Origin: Pseudobacteriovorax antillogorgiicola
GTDB taxonomy: Bacteria > Bdellovibrionota_B > Oligoflexia > Oligoflexales > RGVZ01
Assembly (NCBI GenBank): GCA_945898195.1
Contig: CAMDHM010000016.1
Span: 1-54,973, forward strand
Length of the DNA: 54,973 nucleotides
Reading direction: 5' to 3'
Shown here: positions 1-54,973 of the stretch, piece by piece
How the letters are laid out: every line of letters begins with the position of its first letter
How positions within the stretch are numbered: the stretch's first letter is position 1
The notes under the pieces: model-generated
Told to the model about the DNA's origin: nothing
The model's input: the letters and a program-made list of their open reading frames with translations, nothing else
Databases searched by the model: none
Made by a program: the position numbers and the translations under genes

Positions 1-248
<248 letters not shown>

Positions 249-253
249 TTAAC

Positions 254-288
254 GCCTGACAACTCTTCACTTGGGAGATTCGTCAGGC
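254..288 (+). repeat. Inverted repeat in the 23S-5S spacer
   Basis: GCCTGAC (254-260) is the exact reverse complement of GTCAGGC (282-288), with a 21-nt loop. It sits just after the 23S 3' end in the 23S-5S spacer (about 249-405), which otherwise shows no gene. It may be part of a processing stem of the rRNA precursor; this role is inferred from position only. Confidence 0.5.
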
Positions 289-405
289 AGCAGAGTTGAC
301 TGGATAAGTTCCAGTGAGAATCAATAGGCTCAATTGCATGATGTTATTTATTGCTTGTATTCGTTGTTGAAATAGGAAACTAACAGGTGTAAACCTGTGG
401 TGATT

Positions 406-520
<115 letters not shown>

Positions 521-533
521 TTAATATTGAAAG

Positions 534-562
534 CCCCAGTGGAAACACTGGGGTTTTTTTTT
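534..562 (+). terminator. Intrinsic terminator of the rRNA operon
   Basis: A perfect 8-bp stem, CCCCAGTG (534-541) and CACTGGGG (546-553), closed by a GAAA tetraloop, is followed by nine T (554-562). This is a classical strong rho-independent terminator placed 14 nt after 5S rRNA. Its T tract runs straight into the promoter of the next gene. Confidence 0.95.
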
Positions 563-570
563 GCTATAAT
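562..570 (+). promoter_or_regulatory. Extended -10 promoter for the O-antigen ligase-like gene
   Basis: TGCTATAAT (562-570) matches the extended -10 consensus TGnTATAAT exactly. The place of a -35 box falls inside the rRNA terminator hairpin and has no match, as expected for an extended -10 promoter. The predicted start of transcription is near 577, giving a leader of about 24 nt before the ATG at 601. The assignment rests on sequence only. Confidence 0.6.
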
Positions 571-600
571 TTTAAAAATATTGAACCGGATTGTTATAAC

Positions 601-1917
601 ATGACCGCCACTTTTGTAGCTTTATTCTGTTTTTTAGCCTCATGGGTTGGGGTTGCTACCCAGAGTGTGGCAATGTTTTTAGTTTTAGCTTGGCTGATTC
701 TGGGTCTTCGTTCGGTTGATTCAAAAAAGCTTGTTCATTCATACCGCTCTTCAATTTTTTCTCAGATGGCCTTGATTTTTGGTCTTGTGTGGGTTGGACT
801 TGCACTTATGTCCTCTGCTCTGAACCCGTGGACATCAGGTGCCTTGCCTGCTTTTCTGGGGGGATATCTGTGGTGGGCGTTAGGACCATTTACCTTCGCT
901 GCTCTAGCAGGATCCTTGGAGGATTTGGATAATTTTGCAGCTGTTGATTTTGCGAGAAAGTTTCGGAGGATAGCCTGGATTTTGCTTATTGGGGCCTCCC
1001 TGATTGCTGCAAGCCAGTATATCTATGGTTGGAAGCTTCATGGGATCCAAGTCATTCCGTCTGAACATCGAGCGCGAATATTATTCTCTCATCCATTGAG
1101 TCTGGCCTATATTCTGCTTCTTTATGTGCCACTTTCGGTGGCCCTACTTCTGCAACATCCAAGATCGAGATTAATCCTCGCTGTTGCGGGGGCGTTGTTG
1201 TTTTTGCTTTTTGTGTCATCCAGCAGATCTGTACAGGCTGTGCTGGCTTTACTCGGTGGAGTATTCGTTCTGTTCGGACTTCGGGGCAGATTACGCCTGA
1301 TAGCGATGGGAGTCTTCTTTTCCCTTGGGGTATTGGTGGCAACAACGGACAACCCAATCCGAGGGCGATTCATTTCAACGCTGGAGCAAAAGGAAGATCG
1401 ACAACAGACTCGTTATGCCGACGATCGTATCGCTTTTTGGGCCGTGCATTGGGACATGTTTATGGAAAAACCGCTTGTTGGCCATGGGCTATCGTACCGT
1501 CAGGACTATTTGGACCGATATTACAATGCCCATGGTTTGATGGAATTGGAGAAAAAATATCCCGCACACAATTTGTTCCTTCAGATTTTAGTCAACACTG
1601 GAGTGTTTGGCCTGTTGCTGTGGCTCGCGAGAATTGGTGTCGACATTGCTGCATGTGTTTATTTAATTCGTGGCAGTGATGGAGTGCGCGGGATTTTTAA
1701 AAGTGTGGGAAAACATACCAGACGGAGTCCGGTGAAGTGGATTGGGTGGGTAGGTTTGGCCTCAATTGCGGGAATGTTACTCGCTGGTTTAACTCAAAAC
1801 GCCTTTCAAGATAGCGCAGTACGTTTTCACTGGACCATTCTCGAATGCCTTTTGCTTTGGTTTAGTGGACGTCAAGCAGGTGCAAATGAGCATATCCAAG
1901 TAGCCAAGCTAATGTAA
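601..1917 (+). CDS. O-antigen ligase / Wzy_C-type membrane protein
   Basis: This 438-residue polytopic membrane protein has about ten hydrophobic segments. A large periplasmic loop (about residues 255-325) carries the arrangement typical of the Wzy_C family: an Arg-rich stretch, then F-W-A-V-H-W, then EKPLVGHG, ending with PAHN (His323) just before the next membrane segment (LVNTGVFGLLLW). Known members either join O-antigen to lipid A core (WaaL) or polymerise polysaccharide (Wzy); the sequence alone does not separate the two. No sugar transferase genes lie beside it; it stands alone behind the rRNA operon. Its last 56 nt overlap the convergent small membrane protein gene. The Shine-Dalgarno before the ATG is poor. 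Confidence 0.8.
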   Translation: MTATFVALFCFLASWVGVATQSVAMFLVLAWLILGLRSVDSKKLVHSYRSSIFSQMALIFGLVWVGLALMSSALNPWTSGALPAFLGGYLWWALGPFTFAALAGSLEDLDNFAAVDFARKFRRIAWILLIGASLIAASQYIYGWKLHGIQVIPSEHRARILFSHPLSLAYILLLYVPLSVALLLQHPRSRLILAVAGALLFLLFVSSSRSVQAVLALLGGVFVLFGLRGRLRLIAMGVFFSLGVLVATTDNPIRGRFISTLEQKEDRQQTRYADDRIAFWAVHWDMFMEKPLVGHGLSYRQDYLDRYYNAHGLMELEKKYPAHNLFLQILVNTGVFGLLLWLARIGVDIAACVYLIRGSDGVRGIFKSVGKHTRRSPVKWIGWVGLASIAGMLLAGLTQNAFQDSAVRFHWTILECLLLWFSGRQAGANEHIQVAKLM

Positions 1918-2266
1918 GCACGCCGTGGGACCAAAATTGCGTGGTTAGGAACGTTACCTTGCGCCCATAAATTCTTTGCAAAATTCTTCCGACGAATGGT
2001 TCCTGGTCCCTTATTTTCGGCCTTTTCTGGTATTCATGCTCGAGCCAGTATTCAAGGTTAGTGAGAATGCAGGCATTTTCATTGAGTCGCCAATGTATTG
2101 CCAGGAAGGGTAGAAAAATAATGTAGGCACGTAGCCAGGCTGTATTTGCATGCACCCAACCCAACAACACTACAAGAATTAATGAATAATGCGTGGTCCG
2201 GACAAGGTTGCGCAGAACCATGCCAGTGTACCCGCCTCGCCAAGACGAAGAGAAATTCCGTTTCAC
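1862..2266 (-). CDS. Small membrane protein of unknown function, coupled to lepA
   Basis: The 134-residue protein begins with a GTG that shares its G with the lepA stop codon (TAGTG), suggesting translational coupling. It has about three hydrophobic helices (near residues 27-40, 42-57 and 108-130) and a conserved-looking stretch HWRLNENACILTNLEYWLE after the second. I do not recognise a family with confidence. An ATG at codon 16 (about 2221), with GAGGCGG somewhat far upstream, is an alternative start. The 3' end overlaps the convergent O-antigen ligase-like gene by 56 nt. Confidence 0.6.
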   Translation of the reverse strand: MKRNFSSSWRGGYTGMVLRNLVRTTHYSLILVVLLGWVHANTAWLRAYIIFLPFLAIHWRLNENACILTNLEYWLEHEYQKRPKIRDQEPFVGRILQRIYGRKVTFLTTQFWSHGVLTLAWLLGYAHLHLLDVH

Positions 2267-4071
2267 TATTCGTCGAGCTTAAGGATAGCCATGAAGGCTT
2301 CCTGTGGAATTTCGACATTGCCGAGCTGTTTCATGCGCTTTTTGCCCTCTTTTTGCTTTTCCAAAAGTTTTCTTTTTCTGGAAATATCGCCGCCGTAGCA
2401 CTTTGCCGTCACATCCTTGCGCATTGCTGAAAGGGTTTCCCGCGCGACAACTTTACTGCCAATGGCAGCCTGTAGGGCGATTTGGAACATCTGCCGGGGC
2501 ACAAGTTCCTTTAACTTTTTACAAAGCATTCGGCCACGATGTGGTGCAGTTGATCGGTGGACAATGCAGGAAAGGGCGTCAATTGCGTCTGTATTTACAA
2601 GGACATCCAGCTTTACAAGGTCACCCTCGCGATAATCGGTGACCTCATAGTCCATCGAGGCGTAGCCACGGGAAATGCTTTTAAGTTTGTCATGAAAATC
2701 AAATATCATTTCGTTCATTGGAATTTCATAAATGATCTTAACGCGTTTGCTAGTCGTATACTCGAGGGCAACCTGAGTCCCGCGGCGCTCCGTTAGTAAT
2801 TTTAGGAGGCCGCCAATATATTCTTCTGGCGTATGGATGGTCATGAGGACATAAGGCTCGTCAATCCGCTCGATCCGGGTAACGTCTGGCATGTGGGCTG
2901 GATTTTCGATTTCGATCATCCCGGCGCCGCCGGTTTGAAATATGTGATAGACGACGGTCGGAGCAGTAAAAATCAGGTCGAGATTGTATTCACGCTCTAA
3001 GCGCTCCTGGACGATATCCATGTGCAGGAGGCCTAAAAAACCACAGCGAAATCCGAAGCCGAGAGCATTCGAACTCTCCGGTTCATAAGTCAAAGAGGAA
3101 TCGTTGAGGTTGAGTTTCTCCAAGGAATCTTTCAGATTTTGGAAGTCGGAGGAATCAACCGGAAAAATGCCCCCGAAGACCATTTGTTTGGCATCCTGAA
3201 AGCCGTCGACGGGAATGCTGGCTGGATTGTCAGGGTTAGTGATCGTATCGCCAACGCGAGTGTCAGCCACTGCTTTGATAGATCCTGAAACGAAACCCAC
3301 TTCGCCGGCGGAAAGTTCCACGGCATCAATCGGCTTCGGGGTCAGTTTTCCAAGCTTAAGGACTTCGAATACCTTGCCAGAGGACATCATCTGCATTTTC
3401 TGGTGCAACTTGATAGAACCAGCCATGACACGAAGCAGTGATACTGCGCCTAGGTAAGGGTCAAACCAGCTATCAAAAATCAGGGCCTGAAGGGGTTCAT
3501 GGCGACGATCGGGCGGAGGAGGAATCTTTTTGACGATGATTTCGAGTAGTTCTGCGACGCCGACTCCGGTTTTAGCGCTCACCAGAACGGCTTCGGTCGC
3601 GTCAATAGCGAGTTCTTCTTCAATTTCAACCATTACCCGTTCCGGGTCGGCAGAGGGCAAGTCGATTTTGTTGATGACTGGGATTAGTGCCAGATTGTGC
3701 CGCATGGCAAGTTGGACGTTTGCCACGGTCTGAGCTTCGACGCCCTGGCTGGCATCAACAATGACAAGGGCACCTTCGCAAGCGGCGAGGCTGCGTGAAA
3801 CTTCGTAGCTGAAATCCACATGTCCAGGGGTGTCGATTAGATTGAAAAGATAGCGTTTGCCGTCTTTTGCTGTGTAATGCATCGAGGCGGTTTGAGCTTT
3901 GATCGTAATGCCCCGTTCCCGCTCGATATCCATGCTGTCGAGGACTTGTGAACGCATTTCTCGGGAACTTAGTGCGCCCGTTTCTTCAATCAAACGATCG
4001 GCAAGGGTCGACTTGCCGTGGTCGATATGGGCCACGATACAAAAATTTCTAATGATTACTGGATCTTCCAT
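2266..4071 (-). CDS. lepA: Translation elongation factor 4 (LepA/EF-4)
   Basis: LepA is a ribosome-bound GTPase that acts on elongating or initiating ribosomes, on the cytoplasmic side. The 601 residues from this ATG match the family's usual 600. Visible are the G1 loop AHIDHGKST (14-22), the DTPGHVDF G3 motif, the NKIDLP G4 motif and the LepA-only C-terminal domain with [21 protein letters not shown], which separates it from EF-G and TypA. A reading frame extends 21 codons further upstream, but the conserved N-terminus begins here. A near-consensus promoter lies at 4152-4180. The stop codon overlaps the start of the next small gene by one base. Confidence 0.97.
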
Positions 4072-4151
4072 GCGGGATTTTCTTTGGCTTTCAGAGTGCT
4101 GGTGACAGGATTCTGGTTTTGGGTTTTCTGGCAACCAGAATGGATCATCGG

Positions 4152-4180
4152 GTTATAGAGGGCGCGAAAGCCCCTGTCAA
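4152..4180 (-). promoter_or_regulatory. Sigma-70-type promoter of lepA
   Basis: On the minus strand TTGACA (4180-4175) is separated by exactly 17 nt from TATAAC (4157-4152). This is a perfect -35 box and a 5/6 -10 box at ideal spacing. Transcription should start near 4145, giving a leader of about 75 nt before lepA. The leader begins with a small hairpin (TTCTGG-TTG-CCAGAA, about 4126-4140). Confidence 0.8.
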
Positions 4181-4194
4181 AAGAACAGTTTGGA

Positions 4195-4671
4195 TCACAT
4201 GCGACTCAGGGTCGTTTTCAGGTTGTGTTTGGCTTGGATCGACTTCATTGCTGATCGTGCAAGGACTTCCGTGTCAAAAATTCCGTAACGAACCCGGTAG
4301 ATAACCCGGCCGTCCTTCAAAAGCGGGGTGTAATAGGCATCTAAACCCTTTTGTGCGAGACCTTTGATCAGCGTTTCCGCTTGGTCACGAGTGTTTAATT
4401 TCGCGATTTCGATGGTGTACTTGGCATCGTTCAGATTGCCCTGCGCAACTTGATTGCCATTCCCTGCCTGATTCGTTAACGGCGAGTCCCCGACGACGGA
4501 ATAGAACAACGACGCAGGTTCTGGGGCTTCAACTCCCACGGGCTTTCCGCCGGGAAACAACCCTGCCGGTAATTTCTTAAAGGCCAATGCCCCGATCAAA
4601 CCAGCTGTTGCGCCGATCAGCACGATGACGAAGGCTGATAAAATTAGGTTTTTGGATCCTGGTGAAGCCAT
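4195..4671 (-). CDS. SPOR-domain membrane protein
   Basis: This 158-residue protein has a short cytoplasmic N-terminus, one transmembrane helix (about residues 9-32), a low-complexity linker and a C-terminal SPOR-like domain (about 82-158: YTIEIAKLNTRDQAETLIKGL, then VIYRVRYGIF, then a final AMKSIQAKH helix). SPOR domains bind denuded peptidoglycan glycan strands and often target proteins to the division site. The ATG at 4671 is chosen over one eight codons upstream because AAGGAG (4683-4678) lies six bases before it. The gene is divergent from the uvrA-like gene and precedes lepA, which has its own promoter. Confidence 0.8.
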   Translation of the reverse strand: MASPGSKNLILSAFVIVLIGATAGLIGALAFKKLPAGLFPGGKPVGVEAPEPASLFYSVVGDSPLTNQAGNGNQVAQGNLNDAKYTIEIAKLNTRDQAETLIKGLAQKGLDAYYTPLLKDGRVIYRVRYGIFDTEVLARSAMKSIQAKHNLKTTLSRM

Positions 4672-4696
4672 TATGCGCTCCTTGTTTGCGTCCATA

Positions 4697-4719
4697 GGGG
4701 CAATACCGCTATTGTCCCC
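4697..4719. repeat. Inverted repeat between the SPOR gene and the uvrA-like gene
   Basis: GGGGCAATA (4697-4705), CCGC, then TATTGTCCCC (4710-4719) forms an inverted repeat with one unpaired T. It is centred in the short divergent intergenic region, so it could be an operator for either gene or a hairpin in the leader of the SPOR gene. It does not match the E. coli or Bacillus LexA box. Confidence 0.4.
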
Positions 4720-4791
4720 CTCTGCGCTGGTCTAGGCAAGGCCGGTTTTTTAGCTTTATCGAGGCCACGGGCCGAATCGGGACTGAAGTAT

Positions 4792-7713
4792 ATGGCAATT
4801 CAAGATCAGGAAATTGATGCGATCGAATTGGAGGGTGTAAGTACCCATAATTTGAAGTCGGTAAATGCTAGATTCCCCCTCGGAAAGTTGACCGTGGTGA
4901 CCGGAGTTTCCGGTTCTGGGAAGAGTTCGCTGGTCTTCGACACGCTCTACAGCGAATCGTACCGGCGCTACGTAGAGAGCCTTTCAAGCTTCGCCCGTCA
5001 GTATTTGAAAGCCTTGCCAAAACCAAATGTGGATGCGGTTAGAAACCTTCCCGCCGCCATTGCGGTGAAGCAGTCAAGATCCGGAGCAACGTCACGAAGT
5101 ACGGTTGGAACACTAACCGAAATTAACGATTTGCTGCGTGTCCTGTATGTTCATTTGTCGCAGATTATTTGTCGGACTTGTTCCCGGGTGGTTGAGCCAG
5201 AGTCGCCAGCGGTCGTGGTTCGCAAGTGCCGCAAAGAAATTGGAGTGGGGCAAACGGTCTTATTGGCTGCCCCTTTGATGCGCTGGGAGAAGGTAAAACC
5301 GAAAGAGCTGCGAGCCCAATTGGAAGCTCAGGGATTTACCAGATTGATCGATTTGGACTCTGGTGTCGTCACACGACTGGAAGAGTTTAAGGAGAGCAAG
5401 ACCAAAGGACTGAGTCGGCTGGCTATTGTCGTGGACCGTTTGGAAATCAAAGCGGATGCGGCCGACCCGAGGCTTTACGATGCGGCACGCATGGCTTTGA
5501 AAGTTGGCCGCGGCAGCGCCTGCGCAATTTTTGATCCGGTCGATGATGCGGGTGGGGGTAAGGATTTTAGTAAGGGGACTTTTAAGAAGTTGGATTTTTC
5601 GGATGGTTTGGATTGCTGTGGAATCACTTATTCACCGCCAACCTTGGCCCTCCTGTCATTCAATCATCCTCTCGGCGCATGCGGGAAATGCCAGGGCTTC
5701 GGATTTGCTGGGGAACTTGACTGGTCTAAGATTTTGCCGGATATGACTGGGTCCTTAGCTGATGCTGGAGTTGCTTGTTGGAATTTCGGTCAACATGACA
5801 ATTGCTATGATGGGGCCCTGCGCAGCGCCAAACTGGCAAAGTTCAACGTAGCCAAAAAAGCATTCGACGATTACGGCGTCGCCGAAATGGCCTGGCTTAA
5901 GACCGGGAAGATGCCGAGCGATTATGCGGGAAAGGGATCAGATTTTGATGGGATTGAGGGGTATTTTCGGTGGCTGGATAGCAAGCGCTACAAGCCACAC
6001 TACCGTATTCATGCCGCTCGATATCGCAAGTATGTAATTTGTCCAGAATGCGATGGGGCGCGATTAAAACCTGATGGTTTGGCGTGTCGCATCGTCGAAA
6101 AAAATATCGCAGAGATTCAGTCTTTGCCAATCGATGCTTTTGTTGACTGGTTGAGTGCCTTGCGGAGAAGTGCGGAAGGTCAGGGGTTTCTTGATCCGAA
6201 ACAACGCAGTCGCATTGAGCGCGGAATGACCGGCCTAGTTGAGGCGTTTGATGAGGCTGAGGCTCGCCTCGGGTATTTGCAGAGGATTGGTGTCGGCTAC
6301 CTGACTTTTGACCGGGCATCGCGGACTTTGTCTGGTGGGGAATTGCAGCGAATCAATATGGCGCGATGCCTTGGAAGTGCTTTGACGGAAACCCTGTTTT
6401 GCTTGGATGAGCCATCCGTTGGGTTGCACGCCCGTGATTCACAGCGATTGCTGGAAATCATGCGCGAGATGAGAGACCAAGGAAATACCGTCGTGGTCGT
6501 AGAGCACGAGCGAACGGTGATCGAGGGTGCAGACCAGTTGATCGAGATCGGGCCTAAAGCGGGGCATGAAGGTGGTTTGATTGTTTACTCGGGACCAGCT
6601 GCTGCAGCGGGGGTACGTCAAACCCGCGCACGAGGCTCTGTCGGAGCAGACGAAACACATCCGGTAGCGGGCAAGTCGGCGTGGCAGGTTCGAGGCGCTC
6701 AGTTTATGGAGTTGTCTGGCGCCCGAACCAACAATTTAAAGGGTATTCAAGTCCGGATTCCTGTTGGCGCTTTGACCGCGGTTTGTGGTGTCAGTGGCAG
6801 TGGTAAGACCAGCCTGATTCAGCATACTTTCTATCCAATGGTAGCAAATGCATTAGGGCAAGATCTTCCAACAACCGGGGGTGAGCGCTGTATTGCGAAA
6901 GGCGTAAAGCCTTTGGCACTAATCAAAACACACTCCGAAATCATGCACATGAGTCAGACGTCCCTGGGGCGCAGCAGTCGCTCCAATATAGCGACTTACC
7001 TTGGGATTTTTGACGAGATTCGCAAACTCATGGCCTCAGAACCATTGGCCAAGAAACTAGATCTGTCGCCAGGATCATTCAGCTTTAATGTGCCAGGCGG
7101 GCGCTGTGAAACTTGTCGCGGCCTTGGAACAGTTTCCGAAGACTTGTCATTTCTTGGTGACATGGAAGTGACTTGCCCTGAGTGCCAGGGGCGCCGGTTT
7201 GGCGATGGTGTCATGAGCGTCACATGGCGAGGGAAAAACCTGTCGGATATTTTGGTTATGAGCGTTGCCGAGGCGAGGAGCTTTTTTCATGATCGTCCGG
7301 CAATCGCCACGACCCTGGACCATGTGATCGCGATGGGTCTTGGTTATGTGGGGTTGGGCCAGCACACCAGTTCTTTTTCTGGGGGCGAGGCACAACGCCT
7401 GAAGTTATCGGAATTATTGCGGGAAGTTCGGGCTGGGAAGCCAAAGATTTTGATTTTCGACGAGCCCACAACGGGGTTAAGTGATGCTGATGTGGAGCGT
7501 TTAATGGTGCAGTTTCGCGCGTTGACAAAGAATGGGCATACCGTGATTGTGGTGGAGCATCACCTGCAAGTGCTCAAGTCGGCGGATTGGTTGATTGAAA
7601 TTGGCCCAGAAGCAGCGGCCGGCGGTGGTGAGTTGGTTTACGAAGGAGTCCCCGACGGATTGTTTGGGGTTGAGCGGTCGCTGACGCGGCCGTTTTTTGG
7701 GAGACACGTATGA
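4792..7713 (+). CDS. uvrA: Divergent UvrA-family excinuclease subunit A
   Basis: UvrA finds helix-distorting DNA lesions and loads UvrB. This 973-residue protein keeps the family plan: Walker A 1 GVSGSGKSS (38-46), zinc-type CGKC (297-300) and CPEC (417-420) pairs, signature 1 SGGELQRIN (about 514), Walker B LDEPSVGLHARD, Walker A 2 GVSGSGKTS (K672), CETC (772-775) plus CPEC (795-798), signature 2 SGGEAQRLKLSE, and DEPTTGLSDADVE. Many positions differ from housekeeping UvrA, for example AAIAVKQSRSGATSRSTVGT where the usual form has AIAIEQ and NPRSTVGT, and INMARCL after signature 1. It may be a UvrA2-like paralogue; no uvrB or uvrC is in the window. The Shine-Dalgarno is weak. It overlaps panB by 4 nt (ATGA). 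Confidence 0.85.
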   Translation: MAIQDQEIDAIELEGVSTHNLKSVNARFPLGKLTVVTGVSGSGKSSLVFDTLYSESYRRYVESLSSFARQYLKALPKPNVDAVRNLPAAIAVKQSRSGATSRSTVGTLTEINDLLRVLYVHLSQIICRTCSRVVEPESPAVVVRKCRKEIGVGQTVLLAAPLMRWEKVKPKELRAQLEAQGFTRLIDLDSGVVTRLEEFKESKTKGLSRLAIVVDRLEIKADAADPRLYDAARMALKVGRGSACAIFDPVDDAGGGKDFSKGTFKKLDFSDGLDCCGITYSPPTLALLSFNHPLGACGKCQGFGFAGELDWSKILPDMTGSLADAGVACWNFGQHDNCYDGALRSAKLAKFNVAKKAFDDYGVAEMAWLKTGKMPSDYAGKGSDFDGIEGYFRWLDSKRYKPHYRIHAARYRKYVICPECDGARLKPDGLACRIVEKNIAEIQSLPIDAFVDWLSALRRSAEGQGFLDPKQRSRIERGMTGLVEAFDEAEARLGYLQRIGVGYLTFDRASRTLSGGELQRINMARCLGSALTETLFCLDEPSVGLHARDSQRLLEIMREMRDQGNTVVVVEHERTVIEGADQLIEIGPKAGHEGGLIVYSGPAAAAGVRQTRARGSVGADETHPVAGKSAWQVRGAQFMELSGARTNNLKGIQVRIPVGALTAVCGVSGSGKTSLIQHTFYPMVANALGQDLPTTGGERCIAKGVKPLALIKTHSEIMHMSQTSLGRSSRSNIATYLGIFDEIRKLMASEPLAKKLDLSPGSFSFNVPGGRCETCRGLGTVSEDLSFLGDMEVTCPECQGRRFGDGVMSVTWRGKNLSDILVMSVAEARSFFHDRPAIATTLDHVIAMGLGYVGLGQHTSSFSGGEAQRLKLSELLREVRAGKPKILIFDEPTTGLSDADVERLMVQFRALTKNGHTVIVVEHHLQVLKSADWLIEIGPEAAAGGGELVYEGVPDGLFGVERSLTRPFFGRHV

Positions 7714-8525
7714 GCCGCTATGCAATTCGGGATTCGATCACAACGGCGCAACTACTAAAACGCAAACAGGCTGGCGAAAAAATTTCGGTCGTCACCTGCT
7801 ACGATTCTGCGTTTGGTCGAATTGTTGAAGAGTCGCCCGTAGATGTCGTGCTGGTTGGTGATAGCCTTGGCAATGTGATGCTTGGATTTGATAGCACCTT
7901 GCCAGTGACTGTCGAACAAATGATCCACCACGCGAGTGCGGTGACGAGAGTGGTGCACAGACCACTTGTTGTGGTGGATATGCCGTTCATGTCGTATCAG
8001 GTCTCGGTTGAGGATGCCTTGCGCAATTGTGGGCGGGTTCTAAAGGAGACCTCGGCACAGGCGGTCAAGCTTGAAGGCGGACGGCGCATTGCGCCCCAGG
8101 TTAAGGCTCTGGTTGATGCTGGCATCCCGGTGATGGGGCATTTGGGGCTGACCCCCCAGAGTGTACACACACTCGGTGGTTACAAGGTTCAGGGCAAGGG
8201 TGTCGACGCCCGCAACACAATGATAGAAGACGCGTTGATTTTAACTGAGGCTGGAATTTTTGCGCTGGTTCTCGAAATGGTTCCGGCAGAGTTGGCTGCG
8301 GAGATCACGTTGAAAATCGCAGTTCCAACGATTGGTATCGGGGCTGGTGCCGGATGTGATGGGCAAGTTTTGGTCATGCACGACCTTCTTGGCTTTGATC
8401 AGGATTTCAACCCAAAGTTCCTTAAAAAGTATGCCAATCTTGGCGCAGTGATTGGTGAGGCTTTGACGAAGTACGACAAAGAAGTTAAGTCGGGATCTTT
8501 TCCGGCTTCGAAAAATGAATTCTAA
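7710..8525 (+). CDS. panB: 3-methyl-2-oxobutanoate hydroxymethyltransferase (PanB)
   Basis: PanB transfers a hydroxymethyl group from 5,10-methylene-THF to alpha-ketoisovalerate, giving ketopantoate, the first step of pantothenate and coenzyme A synthesis. The 271 residues cover the full TIM-barrel family. Metal-binding positions are visible as Asp51 (VLVGDSLG), Asp90 (VVVDMPFM) and Glu122 (VKLEGG); the likely catalytic Glu is Glu189 (ALVLEMVP). Other hallmarks are VMGHLGLTPQS and PTIGIGAG. Its ATG overlaps the uvrA-like stop codon, so the two are probably co-translated. No panC or panD is nearby. Confidence 0.97.
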   Translation: MSRYAIRDSITTAQLLKRKQAGEKISVVTCYDSAFGRIVEESPVDVVLVGDSLGNVMLGFDSTLPVTVEQMIHHASAVTRVVHRPLVVVDMPFMSYQVSVEDALRNCGRVLKETSAQAVKLEGGRRIAPQVKALVDAGIPVMGHLGLTPQSVHTLGGYKVQGKGVDARNTMIEDALILTEAGIFALVLEMVPAELAAEITLKIAVPTIGIGAGAGCDGQVLVMHDLLGFDQDFNPKFLKKYANLGAVIGEALTKYDKEVKSGSFPASKNEF

Positions 8526-8570
8526 TCGCATCCTGATGATGCTGATGTAATGCAAGAACAGGGTCCAATC

Positions 8571-9674
8571 ATGACCAGTAAACGTGACTACTACGAAATT
8601 TTAGGCGTCGAAAAATCATCTACCGATGCTGAGATTAAATCGGCTTATCGTAAAGCAGCGATGAAATTTCATCCCGATCGCAATCCCGATAACAGCGAAG
8701 CGGAGGAAAAGTTCAAGGATGCTTCTGAAGCCTATGAGGTTCTTTCCAACGCCGAGAAGCGTGCGACCTACGACCGATTTGGTCACCAGGGGTTGGGGGC
8801 TGGAGCCGGATTTAACGATGTGAACGATATTTTTCAGAGTTTCGGTTCGATCTTTGAAGAGTTTTTTGGTTTCGGCGGCGGATTTAGCGGCGGCGGCAGA
8901 AGCCGGGCAAGGCGCGGAGCTGACTTACGCTACGATTTGGCTTTGGAATTTAATGAAGCCGTCTTTGGTGTTGAAAAGGAGATTGAATTTGAGCGGATCG
9001 CCAACTGCACGGGTTGCAGTGGTACTGGTGCCAAGCCGGGAACCTCGCGGGCTCGCTGCAAGACTTGCCAAGGGGTGGGCCAAATTCGCAGAACCCAAGG
9101 GTTTTTTAGTGTGGCAACTCCTTGTCCATCCTGCGGGGGCGAAGGTGAAACAATCGAACATCCATGCCAATCCTGCAAAGGTCGGGGCCGCAAAAAAGTT
9201 GAGCGAAAAATGTCGGTCAAAGTCCCCGGTGGAGTCGATACGGGGTTGCGGCTGAGGGTATCTCAAGAGGGTGAGGCCGGAGGCAATGGCGGCCCTGCCG
9301 GAGATTTATATGTCGTTCTTCATGTGAAGGAAAGCGACCGGTTTGTGCGTGATGGCAATGATTTGATTCTGAGTCAGCAGATCAGCATGGTGCAAGCGGC
9401 TCTTGGTACCAAAATGAAAATCAATGGGATCGATTCAGAACATAATGTAGAGGTCCCGGCAGGAACCCAGTACGGACACCGAATCACCGTGCCCGGAGCA
9501 GGTGTTCCGAGCCTTAAAGGGGTTGGCCGTGGTGACCTACATGTGGAATTTGCTGTGGTGATTCCACGAAAAATGAGCCGTGAGCAGCGCGACCTTCTGC
9601 AAAAGTTTTCTGAAATCAGTGGCGACGAGGCTACTGGCGGCCAAAGTGGCTTTTTTCAGCGATTATTTGATTGA
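8571..9674 (+). CDS. dnaJ: Chaperone DnaJ (Hsp40)
   Basis: DnaJ delivers unfolded proteins to DnaK and stimulates its ATPase. The 367-residue protein has a J domain (1-70) with the HPD motif (FHPDRNP), a Gly/Phe-rich region, four zinc-binding repeats (CTGCSGTG, CKTCQGVG, CPSCGGEG, CQSCKGRG) and the C-terminal substrate-binding domains, making it a canonical type I DnaJ. A reading frame starts seven codons upstream, but MTSKRDYYEILGV is the family N-terminus and CAGGG lies before this ATG. Neither dnaK nor grpE is present nearby. Confidence 0.96.
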   Translation: MTSKRDYYEILGVEKSSTDAEIKSAYRKAAMKFHPDRNPDNSEAEEKFKDASEAYEVLSNAEKRATYDRFGHQGLGAGAGFNDVNDIFQSFGSIFEEFFGFGGGFSGGGRSRARRGADLRYDLALEFNEAVFGVEKEIEFERIANCTGCSGTGAKPGTSRARCKTCQGVGQIRRTQGFFSVATPCPSCGGEGETIEHPCQSCKGRGRKKVERKMSVKVPGGVDTGLRLRVSQEGEAGGNGGPAGDLYVVLHVKESDRFVRDGNDLILSQQISMVQAALGTKMKINGIDSEHNVEVPAGTQYGHRITVPGAGVPSLKGVGRGDLHVEFAVVIPRKMSREQRDLLQKFSEISGDEATGGQSGFFQRLFD

Positions 9675-9728
9675 AGGAAAGGATCCTTCTCGGTGCTCAG
9701 GTTGATCAAGAAGCCATGATGATGGACG

Positions 9729-11003
9729 TCAGACGGACGTCGCCGGGCCTTCGGTCAGACCTTTGATTCCGAATGTGGGCGGAACTCGGCTGGCTAGCCA
9801 CGCCGGGTAGATTCCAGCTATGACAGAAACAATGAGTGCACCGCTTCCGACCCATGCGTAAGTGCGCCAATTGTAGTCTATCGGTAAGGTCGCAAAGAAG
9901 TACAAGTCTGGCAAATCAATGAACTGAAACTTTTCAAGCAATTTACTGATTCCGAAAGCTAAAGCACTTCCAACGGCTGTTCCAATAATCCCGACCCAAG
10001 CACCTTGAATCAGAAATAACGTCAAGATTTCACGGTTGGTGGCCCCAAGGGCCTTCAAAATCGAAATGCTGCGCTGTTTTTGGGTCACCGAAATGAACAG
10101 GGTGGTCAGGATGTTAAAACTCGCCACGCCGCTGACTAAAAATACAAGGGCGGCGATCACTGCCCGTTCAATCTGCATGGCTTCAAACAGAGAACGGTTG
10201 AAGGATTGCCATTCTTTAATTTGGATAGTGTATTTTTCGCTCATAGCGGCAGCGATTTCCGTGCTGCGGTCCGGCCGTTTAAGTCCGATTTCGAGCCCGG
10301 TCACGCGTTGCCCCATGCCAAAAAAAGCCTGCGCCGTTGCCAGGGAGACAATTCCAAGTTTGTTGTCGTAATGCTTGAGGCCTGAATCATAGACCCCGGC
10401 GATACGAAACGACTGCATTTCTCCGATTCGGTCGGCGTCGGGAGCCACTAACTGGATGATATCCCCCGGTTTTGCATCGAGCACCGACATCAGGCCGCGC
10501 CCGAGAATGATGGGTGACGGCTTATCGGGCCTTGACCGGGCGGGGTTGCTTCCTGGCTGGACTTCCATCTCAGTTTGGAGCTCGTCCAGGGCAGTGATCG
10601 GATGGACGAGCGGGCGAAGGTCCTGGACCAATTGGCGTTGCCTGGGTTCTATGCCGCGGATCAGGGTCGAATGAAGCATCGAATTTTTTCGGGCCATCGT
10701 CTCGTAATGAATAAAGCGGGAGATCCCCGTGAGATTTACACCAAAATCACGTTGAATTTTTTCTGCCCAAATCTCAGGCTTGTCTAAACCGCCCGGGAAG
10801 TTGAAGGCCAATATATGCGCGTTCGCAGCAAGGAAGCGGTTTCTCAACTGGGTTTCAAAACCGTTAATGACAGACAGGACGACGGTCATCGCAGCAACTC
10901 CGATGGCCACTCCTGCGATGGAAAGCAGGGTGATCCAAGAGAAAAAGCGGTTTTCTCGGCTTGACCGAAGGTATCTTGTTGCGACGAAGACGGCTGTTCT
11001 CAT
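9729..11003 (-). CDS. lolC: LolC/LolE-type lipoprotein-releasing permease
   Basis: The 424-residue protein matches the LolC/LolE family: a short N-terminal segment with RYLRSSRENRFFSWITLLSIAG, one transmembrane helix (about 20-45), a large periplasmic domain (about 50-275) and three C-terminal helices in an FtsX domain containing KALGATNREI (about 317-326). In the known LolCDE complex such subunits extract lipoproteins from the inner membrane for transfer to LolA. No lolD lies directly beside it; an ATPase of that class is at 19757-20437 with a different permease. The sequence does not tell LolC from LolE. It is divergent from znuA and lacks a clear Shine-Dalgarno. Confidence 0.85.
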   Translation of the reverse strand: MRTAVFVATRYLRSSRENRFFSWITLLSIAGVAIGVAAMTVVLSVINGFETQLRNRFLAANAHILAFNFPGGLDKPEIWAEKIQRDFGVNLTGISRFIHYETMARKNSMLHSTLIRGIEPRQRQLVQDLRPLVHPITALDELQTEMEVQPGSNPARSRPDKPSPIILGRGLMSVLDAKPGDIIQLVAPDADRIGEMQSFRIAGVYDSGLKHYDNKLGIVSLATAQAFFGMGQRVTGLEIGLKRPDRSTEIAAAMSEKYTIQIKEWQSFNRSLFEAMQIERAVIAALVFLVSGVASFNILTTLFISVTQKQRSISILKALGATNREILTLFLIQGAWVGIIGTAVGSALAFGISKLLEKFQFIDLPDLYFFATLPIDYNWRTYAWVGSGALIVSVIAGIYPAWLASRVPPTFGIKGLTEGPATSV

Positions 11004-11081
11004 GGTAAAGGAGAGTATCTGGAAGATGGCTGATGGTCAAAGGCGTAAGGCGGAGCTCCGGATGACGAGGAGGCGTGGGGT

Positions 11082-12062
11082 GTGTTATCTACGACGGTTC
11101 ACGAGCGGGGGCGAGTTTTGACCATTAAGCGACTGATCTTGCCTTTAACTTTTTGCCTTTTGGCGGAGTCGGCCTTTGCTGCAAAGTCGGATGGCCGCCC
11201 ATTATTGCTAGTCAGCGTTTATCCTGTTGCCGCGATGGCTCAGGAAATTGCAGGCGACGCCTTTGAAGTGAAGCCAGCCTTGCCGTATGGACGTAGTGAA
11301 CACGACTACGAGGCCTCGGCGAAAGATGTACGGACCTTGCGCGGTGCAGACCTACTCTTGATTGTCGATCAGACAACGGACGGATGGATGGGGCGTGCCA
11401 CTGGAAATAAAGTTCCGGTTTTTGAAATTCTGCCTCACGTTGATCGAGCGATTTACGGGGACACGATTGGGGTGGCCGCTTTGGGCAGTGTTGCGACAAA
11501 ATCAATGGGCGGACTACCGGACCCACATTTCTGGCTAGACCCCATTCGGATGGGCAAGGCTGCGTTGGCTGTTGCTAACCGCCTTGCAGAGATGACCACA
11601 ATTGATGAGCCGGCAAGAAAAGCTGTTGTCGCAAGGGCAAAGGTCTTTTCCGCAAGGATGACCGGGTTGAACGCAGCTATTATTGAAGGAGCGAAATCAT
11701 GGCGGGTTGCTCACGTGATCCTTGCCCACGGTTCGCTGGGGTATTACAGCCGACTGACCGGACTCAAAATCATTGGAATCCTTGAGCCTATGCCTCATGT
11801 GGAGCCAACTCCGCGGCATTTGGGCGCTCTTATTCAATTGGCGAAGGCAAATAAACCATGTGTGGTGTTGGCCGAGGAACAAATTGATGATGCGGTTGCG
11901 CGAGCTTTGGCCCGTGAGGCCGGAGTCTCGGTGACGCGGATCAACCCCATGGGTTATCCGGAGGGAACGGCAGTCGCTTCGCTTGGGGCCTACGACCGTT
12001 ATCTTGTGCGCTTCACCAAGGAAGTTGCAAATGGAATTTCGAAGGCAACGATATTAAAATGA
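11082..12062 (+). CDS. znuA: Zinc ABC transporter substrate-binding protein (ZnuA-like)
   Basis: ZnuA is the periplasmic zinc receptor of the ZnuABC importer. Family motifs include the SEHDYEASAKDV metal-ligand segment, DPHFWLDPIRMG, HGSLGYYSRLTG and EEQIDDAVARALA, with HVEPTPRHL between the lobes. The His-rich loop of many ZnuA proteins is missing. GTG at 11082 has an excellent GAGGAGG (11067-11073) eight bases before it. A TTG at 11118 would give a tidier Sec signal peptide (TIKRLILPLTFCLLAESAFA), so the start is not settled. The stop overlaps the ATP-binding subunit by 4 nt. Confidence 0.9.
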   Translation: MLSTTVHERGRVLTIKRLILPLTFCLLAESAFAAKSDGRPLLLVSVYPVAAMAQEIAGDAFEVKPALPYGRSEHDYEASAKDVRTLRGADLLLIVDQTTDGWMGRATGNKVPVFEILPHVDRAIYGDTIGVAALGSVATKSMGGLPDPHFWLDPIRMGKAALAVANRLAEMTTIDEPARKAVVARAKVFSARMTGLNAAIIEGAKSWRVAHVILAHGSLGYYSRLTGLKIIGILEPMPHVEPTPRHLGALIQLAKANKPCVVLAEEQIDDAVARALAREAGVSVTRINPMGYPEGTAVASLGAYDRYLVRFTKEVANGISKATILK

Positions 12063-12856
12063 ATGCAGATGACAATATGAGATCCAAAGGTAACGCAACG
12101 GAAGGACCCCCCGCTATTGAAGTCAGGGGCCTGTCTCTGGCAATTGAAGGTCGTTCCATCCTGCACGACGTAACTTTTACTTTGGATCGCGGGGAATTTT
12201 TGTGCATTTGCGGTCCGAATGGTGCCGGCAAGACCATGCTGCTTAAAGCAATTCTTGGTTTGGGGAAGCCGACTCTAGGCACAGTTTCATTGTTTGGCCT
12301 GCTGCCGCGTGATGGTCGGAAAAAAGTTGGCTATGTGCCCCAGCGGAAGAATTTTGATCGGATGTTCCCGGCTCGTGTGGTGGAAGTCATCGCCGCACAC
12401 CTCGCGGGAGCATGGCCCCTTATGGTTTCGTCTGCAGCTCGGGATAAGGCCGCAGCGGCACTGCGGATTGTTGGTGGCGAGCATCTGCTGGACAAAGAAC
12501 TACGCGACCTCAGTGGCGGCGAGTTACAGCGGGCTTTTTTAGCGCGCGCTCTTGTCGCAGATCCGGAAATGCTGGTTCTTGATGAACCGATGGCAGGGGT
12601 TGATTCCAAAGGCATCACAGATATCACTGCGTTGCTGGACGGTTTAGCCAAGCAGCGCCGTTTGACTGTTGTCATGATCACCCACAGCCTTTCTGTCGTG
12701 GAGCATTGCGCCACTAAAGTGATTTTTATGGAAGGTGGCACCGTCATGGCGTGGGGAAATCCAGCTCAATTGCTGCATGATCCTCGGATCAGAGAAACTG
12801 CCTTCACTGGTCATGACCATGAACATGCAGTCACCAGTGGCAAGGGAGAATACTGA
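12059..12856 (+). CDS. znuC: Zinc ABC transporter ATP-binding protein (ZnuC-like)
   Basis: This is the ATPase subunit of the zinc importer, on the cytoplasmic face. The 265 residues contain Walker A GPNGAGKTM, the Q-loop region VPQRKNFD, signature LSGGELQRAFLAR, Walker B MLVLDEPMAGVD and a switch His in MITHSL. RKNFDRMFPARVVEVI is typical of the metal-type (ZnuC/MntB) family. It overlaps znuA by 4 nt and is followed after 2 nt by the permease. The C-terminus is His-bearing (HDHEHAV), which may bind zinc. Confidence 0.93.
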   Translation: MNADDNMRSKGNATEGPPAIEVRGLSLAIEGRSILHDVTFTLDRGEFLCICGPNGAGKTMLLKAILGLGKPTLGTVSLFGLLPRDGRKKVGYVPQRKNFDRMFPARVVEVIAAHLAGAWPLMVSSAARDKAAAALRIVGGEHLLDKELRDLSGGELQRAFLARALVADPEMLVLDEPMAGVDSKGITDITALLDGLAKQRRLTVVMITHSLSVVEHCATKVIFMEGGTVMAWGNPAQLLHDPRIRETAFTGHDHEHAVTSGKGEY

Positions 12857-12858
12857 CC

Positions 12859-13749
12859 ATGATCGAATTTATCGGTGAGATTCTGGCCCAGGATTTCATG
12901 CTGCGCGCCTTGACGGGCGGTGCTCTTGTGGCGATAGCGTGTGCCATGTTGGGTGTGCTGGTTGTTCAGCGAGGCATCACGTTTGTTGGTGATGGTCTCG
13001 CCCATTCCATGTTTGGTGCGGCGGGGATCATTGCACTAATCAATGCAATCTTCGGTGCAGCGGTAGGTGCGGATGCCGGGGGGGGAGCGTATGGGGCTTT
13101 TTTTATATGGGCGGCTTTGCCGCTGAATGTCTTGGTCGGTTTTGCGATGGCGTGGGTACGACGCACCGGTAAGCTGCGCGGCGATGCAGCCATTGGTATT
13201 TTTTTTCCGATCATGTTTGCAGCCGGAGTTTTGTGTTTGGCTCTGCGCCGCAATTCAGGTGCCCCGCCTTTGAATATGGAGGCGCTTCTTTTTGGTAGTG
13301 TCCTCGGTATGACCCCGGCAGATCTAATGATTACCGCAGGTGGTGCAGTGGTGATTGCCGTGATCGCGCTGACGTGGGGGCGCAGGATTGCCTATGCGGC
13401 ATTTGATCCGGATTTGGCTGCTATGTCGGGAGTGCGGGTGGCTTTGGCCGAATACGCACTATTTGGTTTGTGCGCGGCCGTGGTGGCTTTCTCGATGCGT
13501 TTGGCTGGCGTTGTGCTCGTTAGTTCGCTTCTCGCGATTCCGGCTGGTGCAGCATCCTTATGGCGTGGCAGTTACGGTGCACAGCTGCTGTTCGCCTCTT
13601 TGTTTGCTGCGATTTCCGTAAAGGTGGGACTCATTCTGGCCTATTGGATTGACGTGCCATCGGGGGCGATGATCGTTTTGACAATGGGCGCCCTGTTTTT
13701 TGCCACAATGGTTGTTCGGGCATTGGTGGCGACAGATGCAAGCCACTAG
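12859..13749 (+). CDS. znuB: Zinc ABC transporter permease (ZnuB-like)
   Basis: This 296-residue ABC-3 family permease has about eight or nine transmembrane helices. The N-terminal block FMLRALTGGALVAIACAMLG and GDGLAHSMFGAAG are typical of ZnuB/TroC proteins. A GGGAG Shine-Dalgarno lies inside the end of znuC. It completes znuA-znuC-znuB. Zinc is the best guess for the substrate; manganese or iron cannot be excluded from sequence. The last 14 nt overlap the exoD-like gene. Confidence 0.93.
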   Translation: MIEFIGEILAQDFMLRALTGGALVAIACAMLGVLVVQRGITFVGDGLAHSMFGAAGIIALINAIFGAAVGADAGGGAYGAFFIWAALPLNVLVGFAMAWVRRTGKLRGDAAIGIFFPIMFAAGVLCLALRRNSGAPPLNMEALLFGSVLGMTPADLMITAGGAVVIAVIALTWGRRIAYAAFDPDLAAMSGVRVALAEYALFGLCAAVVAFSMRLAGVVLVSSLLAIPAGAASLWRGSYGAQLLFASLFAAISVKVGLILAYWIDVPSGAMIVLTMGALFFATMVVRALVATDASH

Positions 13750-14347
13750 TCCGAGATTATCTGATGCCTTGGTGCAATTGCGAACTCTCGCGGCTGCAGG
13801 TCCACTAACCTTTGGTGGATTGTTAGATGCTCTGAATTCTCGGGGGCATGCCTTTGTTTGTCTTGTTCTTGGATTTCCGTTTTTAACCCCTGTGCCATTG
13901 CCTGGGGTTTCAATTCCATTTGGTATCATGATTGTTGTTGTGGCTTTCTGCATGGTTGCAGGGCTGCCGCCATGGATGCCGACCACGTGGAGGGGTAGGG
14001 TCTTGCCGGCGGAATTAGTCGTGAAGGTGATTGATTTTGCGCTAAAGGTCCTTCGCAAAATTGAATTTCTCGTAAGGCCCCGCGGCCAAATTTTCCTGAA
14101 ATTTCCCGGTGTGATACGCGTGTCCGGGCTTGCCATGGCTTTTTGTGGTGGGATTTTGGCGCTGCCGCTGCCGCCCGGAACAAACTTTCCGCCGGCTCTT
14201 GGTGTCGTTTTAATTGCGATTGGCGTGCTGGAATCCGACTCGATTGTCCTTGGACTCGGATATTTGGTGGCAGCAATCAATGGCACAGTTGTTGGGTCGA
14301 TCACTTTTTTTGGTTTCGAATACGTTGCGGGATTGTGGCATAACTGA
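13736..14347 (+). CDS. ExoD-family membrane protein
   Basis: The 203-residue protein has four or five hydrophobic segments and the layout of the ExoD (exopolysaccharide synthesis) family: an N-terminal helix with LSDALVQLRTL, then LLDALNSRGHAFVCLVLGFPFLTP, P-L-P-G repeats, and a second half with LALPLPPGTNFPPALGVVLIAIG. Members are linked to exopolysaccharide production in rhizobia; the biochemical role is unknown. The ATG at 13736 lies inside the 3' end of znuB (14 nt overlap), so it is probably expressed with the zinc transporter. Confidence 0.8.
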   Translation: MQATSPRLSDALVQLRTLAAAGPLTFGGLLDALNSRGHAFVCLVLGFPFLTPVPLPGVSIPFGIMIVVVAFCMVAGLPPWMPTTWRGRVLPAELVVKVIDFALKVLRKIEFLVRPRGQIFLKFPGVIRVSGLAMAFCGGILALPLPPGTNFPPALGVVLIAIGVLESDSIVLGLGYLVAAINGTVVGSITFFGFEYVAGLWHN

Positions 14348-14372
14348 TCGTAATCATTGCGGGGATAATTAA

Positions 14373-16295
14373 TTGAAGTCTAGCTCTGGCAGCATTGAAA
14401 CGACAAGCCACCGTCATAATGGGTCCACGTCTGACAGGTTGCTGGCATATGCCGCCCTTGGCGTTGTTTTCGGAGATATCGGAACATCGCCGCTCTATGC
14501 CGTCAAAGAATGTTTTTCCGAGGCTTTCGGCTTAGCCCCGGTGCCGAGCAACGTCATGGGGATCATTTCACTCTTTTTTTGGTCACTGCTATCGGTCGTG
14601 GTTATCAAATATGTATTTTTTGTTATGCGCGCCGATAACCGCGGAGAGGGTGGAATCCTGTCTCTTATGGCCCTGGTTTCTCCTGGGGCTAAGGAAAAAA
14701 CACGCACACGCCTTGGCAAGATTGTCATGTACAGCGGAGTTATTGGCGCTTCTTTATTAGCTGCGGATGGGACCATCACGCCGGCAATCTCGGTTTTATC
14801 AGCAATGGAAGGCCTTGAAATTGCGACTCCACATTTGCAGCCAGTAGTAATTCCAGGAACAATTGTGATTCTAATTTCGCTATTCATGGTGCAGCGTCGA
14901 GGCACGGCCCGTGTCGCCAAGATATTTGCGCCCGCAATGGCGTTATGGTTTGCCGTCTTAGCCATTATGGCCTTGCCGGCGATTTTTGCCGAGCCAAGAA
15001 TTCTTGGGGCCTTGAACCCATTTCATGGAATCAAATTGTTGCTGACGCACGGCTGGCAGGGATTTCTTGTTCTTGGTGCGGTGGTGTTGTGCTTAACCGG
15101 GGCTGAAGCCCTGTACGCCGATATGGGGCATTTTGGGCGCAGGCCAATTAAGATGGCTTGCCTTTGGGTTGCGCTGCCGTGTTTGATGATTAATTACCTC
15201 GGACAAGGTGCCGTTTTGCTAATGCGTGGCAAAGAGGTTTCAGCAAATCCTTTTTATGGACTGGTTCCCCAATGGGGGATTTATCCGATGGTTGTGCTGT
15301 CGACCCTCGCGACGGTTATTGCGTCGCAGGCATTAATATCCGGTTCATTCTCGCTGGCTCAGCAGGCCGTTCAATTGGGGTATTCACCACGACTGACAAT
15401 TATTCACACGTCAGAAGACACCAAAGGACAAATCTACATTCCTGAGGTCAATTTTCTTTTGATGGTTGCCTGCGTTATGTTGGTTTTTATTTTTAAAACC
15501 TCATCTGCTTTAGCTGCGGCATACGGAATTTCAGTGATGGGGACGATGTCGATCACTTCATTTTTGATGTATTTCGTCGCGGTCCGAAGATGGAAGTGGA
15601 AGACCTCCTCGGCCGTTATTATGGTGGCAGTCTTTTTGGGAATTGATTTGACGTTTCTGGCTGCGAACCTGCACAAGATTATGGAGGGTGGCTGGTTTAC
15701 CATCATCATCAGTGGAATCGTCCTGACCGTCATGTTGACTTGGAAGCGTGGCCGCGGTGCCCTTGCGAAACGAATGGAGTCCCAATTTGCTCCGGTCATG
15801 AGTTTTGTTGAGGGAATTCAGCAGGACCGCCCTCATAGGGTACCTGGAACCGCTGTTTTTATGACGGGAAATGCACGGATGGTTCCGCCTGCGTTACGCC
15901 ATCATTTCGAACACAATCAGATTTTGCACCGGCAGGTGATCCTTCTTTCGATTCTGACAGAGGAGGTTCCGTTTGTGCCGCTCAAGGAGGCGGTGGAAGT
16001 TTTTCCTAGAGGAGAGGGATTCTACGAAGTGATCGCACGCTTTGGCTACATGCAGAGTCCCAAAGTTGAGAAAATTTTTCGGCTTGCACGATTGCAAGCT
16101 GGCCTTGAAGTCGAAGAGGCACGGACAACGTATTTTCTGGGTCGTGACATTCTGTTGACCGATGGACCTGAGCGAATGCTCCGCTGGCGAAAAACTCTTT
16201 TTTCATTCCTTGCCCGTAATTCGCTGCCGGCCACAGCATACTTCGGAATTCCACCGAATCGCGTCATTGAAATCGGAATGCAGGTTGTCTTGTGA
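14373..16295 (+). CDS. kup: Kup/Trk-type potassium transporter
   Basis: Kup proteins are proton-coupled potassium uptake carriers of the inner membrane. The 640-residue protein starts with a short polar tail, then ALGVVFGDIGTSPLYAVKECF, the family hallmark, followed by about twelve helices and a cytoplasmic C-terminal domain ending RVIEIGMQVVL. GAEALYADMGHFG and KTSSALAAAYGISVMGTM are further family motifs. The start is a TTG behind GGGG at about 14361. The stop overlaps the GTG of the next gene (GTGA). Confidence 0.95.
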   Translation: MKSSSGSIETTSHRHNGSTSDRLLAYAALGVVFGDIGTSPLYAVKECFSEAFGLAPVPSNVMGIISLFFWSLLSVVVIKYVFFVMRADNRGEGGILSLMALVSPGAKEKTRTRLGKIVMYSGVIGASLLAADGTITPAISVLSAMEGLEIATPHLQPVVIPGTIVILISLFMVQRRGTARVAKIFAPAMALWFAVLAIMALPAIFAEPRILGALNPFHGIKLLLTHGWQGFLVLGAVVLCLTGAEALYADMGHFGRRPIKMACLWVALPCLMINYLGQGAVLLMRGKEVSANPFYGLVPQWGIYPMVVLSTLATVIASQALISGSFSLAQQAVQLGYSPRLTIIHTSEDTKGQIYIPEVNFLLMVACVMLVFIFKTSSALAAAYGISVMGTMSITSFLMYFVAVRRWKWKTSSAVIMVAVFLGIDLTFLAANLHKIMEGGWFTIIISGIVLTVMLTWKRGRGALAKRMESQFAPVMSFVEGIQQDRPHRVPGTAVFMTGNARMVPPALRHHFEHNQILHRQVILLSILTEEVPFVPLKEAVEVFPRGEGFYEVIARFGYMQSPKVEKIFRLARLQAGLEVEEARTTYFLGRDILLTDGPERMLRWRKTLFSFLARNSLPATAYFGIPPNRVIEIGMQVVL

Positions 16296-17395
16296 TCCGG
16301 CGGCTTATTCCTGGCATCCTTGCCGCAGCGATGGTTGCCATAATTGGCGCGTTTGCTGCAGATTATTTGAGCGTTTTTATTGCGGGGCTCTCTGGCATCG
16401 ATCCCACGGACAAGAATGCCCACCATTTGGTCAGTGGAATTAGTCTTGCCGTCATCATCGGACTTTTGGTGCGCAATTTCTTCGGCGTTCCTGAGGCGCT
16501 CCGTCCAGGAGTCGCTTGGATTCTGAAAACAGGATTGCGGATCGGGATCGTTTTACTTGGGTTCAAATTGGCTCTGGGCACAACGGGTGCCATTTCGGGT
16601 AAGGCCCTGCCAATCGTCATCGCATGCATCGGTACCGCGTTGGTGGTGGTGACGGTATTTAACAATTGGTTGCGCCTGCCACCTAAGTTAGGCGCCCTCA
16701 TCGCTGTGGGCACGAGCGTTTGCGGAGTCACGGCAATTGTCGCCACAGGCCCGGCCATCGACGCCGATGAGAATGAAACTAGCTATGCCGTTGCCTGTGT
16801 TACCATTTTCGGCTTGTTGGCCTTATTTACCTATCCCTGGCTGGCGCACCGCTTTTTTGGTGTGGATCCCTTGTTGGCTGGAATCTTTCTGGGAACTTCG
16901 ATCCACGATACATCCCAGGTGGCTGGGGCAGGCATGATCTATCAGGAGGCTTTTGGTGAGCCATTGGCCCTGCAGGCGGCGACGGTAACCAAATTGATCC
17001 GGAATATGAGCATGGCCGTTTTGATTCCCTTGATTGCAACGAAATTTGGGAAGGGCCGTGCTGGATCAAAGGGACTTTCCTTAAAACAGGTCAAAGATGC
17101 CGTTCCCGGTTTTATTTTTTTGTTCCTGCTGGCGATTGCGTTGCGTTCGATGGGTGATTTTGTTTTTGATTCTGACCCAAAGGGCGAAGCGTGGCTTAAA
17201 TTCTTAGATGGGGCAGCTTGGGTTTCAAAATGGGCACTGGCGGGGGCACTGGCTGGGATAGGATTGAATACTGATTTGAAGAAGCTAAAGGGCCTTGGCC
17301 TTAAGCCCCTTCTGGTTGGATTAGTGGCTGCGGCAGTGGTCGGATTAATGAGTTTTGGTGCCCTATCCCTACTTTACATGCGCGGGGCTGGTTGA
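16292..17395 (+). CDS. yeiH: YeiH-family putative sulfate exporter (UPF0324)
   Basis: This 367-residue inner-membrane protein has about ten helices and belongs to the YeiH/UPF0324 family. Motifs are LRIGIVLLGFKL, GTSVCGVTAIVATGPAI, a GIFLGTSIHDTSQVAGAG loop and TVTKLIRN. Relatives are annotated as sulfate or sulfite-type exporters, but direct evidence is thin. The GTG start overlaps the kup stop by 4 nt. The last 27 nt overlap the convergent terC gene. Confidence 0.88.
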   Translation: MIRRLIPGILAAAMVAIIGAFAADYLSVFIAGLSGIDPTDKNAHHLVSGISLAVIIGLLVRNFFGVPEALRPGVAWILKTGLRIGIVLLGFKLALGTTGAISGKALPIVIACIGTALVVVTVFNNWLRLPPKLGALIAVGTSVCGVTAIVATGPAIDADENETSYAVACVTIFGLLALFTYPWLAHRFFGVDPLLAGIFLGTSIHDTSQVAGAGMIYQEAFGEPLALQAATVTKLIRNMSMAVLIPLIATKFGKGRAGSKGLSLKQVKDAVPGFIFLFLLAIALRSMGDFVFDSDPKGEAWLKFLDGAAWVSKWALAGALAGIGLNTDLKKLKGLGLKPLLVGLVAAAVVGLMSFGALSLLYMRGAG

Positions 17396-18334
17396 CTCAG
17401 GGTCGGCCGAAGGTCTTGGTTTGATAAAGATTGATGCCAAGGTGGCAATCCCCATCGTTGAGAGAATGACGGCGAGCGACAATGACACAGGTATGTAGAC
17501 GTAATGGGCCAGCAAGATTTTGCCCCCAACGAATACCAAGACGACTGAAAGTCCGTACTTTAGATACCTGAAGAGGTCGACGACCCGGGCCAGTGCGAAG
17601 TAAATCGAGCGCAGGCCAAGGATCGCAAAAATATTCGAAGTGTAGACAAGAAATGGATCTGTGGTGATCGCCAGCACGGCTGGAATCGAGTCCACGGCAA
17701 AAATCAGGTCCGAAACCTCCACCACCAATAGTGTCAGAAATAGCGGAGTCGCCACCCAGCGCGTTCCGCCCCGAGGGGCTTTATCACGAACAAAAAAATG
17801 ATCCCCATGAAATTGATCTGTTAAGGGTATGATTTTACGGAAGAAATTAACGACAATTCCCTTGTTTGGGTCGAAATCGCCATCCTTTTCCAAGGCTGCC
17901 TTGATTCCGCTGTAAATCAGAATTAAGCCAAAAATATAGGTTAACCATTCAAAACGATGGAGGGCTGCAACCCCGGCGCCGATGCAAACGGCGCGCATGA
18001 GGAGGGCCCCGAGAATCCCCCAAAACAGGACCCGGTGTTGTAGTCGGGGCGAGACTCGAAATGCCGAGAAAATCAGTAGGAATACGAAGAGGTTGTCGAC
18101 GCTAAGGGATAACTCAACGATGTAGCTGGTCAGGAAGGTTAGGGCCGCGTCATGACCAAGATTGAGCAAGATTACGCCATTGAATGCCAAGGCCAAAGCA
18201 ATCCAAAATGAACTCCAGATGATGGCCTCACGGAATTTTATTTCACGGCCGCCTTTGTGGAATAGGCCCAGGTCAAGAGCCAGAAGGCCCAATACAACCA
18301 CGATGAACAGCCCGAAAAGCCAAGTTTGATTCAA
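17369..18334 (-). CDS. TerC/Alx-family membrane protein
   Basis: The 321-residue protein has about nine helices and the two family signatures rich in membrane acidic residues, VELSLSVDNLFVFLLIF and VEVSDLIFAVDSIPAV. Members such as Alx, MeeF and YkoY export manganese or help metallate exported proteins. A frame extends 62 codons upstream, but TTG at 18334 begins the conserved part and has GGAGGG seven bases before it. I looked for a manganese yybP-ykoY riboswitch upstream and did not see one. The 3' end overlaps the YeiH gene by 27 nt. Confidence 0.9.
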   Translation of the reverse strand: MNQTWLFGLFIVVVLGLLALDLGLFHKGGREIKFREAIIWSSFWIALALAFNGVILLNLGHDAALTFLTSYIVELSLSVDNLFVFLLIFSAFRVSPRLQHRVLFWGILGALLMRAVCIGAGVAALHRFEWLTYIFGLILIYSGIKAALEKDGDFDPNKGIVVNFFRKIIPLTDQFHGDHFFVRDKAPRGGTRWVATPLFLTLLVVEVSDLIFAVDSIPAVLAITTDPFLVYTSNIFAILGLRSIYFALARVVDLFRYLKYGLSVVLVFVGGKILLAHYVYIPVSLSLAVILSTMGIATLASIFIKPRPSADPESTSPAHVK

Positions 18335-18498
18335 GGTGACACCCTCCGATTGCAGTCGATGAGTTTTACACCAGCACCTAGGCCTTGGCCGAGGGGAAAT
18401 TGGGGTTTGCACTGGGGGGCTGATTTTGCTCTTATGCGAATCCAGTCCCGCCCAGGTGATGTCAGGGTCGGGGGGCCGTTTTGCTAGGGGAATTGCGA

Positions 18499-19764
18499 AT
18501 GAATCGTTCTCGTTCAACAAACGCCAGGGTGCTGTGGGTGCGATTCTTACTCATGGCATCGGGGCGTAACCTGCTGAGATCATTTCGAAGAACGGCAATC
18601 AGCCTGCTTGCGATTGCCAGCGCTGTTGCGGCAATGATTGTGTTTCAATCTTTTGTAAACGGGGTCAAGTCGACGTTCCGTCACGACGTTATCACGTCGA
18701 ATTACGGCCACTTCCAGATCACGAGGCATGGATTTCGCAAAAACGACAGCGATGAGCCTTTTGCCTATCAAATCAGCGGGGCCTCGAAACTGCGCGAGCG
18801 GATCGAAAAGGAAGTCGCGCCATTGTCGTTTTTTTCGCAACGGCAGATTTTTTATGGATTACTGAATTATAACGACCGCTCACTTGGCGGGATCGGTTTT
18901 GGGATTGAGGCGGAAGAGGAGCGCCGTTTTTTGACCCTGGTTCAGGTTGAACAAGGAAAGCATCTTGCTGATGGCGGAGACCTCTCGATTTTTGTTGGGT
19001 TCAAGCTTGCACAAAAATTAAGGGCGAAGCCAGGTGACATGATGACTGTCCTGGTGACCACGAAGACCGGTTCTATGAATGCCTTGGACCTGGAAATGGT
19101 CGGGACTTTCAAGACGGGAATCACCCAATTAGACGAAGGATCTTATTTCATCCATCGCCGGATTTCTGAGCAGCTTCTCAAGGTCGAAGGCGCACCGATC
19201 GTCATGATCGGATTCAAAGACGATGATGAGATGAAGTATCAGAAGAAACTCAATCAGGTTGTGGCGGATTACGATCCAACTCTTGAAGTCGCTCATTGGC
19301 GGCAACTTGCGGAATTTTTCGATAATACGATGGGATGGGTTGAGAAACAGGTTTTTGTTTTTCGAATCATCATCTTGATCATCGCCACAATCAGTATCGT
19401 AACCGTATTTATGATGGGATTAATGGAACGCATGGGCGAATTTGGCACAATGCGAGCCATCGGAACCCATCGGCAGTCGATTGCGGCAATGATTTTTCTG
19501 GAATCAATTCTGCAGTCCACCCTTGGCAGCTTGATAGGGGTTGGTTTGGGTATGTTTATCATCACCGGACTATTGACCAACGGGATCACGATGCCGCCAC
19601 CACCCCTGATGTCGGTGCCGTTTCATGTTACGTTTTTAATTCCGTGGGCGAATATTCCGTTGACGTTGGCACTGTGTGTGCTTGTTGCAGGTGGCGCGGG
19701 CGTACTTCCAGCGTGGCGTATGGCACGAATCAGAATCGTGGAGGCGCTTGGACGCAATGTCTGA
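18499..19764 (+). CDS. MacB/LolE-type ABC permease (FtsX family)
   Basis: The 421-residue protein has one N-terminal helix (about 33-55), a periplasmic domain and three C-terminal helices. The FtsX motif is ERMGEFGTMRAIGTHR (about 309-324), followed by PAWRMARIRIVEALG at the end. It differs from LolC/E in its N-terminus and from MacB in lacking a fused ATPase. ATG 18499 is preceded by AGGGG. It is the first of four tightly packed genes (permease, ATPase, LolA-like protein, beta-barrel), so its substrate is probably a lipoprotein or lipid handed on to the outer membrane. Confidence 0.87.
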   Translation: MNRSRSTNARVLWVRFLLMASGRNLLRSFRRTAISLLAIASAVAAMIVFQSFVNGVKSTFRHDVITSNYGHFQITRHGFRKNDSDEPFAYQISGASKLRERIEKEVAPLSFFSQRQIFYGLLNYNDRSLGGIGFGIEAEEERRFLTLVQVEQGKHLADGGDLSIFVGFKLAQKLRAKPGDMMTVLVTTKTGSMNALDLEMVGTFKTGITQLDEGSYFIHRRISEQLLKVEGAPIVMIGFKDDDEMKYQKKLNQVVADYDPTLEVAHWRQLAEFFDNTMGWVEKQVFVFRIIILIIATISIVTVFMMGLMERMGEFGTMRAIGTHRQSIAAMIFLESILQSTLGSLIGVGLGMFIITGLLTNGITMPPPPLMSVPFHVTFLIPWANIPLTLALCVLVAGGAGVLPAWRMARIRIVEALGRNV

Positions 19765-20437
19765 AATCTATCAACTAAATAATGTTTCGAAAACGTACAT
19801 GGTCGGGAATGTTCCCGTAGATGCTTTGAATGGCATGACGCTTTCTCTTCGGAGGGGGGAGTTTGCGGCACTTCAAGGGCCTTCTGGAAGTGGAAAGTCG
19901 ACCTTGTTGAATGTCGTGGGTTTGATTGAAAAACCAACGAATGGCGTGATTCGCTTTCGTGGGCAGGATGTCACCCAAGCCAATGAGGAGCTCTTGACCG
20001 ACCTGAGGCAGGAATGCATCGGATTTATTTTTCAGAGCTTCAATTTAATTCCGGTTTTGTCGGCCTTGGAAAACGTGGAATATGCTCTTTATTTAGAGCA
20101 AAGGTTCACGCGTGAAGAGGTTCGCGAGCGGGCCATGGGAGCCGTTCAGAGCGTTGGCCTTGAGAGATTTGCCAGCCACCGGCCGGCGGAATTAAGCGGT
20201 GGGCAACGTCAGCGCGTCGCCATTGCACGGGCTTTGGTCAAGAAGCCACAGATCATTATTGCCGATGAACCAACGGCAAATTTGGATTCCAAGACGGCAG
20301 GACAAATCCTTGATTTGATGAAACGCCTAAAAGATGAACTTCATACGACGATCTTCGTTGCCACTCATGACAAGGCAATAGCGGACATGGCTGAGAGGAT
20401 CATCAAGATTAAAGACGGGAGAATTGATGAAGATTAA
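19757..20437 (+). CDS. LolD/MacB-type ABC transporter ATPase
   Basis: The 226-residue ATPase shows Walker A GPSGSGKST, the Q loop FIFQSFNLIP, signature LSGGQRQRVAIARAL, Walker B IIIADEPTANLDS and the switch ATHDKAI. FQSFNLIPVLSALENVEY is typical of the LolD/MacB/FtsE group of mechanotransmission ATPases, which do not transport through the membrane but pull on a periplasmic partner. Its ATG lies 8 nt inside the permease gene, and its own end overlaps the next gene by 11 nt, so the proteins should be made together. Confidence 0.92.
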   Translation: MSEIYQLNNVSKTYMVGNVPVDALNGMTLSLRRGEFAALQGPSGSGKSTLLNVVGLIEKPTNGVIRFRGQDVTQANEELLTDLRQECIGFIFQSFNLIPVLSALENVEYALYLEQRFTREEVRERAMGAVQSVGLERFASHRPAELSGGQRQRVAIARALVKKPQIIIADEPTANLDSKTAGQILDLMKRLKDELHTTIFVATHDKAIADMAERIIKIKDGRIDED

Positions 20438-21203
20438 AAGAAGCAAGAAATTGCGCAATCCGCGGATCCATAGCGTTAGTCTTGTTATGGTGCTGGCCTT
20501 TGGACTGGCAATGCCGGCAATGGCACTTAATAAGATCGATGCCTCGGTTGTTTTGGAAAAAGCAGAAGGAATTCGTAATCCAAGTGGAGATTATTCCGTT
20601 GATGTCGAACTTAGCGACTCTAAGTCGTCTAAGACGGACCACCGGATTTACGAATCTTTCCTTAAGGGTCGCGATAAGGCCCTGGTTAAATTTGTGCAGC
20701 CGGCTTCCGAATCAGGAACTAGAGTTCTCATGACGGGCTCGGACATGTATGTTTTCGTGCCTACAGCAGCAAAACCGATGCGTATCTCTGCAAATCAGAA
20801 ACTTACCGGAAACGCGGCTTATGGCGATGTCGCCAGATTATCATTTATCGGCAATTATTCGGCCAAACATAAGACGGTGGAAAAGGTCGACGGAAAAGAT
20901 ACTTACGTTCTCGAACTGACCTCCATTCCCGACCGTCCCGTAACCTACGATAAAATAGAATATTGGGTTGACGTGAAATCCATGCGCCCAGTCAAGGCCG
21001 TCTACATGACACAAAGCGGCAAGCCGATTCGCGAGGGAACATTTGAGGATTTTGGAGATGTTTTTGGAGTGCAGCGACCCAGGACCTTTGTCCTCAAAAA
21101 CTTGCTAAAGAGCGATCACGTCACGCGTTTGAATTTTAAAAATCCAAAGCAAAGATCTTTTCCAGAACTCATGTTTGAAAAGCAAAATCTCGGACGGAAC
21201 TAA
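20427..21203 (+). CDS. LolA-like periplasmic outer-membrane lipoprotein-sorting protein
   Basis: The 258-residue protein begins with a basic n-region and a Sec signal peptide (cleavage after about AMA, residue 33). The mature part is the LolA-like fold often labelled outer membrane lipoprotein-sorting protein: RDKALVKFVQPASESGTRVL, then DMYVFVPTAAKPMRIS, then TYVLELTSIP, and VDVKSMRPVKAVYMTQSGKPI. In other genomes this family sits beside RND or ABC exporters and carries a lipid ligand through the periplasm. The start at 20427 is favoured by GGGAG seven bases upstream. Confidence 0.85.
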   Translation: MKIKRSKKLRNPRIHSVSLVMVLAFGLAMPAMALNKIDASVVLEKAEGIRNPSGDYSVDVELSDSKSSKTDHRIYESFLKGRDKALVKFVQPASESGTRVLMTGSDMYVFVPTAAKPMRISANQKLTGNAAYGDVARLSFIGNYSAKHKTVEKVDGKDTYVLELTSIPDRPVTYDKIEYWVDVKSMRPVKAVYMTQSGKPIREGTFEDFGDVFGVQRPRTFVLKNLLKSDHVTRLNFKNPKQRSFPELMFEKQNLGRN

Positions 21204-21224
21204 AAGGCAGAATCTGAGGTGCTC

Positions 21225-22703
21225 ATGCTAATTCGCCGATCTAGAGTGTCGAGTGCAGTTGGGACGCTGGTGGCCTTCCTGGCGATCGCTTGTGCCCTGC
21301 AATCTGGACAGGCCTCGGCAAAAGTTGATTTATATGGACGCGTGTCACAGACGGCTCGCTTTTTTCTGACGGATGAACGCTTTCGTCATCAGATCACGGA
21401 AATCAGTTTGCGGCAGGTCGCCGATGTTCGCGAAGGCGTCACAACGGTTATAGAAGGCAGATTTCGCTATGATTCGGCGCTTTTTCCTGCGCCAACTCTG
21501 CCATTGCGCCACTACTCAAAAGAAGTCCGCAATGACGAGGGATTCGAGGCCGATAGTCGACAAGTTTACCTTGATTGGCTGACTGACAATTGGGCCATCA
21601 AAGCTGGGCGAATCCAATTTGATTGGATGGATTCACTGTCACCGCGAACCAGCGATGCCGTGACGGCATTGGATTTGCGTTTTGGTGGCTTTGATAACGC
21701 CTCCCAGATCATTGAACCAGTCGAGGCGCTGTCGGCGAATACTTCACTCGGTTTTGGTAGCATTGAATTCATGGTGGTCCCGCGAGCCAAGCATCATCGC
21801 TTGCCCAAGGGTGAGAATGGTTACGGTTACGTTGAGCGCGTAAATGGGCTCCTTGATGGCGTAGGCCGGGTCTTGGCGGCGTCTGGTGTGCGGGGCTCGA
21901 TACGGCCAGCTTTGGTCTCCAGTCAGATTCCGGTCGATACCAGTGAGGTGGAGTTTGGCAGCCGCTTTTTAGCGAGTGCAAAAGGAATCGATTTTTCAGC
22001 CTTCGCTTGGCATGGGCATCAGCGGACTCCGTCCCTAGAACTGACTATCTTTGAGGGCGAAGGTTCCGCGGCTCAATCCCAACTTTGGGATCTACACGCA
22101 ACGGAACAATATCCCAGGATGAATAGCTACGGTGCTTTTGCGTCCTATGGCGCTGAGGCTTCCGTTTTCAGGCTTTTCAGCCTTTATGAGCCTGGGCGCG
22201 CACCAGGAATTTTAGTCGAAGATGAATTGGCCGCTTTTCTGACCCTTGGGTCTCTTGATCCTTCGCGACTGTTTGGAGGTCGGGCGTACCGCCGCGAGGC
22301 AGTCGAAGATCGGCTCCGCGGCGGGATTGGTTTTGACTACGTTTTTTCAAAGCACCTGAAGGTTTACTCAGAAGGATACATGACGTTTTCTCGCGTCACA
22401 GGTCGAGCCCTCGGCGGTGCTGGAACGGAAGATTTAATAAAGGAGCATACGGCGACGGTGAGGCTATCCAACGAGTCATTTGAGGATTTATTTATTAGTT
22501 GTGACGCAACAATTACGGGGCCAGAACGTTCCTGGCTCGTTAATCCTGATGTGACACTGGAATGGCGTGGCGCTGAAACGTCGAAAAATACTTGGAAGTT
22601 GTCTTTCGGTGGTTGGTTTGTTCAATCTGAGTCGGATCAATCCGCATTGAGCATTTTGCGGGAGGCACGGCAGGTCTACATGCGGCTCGCTGCTTGGATG
22701 TAA
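21225..22703 (+). CDS. Predicted outer-membrane beta-barrel of the export cluster
   Basis: The 492-residue protein has a signal peptide (about 1-30, ending near QASA) and a mature part of alternating short beta strands such as VDLYGRVSQTARFFL, TTVIEGRFRYDSALF and WAIKAGRIQFDW. The early DSRQVYLDWLTDNWAIKAGRI block resembles the DUF1302 or phosphoporin type. GAGG five bases before the ATG decides the start. It ends the four-gene cluster and is the likely outer-membrane exit or receptor. A single Cys pair is absent; ligand unknown. Confidence 0.7.
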   Translation: MLIRRSRVSSAVGTLVAFLAIACALQSGQASAKVDLYGRVSQTARFFLTDERFRHQITEISLRQVADVREGVTTVIEGRFRYDSALFPAPTLPLRHYSKEVRNDEGFEADSRQVYLDWLTDNWAIKAGRIQFDWMDSLSPRTSDAVTALDLRFGGFDNASQIIEPVEALSANTSLGFGSIEFMVVPRAKHHRLPKGENGYGYVERVNGLLDGVGRVLAASGVRGSIRPALVSSQIPVDTSEVEFGSRFLASAKGIDFSAFAWHGHQRTPSLELTIFEGEGSAAQSQLWDLHATEQYPRMNSYGAFASYGAEASVFRLFSLYEPGRAPGILVEDELAAFLTLGSLDPSRLFGGRAYRREAVEDRLRGGIGFDYVFSKHLKVYSEGYMTFSRVTGRALGGAGTEDLIKEHTATVRLSNESFEDLFISCDATITGPERSWLVNPDVTLEWRGAETSKNTWKLSFGGWFVQSESDQSALSILREARQVYMRLAAWM

Positions 22704-22760
22704 GCTCGGATGGAGCGGCTGGGGTAAGAGAAATCAGGCGAGGACTGCTGCGAGTAAGAG

Positions 22761-24296
22761 ATGAAGGTTCCCTTAACAATCGTTGATCATTTGCGTCGGG
22801 CTGAGCAAGTCTACGGCAACCGAATTGGGTTTGTTGATGAGACCGATCAGCCGGCAATCTCCCTGGGCAATCAAACCTATGCGCAGATGGCAGATCGTGC
22901 ACGGGCCCAAGCTGCTGGCCTAGATGCATTGGGCATACCCCGTGGTGCTCGCGTGGCGGTGGTGAGTCAGAACTCCGCCCGTTTGCTCAACAGTTTTTTC
23001 GGTGTCAGTGGATCAGGGCGCATTTTTGTGCCGATCAACTTTCGTTTGGTGGCCGAAGAGGTTTCCTACATCGTAAATCACTGCGAAGCAGATGTTTTGA
23101 TGGTTGATCCGCAACTTGATAAAGCGCTGATCAAGGTAAAGGCAAAACATCGCTTTGTCATCGGTTCTGAGTCTGATGAACAGTTGTACAAATTTGGTGT
23201 TGAGGCGCAGCCTTGGGCGCCGGATGAAGATGCAACTGCGACGATTAATTACACCAGCGGCACCACGGCTCGGCCAAAGGGAGTGCAGCTCACGCATCGC
23301 ACGCTGTGGTTGAATGCAGCCATATTCGGCTGGCACTTGGGGGTCGGAGATCGTGATGTGTATTTACATACCTTGCCCCAGTTTCATTGCAACAGCTGGG
23401 GGCTGGTTTACGCAGTCACCGCTATGGGCGGACGGCACATCATCTTGCGTAAGGTTGATGGTGCAGAGATCTTGCGTCGCATTGATGAGCATGGTGTGAC
23501 GCTGCTGTGTGGAGCGCCTGCAGTGGCCAATATGATTCTAGATGCCGCTGCGAAATGGCCAGGCGACATACCAGGTCGTGGTCGCGTAAGGATGGTGGTT
23601 GCCGGCGCACCGCCGCCCACGCGCACGATAGAACGCATCGAAAAAGAGCTTGGTTGGGAGTTTAATCAGATTTATGGTCTGACCGAAACGGCGCCAGTTC
23701 TCACTATAAATCGTCCTCGTGCTGAATTCGATCGCATGTCTCACTCCGAACGCGCGGTGAAGCTCAGTGCTGCGGGGGCTCCTGCTTTAGGCGTTGAAGT
23801 TAGGACGGACTCTAGTAACCAGATACTTGCCAGAAGCAACGTGGTGATGGAGGGGTACTGGAATCAGCCGAAGGAAACTGCAGAGGCCATTGTGGACGGA
23901 TGGTTTTACACCGGCGACGGTGGTGTTATTGATGATGAAAACGTCGTAACGATTAGCGATCGAAAAAAAGATGTGATTATCTCTGGCGGTGAAAACGTCA
24001 GTTCTATCGAAGTGGAAGACGCCGTATTTTCGCACAAAGATGTCGCTGAAGTGGCCGTTATTGGTGTTCCGGATGAAAAATGGGGTGAGCTTGTCATGGC
24101 ACTTGTCGTGAAATCTCCCGGAGCAGCTGTGACAGAGGATGAATTGATTGCATACACGAAAACCAGGTTGGCGGGTTACAAGTGCCCTAAGAAGGTTGAG
24201 TTTCGCGAGGAGTTACCTCGGACGACAACGGGAAAATTACAAAAATTTAAGTTACGCGAGCCTTATTGGCGGGGGCGTAACCGCCAAGTTAACTAG
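22761..24296 (+). CDS. Acyl-CoA synthetase (AMP-forming)
   Basis: ANL-superfamily ligase of 511 residues that activates a carboxylic acid as acyl-AMP and then acyl-CoA. Core motifs are A3 YTSGTTARPKG (164-174), A5 YGLTETAP, A7/A8 FYTGDGGVIDD with DRKKDVIISGGENVSS, and A10 TTTGKLQKFKLR with the catalytic Lys492. The closest-looking group is medium- and long-chain fatty-acyl-CoA ligases similar to plant AAE proteins. The substrate chain length cannot be read from sequence. It may feed the crotonase and dehydrogenase pair at 29.5-31.2 kb. The Shine-Dalgarno is weak. Confidence 0.92.
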   Translation: MKVPLTIVDHLRRAEQVYGNRIGFVDETDQPAISLGNQTYAQMADRARAQAAGLDALGIPRGARVAVVSQNSARLLNSFFGVSGSGRIFVPINFRLVAEEVSYIVNHCEADVLMVDPQLDKALIKVKAKHRFVIGSESDEQLYKFGVEAQPWAPDEDATATINYTSGTTARPKGVQLTHRTLWLNAAIFGWHLGVGDRDVYLHTLPQFHCNSWGLVYAVTAMGGRHIILRKVDGAEILRRIDEHGVTLLCGAPAVANMILDAAAKWPGDIPGRGRVRMVVAGAPPPTRTIERIEKELGWEFNQIYGLTETAPVLTINRPRAEFDRMSHSERAVKLSAAGAPALGVEVRTDSSNQILARSNVVMEGYWNQPKETAEAIVDGWFYTGDGGVIDDENVVTISDRKKDVIISGGENVSSIEVEDAVFSHKDVAEVAVIGVPDEKWGELVMALVVKSPGAAVTEDELIAYTKTRLAGYKCPKKVEFREELPRTTTGKLQKFKLREPYWRGRNRQVN

Positions 24297-24332
24297 CTCC
24301 AGAAGATTGCCTTTAATTAGGCCGTGGTTTTT

Positions 24333-25208
24333 TTATTTTCTCGAGGCACATCCGGTCGACAATTCTGCTCGAATGCCAGTTTTGAGCGTTGCGCTGCAGA
24401 CCAGATGATCATCGCTTGCCCGGATAAAATCAACCCTCGCCGCGCTGGCGCCATCCTGCAGGGTGAGGCGGGCCCAATGTGGCTTCGTGTTGAACATCCA
24501 ATCAGTTGTGACTGCCACGCCATCTTGTATTCCTGAAACGGGAGTGTCGGACCGTACTTCCTTCACTGCTCCGGATAAAACAACAGGAAGGTCATCATAA
24601 TGAGCAAGTAACGCAAGGTGATCATGGCCGACAAACAGAGCGGTAATTTTTGAGCGAAATTTTTTAAGAACCGGACGAATCGCCAGTTGAAAGTTCTTTT
24701 TTTCGTCCCATGAATGGGTGTGGGACAGTGTGTAGGTTGGGTGATGGTAAACTATAAAAACAAATGGCTCTTGTGCGGCTGAAAGTTCCGAAGTGAGAAA
24801 TGCTGCTTGGGCGTTGGCCGTGTCGACATTGTCTGAGTTGAGTATAACGAATCGTGCAGTGCCCATCAGCTTGCTGTAATATTCGCCAGGCATGCGGAAA
24901 AATCGTTTTTCCTCCGGGTAACCTGCATTGTGATTTCCAATTGCGACGACGTCAAACTTGAAATTTTTTTCAGACCAGTGATTCCAGACCTCGGCGTAGG
25001 TTGAAGTGTAGAGATTGTCTCCCGGTAGGATTAAGTTCCGCACCGGAGTTTTTAAGATGGACTCCTGTACGCTTCTCGCCTCGGCGGTCCACTGCCCGGC
25101 ATCACCAATGATGGCCCATTCCAAACGTGCAGCCCATACGGGCGTCACGCCTAACAGGGTGAATATCATTACGGACGAACAAATCAGCCTGATCATCGGG
25201 TACAGCAT
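24333..25208 (-). CDS. Secreted calcineurin-like metallophosphoesterase
   Basis: The 291-residue protein starts with a Sec signal peptide (cleavage near VWA, residue 26) and then a compact metallophosphoesterase domain. All five metal-binding blocks are present: GDAG (Asp36), GDN (Asp64, Asn65), GNHN (Asn92, His93), YHHP (His155, His156) and GHDH (His195, His197). The arrangement resembles purple or tartrate-resistant acid phosphatases. A GGGGAT Shine-Dalgarno precedes the ATG. It is probably periplasmic and hydrolyses phosphomonoesters; the real substrate is unknown. Confidence 0.9.
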   Translation of the reverse strand: MLYPMIRLICSSVMIFTLLGVTPVWAARLEWAIIGDAGQWTAEARSVQESILKTPVRNLILPGDNLYTSTYAEVWNHWSEKNFKFDVVAIGNHNAGYPEEKRFFRMPGEYYSKLMGTARFVILNSDNVDTANAQAAFLTSELSAAQEPFVFIVYHHPTYTLSHTHSWDEKKNFQLAIRPVLKKFRSKITALFVGHDHLALLAHYDDLPVVLSGAVKEVRSDTPVSGIQDGVAVTTDWMFNTKPHWARLTLQDGASAARVDFIRASDDHLVCSATLKTGIRAELSTGCASRK

Positions 25209-25232
25209 GAGATCCCCATGAGCCCTTGTGCC

Positions 25233-26378
25233 TCAGGGGACCCGGGCGGCGGCTCGTTTCAATCGGTCGTTGATTGCAAAAGCCAGCCCAGTGTCATCGG
25301 GGCATGGTTCGGCGATGATACAGGAAAGGCTGATGTCGTCGTCAAGGGATCTTAGCGAGGCAAAAAGATTACGCGCCGCCTCAATCATGTCGCCTTTTGG
25401 ACTGAGGGATTTCACCGTAACCGGAATGCCAAGAGCGCTCTCGACGGCCTTTTGGTGTAGGGCCTGACTTCCAGTCGGAACAAGGTATCCAATTTTCAAG
25501 GCGCCTGGACTCATTTTTTCCACAGCATCTTTAAGTTGTTGGATCGTCGCAGCATCCCTTCGTGCGAGGTGCCTGCTCGTTCCGGGTGGCATCAAAAACA
25601 TGGTTTTTCCAGGAGCATAGTGGGACTCCATCATTCCGGGAGCTTGAGCGGGGGTTGATCCATTAGAATTAGTTTGAATTGCGATGGCGGTCGCACTGGT
25701 GGTTTTCAATTCAAACGCGAGGGCCTGGTGCAAGGCATCGATACTGACTCCGCCGGGACGCAACACGGTCAATGAGCCATCCTGATTGACGGCGACGATT
25801 GTCGATTCGACGCCCACATCACATGGCCCGCCATCCAGGACTGCAGCTATGCGCCCATCAAGTTCGTCGATGACGTGGTCTGCTGTGGTGGGGCTAATTC
25901 GTCCAAAACGGTTGGCACTTGGGGCGGCCAAAGGTTGGCCGAGGCGTTGTAGGAGGACTTGTGCAACCGGGTGATCAGGCATTCGCACGCCTACGGTGGG
26001 TAGCCCGCTGGTAATGACGTCTGGAATTTTTTCTGATTTTGGTGCCACGATGGTCAGCGGCCCAGGCCAGAATGCCCGAATAAGCGAATCAATGACAAGC
26101 TGCTGATTAGGCCCCATTTTGCTCGGAGAGAAAATATTGGCCGCAATCAACTCCGCGCACGAATGCCATGCTCGCGGCACATGAACGATTAAAGGATCGA
26201 AGGCTGGGCGTTCCTTGGCGGCGAAGATCCCCGCCGCTGCATTGGCATCTAAAGCGAGGGCGGCAAGCCCATAAACTGTTTCTGTCGGAATCGCGACAAG
26301 TTCACCGGCATTCAAAAGGTCGATAGCCTTGTCGATGCCATAGGCATCTGGGAAAAGTTTTTCGGTCTTGATGTTCAT
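25233..26378 (-). CDS. tsaC: L-threonylcarbamoyladenylate synthase (Sua5 type)
   Basis: This enzyme makes threonylcarbamoyl-AMP from threonine, bicarbonate and ATP, the first step of the universal t6A37 tRNA modification. The N-terminal YrdC domain (about 10-210) has PTETVYGLA, the KERP nucleotide-binding lysine and arginine, and SANRFGRISPTTADHV. The C-terminal extension (about 245-381) after SHYAPGK is the Sua5 domain, so this is the long Sua5 form rather than the short TsaC. The start overlaps the end of the upstream gene by 4 nt. Confidence 0.95.
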   Translation of the reverse strand: MNIKTEKLFPDAYGIDKAIDLLNAGELVAIPTETVYGLAALALDANAAAGIFAAKERPAFDPLIVHVPRAWHSCAELIAANIFSPSKMGPNQQLVIDSLIRAFWPGPLTIVAPKSEKIPDVITSGLPTVGVRMPDHPVAQVLLQRLGQPLAAPSANRFGRISPTTADHVIDELDGRIAAVLDGGPCDVGVESTIVAVNQDGSLTVLRPGGVSIDALHQALAFELKTTSATAIAIQTNSNGSTPAQAPGMMESHYAPGKTMFLMPPGTSRHLARRDAATIQQLKDAVEKMSPGALKIGYLVPTGSQALHQKAVESALGIPVTVKSLSPKGDMIEAARNLFASLRSLDDDISLSCIIAEPCPDDTGLAFAINDRLKRAAARVP

Positions 26379-26845
26379 TTGACGGCGCGATTTATGGTTA
26401 CATTAAAGCCCTTGGAGCCAAGGTGAACTTCAGTGGCTTCACCGGTCAGGTCACCGGGCTGGTCCATGCCCCCGGCTCCGTCGGAATCTAGCCGCGCCTT
26501 GATCGTGAAGGTTTCTGGCATTCCGCTGGCGGCAGCGCCGGGCATCATCGTCATCGTTTCCGGAGTCAAAATAAAATCATGAAATTTTCCCTGGGGATCA
26601 GCGGAAATGCTGAACCGGGCAGCGCCAAGTGGCATGCGGCCGCCTCCTGCTGGCAAGGCGACAACGTACAGGGTTCGGATGCCTCGGGCGGAGGCTTCAA
26701 GGTCTGGTGCGATCGTTACGGAACCCGACGCATAGAGTGGCGAGCGTGTGCCGGTCATGAAAGCAGCCGAAATCGCCATAATTAGCACCGCAACGGCGCC
26801 GGCAACGACGAAGGGCATTTTTGATTTTTTAGGCATTTTGGTCAT
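26375..26845 (-). CDS. Membrane-anchored stand-alone CcmI C-terminal-like domain
   Basis: The 156-residue protein has one N-terminal transmembrane helix (about 11-30) and a periplasmic beta-rich domain. LYVVALPAGGGRMPLGAARFSI, then LTPETMTMMPG, then ARLDSDGAGGMDQPGDLTGE matches the pattern at the C-terminus of CcmI/CycH (FVFAR...MPLA..R, DD.MAMMPG, AR.S.SG.A..QPGDLEG), the part that binds apocytochrome c in known systems. The TPR part of CcmI is absent and no ccm genes are nearby. Assignment is by motif recall and is moderate. Confidence 0.6.
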   Translation of the reverse strand: MTKMPKKSKMPFVVAGAVAVLIMAISAAFMTGTRSPLYASGSVTIAPDLEASARGIRTLYVVALPAGGGRMPLGAARFSISADPQGKFHDFILTPETMTMMPGAAASGMPETFTIKARLDSDGAGGMDQPGDLTGEATEVHLGSKGFNVTINRAVK

Positions 26846-26875
26846 GATCTGGCTTTCAAAAAAAAATGGTCATCG

Positions 26876-27121
26876 TTAGTGTTTGCAGCCAAAGCCGCAT
26901 GAGTGAGCGGGCTTTGCTGGGGGAGTGGCTTCCGGTGTGCGTTCCCGCCGGGCTTTTGTTCCGCTGGAGGCGAGGGCGATGGAAACCGAACTCATCATCT
27001 TTTCCAGGACACACTTATTGCTAGTGCAGTCTTCACCTCGGGTCGGGGCCAGGTCGGACATGCGCGCTGAAATCTCAAACTTTTTGTCACAAGTCCCGCA
27101 TTTGTAAGCATAAATTGGCAT
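26876..27121 (-). CDS. FmdB-type zinc ribbon protein
   Basis: The 81-residue protein opens with MPIYAYKCGTCDKKFE, the hallmark of the FmdB/CxxC_CXXC_SSSS regulatory zinc ribbon family. Probable metal ligands are Cys8, Cys11, Cys32 and Cys37; the second pair is CTSNKC, with four residues between the cysteines rather than the usual two. A flexible tail ends in CGFGC. Function in this family is poorly known. AGGGA lies eight bases before the ATG. It is the first gene of the run into the CcmI-like gene and tsaC, which is transcribed leftwards. Confidence 0.85.
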   Translation of the reverse strand: MPIYAYKCGTCDKKFEISARMSDLAPTRGEDCTSNKCVLEKMMSSVSIALASSGTKARRERTPEATPPAKPAHSCGFGCKH

Positions 27122-27189
27122 TTTTTGGTCCCTTTTTCGCAGTTGAATCCCCGGTGGATTCCAGCCATGAAATTTACCCGCGCATGCTA

Positions 27190-27206
27190 CCTGAATCAGA
27201 TTCAGG
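27190..27206. promoter_or_regulatory. 17-bp perfect palindrome between divergent genes
   Basis: CCTGAATC (27190-27197), a central A, and GATTCAGG (27199-27206) form a perfect inverted repeat with a one-base centre. It lies between the divergent fmdB-like gene and the secreted-protein gene at 27284. Length, symmetry and position are those of an operator for a dimeric repressor or activator. No matching regulator gene is adjacent. Confidence 0.55.
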
Positions 27207-27283
27207 GCGGAAGCCCCCTAAATTTGTCAGGAATAGGGTAACATTACGGTCAAAGACCAACAGAATTGATTCTAGGAGGATTT

Positions 27284-27970
27284 ATGAGAGGATTCACGCT
27301 AGCCCAATTTTCCACAGGTTTAATGTCCGTTGTTTTTGTCGCTGTGGCGGCCTCGTCTAATGTTTACGCATCTCCCGTCGGTGACAAGGCTCATTACGAC
27401 CTTGATCGCAATTCTTCCCGCACCACGAGCATGATCCTAAGTGGAAAAGTAGATGTCAGTGTGGATGCTTATATCCCTGGTCACAAGGATGGAGCAGCCT
27501 ACGAATCAAGCATGACGTACGATTTTAATGTTCAGATGGTTGGCCGCAAGTCGGGCACACAAAAGGTGAATGTTCCTGCTGATTATTTTTCCCCGGAGTT
27601 TATGGCCAATCTGCGTGCGAATGGTTCCTATATTGGTCCGGATTTTAAAATCCAGCACGAAGGATTCGTGGATGCACGTACGATGGACGGCAACCTTTAC
27701 CCTCATTGCGACAAGATTCTTATTTACGACATGAAGACCTATGGCACCGATAGCCAGCTTGGGGGCCTGTTCACCATAGCCCAGGACCTTATTGCCATGG
27801 CGGCCCAGTCGCAGCTCGGCACCCGGGCTGACGTGGAGGACCTTCGGGTTCGTGCCGCTATTTTTGCCGGTGTTCCGGTCCTTGGTGCTGTGAAGTTGGA
27901 TGTCAGTGGAATCGTCAGCGGGTTTAATTTTAAAGCTGGTGGTGATTTCAAAGCTGGAACCGACGAGTAA
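27284..27970 (+). CDS. Secreted protein of unknown function
   Basis: The 228-residue protein has a Sec signal peptide (about residues 1-30, ending near NVYA) and a mature domain without a family I recognise. It has one Cys, in GNLYPHCDKILIYDM. The C-terminal half carries a repeat-like pattern of Val and Gly (AIFAGVPVLGAVKLDVSGIVSG, then GGDFKAG). The ATG at 27284 is chosen because AGGAGGA lies just before it. Its last 23 nt overlap the convergent mutY gene. A 17-bp palindrome lies about 80 nt upstream. Confidence 0.75.
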   Translation: MRGFTLAQFSTGLMSVVFVAVAASSNVYASPVGDKAHYDLDRNSSRTTSMILSGKVDVSVDAYIPGHKDGAAYESSMTYDFNVQMVGRKSGTQKVNVPADYFSPEFMANLRANGSYIGPDFKIQHEGFVDARTMDGNLYPHCDKILIYDMKTYGTDSQLGGLFTIAQDLIAMAAQSQLGTRADVEDLRVRAAIFAGVPVLGAVKLDVSGIVSGFNFKAGGDFKAGTDE

Positions 27971-29012
27971 CCAAGCGCCAGGCTTTTACGTCGAGGTTTG
28001 AAATTAATTCGTCTTCCACGGCCCCGGCTGGCACCCAGTCGGGGCTTTCTTTTGTCCATTTTGAAATCCTGCAGGATTTTTTTGTGGTCGCTTTCATTTC
28101 CAGAATTTGGACATCGGCCGTGATTTTGTGTTTCGTAATTGAATGGCGGAACGCGCCAACATTTTGAGTTCCAATGGGAAGATCCCACGCCTCGCTGAAC
28201 CAAAATCCGCGGCTTCCCTTTAGGAACCGGCTTTTCGATCCACGTCGGAAGAGGGCCACTTCCCGTGTGCCATCCAGGCCTGGTCGTAATCCAATGATCA
28301 TTTGTAACCGGACTTCTTCATAAGCAGGTCGAATTTTGGGAGCCGGGGCGAGATGTTGGCTTTTGGCTTTGCGAGAGGTGCACTCTGAAGAGACGGGGCA
28401 GGCGTCGCAGTCAGGGTTTTTAGGTGTGCAGACCCGCTGGCCAAGCTCCATCATGGCTTGATTGAAGTCTCCTGGGCGGGCCGTGGCGACCGGATTCCCC
28501 AGCATTTTGGTAAGCATCCGCCGATATTGTGGTTTTAATTCTGGAAGGTTGGGCGCCTTTCGAATGTCAGCCAGGCGGCAAAGAACCCGCTCAACGTTGC
28601 CGTCAATGACTGGTACCGGAATTCCGAAAGCGATGCTGCTAATCGCGGCGGACGTGTATTCGCCAATTCCTGGTAGTGCTTTCCAGCCTTCCTGATTTTC
28701 GGGCCATAACGGTTTTCCCGGCGCTGAGGCAGCAGCAATTATTTTTGCAGACTTATGAAGCATGCCAAAACGGCGATAGTATCCGAGGCCTTTGACCACC
28801 GGACGCAGGTCATCTTCTGTCGCTTGGGACAGCGTAAAAACGTCGGGAAATTTATCAAGGAATCTTTGGTAAGCCGGAATCACCACCGGAATCAGAGTTT
28901 GTTGCAGCATCACTTCGCTGATCCAAGTCCGGTAGGGATCACGCAAGCTGGCCTGGTCCAACCGCCAGGGCAAAGGGCGCTTGTTTTGGTCGTACCAGGC
29001 CAGAAGTTGCAT
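27948..29012 (-). CDS. mutY: Adenine DNA glycosylase MutY
   Basis: MutY removes adenine mispaired with 8-oxoguanine. The 354-residue protein has the HhH-GPD fold with EVMLQQT (catalytic Glu33), the helix-hairpin-helix LPGIGEYTSAA and catalytic Asp137 in VIDGNVERV. The [4Fe-4S] cluster motif C-x6-C-x2-C-x5-C is intact (Cys195, 202, 205, 211). The C-terminal NUDIX-like domain (about 230-354), which reads 8-oxoG, is present but divergent. The 3' end overlaps the upstream-coded secreted protein gene by 23 nt. Confidence 0.95.
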   Translation of the reverse strand: MQLLAWYDQNKRPLPWRLDQASLRDPYRTWISEVMLQQTLIPVVIPAYQRFLDKFPDVFTLSQATEDDLRPVVKGLGYYRRFGMLHKSAKIIAAASAPGKPLWPENQEGWKALPGIGEYTSAAISSIAFGIPVPVIDGNVERVLCRLADIRKAPNLPELKPQYRRMLTKMLGNPVATARPGDFNQAMMELGQRVCTPKNPDCDACPVSSECTSRKAKSQHLAPAPKIRPAYEEVRLQMIIGLRPGLDGTREVALFRRGSKSRFLKGSRGFWFSEAWDLPIGTQNVGAFRHSITKHKITADVQILEMKATTKKSCRISKWTKESPDWVPAGAVEDELISNLDVKAWRLVTRRFQL

Positions 29013-29033
29013 GGATGGCTCTAACGTAGCGAT

Positions 29034-29441
29034 TTAGTTTACCGCTGGCTCATGTGCTGCAGCGGAAGCTTTCGTGCGTTTGGCAGCCGTGGCCTTGCGG
29101 GCTGGAGCCTTGCGAACGGCCACTTTGCTTGCTTTTGCAGTGGTTTTTTTCTTTCCCTTGGTCTTAACGCCAAGGCGTGCGCGTACATTTTTTTCAATCG
29201 CGTCAACATTGATGCCAGCTTTTTTTGCGTTTTTGCGTAAATCAGACACAACGCGATTCACTTGTGGCTCGAATTTCTTTAGGCGTTTCTCAACCATTTT
29301 TTCCAAATGCTTGCCAGTTGCCTTCAGATTCTTTTTGTTCGTTGCCGTGCGAAGTTTTTTAACCAGATCGTCGCCTTCCTGTTTGAGTGTTTTTTGCAGG
29401 TGAGCCAGGTCTTTTTGCAATTTAATTACGAAGTCTTTCAT
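29034..29441 (-). CDS. Histone-H1-like basic protein with coiled-coil N-terminus
   Basis: The 135-residue protein has a helical, charged N-terminal part (1-90) with long heptad-like stretches (FVIKLQKDLAHLQKTLKQEG, LEKMVEKRLKKFEP) and a tail (91-135) of Lys, Ala, Thr and Arg-Lys-Ala-Pro repeats (VRKAPARKATAAKRTKA) typical of histone-H1-like proteins. It is strongly basic. A nucleoid or polymer-binding role is likely, for example DNA compaction; a phasin-like granule role is also possible. GGAGAGAG before the ATG is a strong Shine-Dalgarno, so expression may be high. Confidence 0.75.
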   Translation of the reverse strand: MKDFVIKLQKDLAHLQKTLKQEGDDLVKKLRTATNKKNLKATGKHLEKMVEKRLKKFEPQVNRVVSDLRKNAKKAGINVDAIEKNVRARLGVKTKGKKKTTAKASKVAVRKAPARKATAAKRTKASAAAHEPAVN

Positions 29442-29507
29442 AAAATTCTCTCTCCAAGGTTAAAAAACGTTTCCATCGTACGAAACTAAGGTCGATCGCC
29501 TCCAGCG

Positions 29508-30350
29508 TCAAGGCTGAGAGCGCTTCGATTTGAATGTTGCGGGCCGTTTTTCGAGGAATGCGGTCATTCCTTCGCTCGCTTCGCCGGCGGACCAGCAATC
29601 GCCGAAAGATTCTGCCTCTGAGCTCAAACCAACTGCTAGATCCATCGTCAAACTATCCCGAACTAGACGTTTGCAGCGTCGAACGGCTTCCGGCCCGGCA
29701 GCCAGAATTGCCTCGATCAGGGCCTGCGTCTCCGCGTCCATTTTTTCAGAATCAAGCACCCGAGACACCAATCCCACTTTAAGGGCTTCATCTGCATTCA
29801 GGGTTCGCCCCCTGCCAGAACAAATCATATCCAATGCAACAGGTAGGCCAACGCGGCGGGCAAGGCGCTGAGTTCCGCCAAATCCAGGAATCAGTCCTAG
29901 GTTCACTTCTGGTTGGCCAAACTTCGCCGTATTCGATGCCAGCAGAATGTCGCAGGCCATGGCCAACTCGCAGCCGCCGCCCAAGGCAAATCCGCGGACT
30001 TTGGCGATCACGATTTGCGGCATGGACTCGAGCAAAGTTGTTACTTCCTGGCCAAGCAGAGCAAATTGCCGGGCCCCCGCGGCGTCAAGCGCGCGCATTT
30101 GTGAAATGTCCGCACCGGCAACAAATGCTTTTTCTCCAGCACCTTCGATGGTTATGACTCGAACCTCCCGGGCTTCGCTGATCCCAGTTAGTGCATCCCG
30201 CAGTTCCTCGAGTATTTCTCGGTTTAGGGCATTCAGTGACGTTGGGCGATTGATCACCACCTTGGCGGCCTGCCCGCCGTGGGTTGACTCCACGAGAAGT
30301 GTCTCGAATGGCCCCGTGAATGTTTTCTGCATGAAATTCAAACCTTCCAT
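29508..30350 (-). CDS. Enoyl-CoA hydratase/isomerase (crotonase family)
   Basis: The 280-residue protein has the crotonase fold: NRPTSLNALNREIL, oxyanion-hole segments KAFVAGADISQM and FALGGGCELAMACDI, then KFGQPEVNLGLIPGFGGTQRL with the catalytic-type Glu in QPEV. It hydrates enoyl-CoA to 3-hydroxyacyl-CoA. It follows the 3-hydroxyacyl-CoA dehydrogenase by only 3 nt, and the pair performs two consecutive steps of beta-oxidation or butyryl-CoA metabolism. An internal ATG at codon 7, with GGAAGG ahead of it, is an alternative start. Confidence 0.93.
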   Translation of the reverse strand: MEGLNFMQKTFTGPFETLLVESTHGGQAAKVVINRPTSLNALNREILEELRDALTGISEAREVRVITIEGAGEKAFVAGADISQMRALDAAGARQFALLGQEVTTLLESMPQIVIAKVRGFALGGGCELAMACDILLASNTAKFGQPEVNLGLIPGFGGTQRLARRVGLPVALDMICSGRGRTLNADEALKVGLVSRVLDSEKMDAETQALIEAILAAGPEAVRRCKRLVRDSLTMDLAVGLSSEAESFGDCWSAGEASEGMTAFLEKRPATFKSKRSQP

Positions 30351-30353
30351 CGA

Positions 30354-31217
30354 CTAGTAGGAGTAGACGCCACGCTTTGATTTTCGACCCAGCCATCCTG
30401 CTTCAACGTGTTTTACGAGAAGGGGCGATGGACGGTAGCGCGGATCTCCAAGTCCGTCGTGAATGACGCGCATGATGGCCAGGCAGGTATCTAGCCCGAT
30501 AAAATCGGCTAGGGTCAACGGTCCCATGGGCTGATTGGTGCCGAGTTTCATCCCCTTGTCGATGTCTTCGGCCGAAGCCACGCCTTCCATGAGGGCGTTA
30601 AAGGCCTCATTGATCATCGGCATCAGGATCCGGTTGACCACGAACCCAGGGTAATCGGCGCTGCGGGTGGTTTCCTTGCCTAGTGCGTGGGCCAAATCAA
30701 GGATTCGCCGGGTGGTGTCATCGGAAGTGGTCATTCCAGGGATGATCTCCACCAATTTCATCAACGGCACGGGATTCATAAAGTGCATTCCGATGAATTG
30801 CCCCGGCCGGCTGGTGGCCGCAGCAAGGCGCGTGATGGGAATGGAGGATGTGTTGCTGGCAAAAATGGTCGTGGGTGACGTGATTTTATCAAGTTTTTGA
30901 AAGACCTCGATTTTCACCCTTTCGTTTTCAGTGATGGCTTCCACGATCAGGTCGCAACCAGCTAAGGCCTGCATGTCGTTCTTGAAGCTTAAGGCAATCA
31001 GAGCGCGCTCTCGGCTAGCAGCCTCAATGACGTTTTTCGCCGTCAGCTTCTCCAGAGAGGCCTGGATTCCAGATTTGGCCTTCTGAAGTTGATCGTCACT
31101 GACGTCAACCAAGACCGTCTGAAGCCCATGAGTGGCAAAGACTTGGGCGATTCCTGCACCCATTTGACCGCCACCCACCACACCAATTGCCTTGAATCCC
31201 GCGATTTCAATTCCCAT
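30354..31217 (-). CDS. hbd: 3-hydroxybutyryl-CoA dehydrogenase
   Basis: The 287-residue single-domain dehydrogenase oxidises 3-hydroxyacyl-CoA with NAD(P). The N-terminal Rossmann motif is GVVGGGQMGAGIAQ (about 12-25). Active-site blocks are SNTSSIPIT, GMHFMNPVPLMKLVEII and DYPGFVVNRILMPMINEA; the C-terminal helical domain has DKGMKLGTNQPMGPL. Length matches Hbd/PaaH and not the fused FadB. GAGGTG seven bases before the ATG gives the start. It is co-transcribed with the crotonase. Confidence 0.95.
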   Translation of the reverse strand: MGIEIAGFKAIGVVGGGQMGAGIAQVFATHGLQTVLVDVSDDQLQKAKSGIQASLEKLTAKNVIEAASRERALIALSFKNDMQALAGCDLIVEAITENERVKIEVFQKLDKITSPTTIFASNTSSIPITRLAAATSRPGQFIGMHFMNPVPLMKLVEIIPGMTTSDDTTRRILDLAHALGKETTRSADYPGFVVNRILMPMINEAFNALMEGVASAEDIDKGMKLGTNQPMGPLTLADFIGLDTCLAIMRVIHDGLGDPRYRPSPLLVKHVEAGWLGRKSKRGVYSY

Positions 31218-31270
31218 CTTGATTCACCTCGTGCAAAAATCTTCGGGAATCTTAGATGAATAGGCCTTAA

Positions 31271-32656
31271 ATGCAACACAATCACCAGAAATTATCGCCA
31301 TTAGAAATCCAGACGGAAGTTTTGGATGCCCGGTCAATATTGGGTCGGCACGGCCTTAAAGGCTCGATTTCGGAGTTGTTGCAATGGATGGTTCTGGGTG
31401 CAGAGCAAGTTCGTGACGGAATTTACCTTGGAGGGCGCGGCTCGAACATTCTTTTGGGGTTGGTCCGATCGGCAATGCAATGGGATGGCGTTCTAGCTGC
31501 GCCATTTGGAACTAACTCGGTTTCTTCGCGATGGCCGAAGGCTGCATGCGGCCTCGTTGGAATTTTGTCTTATGACGATGTTGCCCGGCTGGCTTATCGC
31601 GAACCGGGGGAGATCTTGCGGGATTTTTTGCCTGTTCTATCTCGGGTTTGGGCCGTGGAATCCGCGCTCCAGATTGATGCGCAACGCGAGATTATTCATG
31701 GGGTTTGGCCTGCGCATTTACGTGCCGTATCTTTGGCCCAAATGGACGACCTCTTGGATCGCGCTCGGACTATTGCGGTCGCGACCTGCGGCAAAACAGA
31801 CCTTCCCCAAGCATGGGAAGACTGGGAGCCGGCGTGCAATGCGGAGGTTTCAGACGACGGCTACCTTGAGACCGCTGGCAAGGTTGTTAAAATGATCTAT
31901 GATGGACGTTTTTATCAACTGAACTTATTGCGCTATTTTGAGCTGTCAGGAACGGTCCCGCACGGATGGCCAATCAACCGGATCGAAAAAGTTGGTGGAT
32001 CGTGGTCGGCTATGATCGATATCGGTGACGGCGTCCGGGTCACATCCTTAAGCCCCGAACAATTTATTTCGATTTCAGGTGAGCGGATTGAAACCTTCCC
32101 GGTGAAGGGAACCATTGCGCGAGATCCTGATCCACAGAAGGACGCGTTTAATTCCCGTAAGCTGCTTGAAAGCGCGAAGGATCTGGCCGAACTCCACATG
32201 ATTGTCGATTTAATGAGGAATGATTTTCACCGAATTTGCAAACCTGGATCCGTCGCCGTACCGATTGCTCAAGAAATACGCTCCCATGCCAACGTCCATC
32301 ATTTGCACGCTCAGGTGACTGGAAACCTGAAGGAGGGCGTGAATTTCGCTGAAATTCTTGGCGCTGTTTGCCCTGCTGGATCGATCACTGGAGCGCCAAA
32401 GATTGAAGTGATAAAGACAATCTCCGACTTGGAGGATCGGCCGCGCGGATACCACATGGGCCATGTTTTTCATTGGCGTCAAGATGGAACCTTCGATTCC
32501 TCGGTGTTGATCCGGACCATTGTCAGGAAATTTAACGACAAGTTTGAATTGGCCGTGGGAAGCGGTATCGTAGTGCACAGCGATCCAGCGGCCGAAATGG
32601 CGGAAATCACTGCCAAGGCGCGGATCGTAACGTCTCCGATTAAGAGGCTAAATTGA
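31271..32656 (+). CDS. pabB: Aminodeoxychorismate synthase component I (PabB)
   Basis: The 461-residue chorismate-binding enzyme converts chorismate and ammonia to 4-amino-4-deoxychorismate on the way to folate. The catalytic block is FPVKGTIARDP with Lys279; this Lys marks PabB, while anthranilate synthase TrpE usually has Ala there. Also present are VDLMRNDFHRIC, GSITGAPK (370-377) and VGSGIVVHSDPAAEMAE. The amidotransferase PabA and the lyase PabC are not in the window. The stop overlaps the start of the UbiB-like kinase gene by 1 nt (TGATG). Confidence 0.9.
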   Translation: MQHNHQKLSPLEIQTEVLDARSILGRHGLKGSISELLQWMVLGAEQVRDGIYLGGRGSNILLGLVRSAMQWDGVLAAPFGTNSVSSRWPKAACGLVGILSYDDVARLAYREPGEILRDFLPVLSRVWAVESALQIDAQREIIHGVWPAHLRAVSLAQMDDLLDRARTIAVATCGKTDLPQAWEDWEPACNAEVSDDGYLETAGKVVKMIYDGRFYQLNLLRYFELSGTVPHGWPINRIEKVGGSWSAMIDIGDGVRVTSLSPEQFISISGERIETFPVKGTIARDPDPQKDAFNSRKLLESAKDLAELHMIVDLMRNDFHRICKPGSVAVPIAQEIRSHANVHHLHAQVTGNLKEGVNFAEILGAVCPAGSITGAPKIEVIKTISDLEDRPRGYHMGHVFHWRQDGTFDSSVLIRTIVRKFNDKFELAVGSGIVVHSDPAAEMAEITAKARIVTSPIKRLN

Positions 32657-34383
32657 TGGCTCCAAGTAATTTTAAGCGACGCTCATTTGCGAGGCTCCTA
32701 GGTCGTCGTGTTCGCAATGTCGGACGCATGGCACAGATTACAAATGTTTTTGCGCGCCACGGTTTCTGGGGTTTCATTCGCGAATCGGGACTTGATCGAT
32801 GGTTAACCCCAGATCAATTGCGCACCGCTGAAGCGGAATCTTCGGCTGAAGGGCGCAGTAATCGTGATTTATCTTTGCCCGAGCGGCTCCGCATGGCCTT
32901 CGAGGAGCTTGGCCCCGCTTTTGTGAAGCTGGGTCAGGTTTTGGCTGTGCGTGAAGATTTATTGCCAGAGGAATATTTGGCTGAATTGCGCAAGTTGCAC
33001 TCTCAGGTTGAGCCACTGCCCTTTTCCGTAATCCAACAGCGCCTTGAGCAGGAGCTTGGTGCCGAGCGCATGGCTGATTTCATTGAAGTTAGTGAGCGGC
33101 CTTTGGCTGCCGGATCGATTGCGCAGGTTCATACGGCGAAATTATGCACCGGTGAAGACGTTGTTATTAAAGTTCAGCGTCCCAACATCCGCCATCAAAT
33201 TGAGACCGATCTGCAATTGATAGGAACTCTGGCAACGATACTTGAAAAATATATTCCAGAGTTACGTTCAATTCGCCTGTCGACCATGGCAGATGAGCTC
33301 AGTCGCGCAATGTCGAGTGAGTTGGATTTTATCCGCGAGGCGGGGAGCACAACTAAATTTTCAGCGAATTTCCGCGATGTCCCTTACGTCGTTATTCCGG
33401 AAGTTTTTTGGGCGTACACCACAACTCACGTGTTGACTTTGACTTACTTGCGAGGGACCTCACCTTGGGACAAGGCTGAGATCCAGCGACTTGGGCTAAA
33501 TCCAGTCATGCTTGTCGAGCAAGGCCTTGAAATGTTTCTCAAGATGGTATTTGTGGACGGATTTTATCATGGTGATTTACATCCCGGAAATCTCCTGGTC
33601 TTGCCTGAAAACCGCGTCGGAGTTCTGGATTTCGGTTTGGTCGTTCGCATTTCAACTTTTACACGTGAACATTTGGCAGGACTTCTTGTCGCCTTGGTAG
33701 CCGAGGATTTTGAACGGATGGTTCAGCATTTCGTAGAACTGTCGGAGCCATCCTCAGATTTTGATCTTGAGCGATTTCAGCATGACATCGCGAATTCCGT
33801 GGCACCCTTTGTGGGCTTGCGGCTGAAGGCCATCCGTTCTGGTGGGTTGCTTTTTGATCTGGCAAAAATTGCAGCGCACCACGGTGTTCCAATGCCTCAA
33901 GAGTTGATCATGTTTATTAAAACCCTCGTTCAATTCGAAAGTATCGGTTTGCACCTGAACCCAGAGTTCGACATCATCTCGACCTGTGAAAAATTTTCGG
34001 CGAAAATCGTTAAGGATTTATACTCCCCTGAAAACCTTCGGGATCAGGCGATCGTCATCGCACGGGATGCTGCCGCGCTGCTGCGTCATGCACCCCTGCA
34101 GATTCGACGGCTATTGAAGGCGGCAATTGATGGCGATTTGCGCCTCCAAGTTGAAAGCGACAGTATTGATTCCCTTAGCGAGGTGTTGGATCGAGCCTCG
34201 GCTCGTCTGGCCCTGAGTTTCGTGTCGGCGGCACTTTTTGTTGCCGGGGCGATTTTGACGCGAGATACGGATGGCCGTTCTTTGTTGGGGGTCCCGGTTC
34301 CAGCGTTGGTGGCGATGGTGACGGGTGCTGGTGCCGGCTTTTTAGTTTTAATATCTATTTTAAGAAAACGTTCGTTGTTTTAA
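32656..34383 (+). CDS. ubiB: UbiB/ABC1/ADCK-family atypical kinase
   Basis: The 575-residue protein belongs to the UbiB (ABC1/COQ8) family needed for ubiquinone or other quinone and lipid biology. Visible are the family KxGQ motif in GPAFVKLGQVLAVREDLLP, the Ala-rich loop LAAGSIAQVHTAKL with KVQRP, the catalytic HGDLHPGNLL and the metal-binding DFGL. Two hydrophobic helices near the C-terminus (about 515-570) anchor it to the membrane. The start at 32656 overlaps the pabB stop and has GAGG upstream. The link with pabB suggests shared chorismate-derived metabolism, but this is inference. Confidence 0.9.
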   Translation: MAPSNFKRRSFARLLGRRVRNVGRMAQITNVFARHGFWGFIRESGLDRWLTPDQLRTAEAESSAEGRSNRDLSLPERLRMAFEELGPAFVKLGQVLAVREDLLPEEYLAELRKLHSQVEPLPFSVIQQRLEQELGAERMADFIEVSERPLAAGSIAQVHTAKLCTGEDVVIKVQRPNIRHQIETDLQLIGTLATILEKYIPELRSIRLSTMADELSRAMSSELDFIREAGSTTKFSANFRDVPYVVIPEVFWAYTTTHVLTLTYLRGTSPWDKAEIQRLGLNPVMLVEQGLEMFLKMVFVDGFYHGDLHPGNLLVLPENRVGVLDFGLVVRISTFTREHLAGLLVALVAEDFERMVQHFVELSEPSSDFDLERFQHDIANSVAPFVGLRLKAIRSGGLLFDLAKIAAHHGVPMPQELIMFIKTLVQFESIGLHLNPEFDIISTCEKFSAKIVKDLYSPENLRDQAIVIARDAAALLRHAPLQIRRLLKAAIDGDLRLQVESDSIDSLSEVLDRASARLALSFVSAALFVAGAILTRDTDGRSLLGVPVPALVAMVTGAGAGFLVLISILRKRSLF

Positions 34384-34414
34384 TTTGGGAACTATTTTTA
34401 CGGAGGATATCGGG

Positions 34415-34786
34415 ATGAAGATTTTTGCTGCGGTACTTTTTTTGATGTGTTCTGGTTGCGCAACTTGGGATTTTACGACGGCACGCACCATTAAAGTTCG
34501 CGCGGGTAAGGGCGGAGTTTTGACTTTGAATCCTCCCGACGACCCGAGAGCCCGAGCCAAGGCGCAGAAAATCATGAGCCAGACGTGCCGTGGTAAGAAG
34601 GCTGAAATTACCGAAGAAGGCGAGGAGGTTGTTGGCACTAAGTCGGTTTCAAACACCCAGCAAAATGAGGGTTCTGCGGGTCAGAAAATGGGCAAGTGGA
34701 CCGTGAATGCACGGCCTGCTTCAGAGTCATCGACTTCAGAGCAGCAAAACATGACTGAGTGGCGCATTACCTACGAATGTAAGTAG
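34415..34786 (+). CDS. Small predicted lipoprotein
   Basis: The 123-residue protein begins MKIFAAVLFLMCSGCATWDF, a short signal peptide with a lipobox-like CSGC; the Cys at the -3 position is atypical. The mature part is polar, with GKGGVLTLNPPDDPRARAKAQKIM, a Thr/Glu/Ser-rich middle, and a final ITYECK. Cys50-region TCRGKK and the last Cys could form a disulfide. GGAGG eleven bases before the ATG supports the start. No family recognised. It follows ubiB by 31 nt and is closed by the terminator at 34804-34845. Confidence 0.75.
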   Translation: MKIFAAVLFLMCSGCATWDFTTARTIKVRAGKGGVLTLNPPDDPRARAKAQKIMSQTCRGKKAEITEEGEEVVGTKSVSNTQQNEGSAGQKMGKWTVNARPASESSTSEQQNMTEWRITYECK

Positions 34787-34803
34787 GTGGCATTCAAAAA
34801 AAG

Positions 34804-34845
34804 CCCTCATCGCCCCGCTGGTTTTGCGCGGCGATGAGGGTTTTT
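34804..34845 (+). terminator. Intrinsic terminator after the lipoprotein gene
   Basis: CCCTCATCGCC (34804-34814) pairs perfectly with GGCGATGAGGG (34830-34840), an 11-bp stem, followed by TTTTT (34841-34845). It closes the pabB-ubiB-lipoprotein run. An A-rich stretch precedes the stem, but in the other direction the next gene stops far away, so forward use is the main role. Confidence 0.9.
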
Positions 34846-35115
34846 AACATGCCAGCTCATTAATGCGCAGGAGGTAAAGAAGATGGTAGGCGCCGGGGTA
34901 TTTGATCGCCGGAAAGTTGGTTGTGGATAAGCGGATCTGGTCAGTGAATGTTCCTGTAAGCGAATAGCTTTTCGTCCATCAAGCGGAGCTAGGCGTGCGA
35001 TTCAAAAGGCTGACCACATTGCGCGTGAGGTGTGGTCGAATGCTAGCGCGAGAGGGGTTTGCATGTTCACCGCGATTTATTTGCAAGCCGTTTAACAGTC
35101 CCGCCCATTTTGAAT
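34846..35115. other. 270-bp intergenic stretch with one tiny open frame
   Basis: No normal gene is seen here. The only notable item is a 15-codon frame on the plus strand, 34883-34930, starting with ATG eight bases after a perfect AGGAGG (34869-34874) and encoding MVGAGVFDRRKVGCG. It may be a real micro-peptide, a leader peptide or a remnant of a lost gene. Confidence 0.35.
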
Positions 35116-36225
35116 TTAGTCCCATCGAACGAGTGCGGCTTCCATGGTAGCCCCTGGCCCCATAGCGATAAAAACGCCTAAATCGTCTTGCTCAATCTTA
35201 TCTTCCTCATGCAAGCGCTCCAGACTCATTATGAAGCTTCCCGATGAAATATTGCCATAATCGCGAAGCACAGAGCGTGTATGGCGCACATCATCTTCAC
35301 GTAAGTTGAGCGATTTTTTTGCCCCGTCGATCACCGCTCCTCCACCCGTATGTAGGACCCAGTGCTTGATATCTTGTTTGGTAATGCCATTGCGATCAAG
35401 TAGCCGCTGCACGGGAATTTGCACATGGTTGCCAATTACGAACGGAATATCCTTACTTAAGTAAAAGCTCCATTTATTTTGAGCCTCGTCCCATGTGAAT
35501 GTCATAGCGCCATGTTGTTCCGGAATCGTGAAAGATTCAAAATCGTAGATGCTTAATTGGGCGCGAGACCCTGATTTTCGGGAGCGAATTCCCGCGTCTC
35601 TGCCCGTGTGCCGGACTTTATTCAAGATCAATGCTGTAGCGCCGTCTCCAAATAGACTATTTACAATGCCTGTGCGGACCGTATCATCACGAACGTAGCT
35701 AGCCGAGTTGACCTCGCAGCAAAGTACCAGAATATTCTGTTCTGGGTTGGCGCACGACATTTTTGCACCGGAGTATAGGGCGCTCATTCCAGCGTTGCAC
35801 CCCATACCAACGATATCCATCCTATGTAAGTTTTGTTTCATACCAAGGGATCTTGAAACCAAGGATGAGACACCAGGAACCAAGAATCCGGTGGATGTCA
35901 CCGCAATTAAAACATCAATGTCACTCGCATCAAGACCTGCGTGATCTAAGGCTCGTTGGGTTGCTTTGACCCCAATATCGAGAATACCCTGCTTGAACTT
36001 TTTGTGGAGATCGTTTGGTGTTTCAAATCGAAGCTTGGCGGCTTTAGGAGCAAGTGGCGGAAGGTAAAGATGCCGTGTTTTGACATGGCCAGAAGCCATC
36101 AATTTTAAGACGGTCGGATTGGTTATGGCAAATAGTTTGGCGATTTCGTCCTGCGTATAGACCATGTCCGGAAATGCACTGCCGAACCCTTTAATCTTTG
36201 TCAACGGGAAATTTTTCGCACTCAT
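35116..36225 (-). CDS. Type III polyketide synthase, DpgA-like
   Basis: The 369-residue protein is a chalcone-synthase-fold enzyme. The catalytic triad is in place: Cys143 (GMGCNAG), His292 (VLHTGGG) and Asn325 (DYGNISSGSF). The run DDVRHTRSVLRDYGNISSGSF is especially close to DpgA, which condenses four malonyl-CoA into 3,5-dihydroxyphenylacetyl-CoA. Other type III products, such as resorcinols or pyrones, remain possible. GGAG six bases before ATG 36225 decides the start. The partners dpgB, dpgC and dpgD are absent; the neighbour is an intradiol dioxygenase on the same strand. Confidence 0.88.
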   Translation of the reverse strand: MSAKNFPLTKIKGFGSAFPDMVYTQDEIAKLFAITNPTVLKLMASGHVKTRHLYLPPLAPKAAKLRFETPNDLHKKFKQGILDIGVKATQRALDHAGLDASDIDVLIAVTSTGFLVPGVSSLVSRSLGMKQNLHRMDIVGMGCNAGMSALYSGAKMSCANPEQNILVLCCEVNSASYVRDDTVRTGIVNSLFGDGATALILNKVRHTGRDAGIRSRKSGSRAQLSIYDFESFTIPEQHGAMTFTWDEAQNKWSFYLSKDIPFVIGNHVQIPVQRLLDRNGITKQDIKHWVLHTGGGAVIDGAKKSLNLREDDVRHTRSVLRDYGNISSGSFIMSLERLHEEDKIEQDDLGVFIAMGPGATMEAALVRWD

Positions 36226-36401
36226 ATCCAACTCCATTAAAATTATCCCTATGTAAAAAAATGTCGCGCTTGTGTGATCAAACTAAAAATTCATTGGAGT
36301 TATTGTTGCTATTACTCGTGGTAGTAGCAGATTTCAGAAAACCACTTAGAAAAATTGCGATCATTTTATCTTGTTGCCGAGCAATCCTGCCTTCAAAATT
36401 C

Positions 36402-37142
36402 TTATTCAATTTCTGGTGTGCTGAGCATTCGTCCTGAGACCGTTGATCTGCCTCCTGACGCCAGGAATTTTCCAATATAAATAGACCAGGCTCCCTCTAA
36501 GGTTCCTCGGGCGACTTCCGGCGACTCAGCAAAATCCACAACGACCAGGTGACGCTCTGCAGGGCTTATTTTTTTCAAAATCAGATCCTTTTCGTTCAAC
36601 GGATCTCCCTTGAAATAAAGTTGCGTCGTAAGGGATGGATAACCTACCTTGTGGACCTTCACGTGGATGTGGGGCGGACGATCCCAGCCTTCACTCGCGG
36701 GATAAGCTCCTGGCTTGATGGATAGGACACGAAACTGGCCAGAGTTATTCGTAATGACCTGCGCCCAATATTGAAAATGAGGATCTAATGGTGCTGTGTT
36801 GGAATCGTTGGGATGGTCGTATTTACCCGAGGCGCAGGCTTGCCAAAACTCGACCATTGCACCTGCAATTGGTTCACGTGTGTCAGCATCCAACAGGACA
36901 CCGTTCAAAAGTATCCTTTGCCCGTCGGCAAATTCCGCATGACCCTTTACGCGAGTCATGTCTGCGTCCTTGTCCAATTGGTTCAGGATAGGATAGAAGG
37001 GGCCTTCCGTTTGTGGAGGTGTTTTGATGTTCCCCGCGGCCTTTGCTGCTGAATTCAGTAGAAACCCGCTGGCCAAAGCCCCGACACCTGCCAGCCCTGC
37101 ATTTTTTAATATCTCCCGACGCGCTGAATCAAATTTTCCCAT
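36402..37142 (-). CDS. Tat-exported intradiol ring-cleavage dioxygenase
   Basis: The 246-residue protein has a twin-arginine signal (ARREILKNAG, Arg8-Arg9, then a hydrophobic stretch to about 35). The mature domain belongs to the protocatechuate 3,4-dioxygenase/catechol 1,2-dioxygenase fold. The non-haem Fe(III) ligands are all visible: Tyr108 (SGKYDHP), Tyr147 (PGAYPAS), His158 and His160 (RPPHIHVKV). It cleaves catechol-type rings between the hydroxyls, here in the periplasm. TEGPFYP near residue 45 is a family N-terminal motif. It lies upstream of the polyketide synthase gene and divergent from a LysR regulator. GAGGA precedes the ATG. Confidence 0.92.
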   Translation of the reverse strand: MGKFDSARREILKNAGLAGVGALASGFLLNSAAKAAGNIKTPPQTEGPFYPILNQLDKDADMTRVKGHAEFADGQRILLNGVLLDADTREPIAGAMVEFWQACASGKYDHPNDSNTAPLDPHFQYWAQVITNNSGQFRVLSIKPGAYPASEGWDRPPHIHVKVHKVGYPSLTTQLYFKGDPLNEKDLILKKISPAERHLVVVDFAESPEVARGTLEGAWSIYIGKFLASGGRSTVSGRMLSTPEIE

Positions 37143-37210
37143 AGCTAATCATCCTCGCTAAATAGTTTTTGTTAATTGATTCTTTGAGAAAAGAAGCATA
37201 TCTATGTTTC

Positions 37211-37246
37211 CACATATTGGTAAAATTAATTGTAATTATATATGTG
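37211..37246. promoter_or_regulatory. Candidate LysR operator between divergent genes
   Basis: CACATAT (37211-37217) and ATATGTG (37240-37246) are perfect inverted arms 22 nt apart in a very AT-rich 117-bp divergent region between the dioxygenase and LysR genes. LysR regulators usually bind such interrupted dyads between their own gene and the divergent target. The right arm lies only three bases before the LysR gene's AAGGA. Confidence 0.45.
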
Positions 37247-37259
37247 ATAAGGAAAAACT

Positions 37260-38132
37260 ATGTTTCCATCTCCTACGGACTTGCACTATTTTCTTGAGGC
37301 CGCGAATACACAAAATTTTTCACGAGCCGCCGAAAGGCTTGGAATCACTCAACCATCCTTATCGTTGGCGATCCAAAGGCTGGAGGCGGATCTTGGGGAA
37401 AAAGTTTTTCTGCGCAGTAAGCGTGGCGTCACCTTAACTCAGGGCGGAAAGCTACTGCTCGTGCAGACACGAAATCTATTGGAGGTCTGGAATGGAGTGC
37501 GGGCGGATGCGCGGGGATCGATGCAAACAATCAAAGGCAACTACATCCTCGGCTGTCACCCATCCGTTGCCCTGTATTCTCTATCCTTGTTTTTACCAAA
37601 GGTACTGCTAGCTCACCCGGACCTTCAGGTGGATTTAGTTCACGACCTTTCGCGAAAAATCACTGAGGGTGTTGTGACCTCAAAAATCGACCTTGGAATT
37701 GTGGTTAACCCACATCGCCATCCTGACCTATTGATCAAAAAACTTGCCGATGATGACGTCGGATTTTGGGTTCGTGATAGCAAGAAACAGGAAAGTTTTT
37801 CAGACCGCGGTGGCAAAGGGCATATCCTGATTTATGACCCCGAATTAATTCAATCTCAGGTTCTACTTAAGAAAGCAGTAAAATTTGGATTTAATCCTAC
37901 GCGGATCATCGAGTCAGGAAGCCTGGAGGTCGTCGCTGAGCTCACTGCAAGCGGATGTGGCATTGGAGTCTTACCATCCAGAGTCGCCGAACGGTCCAGC
38001 AAAAAAATCATCCGCTTAGCAGGGGCGCCATTTTACCGGGATGAAATATGCCTCGTCATGCGCGTGGAAAATAAATCTGTCGCTGCGATGCGTTGCCTCG
38101 CCGAAGCAGTGGCTGAGGGCTTCCTCCGATAG
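37260..38132 (+). CDS. LysR-family transcriptional regulator
   Basis: The 290-residue protein has the winged helix-turn-helix at 1-60 (LHYFLEAANTQNFSRAAERLGITQPSLS, then IQRLEADLGEKVFLR) and a periplasmic-binding-like effector domain (about 90-290) with GVLPSRVAE near the end. The gene is divergent from the intradiol dioxygenase gene, the classical arrangement for a LysR protein that controls its neighbour with an aromatic effector (as CatR or BenM). AAGGA six bases before the ATG supports the start. Confidence 0.93.
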   Translation: MFPSPTDLHYFLEAANTQNFSRAAERLGITQPSLSLAIQRLEADLGEKVFLRSKRGVTLTQGGKLLLVQTRNLLEVWNGVRADARGSMQTIKGNYILGCHPSVALYSLSLFLPKVLLAHPDLQVDLVHDLSRKITEGVVTSKIDLGIVVNPHRHPDLLIKKLADDDVGFWVRDSKKQESFSDRGGKGHILIYDPELIQSQVLLKKAVKFGFNPTRIIESGSLEVVAELTASGCGIGVLPSRVAERSSKKIIRLAGAPFYRDEICLVMRVENKSVAAMRCLAEAVAEGFLR

Positions 38133-38164
38133 CCTAATGGGCACCAAATATCGGCCCAAAAAAA

Positions 38165-39358
38165 TTAAGCAGCGTTGAGCGGCATGTGAAAGCTGAGGCC
38201 ATCAATGTCCACATTGAATCCGTTGCCATCGGCCCGAACGGTCAGCTCCTTTCCAGCAAACTTCAACGTCCTCGACCCCCCAAACGGAATGATCATTGGA
38301 TCGACAGAGACTGATGCGCCGCCACCGAAGCTAAAAACAAATTTACCAGTTGGATCTATTTCCATTCCTTCGAGAACATCGCTGGAGACCGAGCGAACCG
38401 GCTCGGCGTCAATCCCACCGTGGATACTGACCACGTTTTCTTCCGTCGGTAATTCTTCGGGGGCAGACTCAGGGATCACTTCAGGAAGCGATTCCAGAAC
38501 TTCGTCCCGAACCGACGCATTTTCATCAGCTTCAACCGGAAAGGCTGCCTCAGCCTCCATCGATGCCACCATGGTGGTTTCCAGAGCATCTTCCGAAGTG
38601 GTTTCCGGGAGTGGTTCGGTATTGCCCACGATTTCCTCCTCCATCACAACTTCATCGGCCGGGCCTGGAACTGCAGCAGCTTCGGCCACTTGCTTGGCAT
38701 CGCCGCCAGCGTCAGCGCTGTAAGGCGCCAAAACGTTGATGAACGGCTCCATACCGATACGCTCAATGACGGCCTGCATGCGTTCGCCTGCCTGTCCGTT
38801 TTCCTTCCAGACATTAACCGCGGCCTTCACTTTTTCAACGATTTGATCGGCCGGAATTCCTTCAGCAGCAAATGAACCCAGCTCTGGAATGACAGCTTGC
38901 TTGCCGCCAATGGAAATACGGTAGCCTTCTTCCGTCCCAACGATCGCAATATCTAACGTGTGGCAGGGCACGCAACATGTGGCACAGCCATTGATTCCAA
39001 TTTTAAGCGCCGCGCCCGCCTCGACCCCAGCCAGTGCCTCCGTAATATCCAGAGATGATTTAAGGGCATCCTGCTTGCTTTCCGGACATAAGGCGCCAAG
39101 GCATGCCAGCGGCTGATGGATTCCATCCTGATAGTCACGGACCGCAAGCCCACCGGAGGCAAGTTCCTTGGTGATCACCTCGACTTGTTCCGGCACCACA
39201 AAAAGGGCCAGGCGTTGGTCTTCGGTCGCCTTGATGATCACCGAATGTTGTTCCGACAATGCGGCCAACTTTTTCAAGTGGGCTGAATTGTAGAGTCCCC
39301 CTGGAACTTCAGCCAAGAGGGCAACAGAACCGTTTTTTAATTTAAATGGCGTACCCAT
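38165..39358 (-). CDS. Single-module siroheme-reductase-like protein with acidic linker and new C-terminal domain
   Basis: The 397-residue protein starts with a ferredoxin-like half-domain of nitrite/sulfite reductases (1-75: SVIIKATEDQRLALF). A cluster-binding region follows: CLGALC (Cys86, Cys91) and NGCATCCVPC (Cys125, 128, 129, 132) before HTLDIAIVG. Only one copy of the usual two-fold repeat is present. Residues about 215-325 form a long Glu/Pro/Ala-rich, probably disordered linker, and 330-397 a small beta-rich domain (KFVFSFGGGASVSVDPMIIPFGG, then GFNVDIDGLSFHM) that I do not recognise. The ATG at 39358 has GGGAG upstream; a GTG eight codons earlier has none. Enzyme activity is uncertain. 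Confidence 0.7.
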   Translation of the reverse strand: MGTPFKLKNGSVALLAEVPGGLYNSAHLKKLAALSEQHSVIIKATEDQRLALFVVPEQVEVITKELASGGLAVRDYQDGIHQPLACLGALCPESKQDALKSSLDITEALAGVEAGAALKIGINGCATCCVPCHTLDIAIVGTEEGYRISIGGKQAVIPELGSFAAEGIPADQIVEKVKAAVNVWKENGQAGERMQAVIERIGMEPFINVLAPYSADAGGDAKQVAEAAAVPGPADEVVMEEEIVGNTEPLPETTSEDALETTMVASMEAEAAFPVEADENASVRDEVLESLPEVIPESAPEELPTEENVVSIHGGIDAEPVRSVSSDVLEGMEIDPTGKFVFSFGGGASVSVDPMIIPFGGSRTLKFAGKELTVRADGNGFNVDIDGLSFHMPLNAA

Positions 39359-39381
39359 TGGCGCTCCCTTTGATTGAGCCA

Positions 39382-39406
39382 CTCACACGCGTGAGTTCTT
39401 CACGCG
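39382..39406 (-). promoter_or_regulatory. Two overlapping, mutually exclusive hairpins in a leader
   Basis: Arms CTCAC (39382-39386) and GTGAG (39391-39395) form one hairpin; CGCGTGA (39388-39394) and TCACGCG (39400-39406) form another, stronger one with a 5-nt loop. They share bases and cannot form together. They lie 24-48 nt before the start of the siroheme-reductase-like gene, so they could be an operator pair or an RNA switch near its ribosome-binding site. Confidence 0.4.
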
Positions 39407-39468
39407 CTTAAGCTCATCCCGTTGAGAACCAATCGGCGAGCAATCCCAGTCACTTGACCCACGCAGGC

Positions 39469-39511
39469 AAAAAAAAAGGCCCTTAGGCATGGAAGTCCAC
39501 GTCTAAGGGCC
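39469..39511 (-). terminator. Intrinsic terminator of the XRE-like gene
   Basis: On the minus strand GGCCCTTAG (39511-39503) pairs with CTAAGGGCC (39486-39478), a 9-bp stem, followed by nine T (39477-39469). The loop contains a small inner palindrome (TGGA/TCCA). It separates the XRE-like gene from the siroheme-reductase-like gene downstream. Confidence 0.9.
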
Positions 39512-39568
39512 CAGAAATAATCACGAAAACACAAATATATTTCAAGAAACAAAATCCAAAAAGTTCGC

Positions 39569-40471
39569 TTAGCTCAGATTTTCCATGTAGTCACGCAGCC
39601 GTTGATTCATCAGTGCCTTGGAAACCCAAAAGGTAGATGCGAGCTGCTGTACAATGTCTAGGCTACTGTCGATCCGCTCTACTTCGCGGCGCATGAAGTC
39701 ACCCGGGACAAGCAACAATCCCGCGAAAGCGTTGCCCTGGATGTCGAGAGCTTCCGCTGGAGCACCAACAAAGGCAGCGCCCAGAGCGTGGCCTGTGCGG
39801 ACCAGCCAATTGAAAATTTCCTTGGCGATCAAGAATCGGATGAAGGAACGTGAATCGCTGGCGCGGTGACGGATGATCAGCTTGGTTTCAGAGCCTTCAC
39901 CAGTGTATTCAGCCACGAAAGGCTTCACCAGGGTAGCCTCGGCCACAATCGAAATTGCCGGGAACATCTGAAGCACTTCGGGGATATAAACTGGGGCTTC
40001 CGTGAAACGGCCCAGCTCGATGATTGCCTTTACCGTCTTGAGGACTGCTGCGCGATTCACATCAAACAAGGTTTCAAAGGAAGCGGGAGACCCATCTGCC
40101 TGCCAGCGGCTGGGGTTCTTAAAAAATTCCTTCTTTAGGTTCTCCTGCTGGCGCCCAGACATCGCAAATGCACCATAGCCGCGGTATTCGAAGACCGCCT
40201 CGTCCAGACCGACCGCGCCTGCGGCGATGTCAATCACCAGCCGCTCGTCGACGTTCAAATGATCAGCGAGCCCTCGCAAGGTCGAAAGGGAGCGAATGTT
40301 CTTCTTCCCCTTTTTCCAATGGCTGCAATCAGCGGGATCGTACCCAAGGATCGCACCAACATCCTGGTCAATGACCTTGACGTTGCCTTCGTAGCGAATT
40401 TCAAGAGCCTCCTTGCAGAAACGAAACAAGGTGGCGGAATGCGGGTAGCGGTTCTCTTCCGTCTTTTTCAT
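39569..40471 (-). CDS. XRE-like helix-turn-helix protein with degenerate ImmA/IrrE-like domain
   Basis: The 300-residue protein has an N-terminal helix-turn-helix region (about 12-75: FCKEALEIRYEGNVKVIDQDVGAILGYDPADCSHWKKGKKNIRS-type, ending LRGLADHLNVDE). The C-terminal part (about 130-300) resembles ImmA/IrrE metallopeptidases in layout (AIIELGRFTEAPVYIPEV, FIRFLIAKEIFNWLVRTGH, FAGLLLVPGDFMRREV, ASTFWVSKALMNQRL). The zinc-binding HExxH is replaced by AKEIFNW, so protease activity is unlikely. It may sense a signal and regulate neighbours. GGAGG nine bases before ATG 40471 sets the start. Confidence 0.7.
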   Translation of the reverse strand: MKKTEENRYPHSATLFRFCKEALEIRYEGNVKVIDQDVGAILGYDPADCSHWKKGKKNIRSLSTLRGLADHLNVDERLVIDIAAGAVGLDEAVFEYRGYGAFAMSGRQQENLKKEFFKNPSRWQADGSPASFETLFDVNRAAVLKTVKAIIELGRFTEAPVYIPEVLQMFPAISIVAEATLVKPFVAEYTGEGSETKLIIRHRASDSRSFIRFLIAKEIFNWLVRTGHALGAAFVGAPAEALDIQGNAFAGLLLVPGDFMRREVERIDSSLDIVQQLASTFWVSKALMNQRLRDYMENLS

Positions 40472-40538
40472 ATCGGCTAACCTCCGTGTCATAGGCCGAA
40501 GCCCAAAGGATCCGCATTTTGCAGATCTCCTGAGCGCC

Positions 40539-40562
40539 AAAGAAATGCGGCCTCATGCCGCA
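40539..40562 (-). terminator. Probable terminator of infC
   Basis: On the minus strand TGCGGC (40562-40557), ATGAG, GCCGCA (40551-40546) is followed by TTTCTTT (40545-40539). The stem is 6 bp, GC-rich, and the tail is T-rich but interrupted. It lies about 80 nt after infC and before the XRE-like gene, which suggests separate transcripts. Confidence 0.6.
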
Positions 40563-40639
40563 CTAAAAGCCTGTTTTTACAACTGTTAGGGAATGGCTGT
40601 ATTCAATTAGAAACGATTTTTTGGGACCGGTCAAGGCGC

Positions 40640-41119
40640 TCAGGCCTTGGCTGGTTCCAAAAGGGCGATGGTGATGGGTCCTGGAACCATGGAAACCTTA
40701 CACTTCACCACACTGGTGACGCGTTCAAGGAGGACACGAGCCCGTTCTGGTGACTCGCGCTCGCGACCACGAAGGCGGACGATAACCTTCACCTTGTCTC
40801 CACGCTCGAGAAACTTGGTGATATTGCCAATTTTAGTTTGCAGATCGTGATCACTGATGTTGATCTTGAGCTGAATCTCTTTCAATTCAGAACTCTTCTG
40901 CTGTTTGGATTTCGCTTTTTTCTGTTCGTAAAGAAGCTTCTTGAAGTCTTGTAGACGAACAACCGGTGGAGTCGACTTGTCGCTGACGAGGCAAAGGTCA
41001 AGACCCTCTTCCTCTGCACGGCGCAATGCTTCCGTGACGGGAACGATTTCGTTTACTTCTTCGCCAACCAGGCGGACTTGGGGGTATTGACGGGAGTTGG
41101 TGCGATTTATGACTTCCAA
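40640..41119 (-). CDS. infC: Translation initiation factor IF-3 (isolated, divergent)
   Basis: IF-3 binds the 30S subunit and checks initiator tRNA and start codon. The 159-residue protein has the N-terminal domain (VRLVGEEVNEIVPVTEALRRAEEEGLDLCLV), a Lys-rich linker and the C-terminal domain (INISDHDLQTKIGNITKFLERGDKVKVIVRLRGRE). It is about 20 residues shorter than E. coli IF-3. The start is TTG behind AAAGGA; IF-3 genes often use rare start codons for self-control. The usual partners rpmI and rplT do not follow, so this may be a relocated gene or a second copy. Confidence 0.88.
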   Translation of the reverse strand: MEVINRTNSRQYPQVRLVGEEVNEIVPVTEALRRAEEEGLDLCLVSDKSTPPVVRLQDFKKLLYEQKKAKSKQQKSSELKEIQLKINISDHDLQTKIGNITKFLERGDKVKVIVRLRGRERESPERARVLLERVTSVVKCKVSMVPGPITIALLEPAKA

Positions 41120-41159
41120 AAGCGATTTGTCCTTTCGACAGGTTTTACAACGGGCACTC

Positions 41160-41219
41160 GACGACCAGATTTAAGGTCGCCAGCACTTTCTTATACAAAT
41201 TAACAGAATTTTCCAGCAA
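41160..41219 (-). promoter_or_regulatory. Candidate infC promoter and leader hairpin
   Basis: On the minus strand TTGCTG (41219-41214), an 18-nt spacer and TATAAG (41195-41190) form a plausible promoter. Just after the expected transcription start lies a hairpin, GGCGACC (41181-41175) pairing with GGTCGTC (41166-41160) with one G-U pair and an 8-nt loop. Such a leader structure could take part in IF-3 autoregulation, but that is inference. Confidence 0.5.
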
Positions 41220-41229
41220 GATTGAGGCC

Positions 41230-42546
41230 TTGAATAAACATCCCTTGTGGCTCAAAGCCATAAAAACAACATACACCAATCATTACAGACGGTTACTAAT
41301 GTCGCCAACCAAGCCTCTCATCACTGACCCGATCGAACAAGCCTTCAAATTAGGGGAACATTGGGTTCCCGGGATCTGGCGCTACATGCTGCCCGTTGCC
41401 TTGACCGACATCACTTTGCCACAGGAACGGCGCGCGACCTGCCTAAATTGCCCGCGCGCCAAATTTGAGGGCTGGCGTCCCGACTACCGATGCTGCACCT
41501 ATCATCCCCGCGTGCCCAATTTTCTTTTAGGGCTCGCCCTTAGTCAACCGGCATCCGAGAAAATTATAAAGACCCTTGTCCTTAAGGGCTTTCTATTACC
41601 GGAGGGCATGATCTCTTCGCCAAATCAATGGGCACATTATTTAACGGACACCGGTGAAGATCGCTTTGGGCGCAGCGAAAAAGTCCTCTGTCCATTCTTG
41701 GAACAGAAATCTGGACTATGCAACCTTTACGCCTTCCGCAATTCGGTTTGCTCAACTTTCTTTTGCCAACATGATCACGGCGACAAGGGTGACCGATTCT
41801 GGTCCAGCTTGCAAACCGTTGCGCAGCAGGTGGAGATGGGCCTTGGCCAATGGGCATTGAACCAACTCGGATTTGACGTCAAAGCTTACATGAAGCGCCT
41901 AAACTCACTTTCCACAACCATTGAAAAAGTTTCAGACCCAGAAACCGGCGCCTGGACACCGGCAGCATTGAAGCTCGTATGGGGCAAGTTTTATGGCCGC
42001 GAAATCGAACTACTCCAGGCCTGCGGGGATCTTGTCCGAAAACATCGCGATGAGCTGTGGAAAATCGCCAATACCATCGACATTCTTGAGGCGCATAAAT
42101 TTGATCGCGCCTCAGTGCGTATTGTTCCAAAGAAATACCGGTCCGAAATAGACGCGGAATATTTTGAAAGCGGAGACACTTCGCCGCCGCGCGATATTTG
42201 GCGGGGCTTTAAGGCCTTGCACAAAAACCTTTGGGCACTTCCCGCGGGATCTCTTTCGTTCAGCCCAAGGGCCCAGTTGATGGCCAACCCCAAAGACGAC
42301 GCTGAAGGCAAGGCCTTCAAGGACTGCACCCACATGGTTGAATTCCGGGCACGTCGTAATGCTCACGATTACGAATGGCGTGAATACATCCCGGCCGACA
42401 AGGCGATGGCGCTGCTGTGGTTCAGTCGCAGGCGCAAAGTCAACGCGGCCCTTCTGGAGCGGTTGTCCAGCATGCTCAAACAGGATGCATCGCAATTCCT
42501 GTCTGAGTGGACCGGTAAGAAAGTTTTAACCAAATCTTTGCCCTGA
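41230..42546 (+). CDS. YkgJ-like cysteine-cluster protein
   Basis: The protein has 438 residues from a TTG at 41230; an ATG at 41299 (codon 24) is an equally possible start, and neither has a good ribosome-binding site. Eight cysteines fall in two groups: CLNC (71, 74) plus CC (88, 89), and C154-x9-C164-x9-C174-x4-C179 in CPFLEQKSGLCNLYAFRNSVCSTFFC-type context. The second group resembles YkgJ/UPF0153 zinc- or iron-binding proteins (C.IY..RP..C..F.C). The remaining 250 residues are helical and not recognised. It may bind one or two metal centres; function unknown. Confidence 0.7.
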   Translation: MNKHPLWLKAIKTTYTNHYRRLLMSPTKPLITDPIEQAFKLGEHWVPGIWRYMLPVALTDITLPQERRATCLNCPRAKFEGWRPDYRCCTYHPRVPNFLLGLALSQPASEKIIKTLVLKGFLLPEGMISSPNQWAHYLTDTGEDRFGRSEKVLCPFLEQKSGLCNLYAFRNSVCSTFFCQHDHGDKGDRFWSSLQTVAQQVEMGLGQWALNQLGFDVKAYMKRLNSLSTTIEKVSDPETGAWTPAALKLVWGKFYGREIELLQACGDLVRKHRDELWKIANTIDILEAHKFDRASVRIVPKKYRSEIDAEYFESGDTSPPRDIWRGFKALHKNLWALPAGSLSFSPRAQLMANPKDDAEGKAFKDCTHMVEFRARRNAHDYEWREYIPADKAMALLWFSRRRKVNAALLERLSSMLKQDASQFLSEWTGKKVLTKSLP

Positions 42547-42637
42547 CAGCTAGTCGTGCCGTAAGATCTCGGAACGCCCCCTCAATCTTAAAAAAAGAAT
42601 GGGGGGATGAGAGATAAAAAACCAACAGGAGTCAGAA

Positions 42638-43276
42638 ATGATATTCAAAGACATGTTTAAAGTGAACGTCCTAAGCGCAGCCCTCGCAGCAACGGTCGCT
42701 ACATTCGCGAGCACCACACCGGCTTTTTCCGCCATATGGGTAACCGACCAAGCGCATTCCTCGGCTCAATTCAAAGTGAAACACATGATGATCTCCAACG
42801 TCTCTGGTGACATCACTGGTGTTGACGCAAAAATCAACCTTAACGACAAGGACATTACCAAGTCGACGGTTGAAGCAACGCTAGACATCAAAACGATCAA
42901 CACCAATAACCCAAAACGTGACGAGCACCTTCGGAGTCCTGATTTTTTTGACGCCACAAAATTCCCAGTGATTAAATTCGTTTCGAAAAAAGTTGACAAA
43001 GCGGGTAAGGATCAATTGAAAATTTCCGGTGATCTCACCATTCGCGACATCACCAAGTCGGTGACGCTTGATGTAACGGGACCGACCGCGGGAGCCAAGG
43101 ATCCATGGGGCAATATCAAGCGCGGCTTGAGCGCTTCGACCAAGATCAACCGCAAAGACTTTGGCCTCACCTGGAACAAAGCCCTAGAAACCGGTGGAGT
43201 GGTCGTCAGCGACGAAGTTAGAATAGAAATCGAACTTGAGCTGCAGCAGCCCGTAGAAAAGAAGCCAGCACACTAA
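42638..43276 (+). CDS. YceI-family periplasmic lipid-binding protein
   Basis: The 212-residue protein has a Sec signal peptide (1-31, AFSA) and a YceI lipocalin-like domain: WVTDQAHSSAQFKVKHMMISNVSGDI, then DEHLRSPDFFDATKFPVIKFVSK, then LTIRDITKSVTLDV, and KINRKDFGLTWN. YceI proteins bind isoprenoid or fatty lipids in the periplasm and are often induced by stress. AGGAG six bases before the ATG is a strong Shine-Dalgarno. A peroxiredoxin follows after 39 nt, hinting at a shared oxidative-stress role. Confidence 0.94.
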   Translation: MIFKDMFKVNVLSAALAATVATFASTTPAFSAIWVTDQAHSSAQFKVKHMMISNVSGDITGVDAKINLNDKDITKSTVEATLDIKTINTNNPKRDEHLRSPDFFDATKFPVIKFVSKKVDKAGKDQLKISGDLTIRDITKSVTLDVTGPTAGAKDPWGNIKRGLSASTKINRKDFGLTWNKALETGGVVVSDEVRIEIELELQQPVEKKPAH

Positions 43277-43315
43277 AGCGAACTCATCATTAGGCTGAGA
43301 CCAGGAGCAGGGAAA

Positions 43316-43852
43316 ATGGTGGCGAAAAAAGTCGTTAAAAAAAAGACCGTTAAAAAGTCGGTCAAAAAGACATCCACCGGCGGTCCCATCCCGTCTTCCG
43401 GCGTGCATGCGCCGGAATTTTCCCTCCCTGCTTCCCCGGGCGATCAAATCGACCTAGCTTCATACCGCGGTAAAAAGAATGTCGTCCTCTATTTTTATCC
43501 GAAAGATGACACTCCCGGCTGCACGGCCGAGGCATGCTCCTTTCGGGACCATTACGAACGGATCTTGAAGACCGGCACCATCGTGATAGGCATCAGCGCA
43601 GATCCTGTAAAAAAGCACGAACGCTTCATTACGAAATATAGCTTGCCGTTCCCGCTCGCATCGGATGAGCAAAATACGGTCGCAAAAAAGTATGGCGTCT
43701 GGGTCGAAAAAAGCATGTACGGCCGGACCTACATGGGCATTCAACGATCGACTTTCTTGATCGACAAATCTGGACAAATTACCGCAGCGTGGCCCAAGGT
43801 CAAGGTCGATGGCCACACGGACGAAGTCCTGGCAGCCATCGACCTGCTATAA
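43316..43852 (+). CDS. bcp: Peroxiredoxin (BCP/PrxQ type) with basic N-terminal tail
   Basis: The 178-residue thiol peroxidase reduces hydroperoxides. FYPKDDTPGCTAEACSFRD holds the peroxidatic Cys and, five residues later, the resolving Cys, as in PrxQ. The domain runs from about residue 28 to the end. The first 20 residues are an unusual tail of repeated Lys-Lys-Val and Lys-Lys-Thr units (AKKVVKKKTVKKSVKK), absent from normal BCP. The tail resembles the histone-H1-like protein at 29034-29441 and may tie the enzyme to DNA or membranes. The stop codon directly abuts the convergent phoH stop. Confidence 0.92.
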   Translation: MVAKKVVKKKTVKKSVKKTSTGGPIPSSGVHAPEFSLPASPGDQIDLASYRGKKNVVLYFYPKDDTPGCTAEACSFRDHYERILKTGTIVIGISADPVKKHERFITKYSLPFPLASDEQNTVAKKYGVWVEKSMYGRTYMGIQRSTFLIDKSGQITAAWPKVKVDGHTDEVLAAIDLL

Positions 43853-45184
43853 CTACAGCAACGAAGCCGCTAAAGTCGCCAGTTCACTTCGCTCACCGCG
43901 CTTCAGGGTGACGTGGGCCGCAATTTTGGCATTCCGGAAGCGTTCAATCACGTAGGTAAGACCGTTATTCTCTGAATCGATATATGGATTATCGATCTGA
44001 TAAGGGTCGCCCGTTAGAACGATCTTCGTTCCCTCTCCCGCTCGCGTCAAAATTGTCTTGATCTCGTGAGGCGTCAAATTCTGCGCCTCGTCTACAATAA
44101 AATATTGATTCGGTAGAGATCGGCCACGGATGTACGTCAAGGGTTCAACCGCCAGCATTCCTTGATTGATCAATTCCTGATAGCCCTTACCAAACCGCTT
44201 GTGCCGTCCCCCGGCGCCGCCACTGAGCAACAGCTCCAGGTTGTCGTAAATTGGTTGCATCCAAGGGTTGAGCTTCTCGTCAAGGTCGCCGGGCAGGAAA
44301 CCCAGGTCCTTGCCCAAGGGAAAGATCGGTCGAGCAACAAGTAATTTATGATACTCGTCCTCGTCCGTGGTTTTTGCCAATCCGGCTGCAATTGCCATCA
44401 GGGTTTTACCGGTACCAGCGCCACCGCTAAGGGTCACAAGTTTGATGTTATCGTCTAGCAGCGCTTCAAGCGCAAACGTCTGCTCCAAATTTCTAGGATA
44501 AATCCCCCACACTCCCTCGGAGTGAGGCTCAAGCATCCTAACCACCTCGCCCTGGGGATCGTACATCCCGTAGACAAATTGATTGGAGTCATCTTGATCT
44601 TCCAAAATGACAAACTCATTCGGATAAAGGTCGGCAACCGGAGCCTTCATTTCACGCCGGTTGTACAAGTCGTTGATCGACTGGGAAGAAGTCTTGACAT
44701 TACGGTAGCCGGAATACAGATGAGAAATATCGACCTTATCCGCCTCAAAATCTTCCGCTGCAATTCCGAATGCGTCGGCCTTAATCCGAAGGTTTGAATC
44801 CTTTGTGATGATGCTGACCTTGCGGCCATCACCAAATTGTTTTTGCAACGTCAGCGCAATCGACAGAATGTGATTGTCCGTGTTGTCGGCAAGAACATCC
44901 GGAAGGACGTTCATATTATGACCGAGGTAAACGAACAGGCTGCCTGATTCCTCTTTGTCATCAAACAGGCGAATACCCGACGACAAAGTTCCTTTTTCTC
45001 GCAATCGATCAAGGATCCGGGAAACCTCACGGGCATTGCGACCCGTTTCACTCAAATCTTTTTTAAAAGTATCGACTTCCTCAATCACTGAAATCGGGAT
45101 CACAACATCATTGTCATCAAACTTGAAAATGCTGTCAGGGTTGTTCAGAAGAATGTTCGTATCAAGGATAAAAACTTTTTTCAT
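43853..45184 (-). CDS. PIN-PhoH fusion ATPase (YlaK/PhoH2 type)
   Basis: The 443-residue protein joins an N-terminal PIN ribonuclease-like domain (1-140, FILDTNILL with an acidic metal ligand) to a PhoH ATPase domain (about 220-443). Visible are Walker A LSGGAGTGKTLMA, ARPIFPLGKDLGFLPGD, Walker B FIVDEAQNLTPHE and TGDPYQIDNPY. PhoH2 proteins are described as RNA helicase/nucleases, often stress- or phosphate-linked. The start at 45184 begins the PIN domain and follows GCGAGG; an upstream extension of 22 codons is not supported. It is divergent from prkA. Confidence 0.93.
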   Translation of the reverse strand: MKKVFILDTNILLNNPDSIFKFDDNDVVIPISVIEEVDTFKKDLSETGRNAREVSRILDRLREKGTLSSGIRLFDDKEESGSLFVYLGHNMNVLPDVLADNTDNHILSIALTLQKQFGDGRKVSIITKDSNLRIKADAFGIAAEDFEADKVDISHLYSGYRNVKTSSQSINDLYNRREMKAPVADLYPNEFVILEDQDDSNQFVYGMYDPQGEVVRMLEPHSEGVWGIYPRNLEQTFALEALLDDNIKLVTLSGGAGTGKTLMAIAAGLAKTTDEDEYHKLLVARPIFPLGKDLGFLPGDLDEKLNPWMQPIYDNLELLLSGGAGGRHKRFGKGYQELINQGMLAVEPLTYIRGRSLPNQYFIVDEAQNLTPHEIKTILTRAGEGTKIVLTGDPYQIDNPYIDSENNGLTYVIERFRNAKIAAHVTLKRGERSELATLAASLL

Positions 45185-45249
45185 AAACCTCGCCTTAAGT
45201 AAAAGGGCTGAATTGGTAAAACGGTAACACACATTCATGATCCCTGTCA

Positions 45250-45265
45250 TGGCAGGCTGATGCCA
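45250..45265. promoter_or_regulatory. Dyad between phoH2 and prkA
   Basis: TGGCA (45250-45254) and TGCCA (45261-45265) form a perfect dyad with a 6-nt centre in the divergent region. It resembles a sigma-54 site but the GG and GC elements are 9 nt apart instead of 10. An operator shared by both stress genes is a reasonable guess. Confidence 0.35.
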
Positions 45266-45340
45266 TTAATTCGGGCACCCCCCCCATAATGACACCGCCC
45301 TCCCATTCCGATATCTTTGAACCAGGGGGGGAGTCAAAAA

Positions 45341-47674
45341 ATGACACCAGACGACAACCGGCCAACGGACCTTTATCCTGCCGGCTCCAACGCCGGAATT
45401 CAGAGCCTACTCACGGGATTCACCGACGCGAGCAAATCCCTATTCAAACAAAGAAAGACCCTGCTTACCTTTGCGGACTTTCTGGCCGTCGTCCAAAAAA
45501 ATCCACGTTCGATGATCCGAAACAGCTCCAGCTACCTCAGGGACGTATTTGACTATTTCGGTACCTCTGGTGCACAAAAGTCGACCAGCAACGAAATACC
45601 GTCGCCTCTGAGCGAAATCGAGCGCTTCAAGATCTTCGATATTGGCACCGACCGGCAGATCCCAATCATTGGCGGCGAGGCCGTCCAGCGTGAACTGTAC
45701 AATATCGTCCAAGCCTTTGTGCGCCAGGGGGTTTCCAACAAATTGATCATGCTGCACGGACCCAACGGTTCGGCAAAAACTTCGACCATTGAAGCCATAG
45801 CCCATGCCATGCAAATGTATAGTGAGGAGGATGCTGGGGCGGTCTATCGGTTCAACTGGGTCTTTCCAACCGACAAATCGAGCACATCAAAGATTCGCGG
45901 AGAAACTGGGCCAATTGGGTTTGGAAAGCCGTCGGTCGAAGAATATGGATCGGCATCTTACGCGCTCCTCGATGAATCCGAAATCGCGTCAAAAATCGTG
46001 TCTGAATTCAAGGAAAACCCAATCTATTTGATTCCTATGCCCGTCCGGGAAACTTGGCTCCGCAATTGGATCGGTCAGCAGGAAGGAATCGCGCCTGATC
46101 ACGTGGAACTTCCCCCCAACATACTTCTGGGGGGACTTTCGAAAAAGAACCAGCAAATCTACGAAAATCTCCTGAACGCTTTTGATGGAGACGCCGGAAA
46201 AGTTCTTCGTCACATCCAGATAGAACGTTTCTTCTACTCGCGGCAGTACCGCGTTGGGATGTCAACGGTTGAGCCTCAAATGTCTATCGACGCTCAAGAA
46301 AAACAACTCACAATGGACAAGAACCTAACCAACCTGCCAAGCGTTCTCCAAAACCTGCGATTTTATGAGGCACAAGGCGAATTGGTTGAAGCCAATCGCG
46401 GAATCATTGAGTTCTCTGATCTTTTAAAACGTCCAGTCGAAACCTTTAAATACCTTTTATCGACGATTGAACGTGGGATGGTGTCGTTGCCTTCAGCAAC
46501 GGCATTACTCGACGTAATTTTTCTGGCAACGAGCAATGAAAAACACCTGGACGCGTTCAAAACCATTCCGGATTTCAGTTCCTTTCGTGGGCGTTTTGAA
46601 TTCATCAAAGTGCCCTACCTCCTCCGGCCGTCCCTTGAGGTTAAAATTTATGAAACGGATCGTGCTGCATTAGCTAAGTCCCACGAGATTCTGCCGCATA
46701 CACTAGATCTTTTGAGCCTTTGGGCCGTGATGACCCGTTTGAAACAACCTGATCCAGAGGCCTACGATGCCCCCATGAGGGGAGCCGTCGTAAAACTGGA
46801 CCCACGGAACAAGATCCGCCTTTATGAAGGTCAAGAATTACAAGGGATCAAATCATCAGACATCCATCAACTTCAGGAGCTACGTCAGCAAATCTGCGCT
46901 GAATCGGTCGGCTCCGTGGTCTACGAAGGACGTTTCGGAGCCTCGCCGCGAGAAATCCGGCAAATCCTTTACCGGGCAGGACAAACTTCGAGAGACGGGC
47001 TCCTTGGTCCAAGCGATATTTTTCGCGAGCTCGAAATTTTGGTAAAAGATCGCTCGGTCTATGATTTTCTACAATTCGAACCAGGGGGGAAATATCACGA
47101 CGCCCCAATATTCATCAGAATGCTGCAGGATGAGTTTGCCGACATTTTCGAAACAGAACTTCTGTCCTCTTTAACTTTGGTCGAAGAGCAACAGTACGAA
47201 CAACTAATTCAGCGTTACGTCGAAAATATCGTGTCGGAGATCAAAAAAGAGAAGATCTATAACTCCAAGACTTCATCTTATGAACCAGCGAATCAGAATC
47301 TAATGAAGGACCTGGAGAAGGTTCTGGGAATCACCGGCAACGTCGAGAAGCATCGCGAGAATGTTCTCGGCCGAGTTGCAGCCTGGAAGATTGAAAACCC
47401 GTCGACAAAAATCGACATCGCCGGAATCTTCCCAGACTTCTTGCGCAAGGCGCACGAGCACTACTACGAAGAAAAATCCAAGGTTATCGATGCGGCTCAG
47501 AAAGCCATGCTCGCCCTCGGGAGCGATTCGGAAAAAAGTATCCCCGATCAGGATCTGCACTTGGCTCGCACAGGATTTGCACAGCTTGAAAAACGTTTCG
47601 GTTACTCCGAACGCGCAGCACGTTCTAGCCTCAAATTTTTGATCACGAATCGCAAAGGACGGCCAAAAAAGTAA
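45341..47674 (+). CDS. prkA: PrkA-family AAA+ serine protein kinase
   Basis: PrkA proteins are AAA+ ATPases described as serine kinases or proteases in stress and stationary phase. The 777 residues are longer than the usual 640. The N-terminal AAA part has Walker A LHGPNGSAKTS, and VYRFNWVFPT, RGGLVEFSD-like GIIEFSDLLKRP and SFRGRFEFIKVPYLLRP are family blocks. The C-terminal PrkA domain includes GRFGASPREIRQIL. The Shine-Dalgarno GGGGGGAG seven bases before ATG 45341 decides the start. The usual partners YeaH and SpoVR are not in the window. Confidence 0.93.
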   Translation: MTPDDNRPTDLYPAGSNAGIQSLLTGFTDASKSLFKQRKTLLTFADFLAVVQKNPRSMIRNSSSYLRDVFDYFGTSGAQKSTSNEIPSPLSEIERFKIFDIGTDRQIPIIGGEAVQRELYNIVQAFVRQGVSNKLIMLHGPNGSAKTSTIEAIAHAMQMYSEEDAGAVYRFNWVFPTDKSSTSKIRGETGPIGFGKPSVEEYGSASYALLDESEIASKIVSEFKENPIYLIPMPVRETWLRNWIGQQEGIAPDHVELPPNILLGGLSKKNQQIYENLLNAFDGDAGKVLRHIQIERFFYSRQYRVGMSTVEPQMSIDAQEKQLTMDKNLTNLPSVLQNLRFYEAQGELVEANRGIIEFSDLLKRPVETFKYLLSTIERGMVSLPSATALLDVIFLATSNEKHLDAFKTIPDFSSFRGRFEFIKVPYLLRPSLEVKIYETDRAALAKSHEILPHTLDLLSLWAVMTRLKQPDPEAYDAPMRGAVVKLDPRNKIRLYEGQELQGIKSSDIHQLQELRQQICAESVGSVVYEGRFGASPREIRQILYRAGQTSRDGLLGPSDIFRELEILVKDRSVYDFLQFEPGGKYHDAPIFIRMLQDEFADIFETELLSSLTLVEEQQYEQLIQRYVENIVSEIKKEKIYNSKTSSYEPANQNLMKDLEKVLGITGNVEKHRENVLGRVAAWKIENPSTKIDIAGIFPDFLRKAHEHYYEEKSKVIDAAQKAMLALGSDSEKSIPDQDLHLARTGFAQLEKRFGYSERAARSSLKFLITNRKGRPKK

Positions 47675-47683
47675 TCGTTGGCC

Positions 47684-49357
47684 TCATTCCTCCGTCGGCC
47701 ACATCAGGGCCCAAACCTTGCGTCTGCTTCGCAGCGCCTTCACGCCGGAAGCACGGGCCTCCGACTCTTCCATGTGCGGCACCTGATTTGCCGAAACAGA
47801 CTTCGGTATCAAGACGCAAATACTTAACTCACCGATCAATCCCCCATAGGCAACATGATCCGATTTGAGAGCAAGGGTCCCCGTCTTGGCAAAAAGATCC
47901 GGATCGGGAATTTGAACGGTACGCAACACCTTCCGAATCTTATCCCACGCGTAATGATCTTGAGGAAATTCCGGGGGTGGCAACTTGCTACCTGACTCAA
48001 CAACGTCAATCGCATCAAAGGTTGAAATGGGACTCGCCACCCTGCGGGCTAAATCTGGTCGATTGGATGGGGCGCGTTTTGAAACCTCATCTTCCCCTTT
48101 CGTTGCAACCTTGGAGTGTTCTTCGACCTTCAAGCCAAGCCTGCGCACTTCAACGACGGTCTGATCAAAGTATCGTTTGGCCTTAAAAAAGCTCCCTTTA
48201 GACCTATCCCAAGCGCGTTTGAACCAGGCGGCTGCATCGACTGGTTTTTGCCAACGCATATAGGCAAGTCCAAGGTTAAATCCAAGCTTGATCCAGTCTG
48301 AATCGTTGTCAGCATATCGCAGTGCAGATGTGTAGTGACCGACTCCCTCTTCGATCTTGCCCTCACGCACCATCACGACACCAATAGCATTCAACATCGA
48401 CGCAAGAGATCCCTGCATTTTCGCAAGGTCAATGACGCCCATGTGCCGTTCCATATTGGTCGCAATCCGAAGGCCGTTGATCACCCGATCATCTTTTGGA
48501 TCGATGGTGGCAGCATCAGTAAATGTGTCCTTTGCATCAGTGCTGCGGAGGGACCTGATCTGAGTCTCTCCGAGAAGGCATAGCCGCTCCATATTTCGTG
48601 GCGCCAGTGCCTCCGCTCGCCGCAGTAGTTTTGTCGCCGCCGGCAAATTTCCCGCGGCAATTTTCTTCCGACCCAACTCAATCAACGCTGGAGCGCAATC
48701 TGGATCAAGGACCACTAAATCCTGCAACAGGATTTCTGCCATATTTTCCAAGCCGCGACCACGCAACAGGCGAATGGCAATGAAGTACACCGGCGCCGGG
48801 CGCGGAGCCTGACGTAATCTTGACCTCAGGATCTCCCATCGGTCGTCGATGAAATTTGCACGAGGAACAAATCCCTGGATTTCCACCCCTAGATTTTGTG
48901 CTTCGGCGTCAAAAAAATCACGCTCGCGAAACAGATCACCAAGTTTTTTAAACACGTAATTTGCGTGGGATGGTTTTTCAACCAGTGCCAAAAGCGGGAA
49001 CTCAGCCGCTAGCTGAAAATCCCTTTTATCCAAAAAGCCTGACAAAATTAAAACAGGCGTCCGATCAAATGCAGCATTGGAACGAATACGGTTGAGCAAT
49101 GCAATCCCGCCTAAATCGGGCAATCTCCAATCAATAATAAAGGCATCGATTGCGGCGCCACTGGCAATAATCCGCGACGCCGACATCCCATCGCCGAATG
49201 TCATGACGTCCTTCACGCCGAGGTCGTGAAAGGCATGCTCCAAGGCCGAAAGAACAGCTTTTTCATCATCAACAATGACCACGCGGCGAGGAAGAATGCC
49301 TAGTAAATCAAGGGGATCTTTTTCCACAATGGAATTCGTCAATGGGGCGACCCTCAA
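47684..49357 (-). CDS. Response regulator with receiver and TPR domains
   Basis: The 557-residue protein has a CheY-like receiver (25-140) with the acidic pair Asp30-Asp31, phospho-acceptor Asp76 (IIDWRLPD), Ser106 and Lys128 (LVEKPS). From about 190 to 400 it carries TPR-like helical repeats (for example LLQDLVVLDPDCAPALIELGRKKIAAGNLPAA). The last 120 residues are of unknown type. No DNA-binding domain is seen, so output is probably by protein contact. The start is a TTG that overlaps the hutU stop by 2 nt without its own Shine-Dalgarno; a GTG at codon 11 is another option. No histidine kinase is nearby. Confidence 0.8.
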   Translation of the reverse strand: MRVAPLTNSIVEKDPLDLLGILPRRVVIVDDEKAVLSALEHAFHDLGVKDVMTFGDGMSASRIIASGAAIDAFIIDWRLPDLGGIALLNRIRSNAAFDRTPVLILSGFLDKRDFQLAAEFPLLALVEKPSHANYVFKKLGDLFRERDFFDAEAQNLGVEIQGFVPRANFIDDRWEILRSRLRQAPRPAPVYFIAIRLLRGRGLENMAEILLQDLVVLDPDCAPALIELGRKKIAAGNLPAATKLLRRAEALAPRNMERLCLLGETQIRSLRSTDAKDTFTDAATIDPKDDRVINGLRIATNMERHMGVIDLAKMQGSLASMLNAIGVVMVREGKIEEGVGHYTSALRYADNDSDWIKLGFNLGLAYMRWQKPVDAAAWFKRAWDRSKGSFFKAKRYFDQTVVEVRRLGLKVEEHSKVATKGEDEVSKRAPSNRPDLARRVASPISTFDAIDVVESGSKLPPPEFPQDHYAWDKIRKVLRTVQIPDPDLFAKTGTLALKSDHVAYGGLIGELSICVLIPKSVSANQVPHMEESEARASGVKALRSRRKVWALMWPTEE

Positions 49358-51399
49358 TGGCTGAAGTGTTTTTCGATGAGATCCTTCAGCAATTGCGGAT
49401 TTGCCTCATAAGGTAACGTGACCTGCTGTTTCCCAACATGATCACGATTAAATTCCATGCATGTCGCGATCGAATTTTGATTCCGTGCCCAACTACGACG
49501 CGCCACGCCGCCCATAACATCCCACGGCATCGCCATGTCGACCACTTTACTAGCCCGTTCGCTGCCATCGAGCACCATGCCAAAGCCCCCATTGATCGAC
49601 TTACCTATGCCAACGCCACCGCCATTGTGCAATGCGACTAGCGTCATCCCGCGAGCTGCGTTACCCGCAAAGACCTGCGTTGCCATGTCGGCCATGATGT
49701 TTGATCCGTCCTTTATGTTGGACGTCTCGCGAAACGGCGAATCCGTTCCGCCTGTATCATGATGATCGCGCCCCAACATGATTGGGCCAACTTCGCCGTT
49801 CCTCACCATTTCATTGAACCTCAGGGCGATCGCCCTTCGCCCACCGGCGTCTTGGTATAAAATCCGAGATTGAGATCCCACCACCAGCTTATTTTTCCCA
49901 GCATTCTGCACCCACTCAAGATTATCGCGATCCTGATACCGCAGTTCGGAGCGAATTGACTGGATGACTTCTGCCGCAGCAAGATCGGTTTTGGCAAGGT
50001 CCTCCGCCTTTCCGCTCAAGCACACCCAGCGAAATGGCCCGTACCCGTAATCAAAAAGCTCTGGCCCAAGGATATCCTCAACGTAACTTGGAAAGGCAAA
50101 TCCATCGCGCTCGTCGCGACCATTTTTCACGATGTCGATAACTCCAGCATCAAACACCGACTTCATAAACGCGTTACCGTAATCAAAAAAATAGGTACCG
50201 GATGCGACCAAGGCCTTTACCATCGCATAGTGTTGTCGCAAAGATCGATCGACCATCTTGCGAAGGGTTAATGGATCTTCAGTGAGCAGGCGTGTTCGCT
50301 CGCTAAAATCAATCCCCTGCGGGCAGTAGCCACCTTCATAAACCGCATGGCAACTCGTCTGGTCGGACAAAAGATCAATCGTAATTTTTTCTTGGACCGC
50401 GTGGTCCAGAAGGTCGACGATATTTCCCTGGAACGCAATCGCCCGAGGGAGCTTGGCGGCCATGGCCTTCTGTGCCGCAGCAAAAGCCGCCGCCGGCGTT
50501 AGCGCTACCTCGCTCACCCAACCTTGGTTGCGCCTGGTCTCAATGCGAGACGGATCGACTTCCGCAATGATCCCGACGCCTCCAGCAATTTCCACAGCCT
50601 TGCCTTGCGCACCACTCATGCCCCCAAGGCCACTCGTGACAAATAAGCGCCCGGCAAGATTTTCGGACTCCTTCAAACCAAGTTTGAGCCGGCCCGCGAG
50701 CATGATCGTGTTGTAGGTACCGTGGACAATCCCCTGGGGACCAATGTACATCCAACCGCCGGCCGTCATTTGTCCGTAATTTGCAACACCGATCGCCGCT
50801 GCACGGTGCCAGGCCTCCGGATGATCGTACATTCCGATCATCAGCGCATTGGTCGTAATCACGCGCGGTGCCAGATCATGGCTTTTGAAAACGCCAATAG
50901 GATGGCCTGAATAAATGGTCAGAGTTTGTTCGTGTGTGATGTTTTCCAAATATTTTTTGATCAGCCGGTACTGCATCCAATTCTGGCAGACCTGACCCGT
51001 TTCGCCGTAGGTAACGAGTTCATACGGGTAAAGTGCAATATCAAAATCAAGGTTATTGTCGATCATCAATTGGAGGGCGCGGCCTTCCAGGCACTGTCCC
51101 TTATAATCGTTGACGGGCTTGGCCTTGATCGGACCCTGCGGCCGAAAGCGATAACCATAGATCCTCCCTTTGGCCATCAACTCATCTAAAAACTCGGGAG
51201 CTAGCGCGGCATGATGTCGCTGAGGGATGTAGCGCAACGCATTCTTCAATGCCAACTCGACATCCTGACGGTCAAGGCGCAATGGGCGCATCGGCGCTCG
51301 CCGAATTCCCTGCTCAAAATCAGGGGTGGGCGGCAACGGTTCGCCCTCTTCCAGGACCTGAAAACTCATGTGGCTTGAAATTTCGCGTTCGTTGAACAT
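49354..51399 (-). CDS. hutU: Urocanate hydratase (long form)
   Basis: Urocanase adds water to urocanate to give imidazolone propionate in histidine degradation, using tightly bound NAD+ as electrophile. The 681 residues exceed the common 557-residue form and match the long form. Motifs are the NAD-binding VTSGLGGMSGAQGKA, NYGQMTAGGWMYIGPQGIVHGT, SDQTSCHAVYEGGYCPQG, and DMATQVFAGNAARGMTLVALHNGGGVGIGKS. GGAGG eight bases before the ATG and an extended -10 (TGGTATAAA, 51430-51422) support its expression. hutH, hutI and hutG are absent from the window. Its stop overlaps the response-regulator gene. Confidence 0.95.
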   Translation of the reverse strand: MFNEREISSHMSFQVLEEGEPLPPTPDFEQGIRRAPMRPLRLDRQDVELALKNALRYIPQRHHAALAPEFLDELMAKGRIYGYRFRPQGPIKAKPVNDYKGQCLEGRALQLMIDNNLDFDIALYPYELVTYGETGQVCQNWMQYRLIKKYLENITHEQTLTIYSGHPIGVFKSHDLAPRVITTNALMIGMYDHPEAWHRAAAIGVANYGQMTAGGWMYIGPQGIVHGTYNTIMLAGRLKLGLKESENLAGRLFVTSGLGGMSGAQGKAVEIAGGVGIIAEVDPSRIETRRNQGWVSEVALTPAAAFAAAQKAMAAKLPRAIAFQGNIVDLLDHAVQEKITIDLLSDQTSCHAVYEGGYCPQGIDFSERTRLLTEDPLTLRKMVDRSLRQHYAMVKALVASGTYFFDYGNAFMKSVFDAGVIDIVKNGRDERDGFAFPSYVEDILGPELFDYGYGPFRWVCLSGKAEDLAKTDLAAAEVIQSIRSELRYQDRDNLEWVQNAGKNKLVVGSQSRILYQDAGGRRAIALRFNEMVRNGEVGPIMLGRDHHDTGGTDSPFRETSNIKDGSNIMADMATQVFAGNAARGMTLVALHNGGGVGIGKSINGGFGMVLDGSERASKVVDMAMPWDVMGGVARRSWARNQNSIATCMEFNRDHVGKQQVTLPYEANPQLLKDLIEKHFSH

Positions 51400-51421
51400 G
51401 ATAATGCCCTCCAGGACGTTT

Positions 51422-51430
51422 TTTATACCA
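51422..51430 (-). promoter_or_regulatory. Extended -10 promoter of hutU
   Basis: On the minus strand TGGTATAAA (51430-51422) fits TGnTATAAT with one mismatch. No good -35 box is present. The expected start of transcription, near 51415, leaves a short leader with the GGAGG site before the ATG at 51399. Confidence 0.5.
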
Positions 51431-51475
51431 CAGGATGCTTGCCATGGCCGCCGCAGACTGTTTCACTACAAAATT

Positions 51476-52852
51476 ATGAAACGCTCCGATACAATTCCAC
51501 GCCAAAACTCTCGCCTGCCTCAACTGGCCTTGTTGATGCGGCTTGCCGTTCCGGTTGTGATGAGCCGCGTCGGCCTTTACGCCATGGAGATCGTCGATAC
51601 CCTGATCATTGGGCGAGTCGGTGCCGCTGCCCTTGCCGGTGTTGGCACTGGCGGGGCCTTGTTTTGGTTTGTAACGGTCACGGTATCTGCGGTGGTCCTT
51701 CCCTTGGATTCCATGCTCTCGCGTAAACTCGGGGCCGGTCATATCAAAGATGCCCACAACCTGCTCCTTCATGGACTGATCATTGGGATGGCGCTTTCCA
51801 CCTTTGGAGTGGGCATCCTTTGGTGCGTCAGCAACTTCCTGCCTGAAATCGGCATTGGCGCCGAAATGATTGGCCCTGCGAAAGCCTTTCTCCAAACGAT
51901 CCTTCTGAGCTTCCCTCTGGTCATCACCATCAACATCATGAATTCATTTTGGCAGGCCCGCAAACGCCCCATTGCCATGGCGATAATTATCGTCGCCGCA
52001 AACTTCATCAACTACTTTGCTAACATGGCGTTGGTCTTGGGCCATTACGGTTTTGAGCCACTTGGGGCTCGGGGCGCCGCCTTGGCAACCCTGATTGCCC
52101 GTATTTTTATGGTGGTGGCAATCCTTGGGTATTCCAACTGGTCTTACGGTGGACAGTTAATCAAAACGTTTCATCAAGCCTGGGCGCCACACCGGGAAAC
52201 TTTTCGTCACATTATGAAACTTGGCCTTCCATCCGCAGCCCAGGCCGCAGCGGAAGTTGGCGCGTTTTCACTTTCAACCATTGTCATCACCCGCCTTGGC
52301 GCACAGGCTACGGCTGCCCATCAGGTCCTCCTGCGCATTGCCTCATTTACTTTTATGTTTCCCCTCGGAGTCTCCCAGGCCACGTCGGTGATGGTCGGCC
52401 ACCGAATGGGTGAAGGGGATGTCCACGGCGCACGCCGTGCTGGGTGGTCTGGTATTTATCTTGGCGCGGGGGTCATGGCCATCAGCAGCATGGCGATGTT
52501 GTTATTCCCCGAGATCATCTACGGCAGCTTTACCAGTGATCCCGGCGTTTTCAGCCTTGGCGTATCCTGTCTGCTTTACATGGGTATTTTTCAAGTGTTT
52601 GACGGCATCCAAGTTGCTGCCACTGGCGCATTGCGTGGAATCGGTAATACGGCCGCCTCCATGCAGGCCAACCTTCTCGGCTACTATTTCCTAGGCCTAC
52701 CGATTGGGCTTTGGCTTTGCTTCAGTCGTGGCATGAACATCCTCGGCTTATGGATCGGACTCGCAACCGGACTGATTGCCGTCGCCATCTGGCTGCTCAT
52801 CGTCTGGATTAAACTCAGCCGACGACCCGTCCCATCAGAAAGACTTCCGTAA
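51476..52852 (+). CDS. MATE-family efflux transporter
   Basis: The 458-residue inner-membrane protein has about twelve helices and the MATE layout of two homologous halves. Family features are LALLMRLAVPVVMSRVGLYAMEIVDTLIIGRVG in the first half and AAEVGAFSLSTIVITRLGAQATAAHQVLLRIASFTFMFPLGVSQATSVMVG in the second. MATE proteins export drugs or metabolites against sodium or proton gradients. The ATG at 51476 starts just before the first helix; a longer frame reaches into the hutU promoter region and looks unreal. The 3' end overlaps the convergent beta-barrel gene by 18 nt. Confidence 0.93.
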   Translation: MKRSDTIPRQNSRLPQLALLMRLAVPVVMSRVGLYAMEIVDTLIIGRVGAAALAGVGTGGALFWFVTVTVSAVVLPLDSMLSRKLGAGHIKDAHNLLLHGLIIGMALSTFGVGILWCVSNFLPEIGIGAEMIGPAKAFLQTILLSFPLVITINIMNSFWQARKRPIAMAIIIVAANFINYFANMALVLGHYGFEPLGARGAALATLIARIFMVVAILGYSNWSYGGQLIKTFHQAWAPHRETFRHIMKLGLPSAAQAAAEVGAFSLSTIVITRLGAQATAAHQVLLRIASFTFMFPLGVSQATSVMVGHRMGEGDVHGARRAGWSGIYLGAGVMAISSMAMLLFPEIIYGSFTSDPGVFSLGVSCLLYMGIFQVFDGIQVAATGALRGIGNTAASMQANLLGYYFLGLPIGLWLCFSRGMNILGLWIGLATGLIAVAIWLLIVWIKLSRRPVPSERLP

Positions 52853-53908
52853 TCCAACTCCATAAATTGAGAAGCCACCCCTCGATGCCGAGTAGGTCAC
52901 ACGGCCCTCACCCTCAGACTTGCTGAGGCCAGGCTCATAGCCCGCTCGCAAAATAATTTCCAGCGACTGAGTGACATATGCATCACAACGGACGACGACA
53001 CCGCCGCCTCCCAGCGACCCCACATCCACTCCGCCAATTGTGCCGTAATATGCCGGAGCCCAGCTGACATCAATGCCAAGTCGAGTGCCGCCGCGACTGG
53101 GCTCAATTGATTCTCCGCCTCCGAACTTTCGCTCCGCACTAAAATCATAAGACATCTTGTTGTCATAACCGGAATCAAGATCCGCATAACCATGCCAAGT
53201 CAGTGCCGCGGAAAAATTCATTTGATCAAAAGCTCGGGCGTAACTCAAGCTTGCCGAGCGCGCCTGCGCCTCAGATCCCTGGTCGGACTCATTAACGTTG
53301 ACCGTCGGCTGAAATAAAATTCCAAACTGATGTCCGCCGTGCCGCCAACCAATCGCCCAATGTACCTGGTGGTAATTGATCGTTCCATCAGAACGTAAAT
53401 CAGAATCGGCGGTAGTTTGAGATTTTTTTTCCGACGCCGAGAGAGTTGCGGCCAAAGCAATTTCATTTGTAATTGTGCCACCAACAAACACCCTAAGATC
53501 GGTCGTCGCAACATTGTGCAGATACGGCACGCCGATTTGCAAATCACTGCCACTGGCCGTCATAAATTTTAATTCGCCAATAGAAGATGACGTATCCGTG
53601 ATTCTAGATAATCCGAATCGTAAGGAGCTTCCTCCGCCTTCTGCCGACCCACTGAGTAGCTCCAAACTTAACGAAGAAAATTTTTGCCTTAATTCAAAAC
53701 CCAATCCCCCGGTAATTGACTGAGAAAAATCACCCCAACCAGATAAATAGCCAAGAAAAGCAAGCCCACGAGGATCGAGCATTCGAAATGAAGCGTTGTC
53801 AGCGCTACTGCCTTGGCCAGGGTAGAAATAGTATTCATCGCCGAAGGCTGTATTTGTAAAAAGCAACAAAATCAGCCAGATCGCTGGAGATCTTAAAAAG
53901 CGCTTCAC
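52835..53908 (-). CDS. Predicted outer-membrane beta-barrel protein
   Basis: The 357-residue protein has a signal peptide (KRFLRSPAIWLILLLFTNTAFG, cleavage after about residue 22) and a Gly/Ser-rich mature part of alternating beta strands, ending with a terminal Phe (GLRKSF), the usual outer-membrane assembly signal. Strand pairs such as LSLELLSGSAEGGGSSLRFGLSRI point to about 14-16 strands. The start is GTG 53908 behind GGGAG; a TTG 20 codons upstream is less likely. The family and ligand are unknown. Confidence 0.7.
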   Translation of the reverse strand: MKRFLRSPAIWLILLLFTNTAFGDEYYFYPGQGSSADNASFRMLDPRGLAFLGYLSGWGDFSQSITGGLGFELRQKFSSLSLELLSGSAEGGGSSLRFGLSRITDTSSSIGELKFMTASGSDLQIGVPYLHNVATTDLRVFVGGTITNEIALAATLSASEKKSQTTADSDLRSDGTINYHQVHWAIGWRHGGHQFGILFQPTVNVNESDQGSEAQARSASLSYARAFDQMNFSAALTWHGYADLDSGYDNKMSYDFSAERKFGGGESIEPSRGGTRLGIDVSWAPAYYGTIGGVDVGSLGGGGVVVRCDAYVTQSLEIILRAGYEPGLSKSEGEGRVTYSASRGGFSIYGVGLRKSF

Positions 53909-54031
53909 AAATCCCGACTCCCACCAATAAAAAACCGTTAACTGGCCGGCCAAGTCTAACACTTCCAAAACAAAATCGTTATAAGCCCCCTGTCTTCGGG
54001 ATTTGACAGGATCAATTAAAAGGAAATAAAC

Positions 54032-54565
54032 ATGTCCTCAAAGAAAAACACCCTAAAATCTTCCGCCTCCGTCTCAGTCAACATGGTCACCCGCCTCGGC
54101 CTGGGCATCACCCTTATGGCAGGCCTCGCGACTTCTCACCCTGCCATGGCCTATAGATACTTTGAAGGCCCCGACGTCAGAAAAATAGCGGACACTGCCG
54201 CTGTGATTTATGACCTCGACGTTAAGCAGATCAACGGTGGCATTAATCCGGACTATTTTGCATACAAAATCAAAGGTCGCGTTGAGCTTGGCTCAAACCC
54301 ATGCAACGCACACGGCCGCACAGTTGAGCTCAAAACCGCTAACCTTTTGTCAAAGCAAGACGAAAACGTTGTCGTGGTTTTTGCCGAGGTAAAAATGGGC
54401 CGCGATGAAGCCGCTCGCATTTGCACTATGGAATATGCGCCCGTTTTTGTCACAGTTGAATCAACCGTCCGCGGGTCATACTCGAAGGTTTATGGGGTAG
54501 TGATCTTAAACATCGATACCAAAGGGCAGCACGAGAGTATCAGTGATGTAATTAGTCATAAGTAA
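54032..54565 (+). CDS. Small secreted protein of unknown function
   Basis: The 177-residue protein has a long signal peptide (about 1-40, ending AMA). The mature part, about 137 residues, has two cysteines (SNPCNAH and RICTMEY) that could form a disulfide. It seems beta-rich and starts YRYFEGPDVRKIADTAAVIYDLDV. I do not recognise a family. AAGGA precedes the ATG, and a 6-bp hairpin (CCTGTC/GACAGG, 53989-54010) lies in the leader. Confidence 0.72.
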   Translation: MSSKKNTLKSSASVSVNMVTRLGLGITLMAGLATSHPAMAYRYFEGPDVRKIADTAAVIYDLDVKQINGGINPDYFAYKIKGRVELGSNPCNAHGRTVELKTANLLSKQDENVVVVFAEVKMGRDEAARICTMEYAPVFVTVESTVRGSYSKVYGVVILNIDTKGQHESISDVISHK

Positions 54566-54973
54566 ATTTTACTGAAAAATCCGCTACACGCATCATGCGA
54601 GCAACCCCGTCTACCAGGGCGGGGTGTGACCCCTCCTGGTCCCTCCTGCCAGTAAAACAGCCGCGGCAACGGTAAACCTTCTCAAATCATGTCGGGAAGC
54701 TCAAAATACTTTTTGATCCTACAAATCATCCGCTTATCATGATCGGGTCTGATGCTATCGATTGTAGGAAATTCAACCACACTTCACGATCTATCCCGCA
54801 GCCGTTCCCGGCAACGTTTTCGCGCCCCAAACCTCTAGCTGCGTGAATTCTGCCCCCTAAAACCGACCAATATCTCAACTACTCCCCCACCTTCCTTGCG
54901 TTTTCCTTCCCCACCCCGCATTTTGAGTACACCTCACCACCGCGTCCATTTTCATGGCGCCGCCTCCAATACA
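54566..54973. other. 408-bp region without a convincing gene
   Basis: No normal gene is visible up to the window edge. There is a small hairpin ACCCCG/CGGGGT (54604-54625) without a T tract, a near-direct repeat of CCCTCCTG around 54633-54652, and an imperfect dyad TCCTACAAATC/GATTGTAGGA (54717-54769). The last 100 bases are pyrimidine-rich. On the minus strand a 26-codon frame (54955-54875) starts with ATG seven bases after GGAGG; it may be a small peptide or the leader of a gene continuing outside. Confidence 0.4.

Follow-up and report, generated by a model that had tools for sequence, protein, structure and literature searches.

A DpgA-like type III polyketide synthase beside a LysR-dioxygenase pair in Pseudobacteriovorax antillogorgiicola: probably two parts rather than one pathway

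In a draft genome of Pseudobacteriovorax antillogorgiicola, a gene for a DpgA-like type III polyketide synthase lies next to genes for an intradiol dioxygenase and a divergent LysR-type regulator. The LysR and dioxygenase genes recur together in three relatives that lack the synthase, and thus the three genes are probably unlinked neighbors, a recurring LysR-dioxygenase pair and a synthase that was likely acquired separately, rather than the parts of one pathway. The preliminary description of this DNA had itself cautioned that the two enzymes may have nothing to do with each other, and the evidence favors that reading. A trio that acted as one pathway would be striking; the evidence points to two parts.

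The segment and its genomic setting

The window, by which we mean the whole stretch of 54,973 nucleotides that was analyzed, contains the following features.

34384..38165, no strand assigned: segment with a small ORF, the synthase, the dioxygenase, and the LysR gene; unmatched in genus mates, at an inversion breakpoint
34385-34786: small ORF of the segment
34804..34846, no strand assigned: terminator-like 11-bp inverted repeat and T-run downstream of the small ORF, read by eye
35116..36237, minus strand: DpgA-like type III polyketide synthase, 373 amino acids, intact ORF
36238..36401, minus strand: gap between the enzyme genes, dioxygenase to synthase, 164 bp
36402..37142, minus strand: intradiol dioxygenase with a twin-arginine N terminus (predicted Tat export), 246 amino acids, intact ORF
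37143..37259, no strand assigned: divergent intergenic region between the LysR and dioxygenase genes, 117 bp
37260..38132, plus strand: LysR-type regulator, 290 amino acids, intact ORF

The three genes first described, with the LysR gene divergent from the dioxygenase gene, were thus found as intact ORFs. From the names carried by protein hits such as P0239, P0284, and P0350, the host would be related to the Bdellovibrionota. The distance between the enzyme genes, previously given as 176 bp, is 164 bp. On the minus strand of this gap, no terminator-like or promoter-like site was detected at the threshold of a scan that overall returned about as many sites as in shuffled sequence, and no RNA structure beyond chance was found there. 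Because no terminator was seen in the gap, part of the transcription of the synthase may start at the dioxygenase promoter. The repeat at 34804..34846 was not listed by the terminator scan because its loop (15) exceeds the loop limit of the scan (8).

When the segment was compared by blastn and tblastx with the corresponding contigs of the genus mates G001, G002, and G003 (covering the first 22 kb for G002 and the part from 15 kb onward for G003), nothing matched, and the synthase, dioxygenase, and LysR genes were absent from the whole draft genomes of these three. The segment is preceded by a gene for an ABC1-family kinase. In G001 and G002, the next gene after this kinase gene is one that the window carries ∼20 kb further on, and the block from that gene to position 38165 has the opposite orientation to that in the window; in G002, the contig stops within this block. 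Codon fit was low for the synthase (0.019), the dioxygenase (−0.006), and the LysR gene (0.022) compared to 27 other genes of the window (mean, 0.052; standard deviation, 0.020). Three or four other window genes had similarly low values (yceI, 0.007, and two at 0.017 to 0.018), and codon fit is therefore weak evidence either way. Considering its absence from the genus mates together with codon fit, the segment looks to have been either acquired in this lineage or lost by the genus mates.

It is very unlikely that the arrangement is an artifact of assembly, in which the contig would mix two organisms or be misjoined at the breakpoint. The segment does lie at a rearrangement breakpoint relative to the genus mates, in a 46-contig draft that is 89.5% complete. 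In addition, the protein collection contains near-copies of the dioxygenase (99%) and of LysR (96%) and nothing over 67% for the synthase, although this comparison is weakened by clustering in the collection and by its special treatment of proteins from the window itself. However, GC content has no sharp step at either end of the segment, codon fit is only mildly different, and the closest LysR-dioxygenase pairs that were fetched come from the same family. The same difference in near-copies gives a weak hint that, among close kin, the synthase is less widespread than the pair.

The LysR-dioxygenase pair

The dioxygenase scored 95.9 bits against PF00775 (cut-off, 27.3). Residues Y108, Y147, H158, and H160 were invariant in all 26 aligned rows, including that of the window, and align with the Tyr, Tyr, His, and His of the protocatechuate 3,4-dioxygenase beta chain that we take to be its iron ligands. 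These results agree with the initial assignment of the protein as an intradiol dioxygenase with all four metal ligands. The arginines R8-R9, within SARREILK, were likewise invariant (26/26 rows), and export by the Tat route, as first proposed, is probable from this twin-arginine motif. In the structural model (mean pLDDT, 78.1), an N-terminal helix is followed by a low-confidence stretch.

Among solved structures, the closest relative by sequence and fold is PcaH, the beta chain of protocatechuate 3,4-dioxygenase, whose ligand positions are kept in the window enzyme. The window enzyme differs from PcaH in its twin-arginine start, in being encoded by a single gene with no PcaG partner adjacent, and in scoring below the cut-offs of both protocatechuate 3,4-dioxygenase subunit models (128 versus 296.4 bits for TIGR02422 and 98 versus 126.25 bits for TIGR02423). 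Streptomyces SACTE_2871 and the DOGs of spider mites, which were both among the fold matches (26 to 27% and 23 to 24% identity, respectively), share the intradiol fold and an extracytoplasmic setting, which for the window enzyme is predicted; the Tat-type start and the link to a LysR gene set the window enzyme apart from them. Secreted intradiol enzymes of spider mites are reported as detoxifiers (PMC9167512). The open-access literature that was found on extracellular intradiol dioxygenases concerned fungi only, and nothing on SACTE_2871 was found in it.

The regulator scored over the Pfam cut-offs for both its helix-turn-helix (PF00126) and substrate-binding (PF03466) domains. The dioxygenase was present in 12 of 56 genomes, its own included, with no occurrence in the three genus mates, three in the six family mates, and eight more in the order. 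LysR (E ≤ 1e-40) was detected in 4 of the family's 10 genomes, namely, the window's own genome, G004, G006, and G008; the dioxygenase was present in the same four and missing from the same six. The two genes were adjacent and divergent in all four genomes, and the LysR proteins of the three relatives were 54 to 60% identical to that of the window. Neighborhoods of the dioxygenase gene were fetched for 8 of the 11 other genomes that have it. In addition to the three relatives, weaker LysR neighbors were found in G014 (32%, downstream) and G017 (22%, divergent), and there was no LysR neighbor in G019, G035, or G041. None of the eight neighborhoods contained a match to the synthase at an E value of ≤0.01. 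G004 does encode a different kind of type III synthase (33% identity), which falls outside the DpgA superclade and is located ∼665 kb from the dioxygenase gene on the same contig. Within this one poorly studied family, the genes for LysR and the predicted exported dioxygenase are therefore present or absent together, as a two-gene unit.

The window pair resembles arrangements of the catR-catA and pcaQ-pca type, in which the LysR gene and the intradiol dioxygenase gene are divergently oriented. The pair differs in that its LysR scored below the cut-offs for CatM (51 versus 580) and PcaQ (50 versus 304) and in that no PcaB over the cut-off was found in the genome. Because of this lack of PcaB, detoxification fits better than growth on protocatechuate, and catechol detoxification is probably the role of the pair. 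The LysR protein would sense an aromatic compound, or its ring-opened product, and switch on the dioxygenase. The dioxygenase, folded and loaded with iron, would leave by the Tat route, as its motif suggests, and, once outside the cytoplasm, would open catechol rings, so that toxic or iron-binding catechols, for example, catechol or protocatechuate, may be removed. An intradiol dioxygenase of a Bdellovibrio has been suggested to degrade river aromatics (PMC3539863).

A T-N11-A type sequence, ATTGGTAAAATTAAT, was present at 37216-37230, with ATTGGTAAAAATAAT in the matching region of G004; allowing up to two mismatches, the motif was no commoner than chance in the window. A conserved LysR box was looked for upstream of the synthase and was not found.

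The synthase and its relatives

Both chalcone/stilbene synthase domains of the synthase scored over their Pfam cut-offs, and C147, H296, and N329 were identical in 50 of 50 aligned rows, consistent with its earlier description as a type III polyketide synthase with an intact Cys-His-Asn triad. The structural model (mean pLDDT, 82.1) matched type III polyketide synthase structures, best 4b0n (TM score on the query, 0.84); the solved structures nearest by sequence were Steely1 (2h84), Pks11 (4jao), and 1u0m.

A tree of 70 rows, from which L012, L014, L016, and some further rows were left out, separated a DpgA superclade of 61 rows, the window synthase among them, from nine other type III synthases (branch support, 100/100). 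The window synthase belongs to a clade of 27 rows (100/99) that is nested in a clade of 39 rows (99/100). The smaller clade is composed of unnamed proteins, such as P0001 and P0002, that are known as proteins without gene context; this also applies to the closest relative of the synthase in the protein collection (67% identity). The larger clade also has L031 and L033, each with a dpgB-like gene downstream. The rows that have dpgA-D operons, for example, L155 (annotated) and L102, are outside both clades, among 22 superclade rows whose internal grouping the tree did not resolve. Thus, the proposed placement with DpgA holds at the level of the superclade, and the synthase is apart from the rows with dpgA-D operons.

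In order to compare positions, 22 rows of the window's clade were set against 22 outside superclade rows. The following changes, from outside to the window's clade, were fixed or nearly so: H to F at 81, A to S at 125, L to M at 151, Y to F at 266, S to T at 297, K to A at 301, F to V at 337 (M in the window itself), and T to A at 358. Six further rows of the 39-row clade had the changes at 81, 125, 297, 301, and 337 and lacked those at 151, 266, and 358. Positions 297, 301, and 337 are near the catalytic His296 and Asn329 in sequence. The 27-row clade is thus a well-supported and unnamed group of type III synthases that neighbors DpgA and has fixed changes close to its catalytic His and Asn. 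The C8-to-C3 cyclization of DpgA is called unique (PMC6274091), and the product of the 27-row clade could show how that cyclization arose or changed.

The type III fold, the triad, and the common superclade are shared with DpgA. The differences are the fixed changes of the window's clade, a score of 382.2 bits against the NCBI equivalog model for DpgA (NF042429; curated cut-off, 425), and the lack of an operon with dpgB, dpgC, and dpgD, none of which is beside the synthase in the window. No DpgB over the cut-off was found in the whole genome either, and the initial picture of a DpgA-like synthase with no dpgB, dpgC, or dpgD alongside is retained. DpgB and DpgD are reported to increase the efficiency of DpgA (PMC5132015).

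It seems rather unlikely that the synthase functions as an ordinary DpgA, making 3,5-dihydroxyphenylacetyl-CoA with the help of a general crotonase, the dioxygenase being irrelevant. The position inside the DpgA superclade and the intact triad fit such a function, a crotonase gene is available 4.8 kb away (29508-30350), and the related L031 passes the DpgA cut-off with a score of 444 (L034 and L036, with 421 and 414, nearly do so). However, the synthase itself scores under that cut-off and has fixed differences beside its catalytic residues, the genome has no DpgB over the cut-off, and the crotonase, at 185 bits versus the DpgD cut-off of 400, is part of a pair that is present in the genus mates too.

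Of 58 genomes examined for the phylum, only its own contained the synthase at an E value of ≤1e-45, and there was no match in the three genus mates even at 0.001. An alignment-based search of named genomes found 313 stretches that encode relatives, of which the best 80 were kept; it superseded a single-sequence scan of genome contigs with the synthase, in which no relatives were found. The neighborhoods of these 80 extended up to 10 kb on each side, many of them shortened by contig ends. By the rule used, the gene immediately downstream of the synthase gene encoded a dpgB-like crotonase in 70 of the 80 loci; in four more (L037, L046, L052, and L077), the crotonase frame opens before or within the synthase gene and extends beyond the end of that gene. 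Five of the 80 loci had no crotonase in the stretch, with L032, L034, L035, and L036 among the six closest relatives. A Pfam search of guessed ORFs of L036 gave no family and was set aside. The presence of any crotonase within 10 kb (75/80) was rejected as a discriminator because it fails to separate the window, with a general crotonase 4.8 kb from its synthase. Scans of viral contigs for the synthase and the dioxygenase found none, and the matches in plasmids were all below 60% identity.

Joint or separate function of the two enzymes

The preliminary description had proposed that the synthase could make an aromatic polyketide that the dioxygenase then oxidizes in the periplasm, and the distribution of the genes does not support this. 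The pair occurs in G004, G006, and G008 without the synthase. The synthase neighborhoods were searched with an intradiol HMM built from 120 relatives and, for LysR, by phmmer and blastp, with positive controls from the window; neither an intradiol dioxygenase nor a window-type LysR was found in any of the 80 (best 80 of 313). Apart from the window, no locus with both enzymes was seen, the 27-row clade being known as proteins alone. A whole-genome search of 30 of the 80 genomes gave an intradiol-type match in 13 (best, 44% identity over residues 56-184).

The chemistry of the proposal is also unfavorable. DpgA converts four malonyl-CoA to 3,5-dihydroxyphenylacetic acid (PMC6274091), and intradiol enzymes cleave between adjacent hydroxyls (PMC9167512). 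The DpgA product is a meta-diol, not a catechol, and further hydroxylation would therefore be required before intradiol cleavage. The window synthase, acting in the cytoplasm, would condense malonyl-CoA to a 3,5-dihydroxyphenylacetate-like compound of the resorcinol type. A combined pathway of the synthase and the dioxygenase is possible; these results do not support it.

One form of such a pathway is a single acquired unit in which the aromatic polyketide made by the synthase receives an ortho hydroxyl from an unlinked hydroxylase, its ring is then opened in the periplasm by the exported dioxygenase, and LysR senses the product. Several observations count for such a unit and against the two-part reading: the genes are adjacent within one 3.8-kb segment, all three are missing from the three genus mates, all three have low codon fit, as if they had been acquired together, and the enzyme genes are on the same strand with no terminator in the gap. 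However, we consider it unlikely, given the LysR-dioxygenase pairs without a synthase in three relatives, the lack of any joined synthase and intradiol dioxygenase in the best 80 of 313 neighborhoods, an expected product that is not a catechol, and a segment in which no hydroxylase gene was recognized.

It is quite improbable that the genes form a make-and-break unit, in which the synthase would supply a diffusible aromatic compound and the LysR-controlled, exported dioxygenase would destroy that compound, or a competitor's version of it, in the periplasm. If true, this would be an aromatic polyketide signal coupled to a dedicated enzyme that opens its ring in the periplasm. The preferred reading remains that of a pair that probably detoxifies catechols beside a synthase that was likely acquired separately.

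In the open-access literature, nothing was found on a type III synthase with a dioxygenase in Bdellovibrionota. In an open-access paper on Bradyrhizobium, the type III synthase and intradiol genes are reported as separate loci.

dpgA-dpgB-like gene order outside Actinomycetota

Actinomycetota are the group known for the dpgA-dpgB order. Among the best 80 of 313 loci encoding relatives of the synthase, those from genomes of uncultured Myxococcota and Pseudomonadota often have a dpgB-like (crotonase-type) gene directly after dpgA, and the dpgA-dpgB-like order extends beyond Actinomycetota to these two groups.

Non-actinobacterial loci with dpgA followed by a dpgB-like gene: L038, L039, L042, L050, L082 and others

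Four further loci (L043, L046, L051, and L069) carry dpgA-dpgB-like genes 42 to 45% identical to the window's, in records titled as Klebsiella pneumoniae or Bifidobacterium breve metagenome-assembled genomes. Genes in the uncultured proteobacterial and Myxococcota records resemble the window's at a similar level, and the titles look wrong. At the alphaproteobacterial locus L034 (8508-13329), a DpgA-like gene without dpgB is flanked by a fatty-acid-desaturase-type gene on one side and a P-type ATPase gene on the other.

Genes flanking the synthase, dioxygenase and LysR genes

34385-34786, + strand, 133-aa ORF; terminator-like repeat downstream at 34804-34846
38165-39382, - strand, nitrite/sulphite-reductase 4Fe-4S domain protein with long acidic tail

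Searches of Pfam and NCBIfam with the small ORF gave no match, nor was one found among the genus-mate contigs fetched. The reductase-domain protein, whose NirB-type similarity covers only the C-terminal half of NirB-type proteins, also occurs in two genus mates, at 68% in G001 and, across the portion available for comparison, at 73% in G002.

Inversion relative to genus mates

A block of ∼16 kb within 38165-54973 lies in the opposite orientation to its counterparts in G001 (contig C15) and G002 (contig C10), and one breakpoint coincides with the site of the synthase/dioxygenase/LysR segment.
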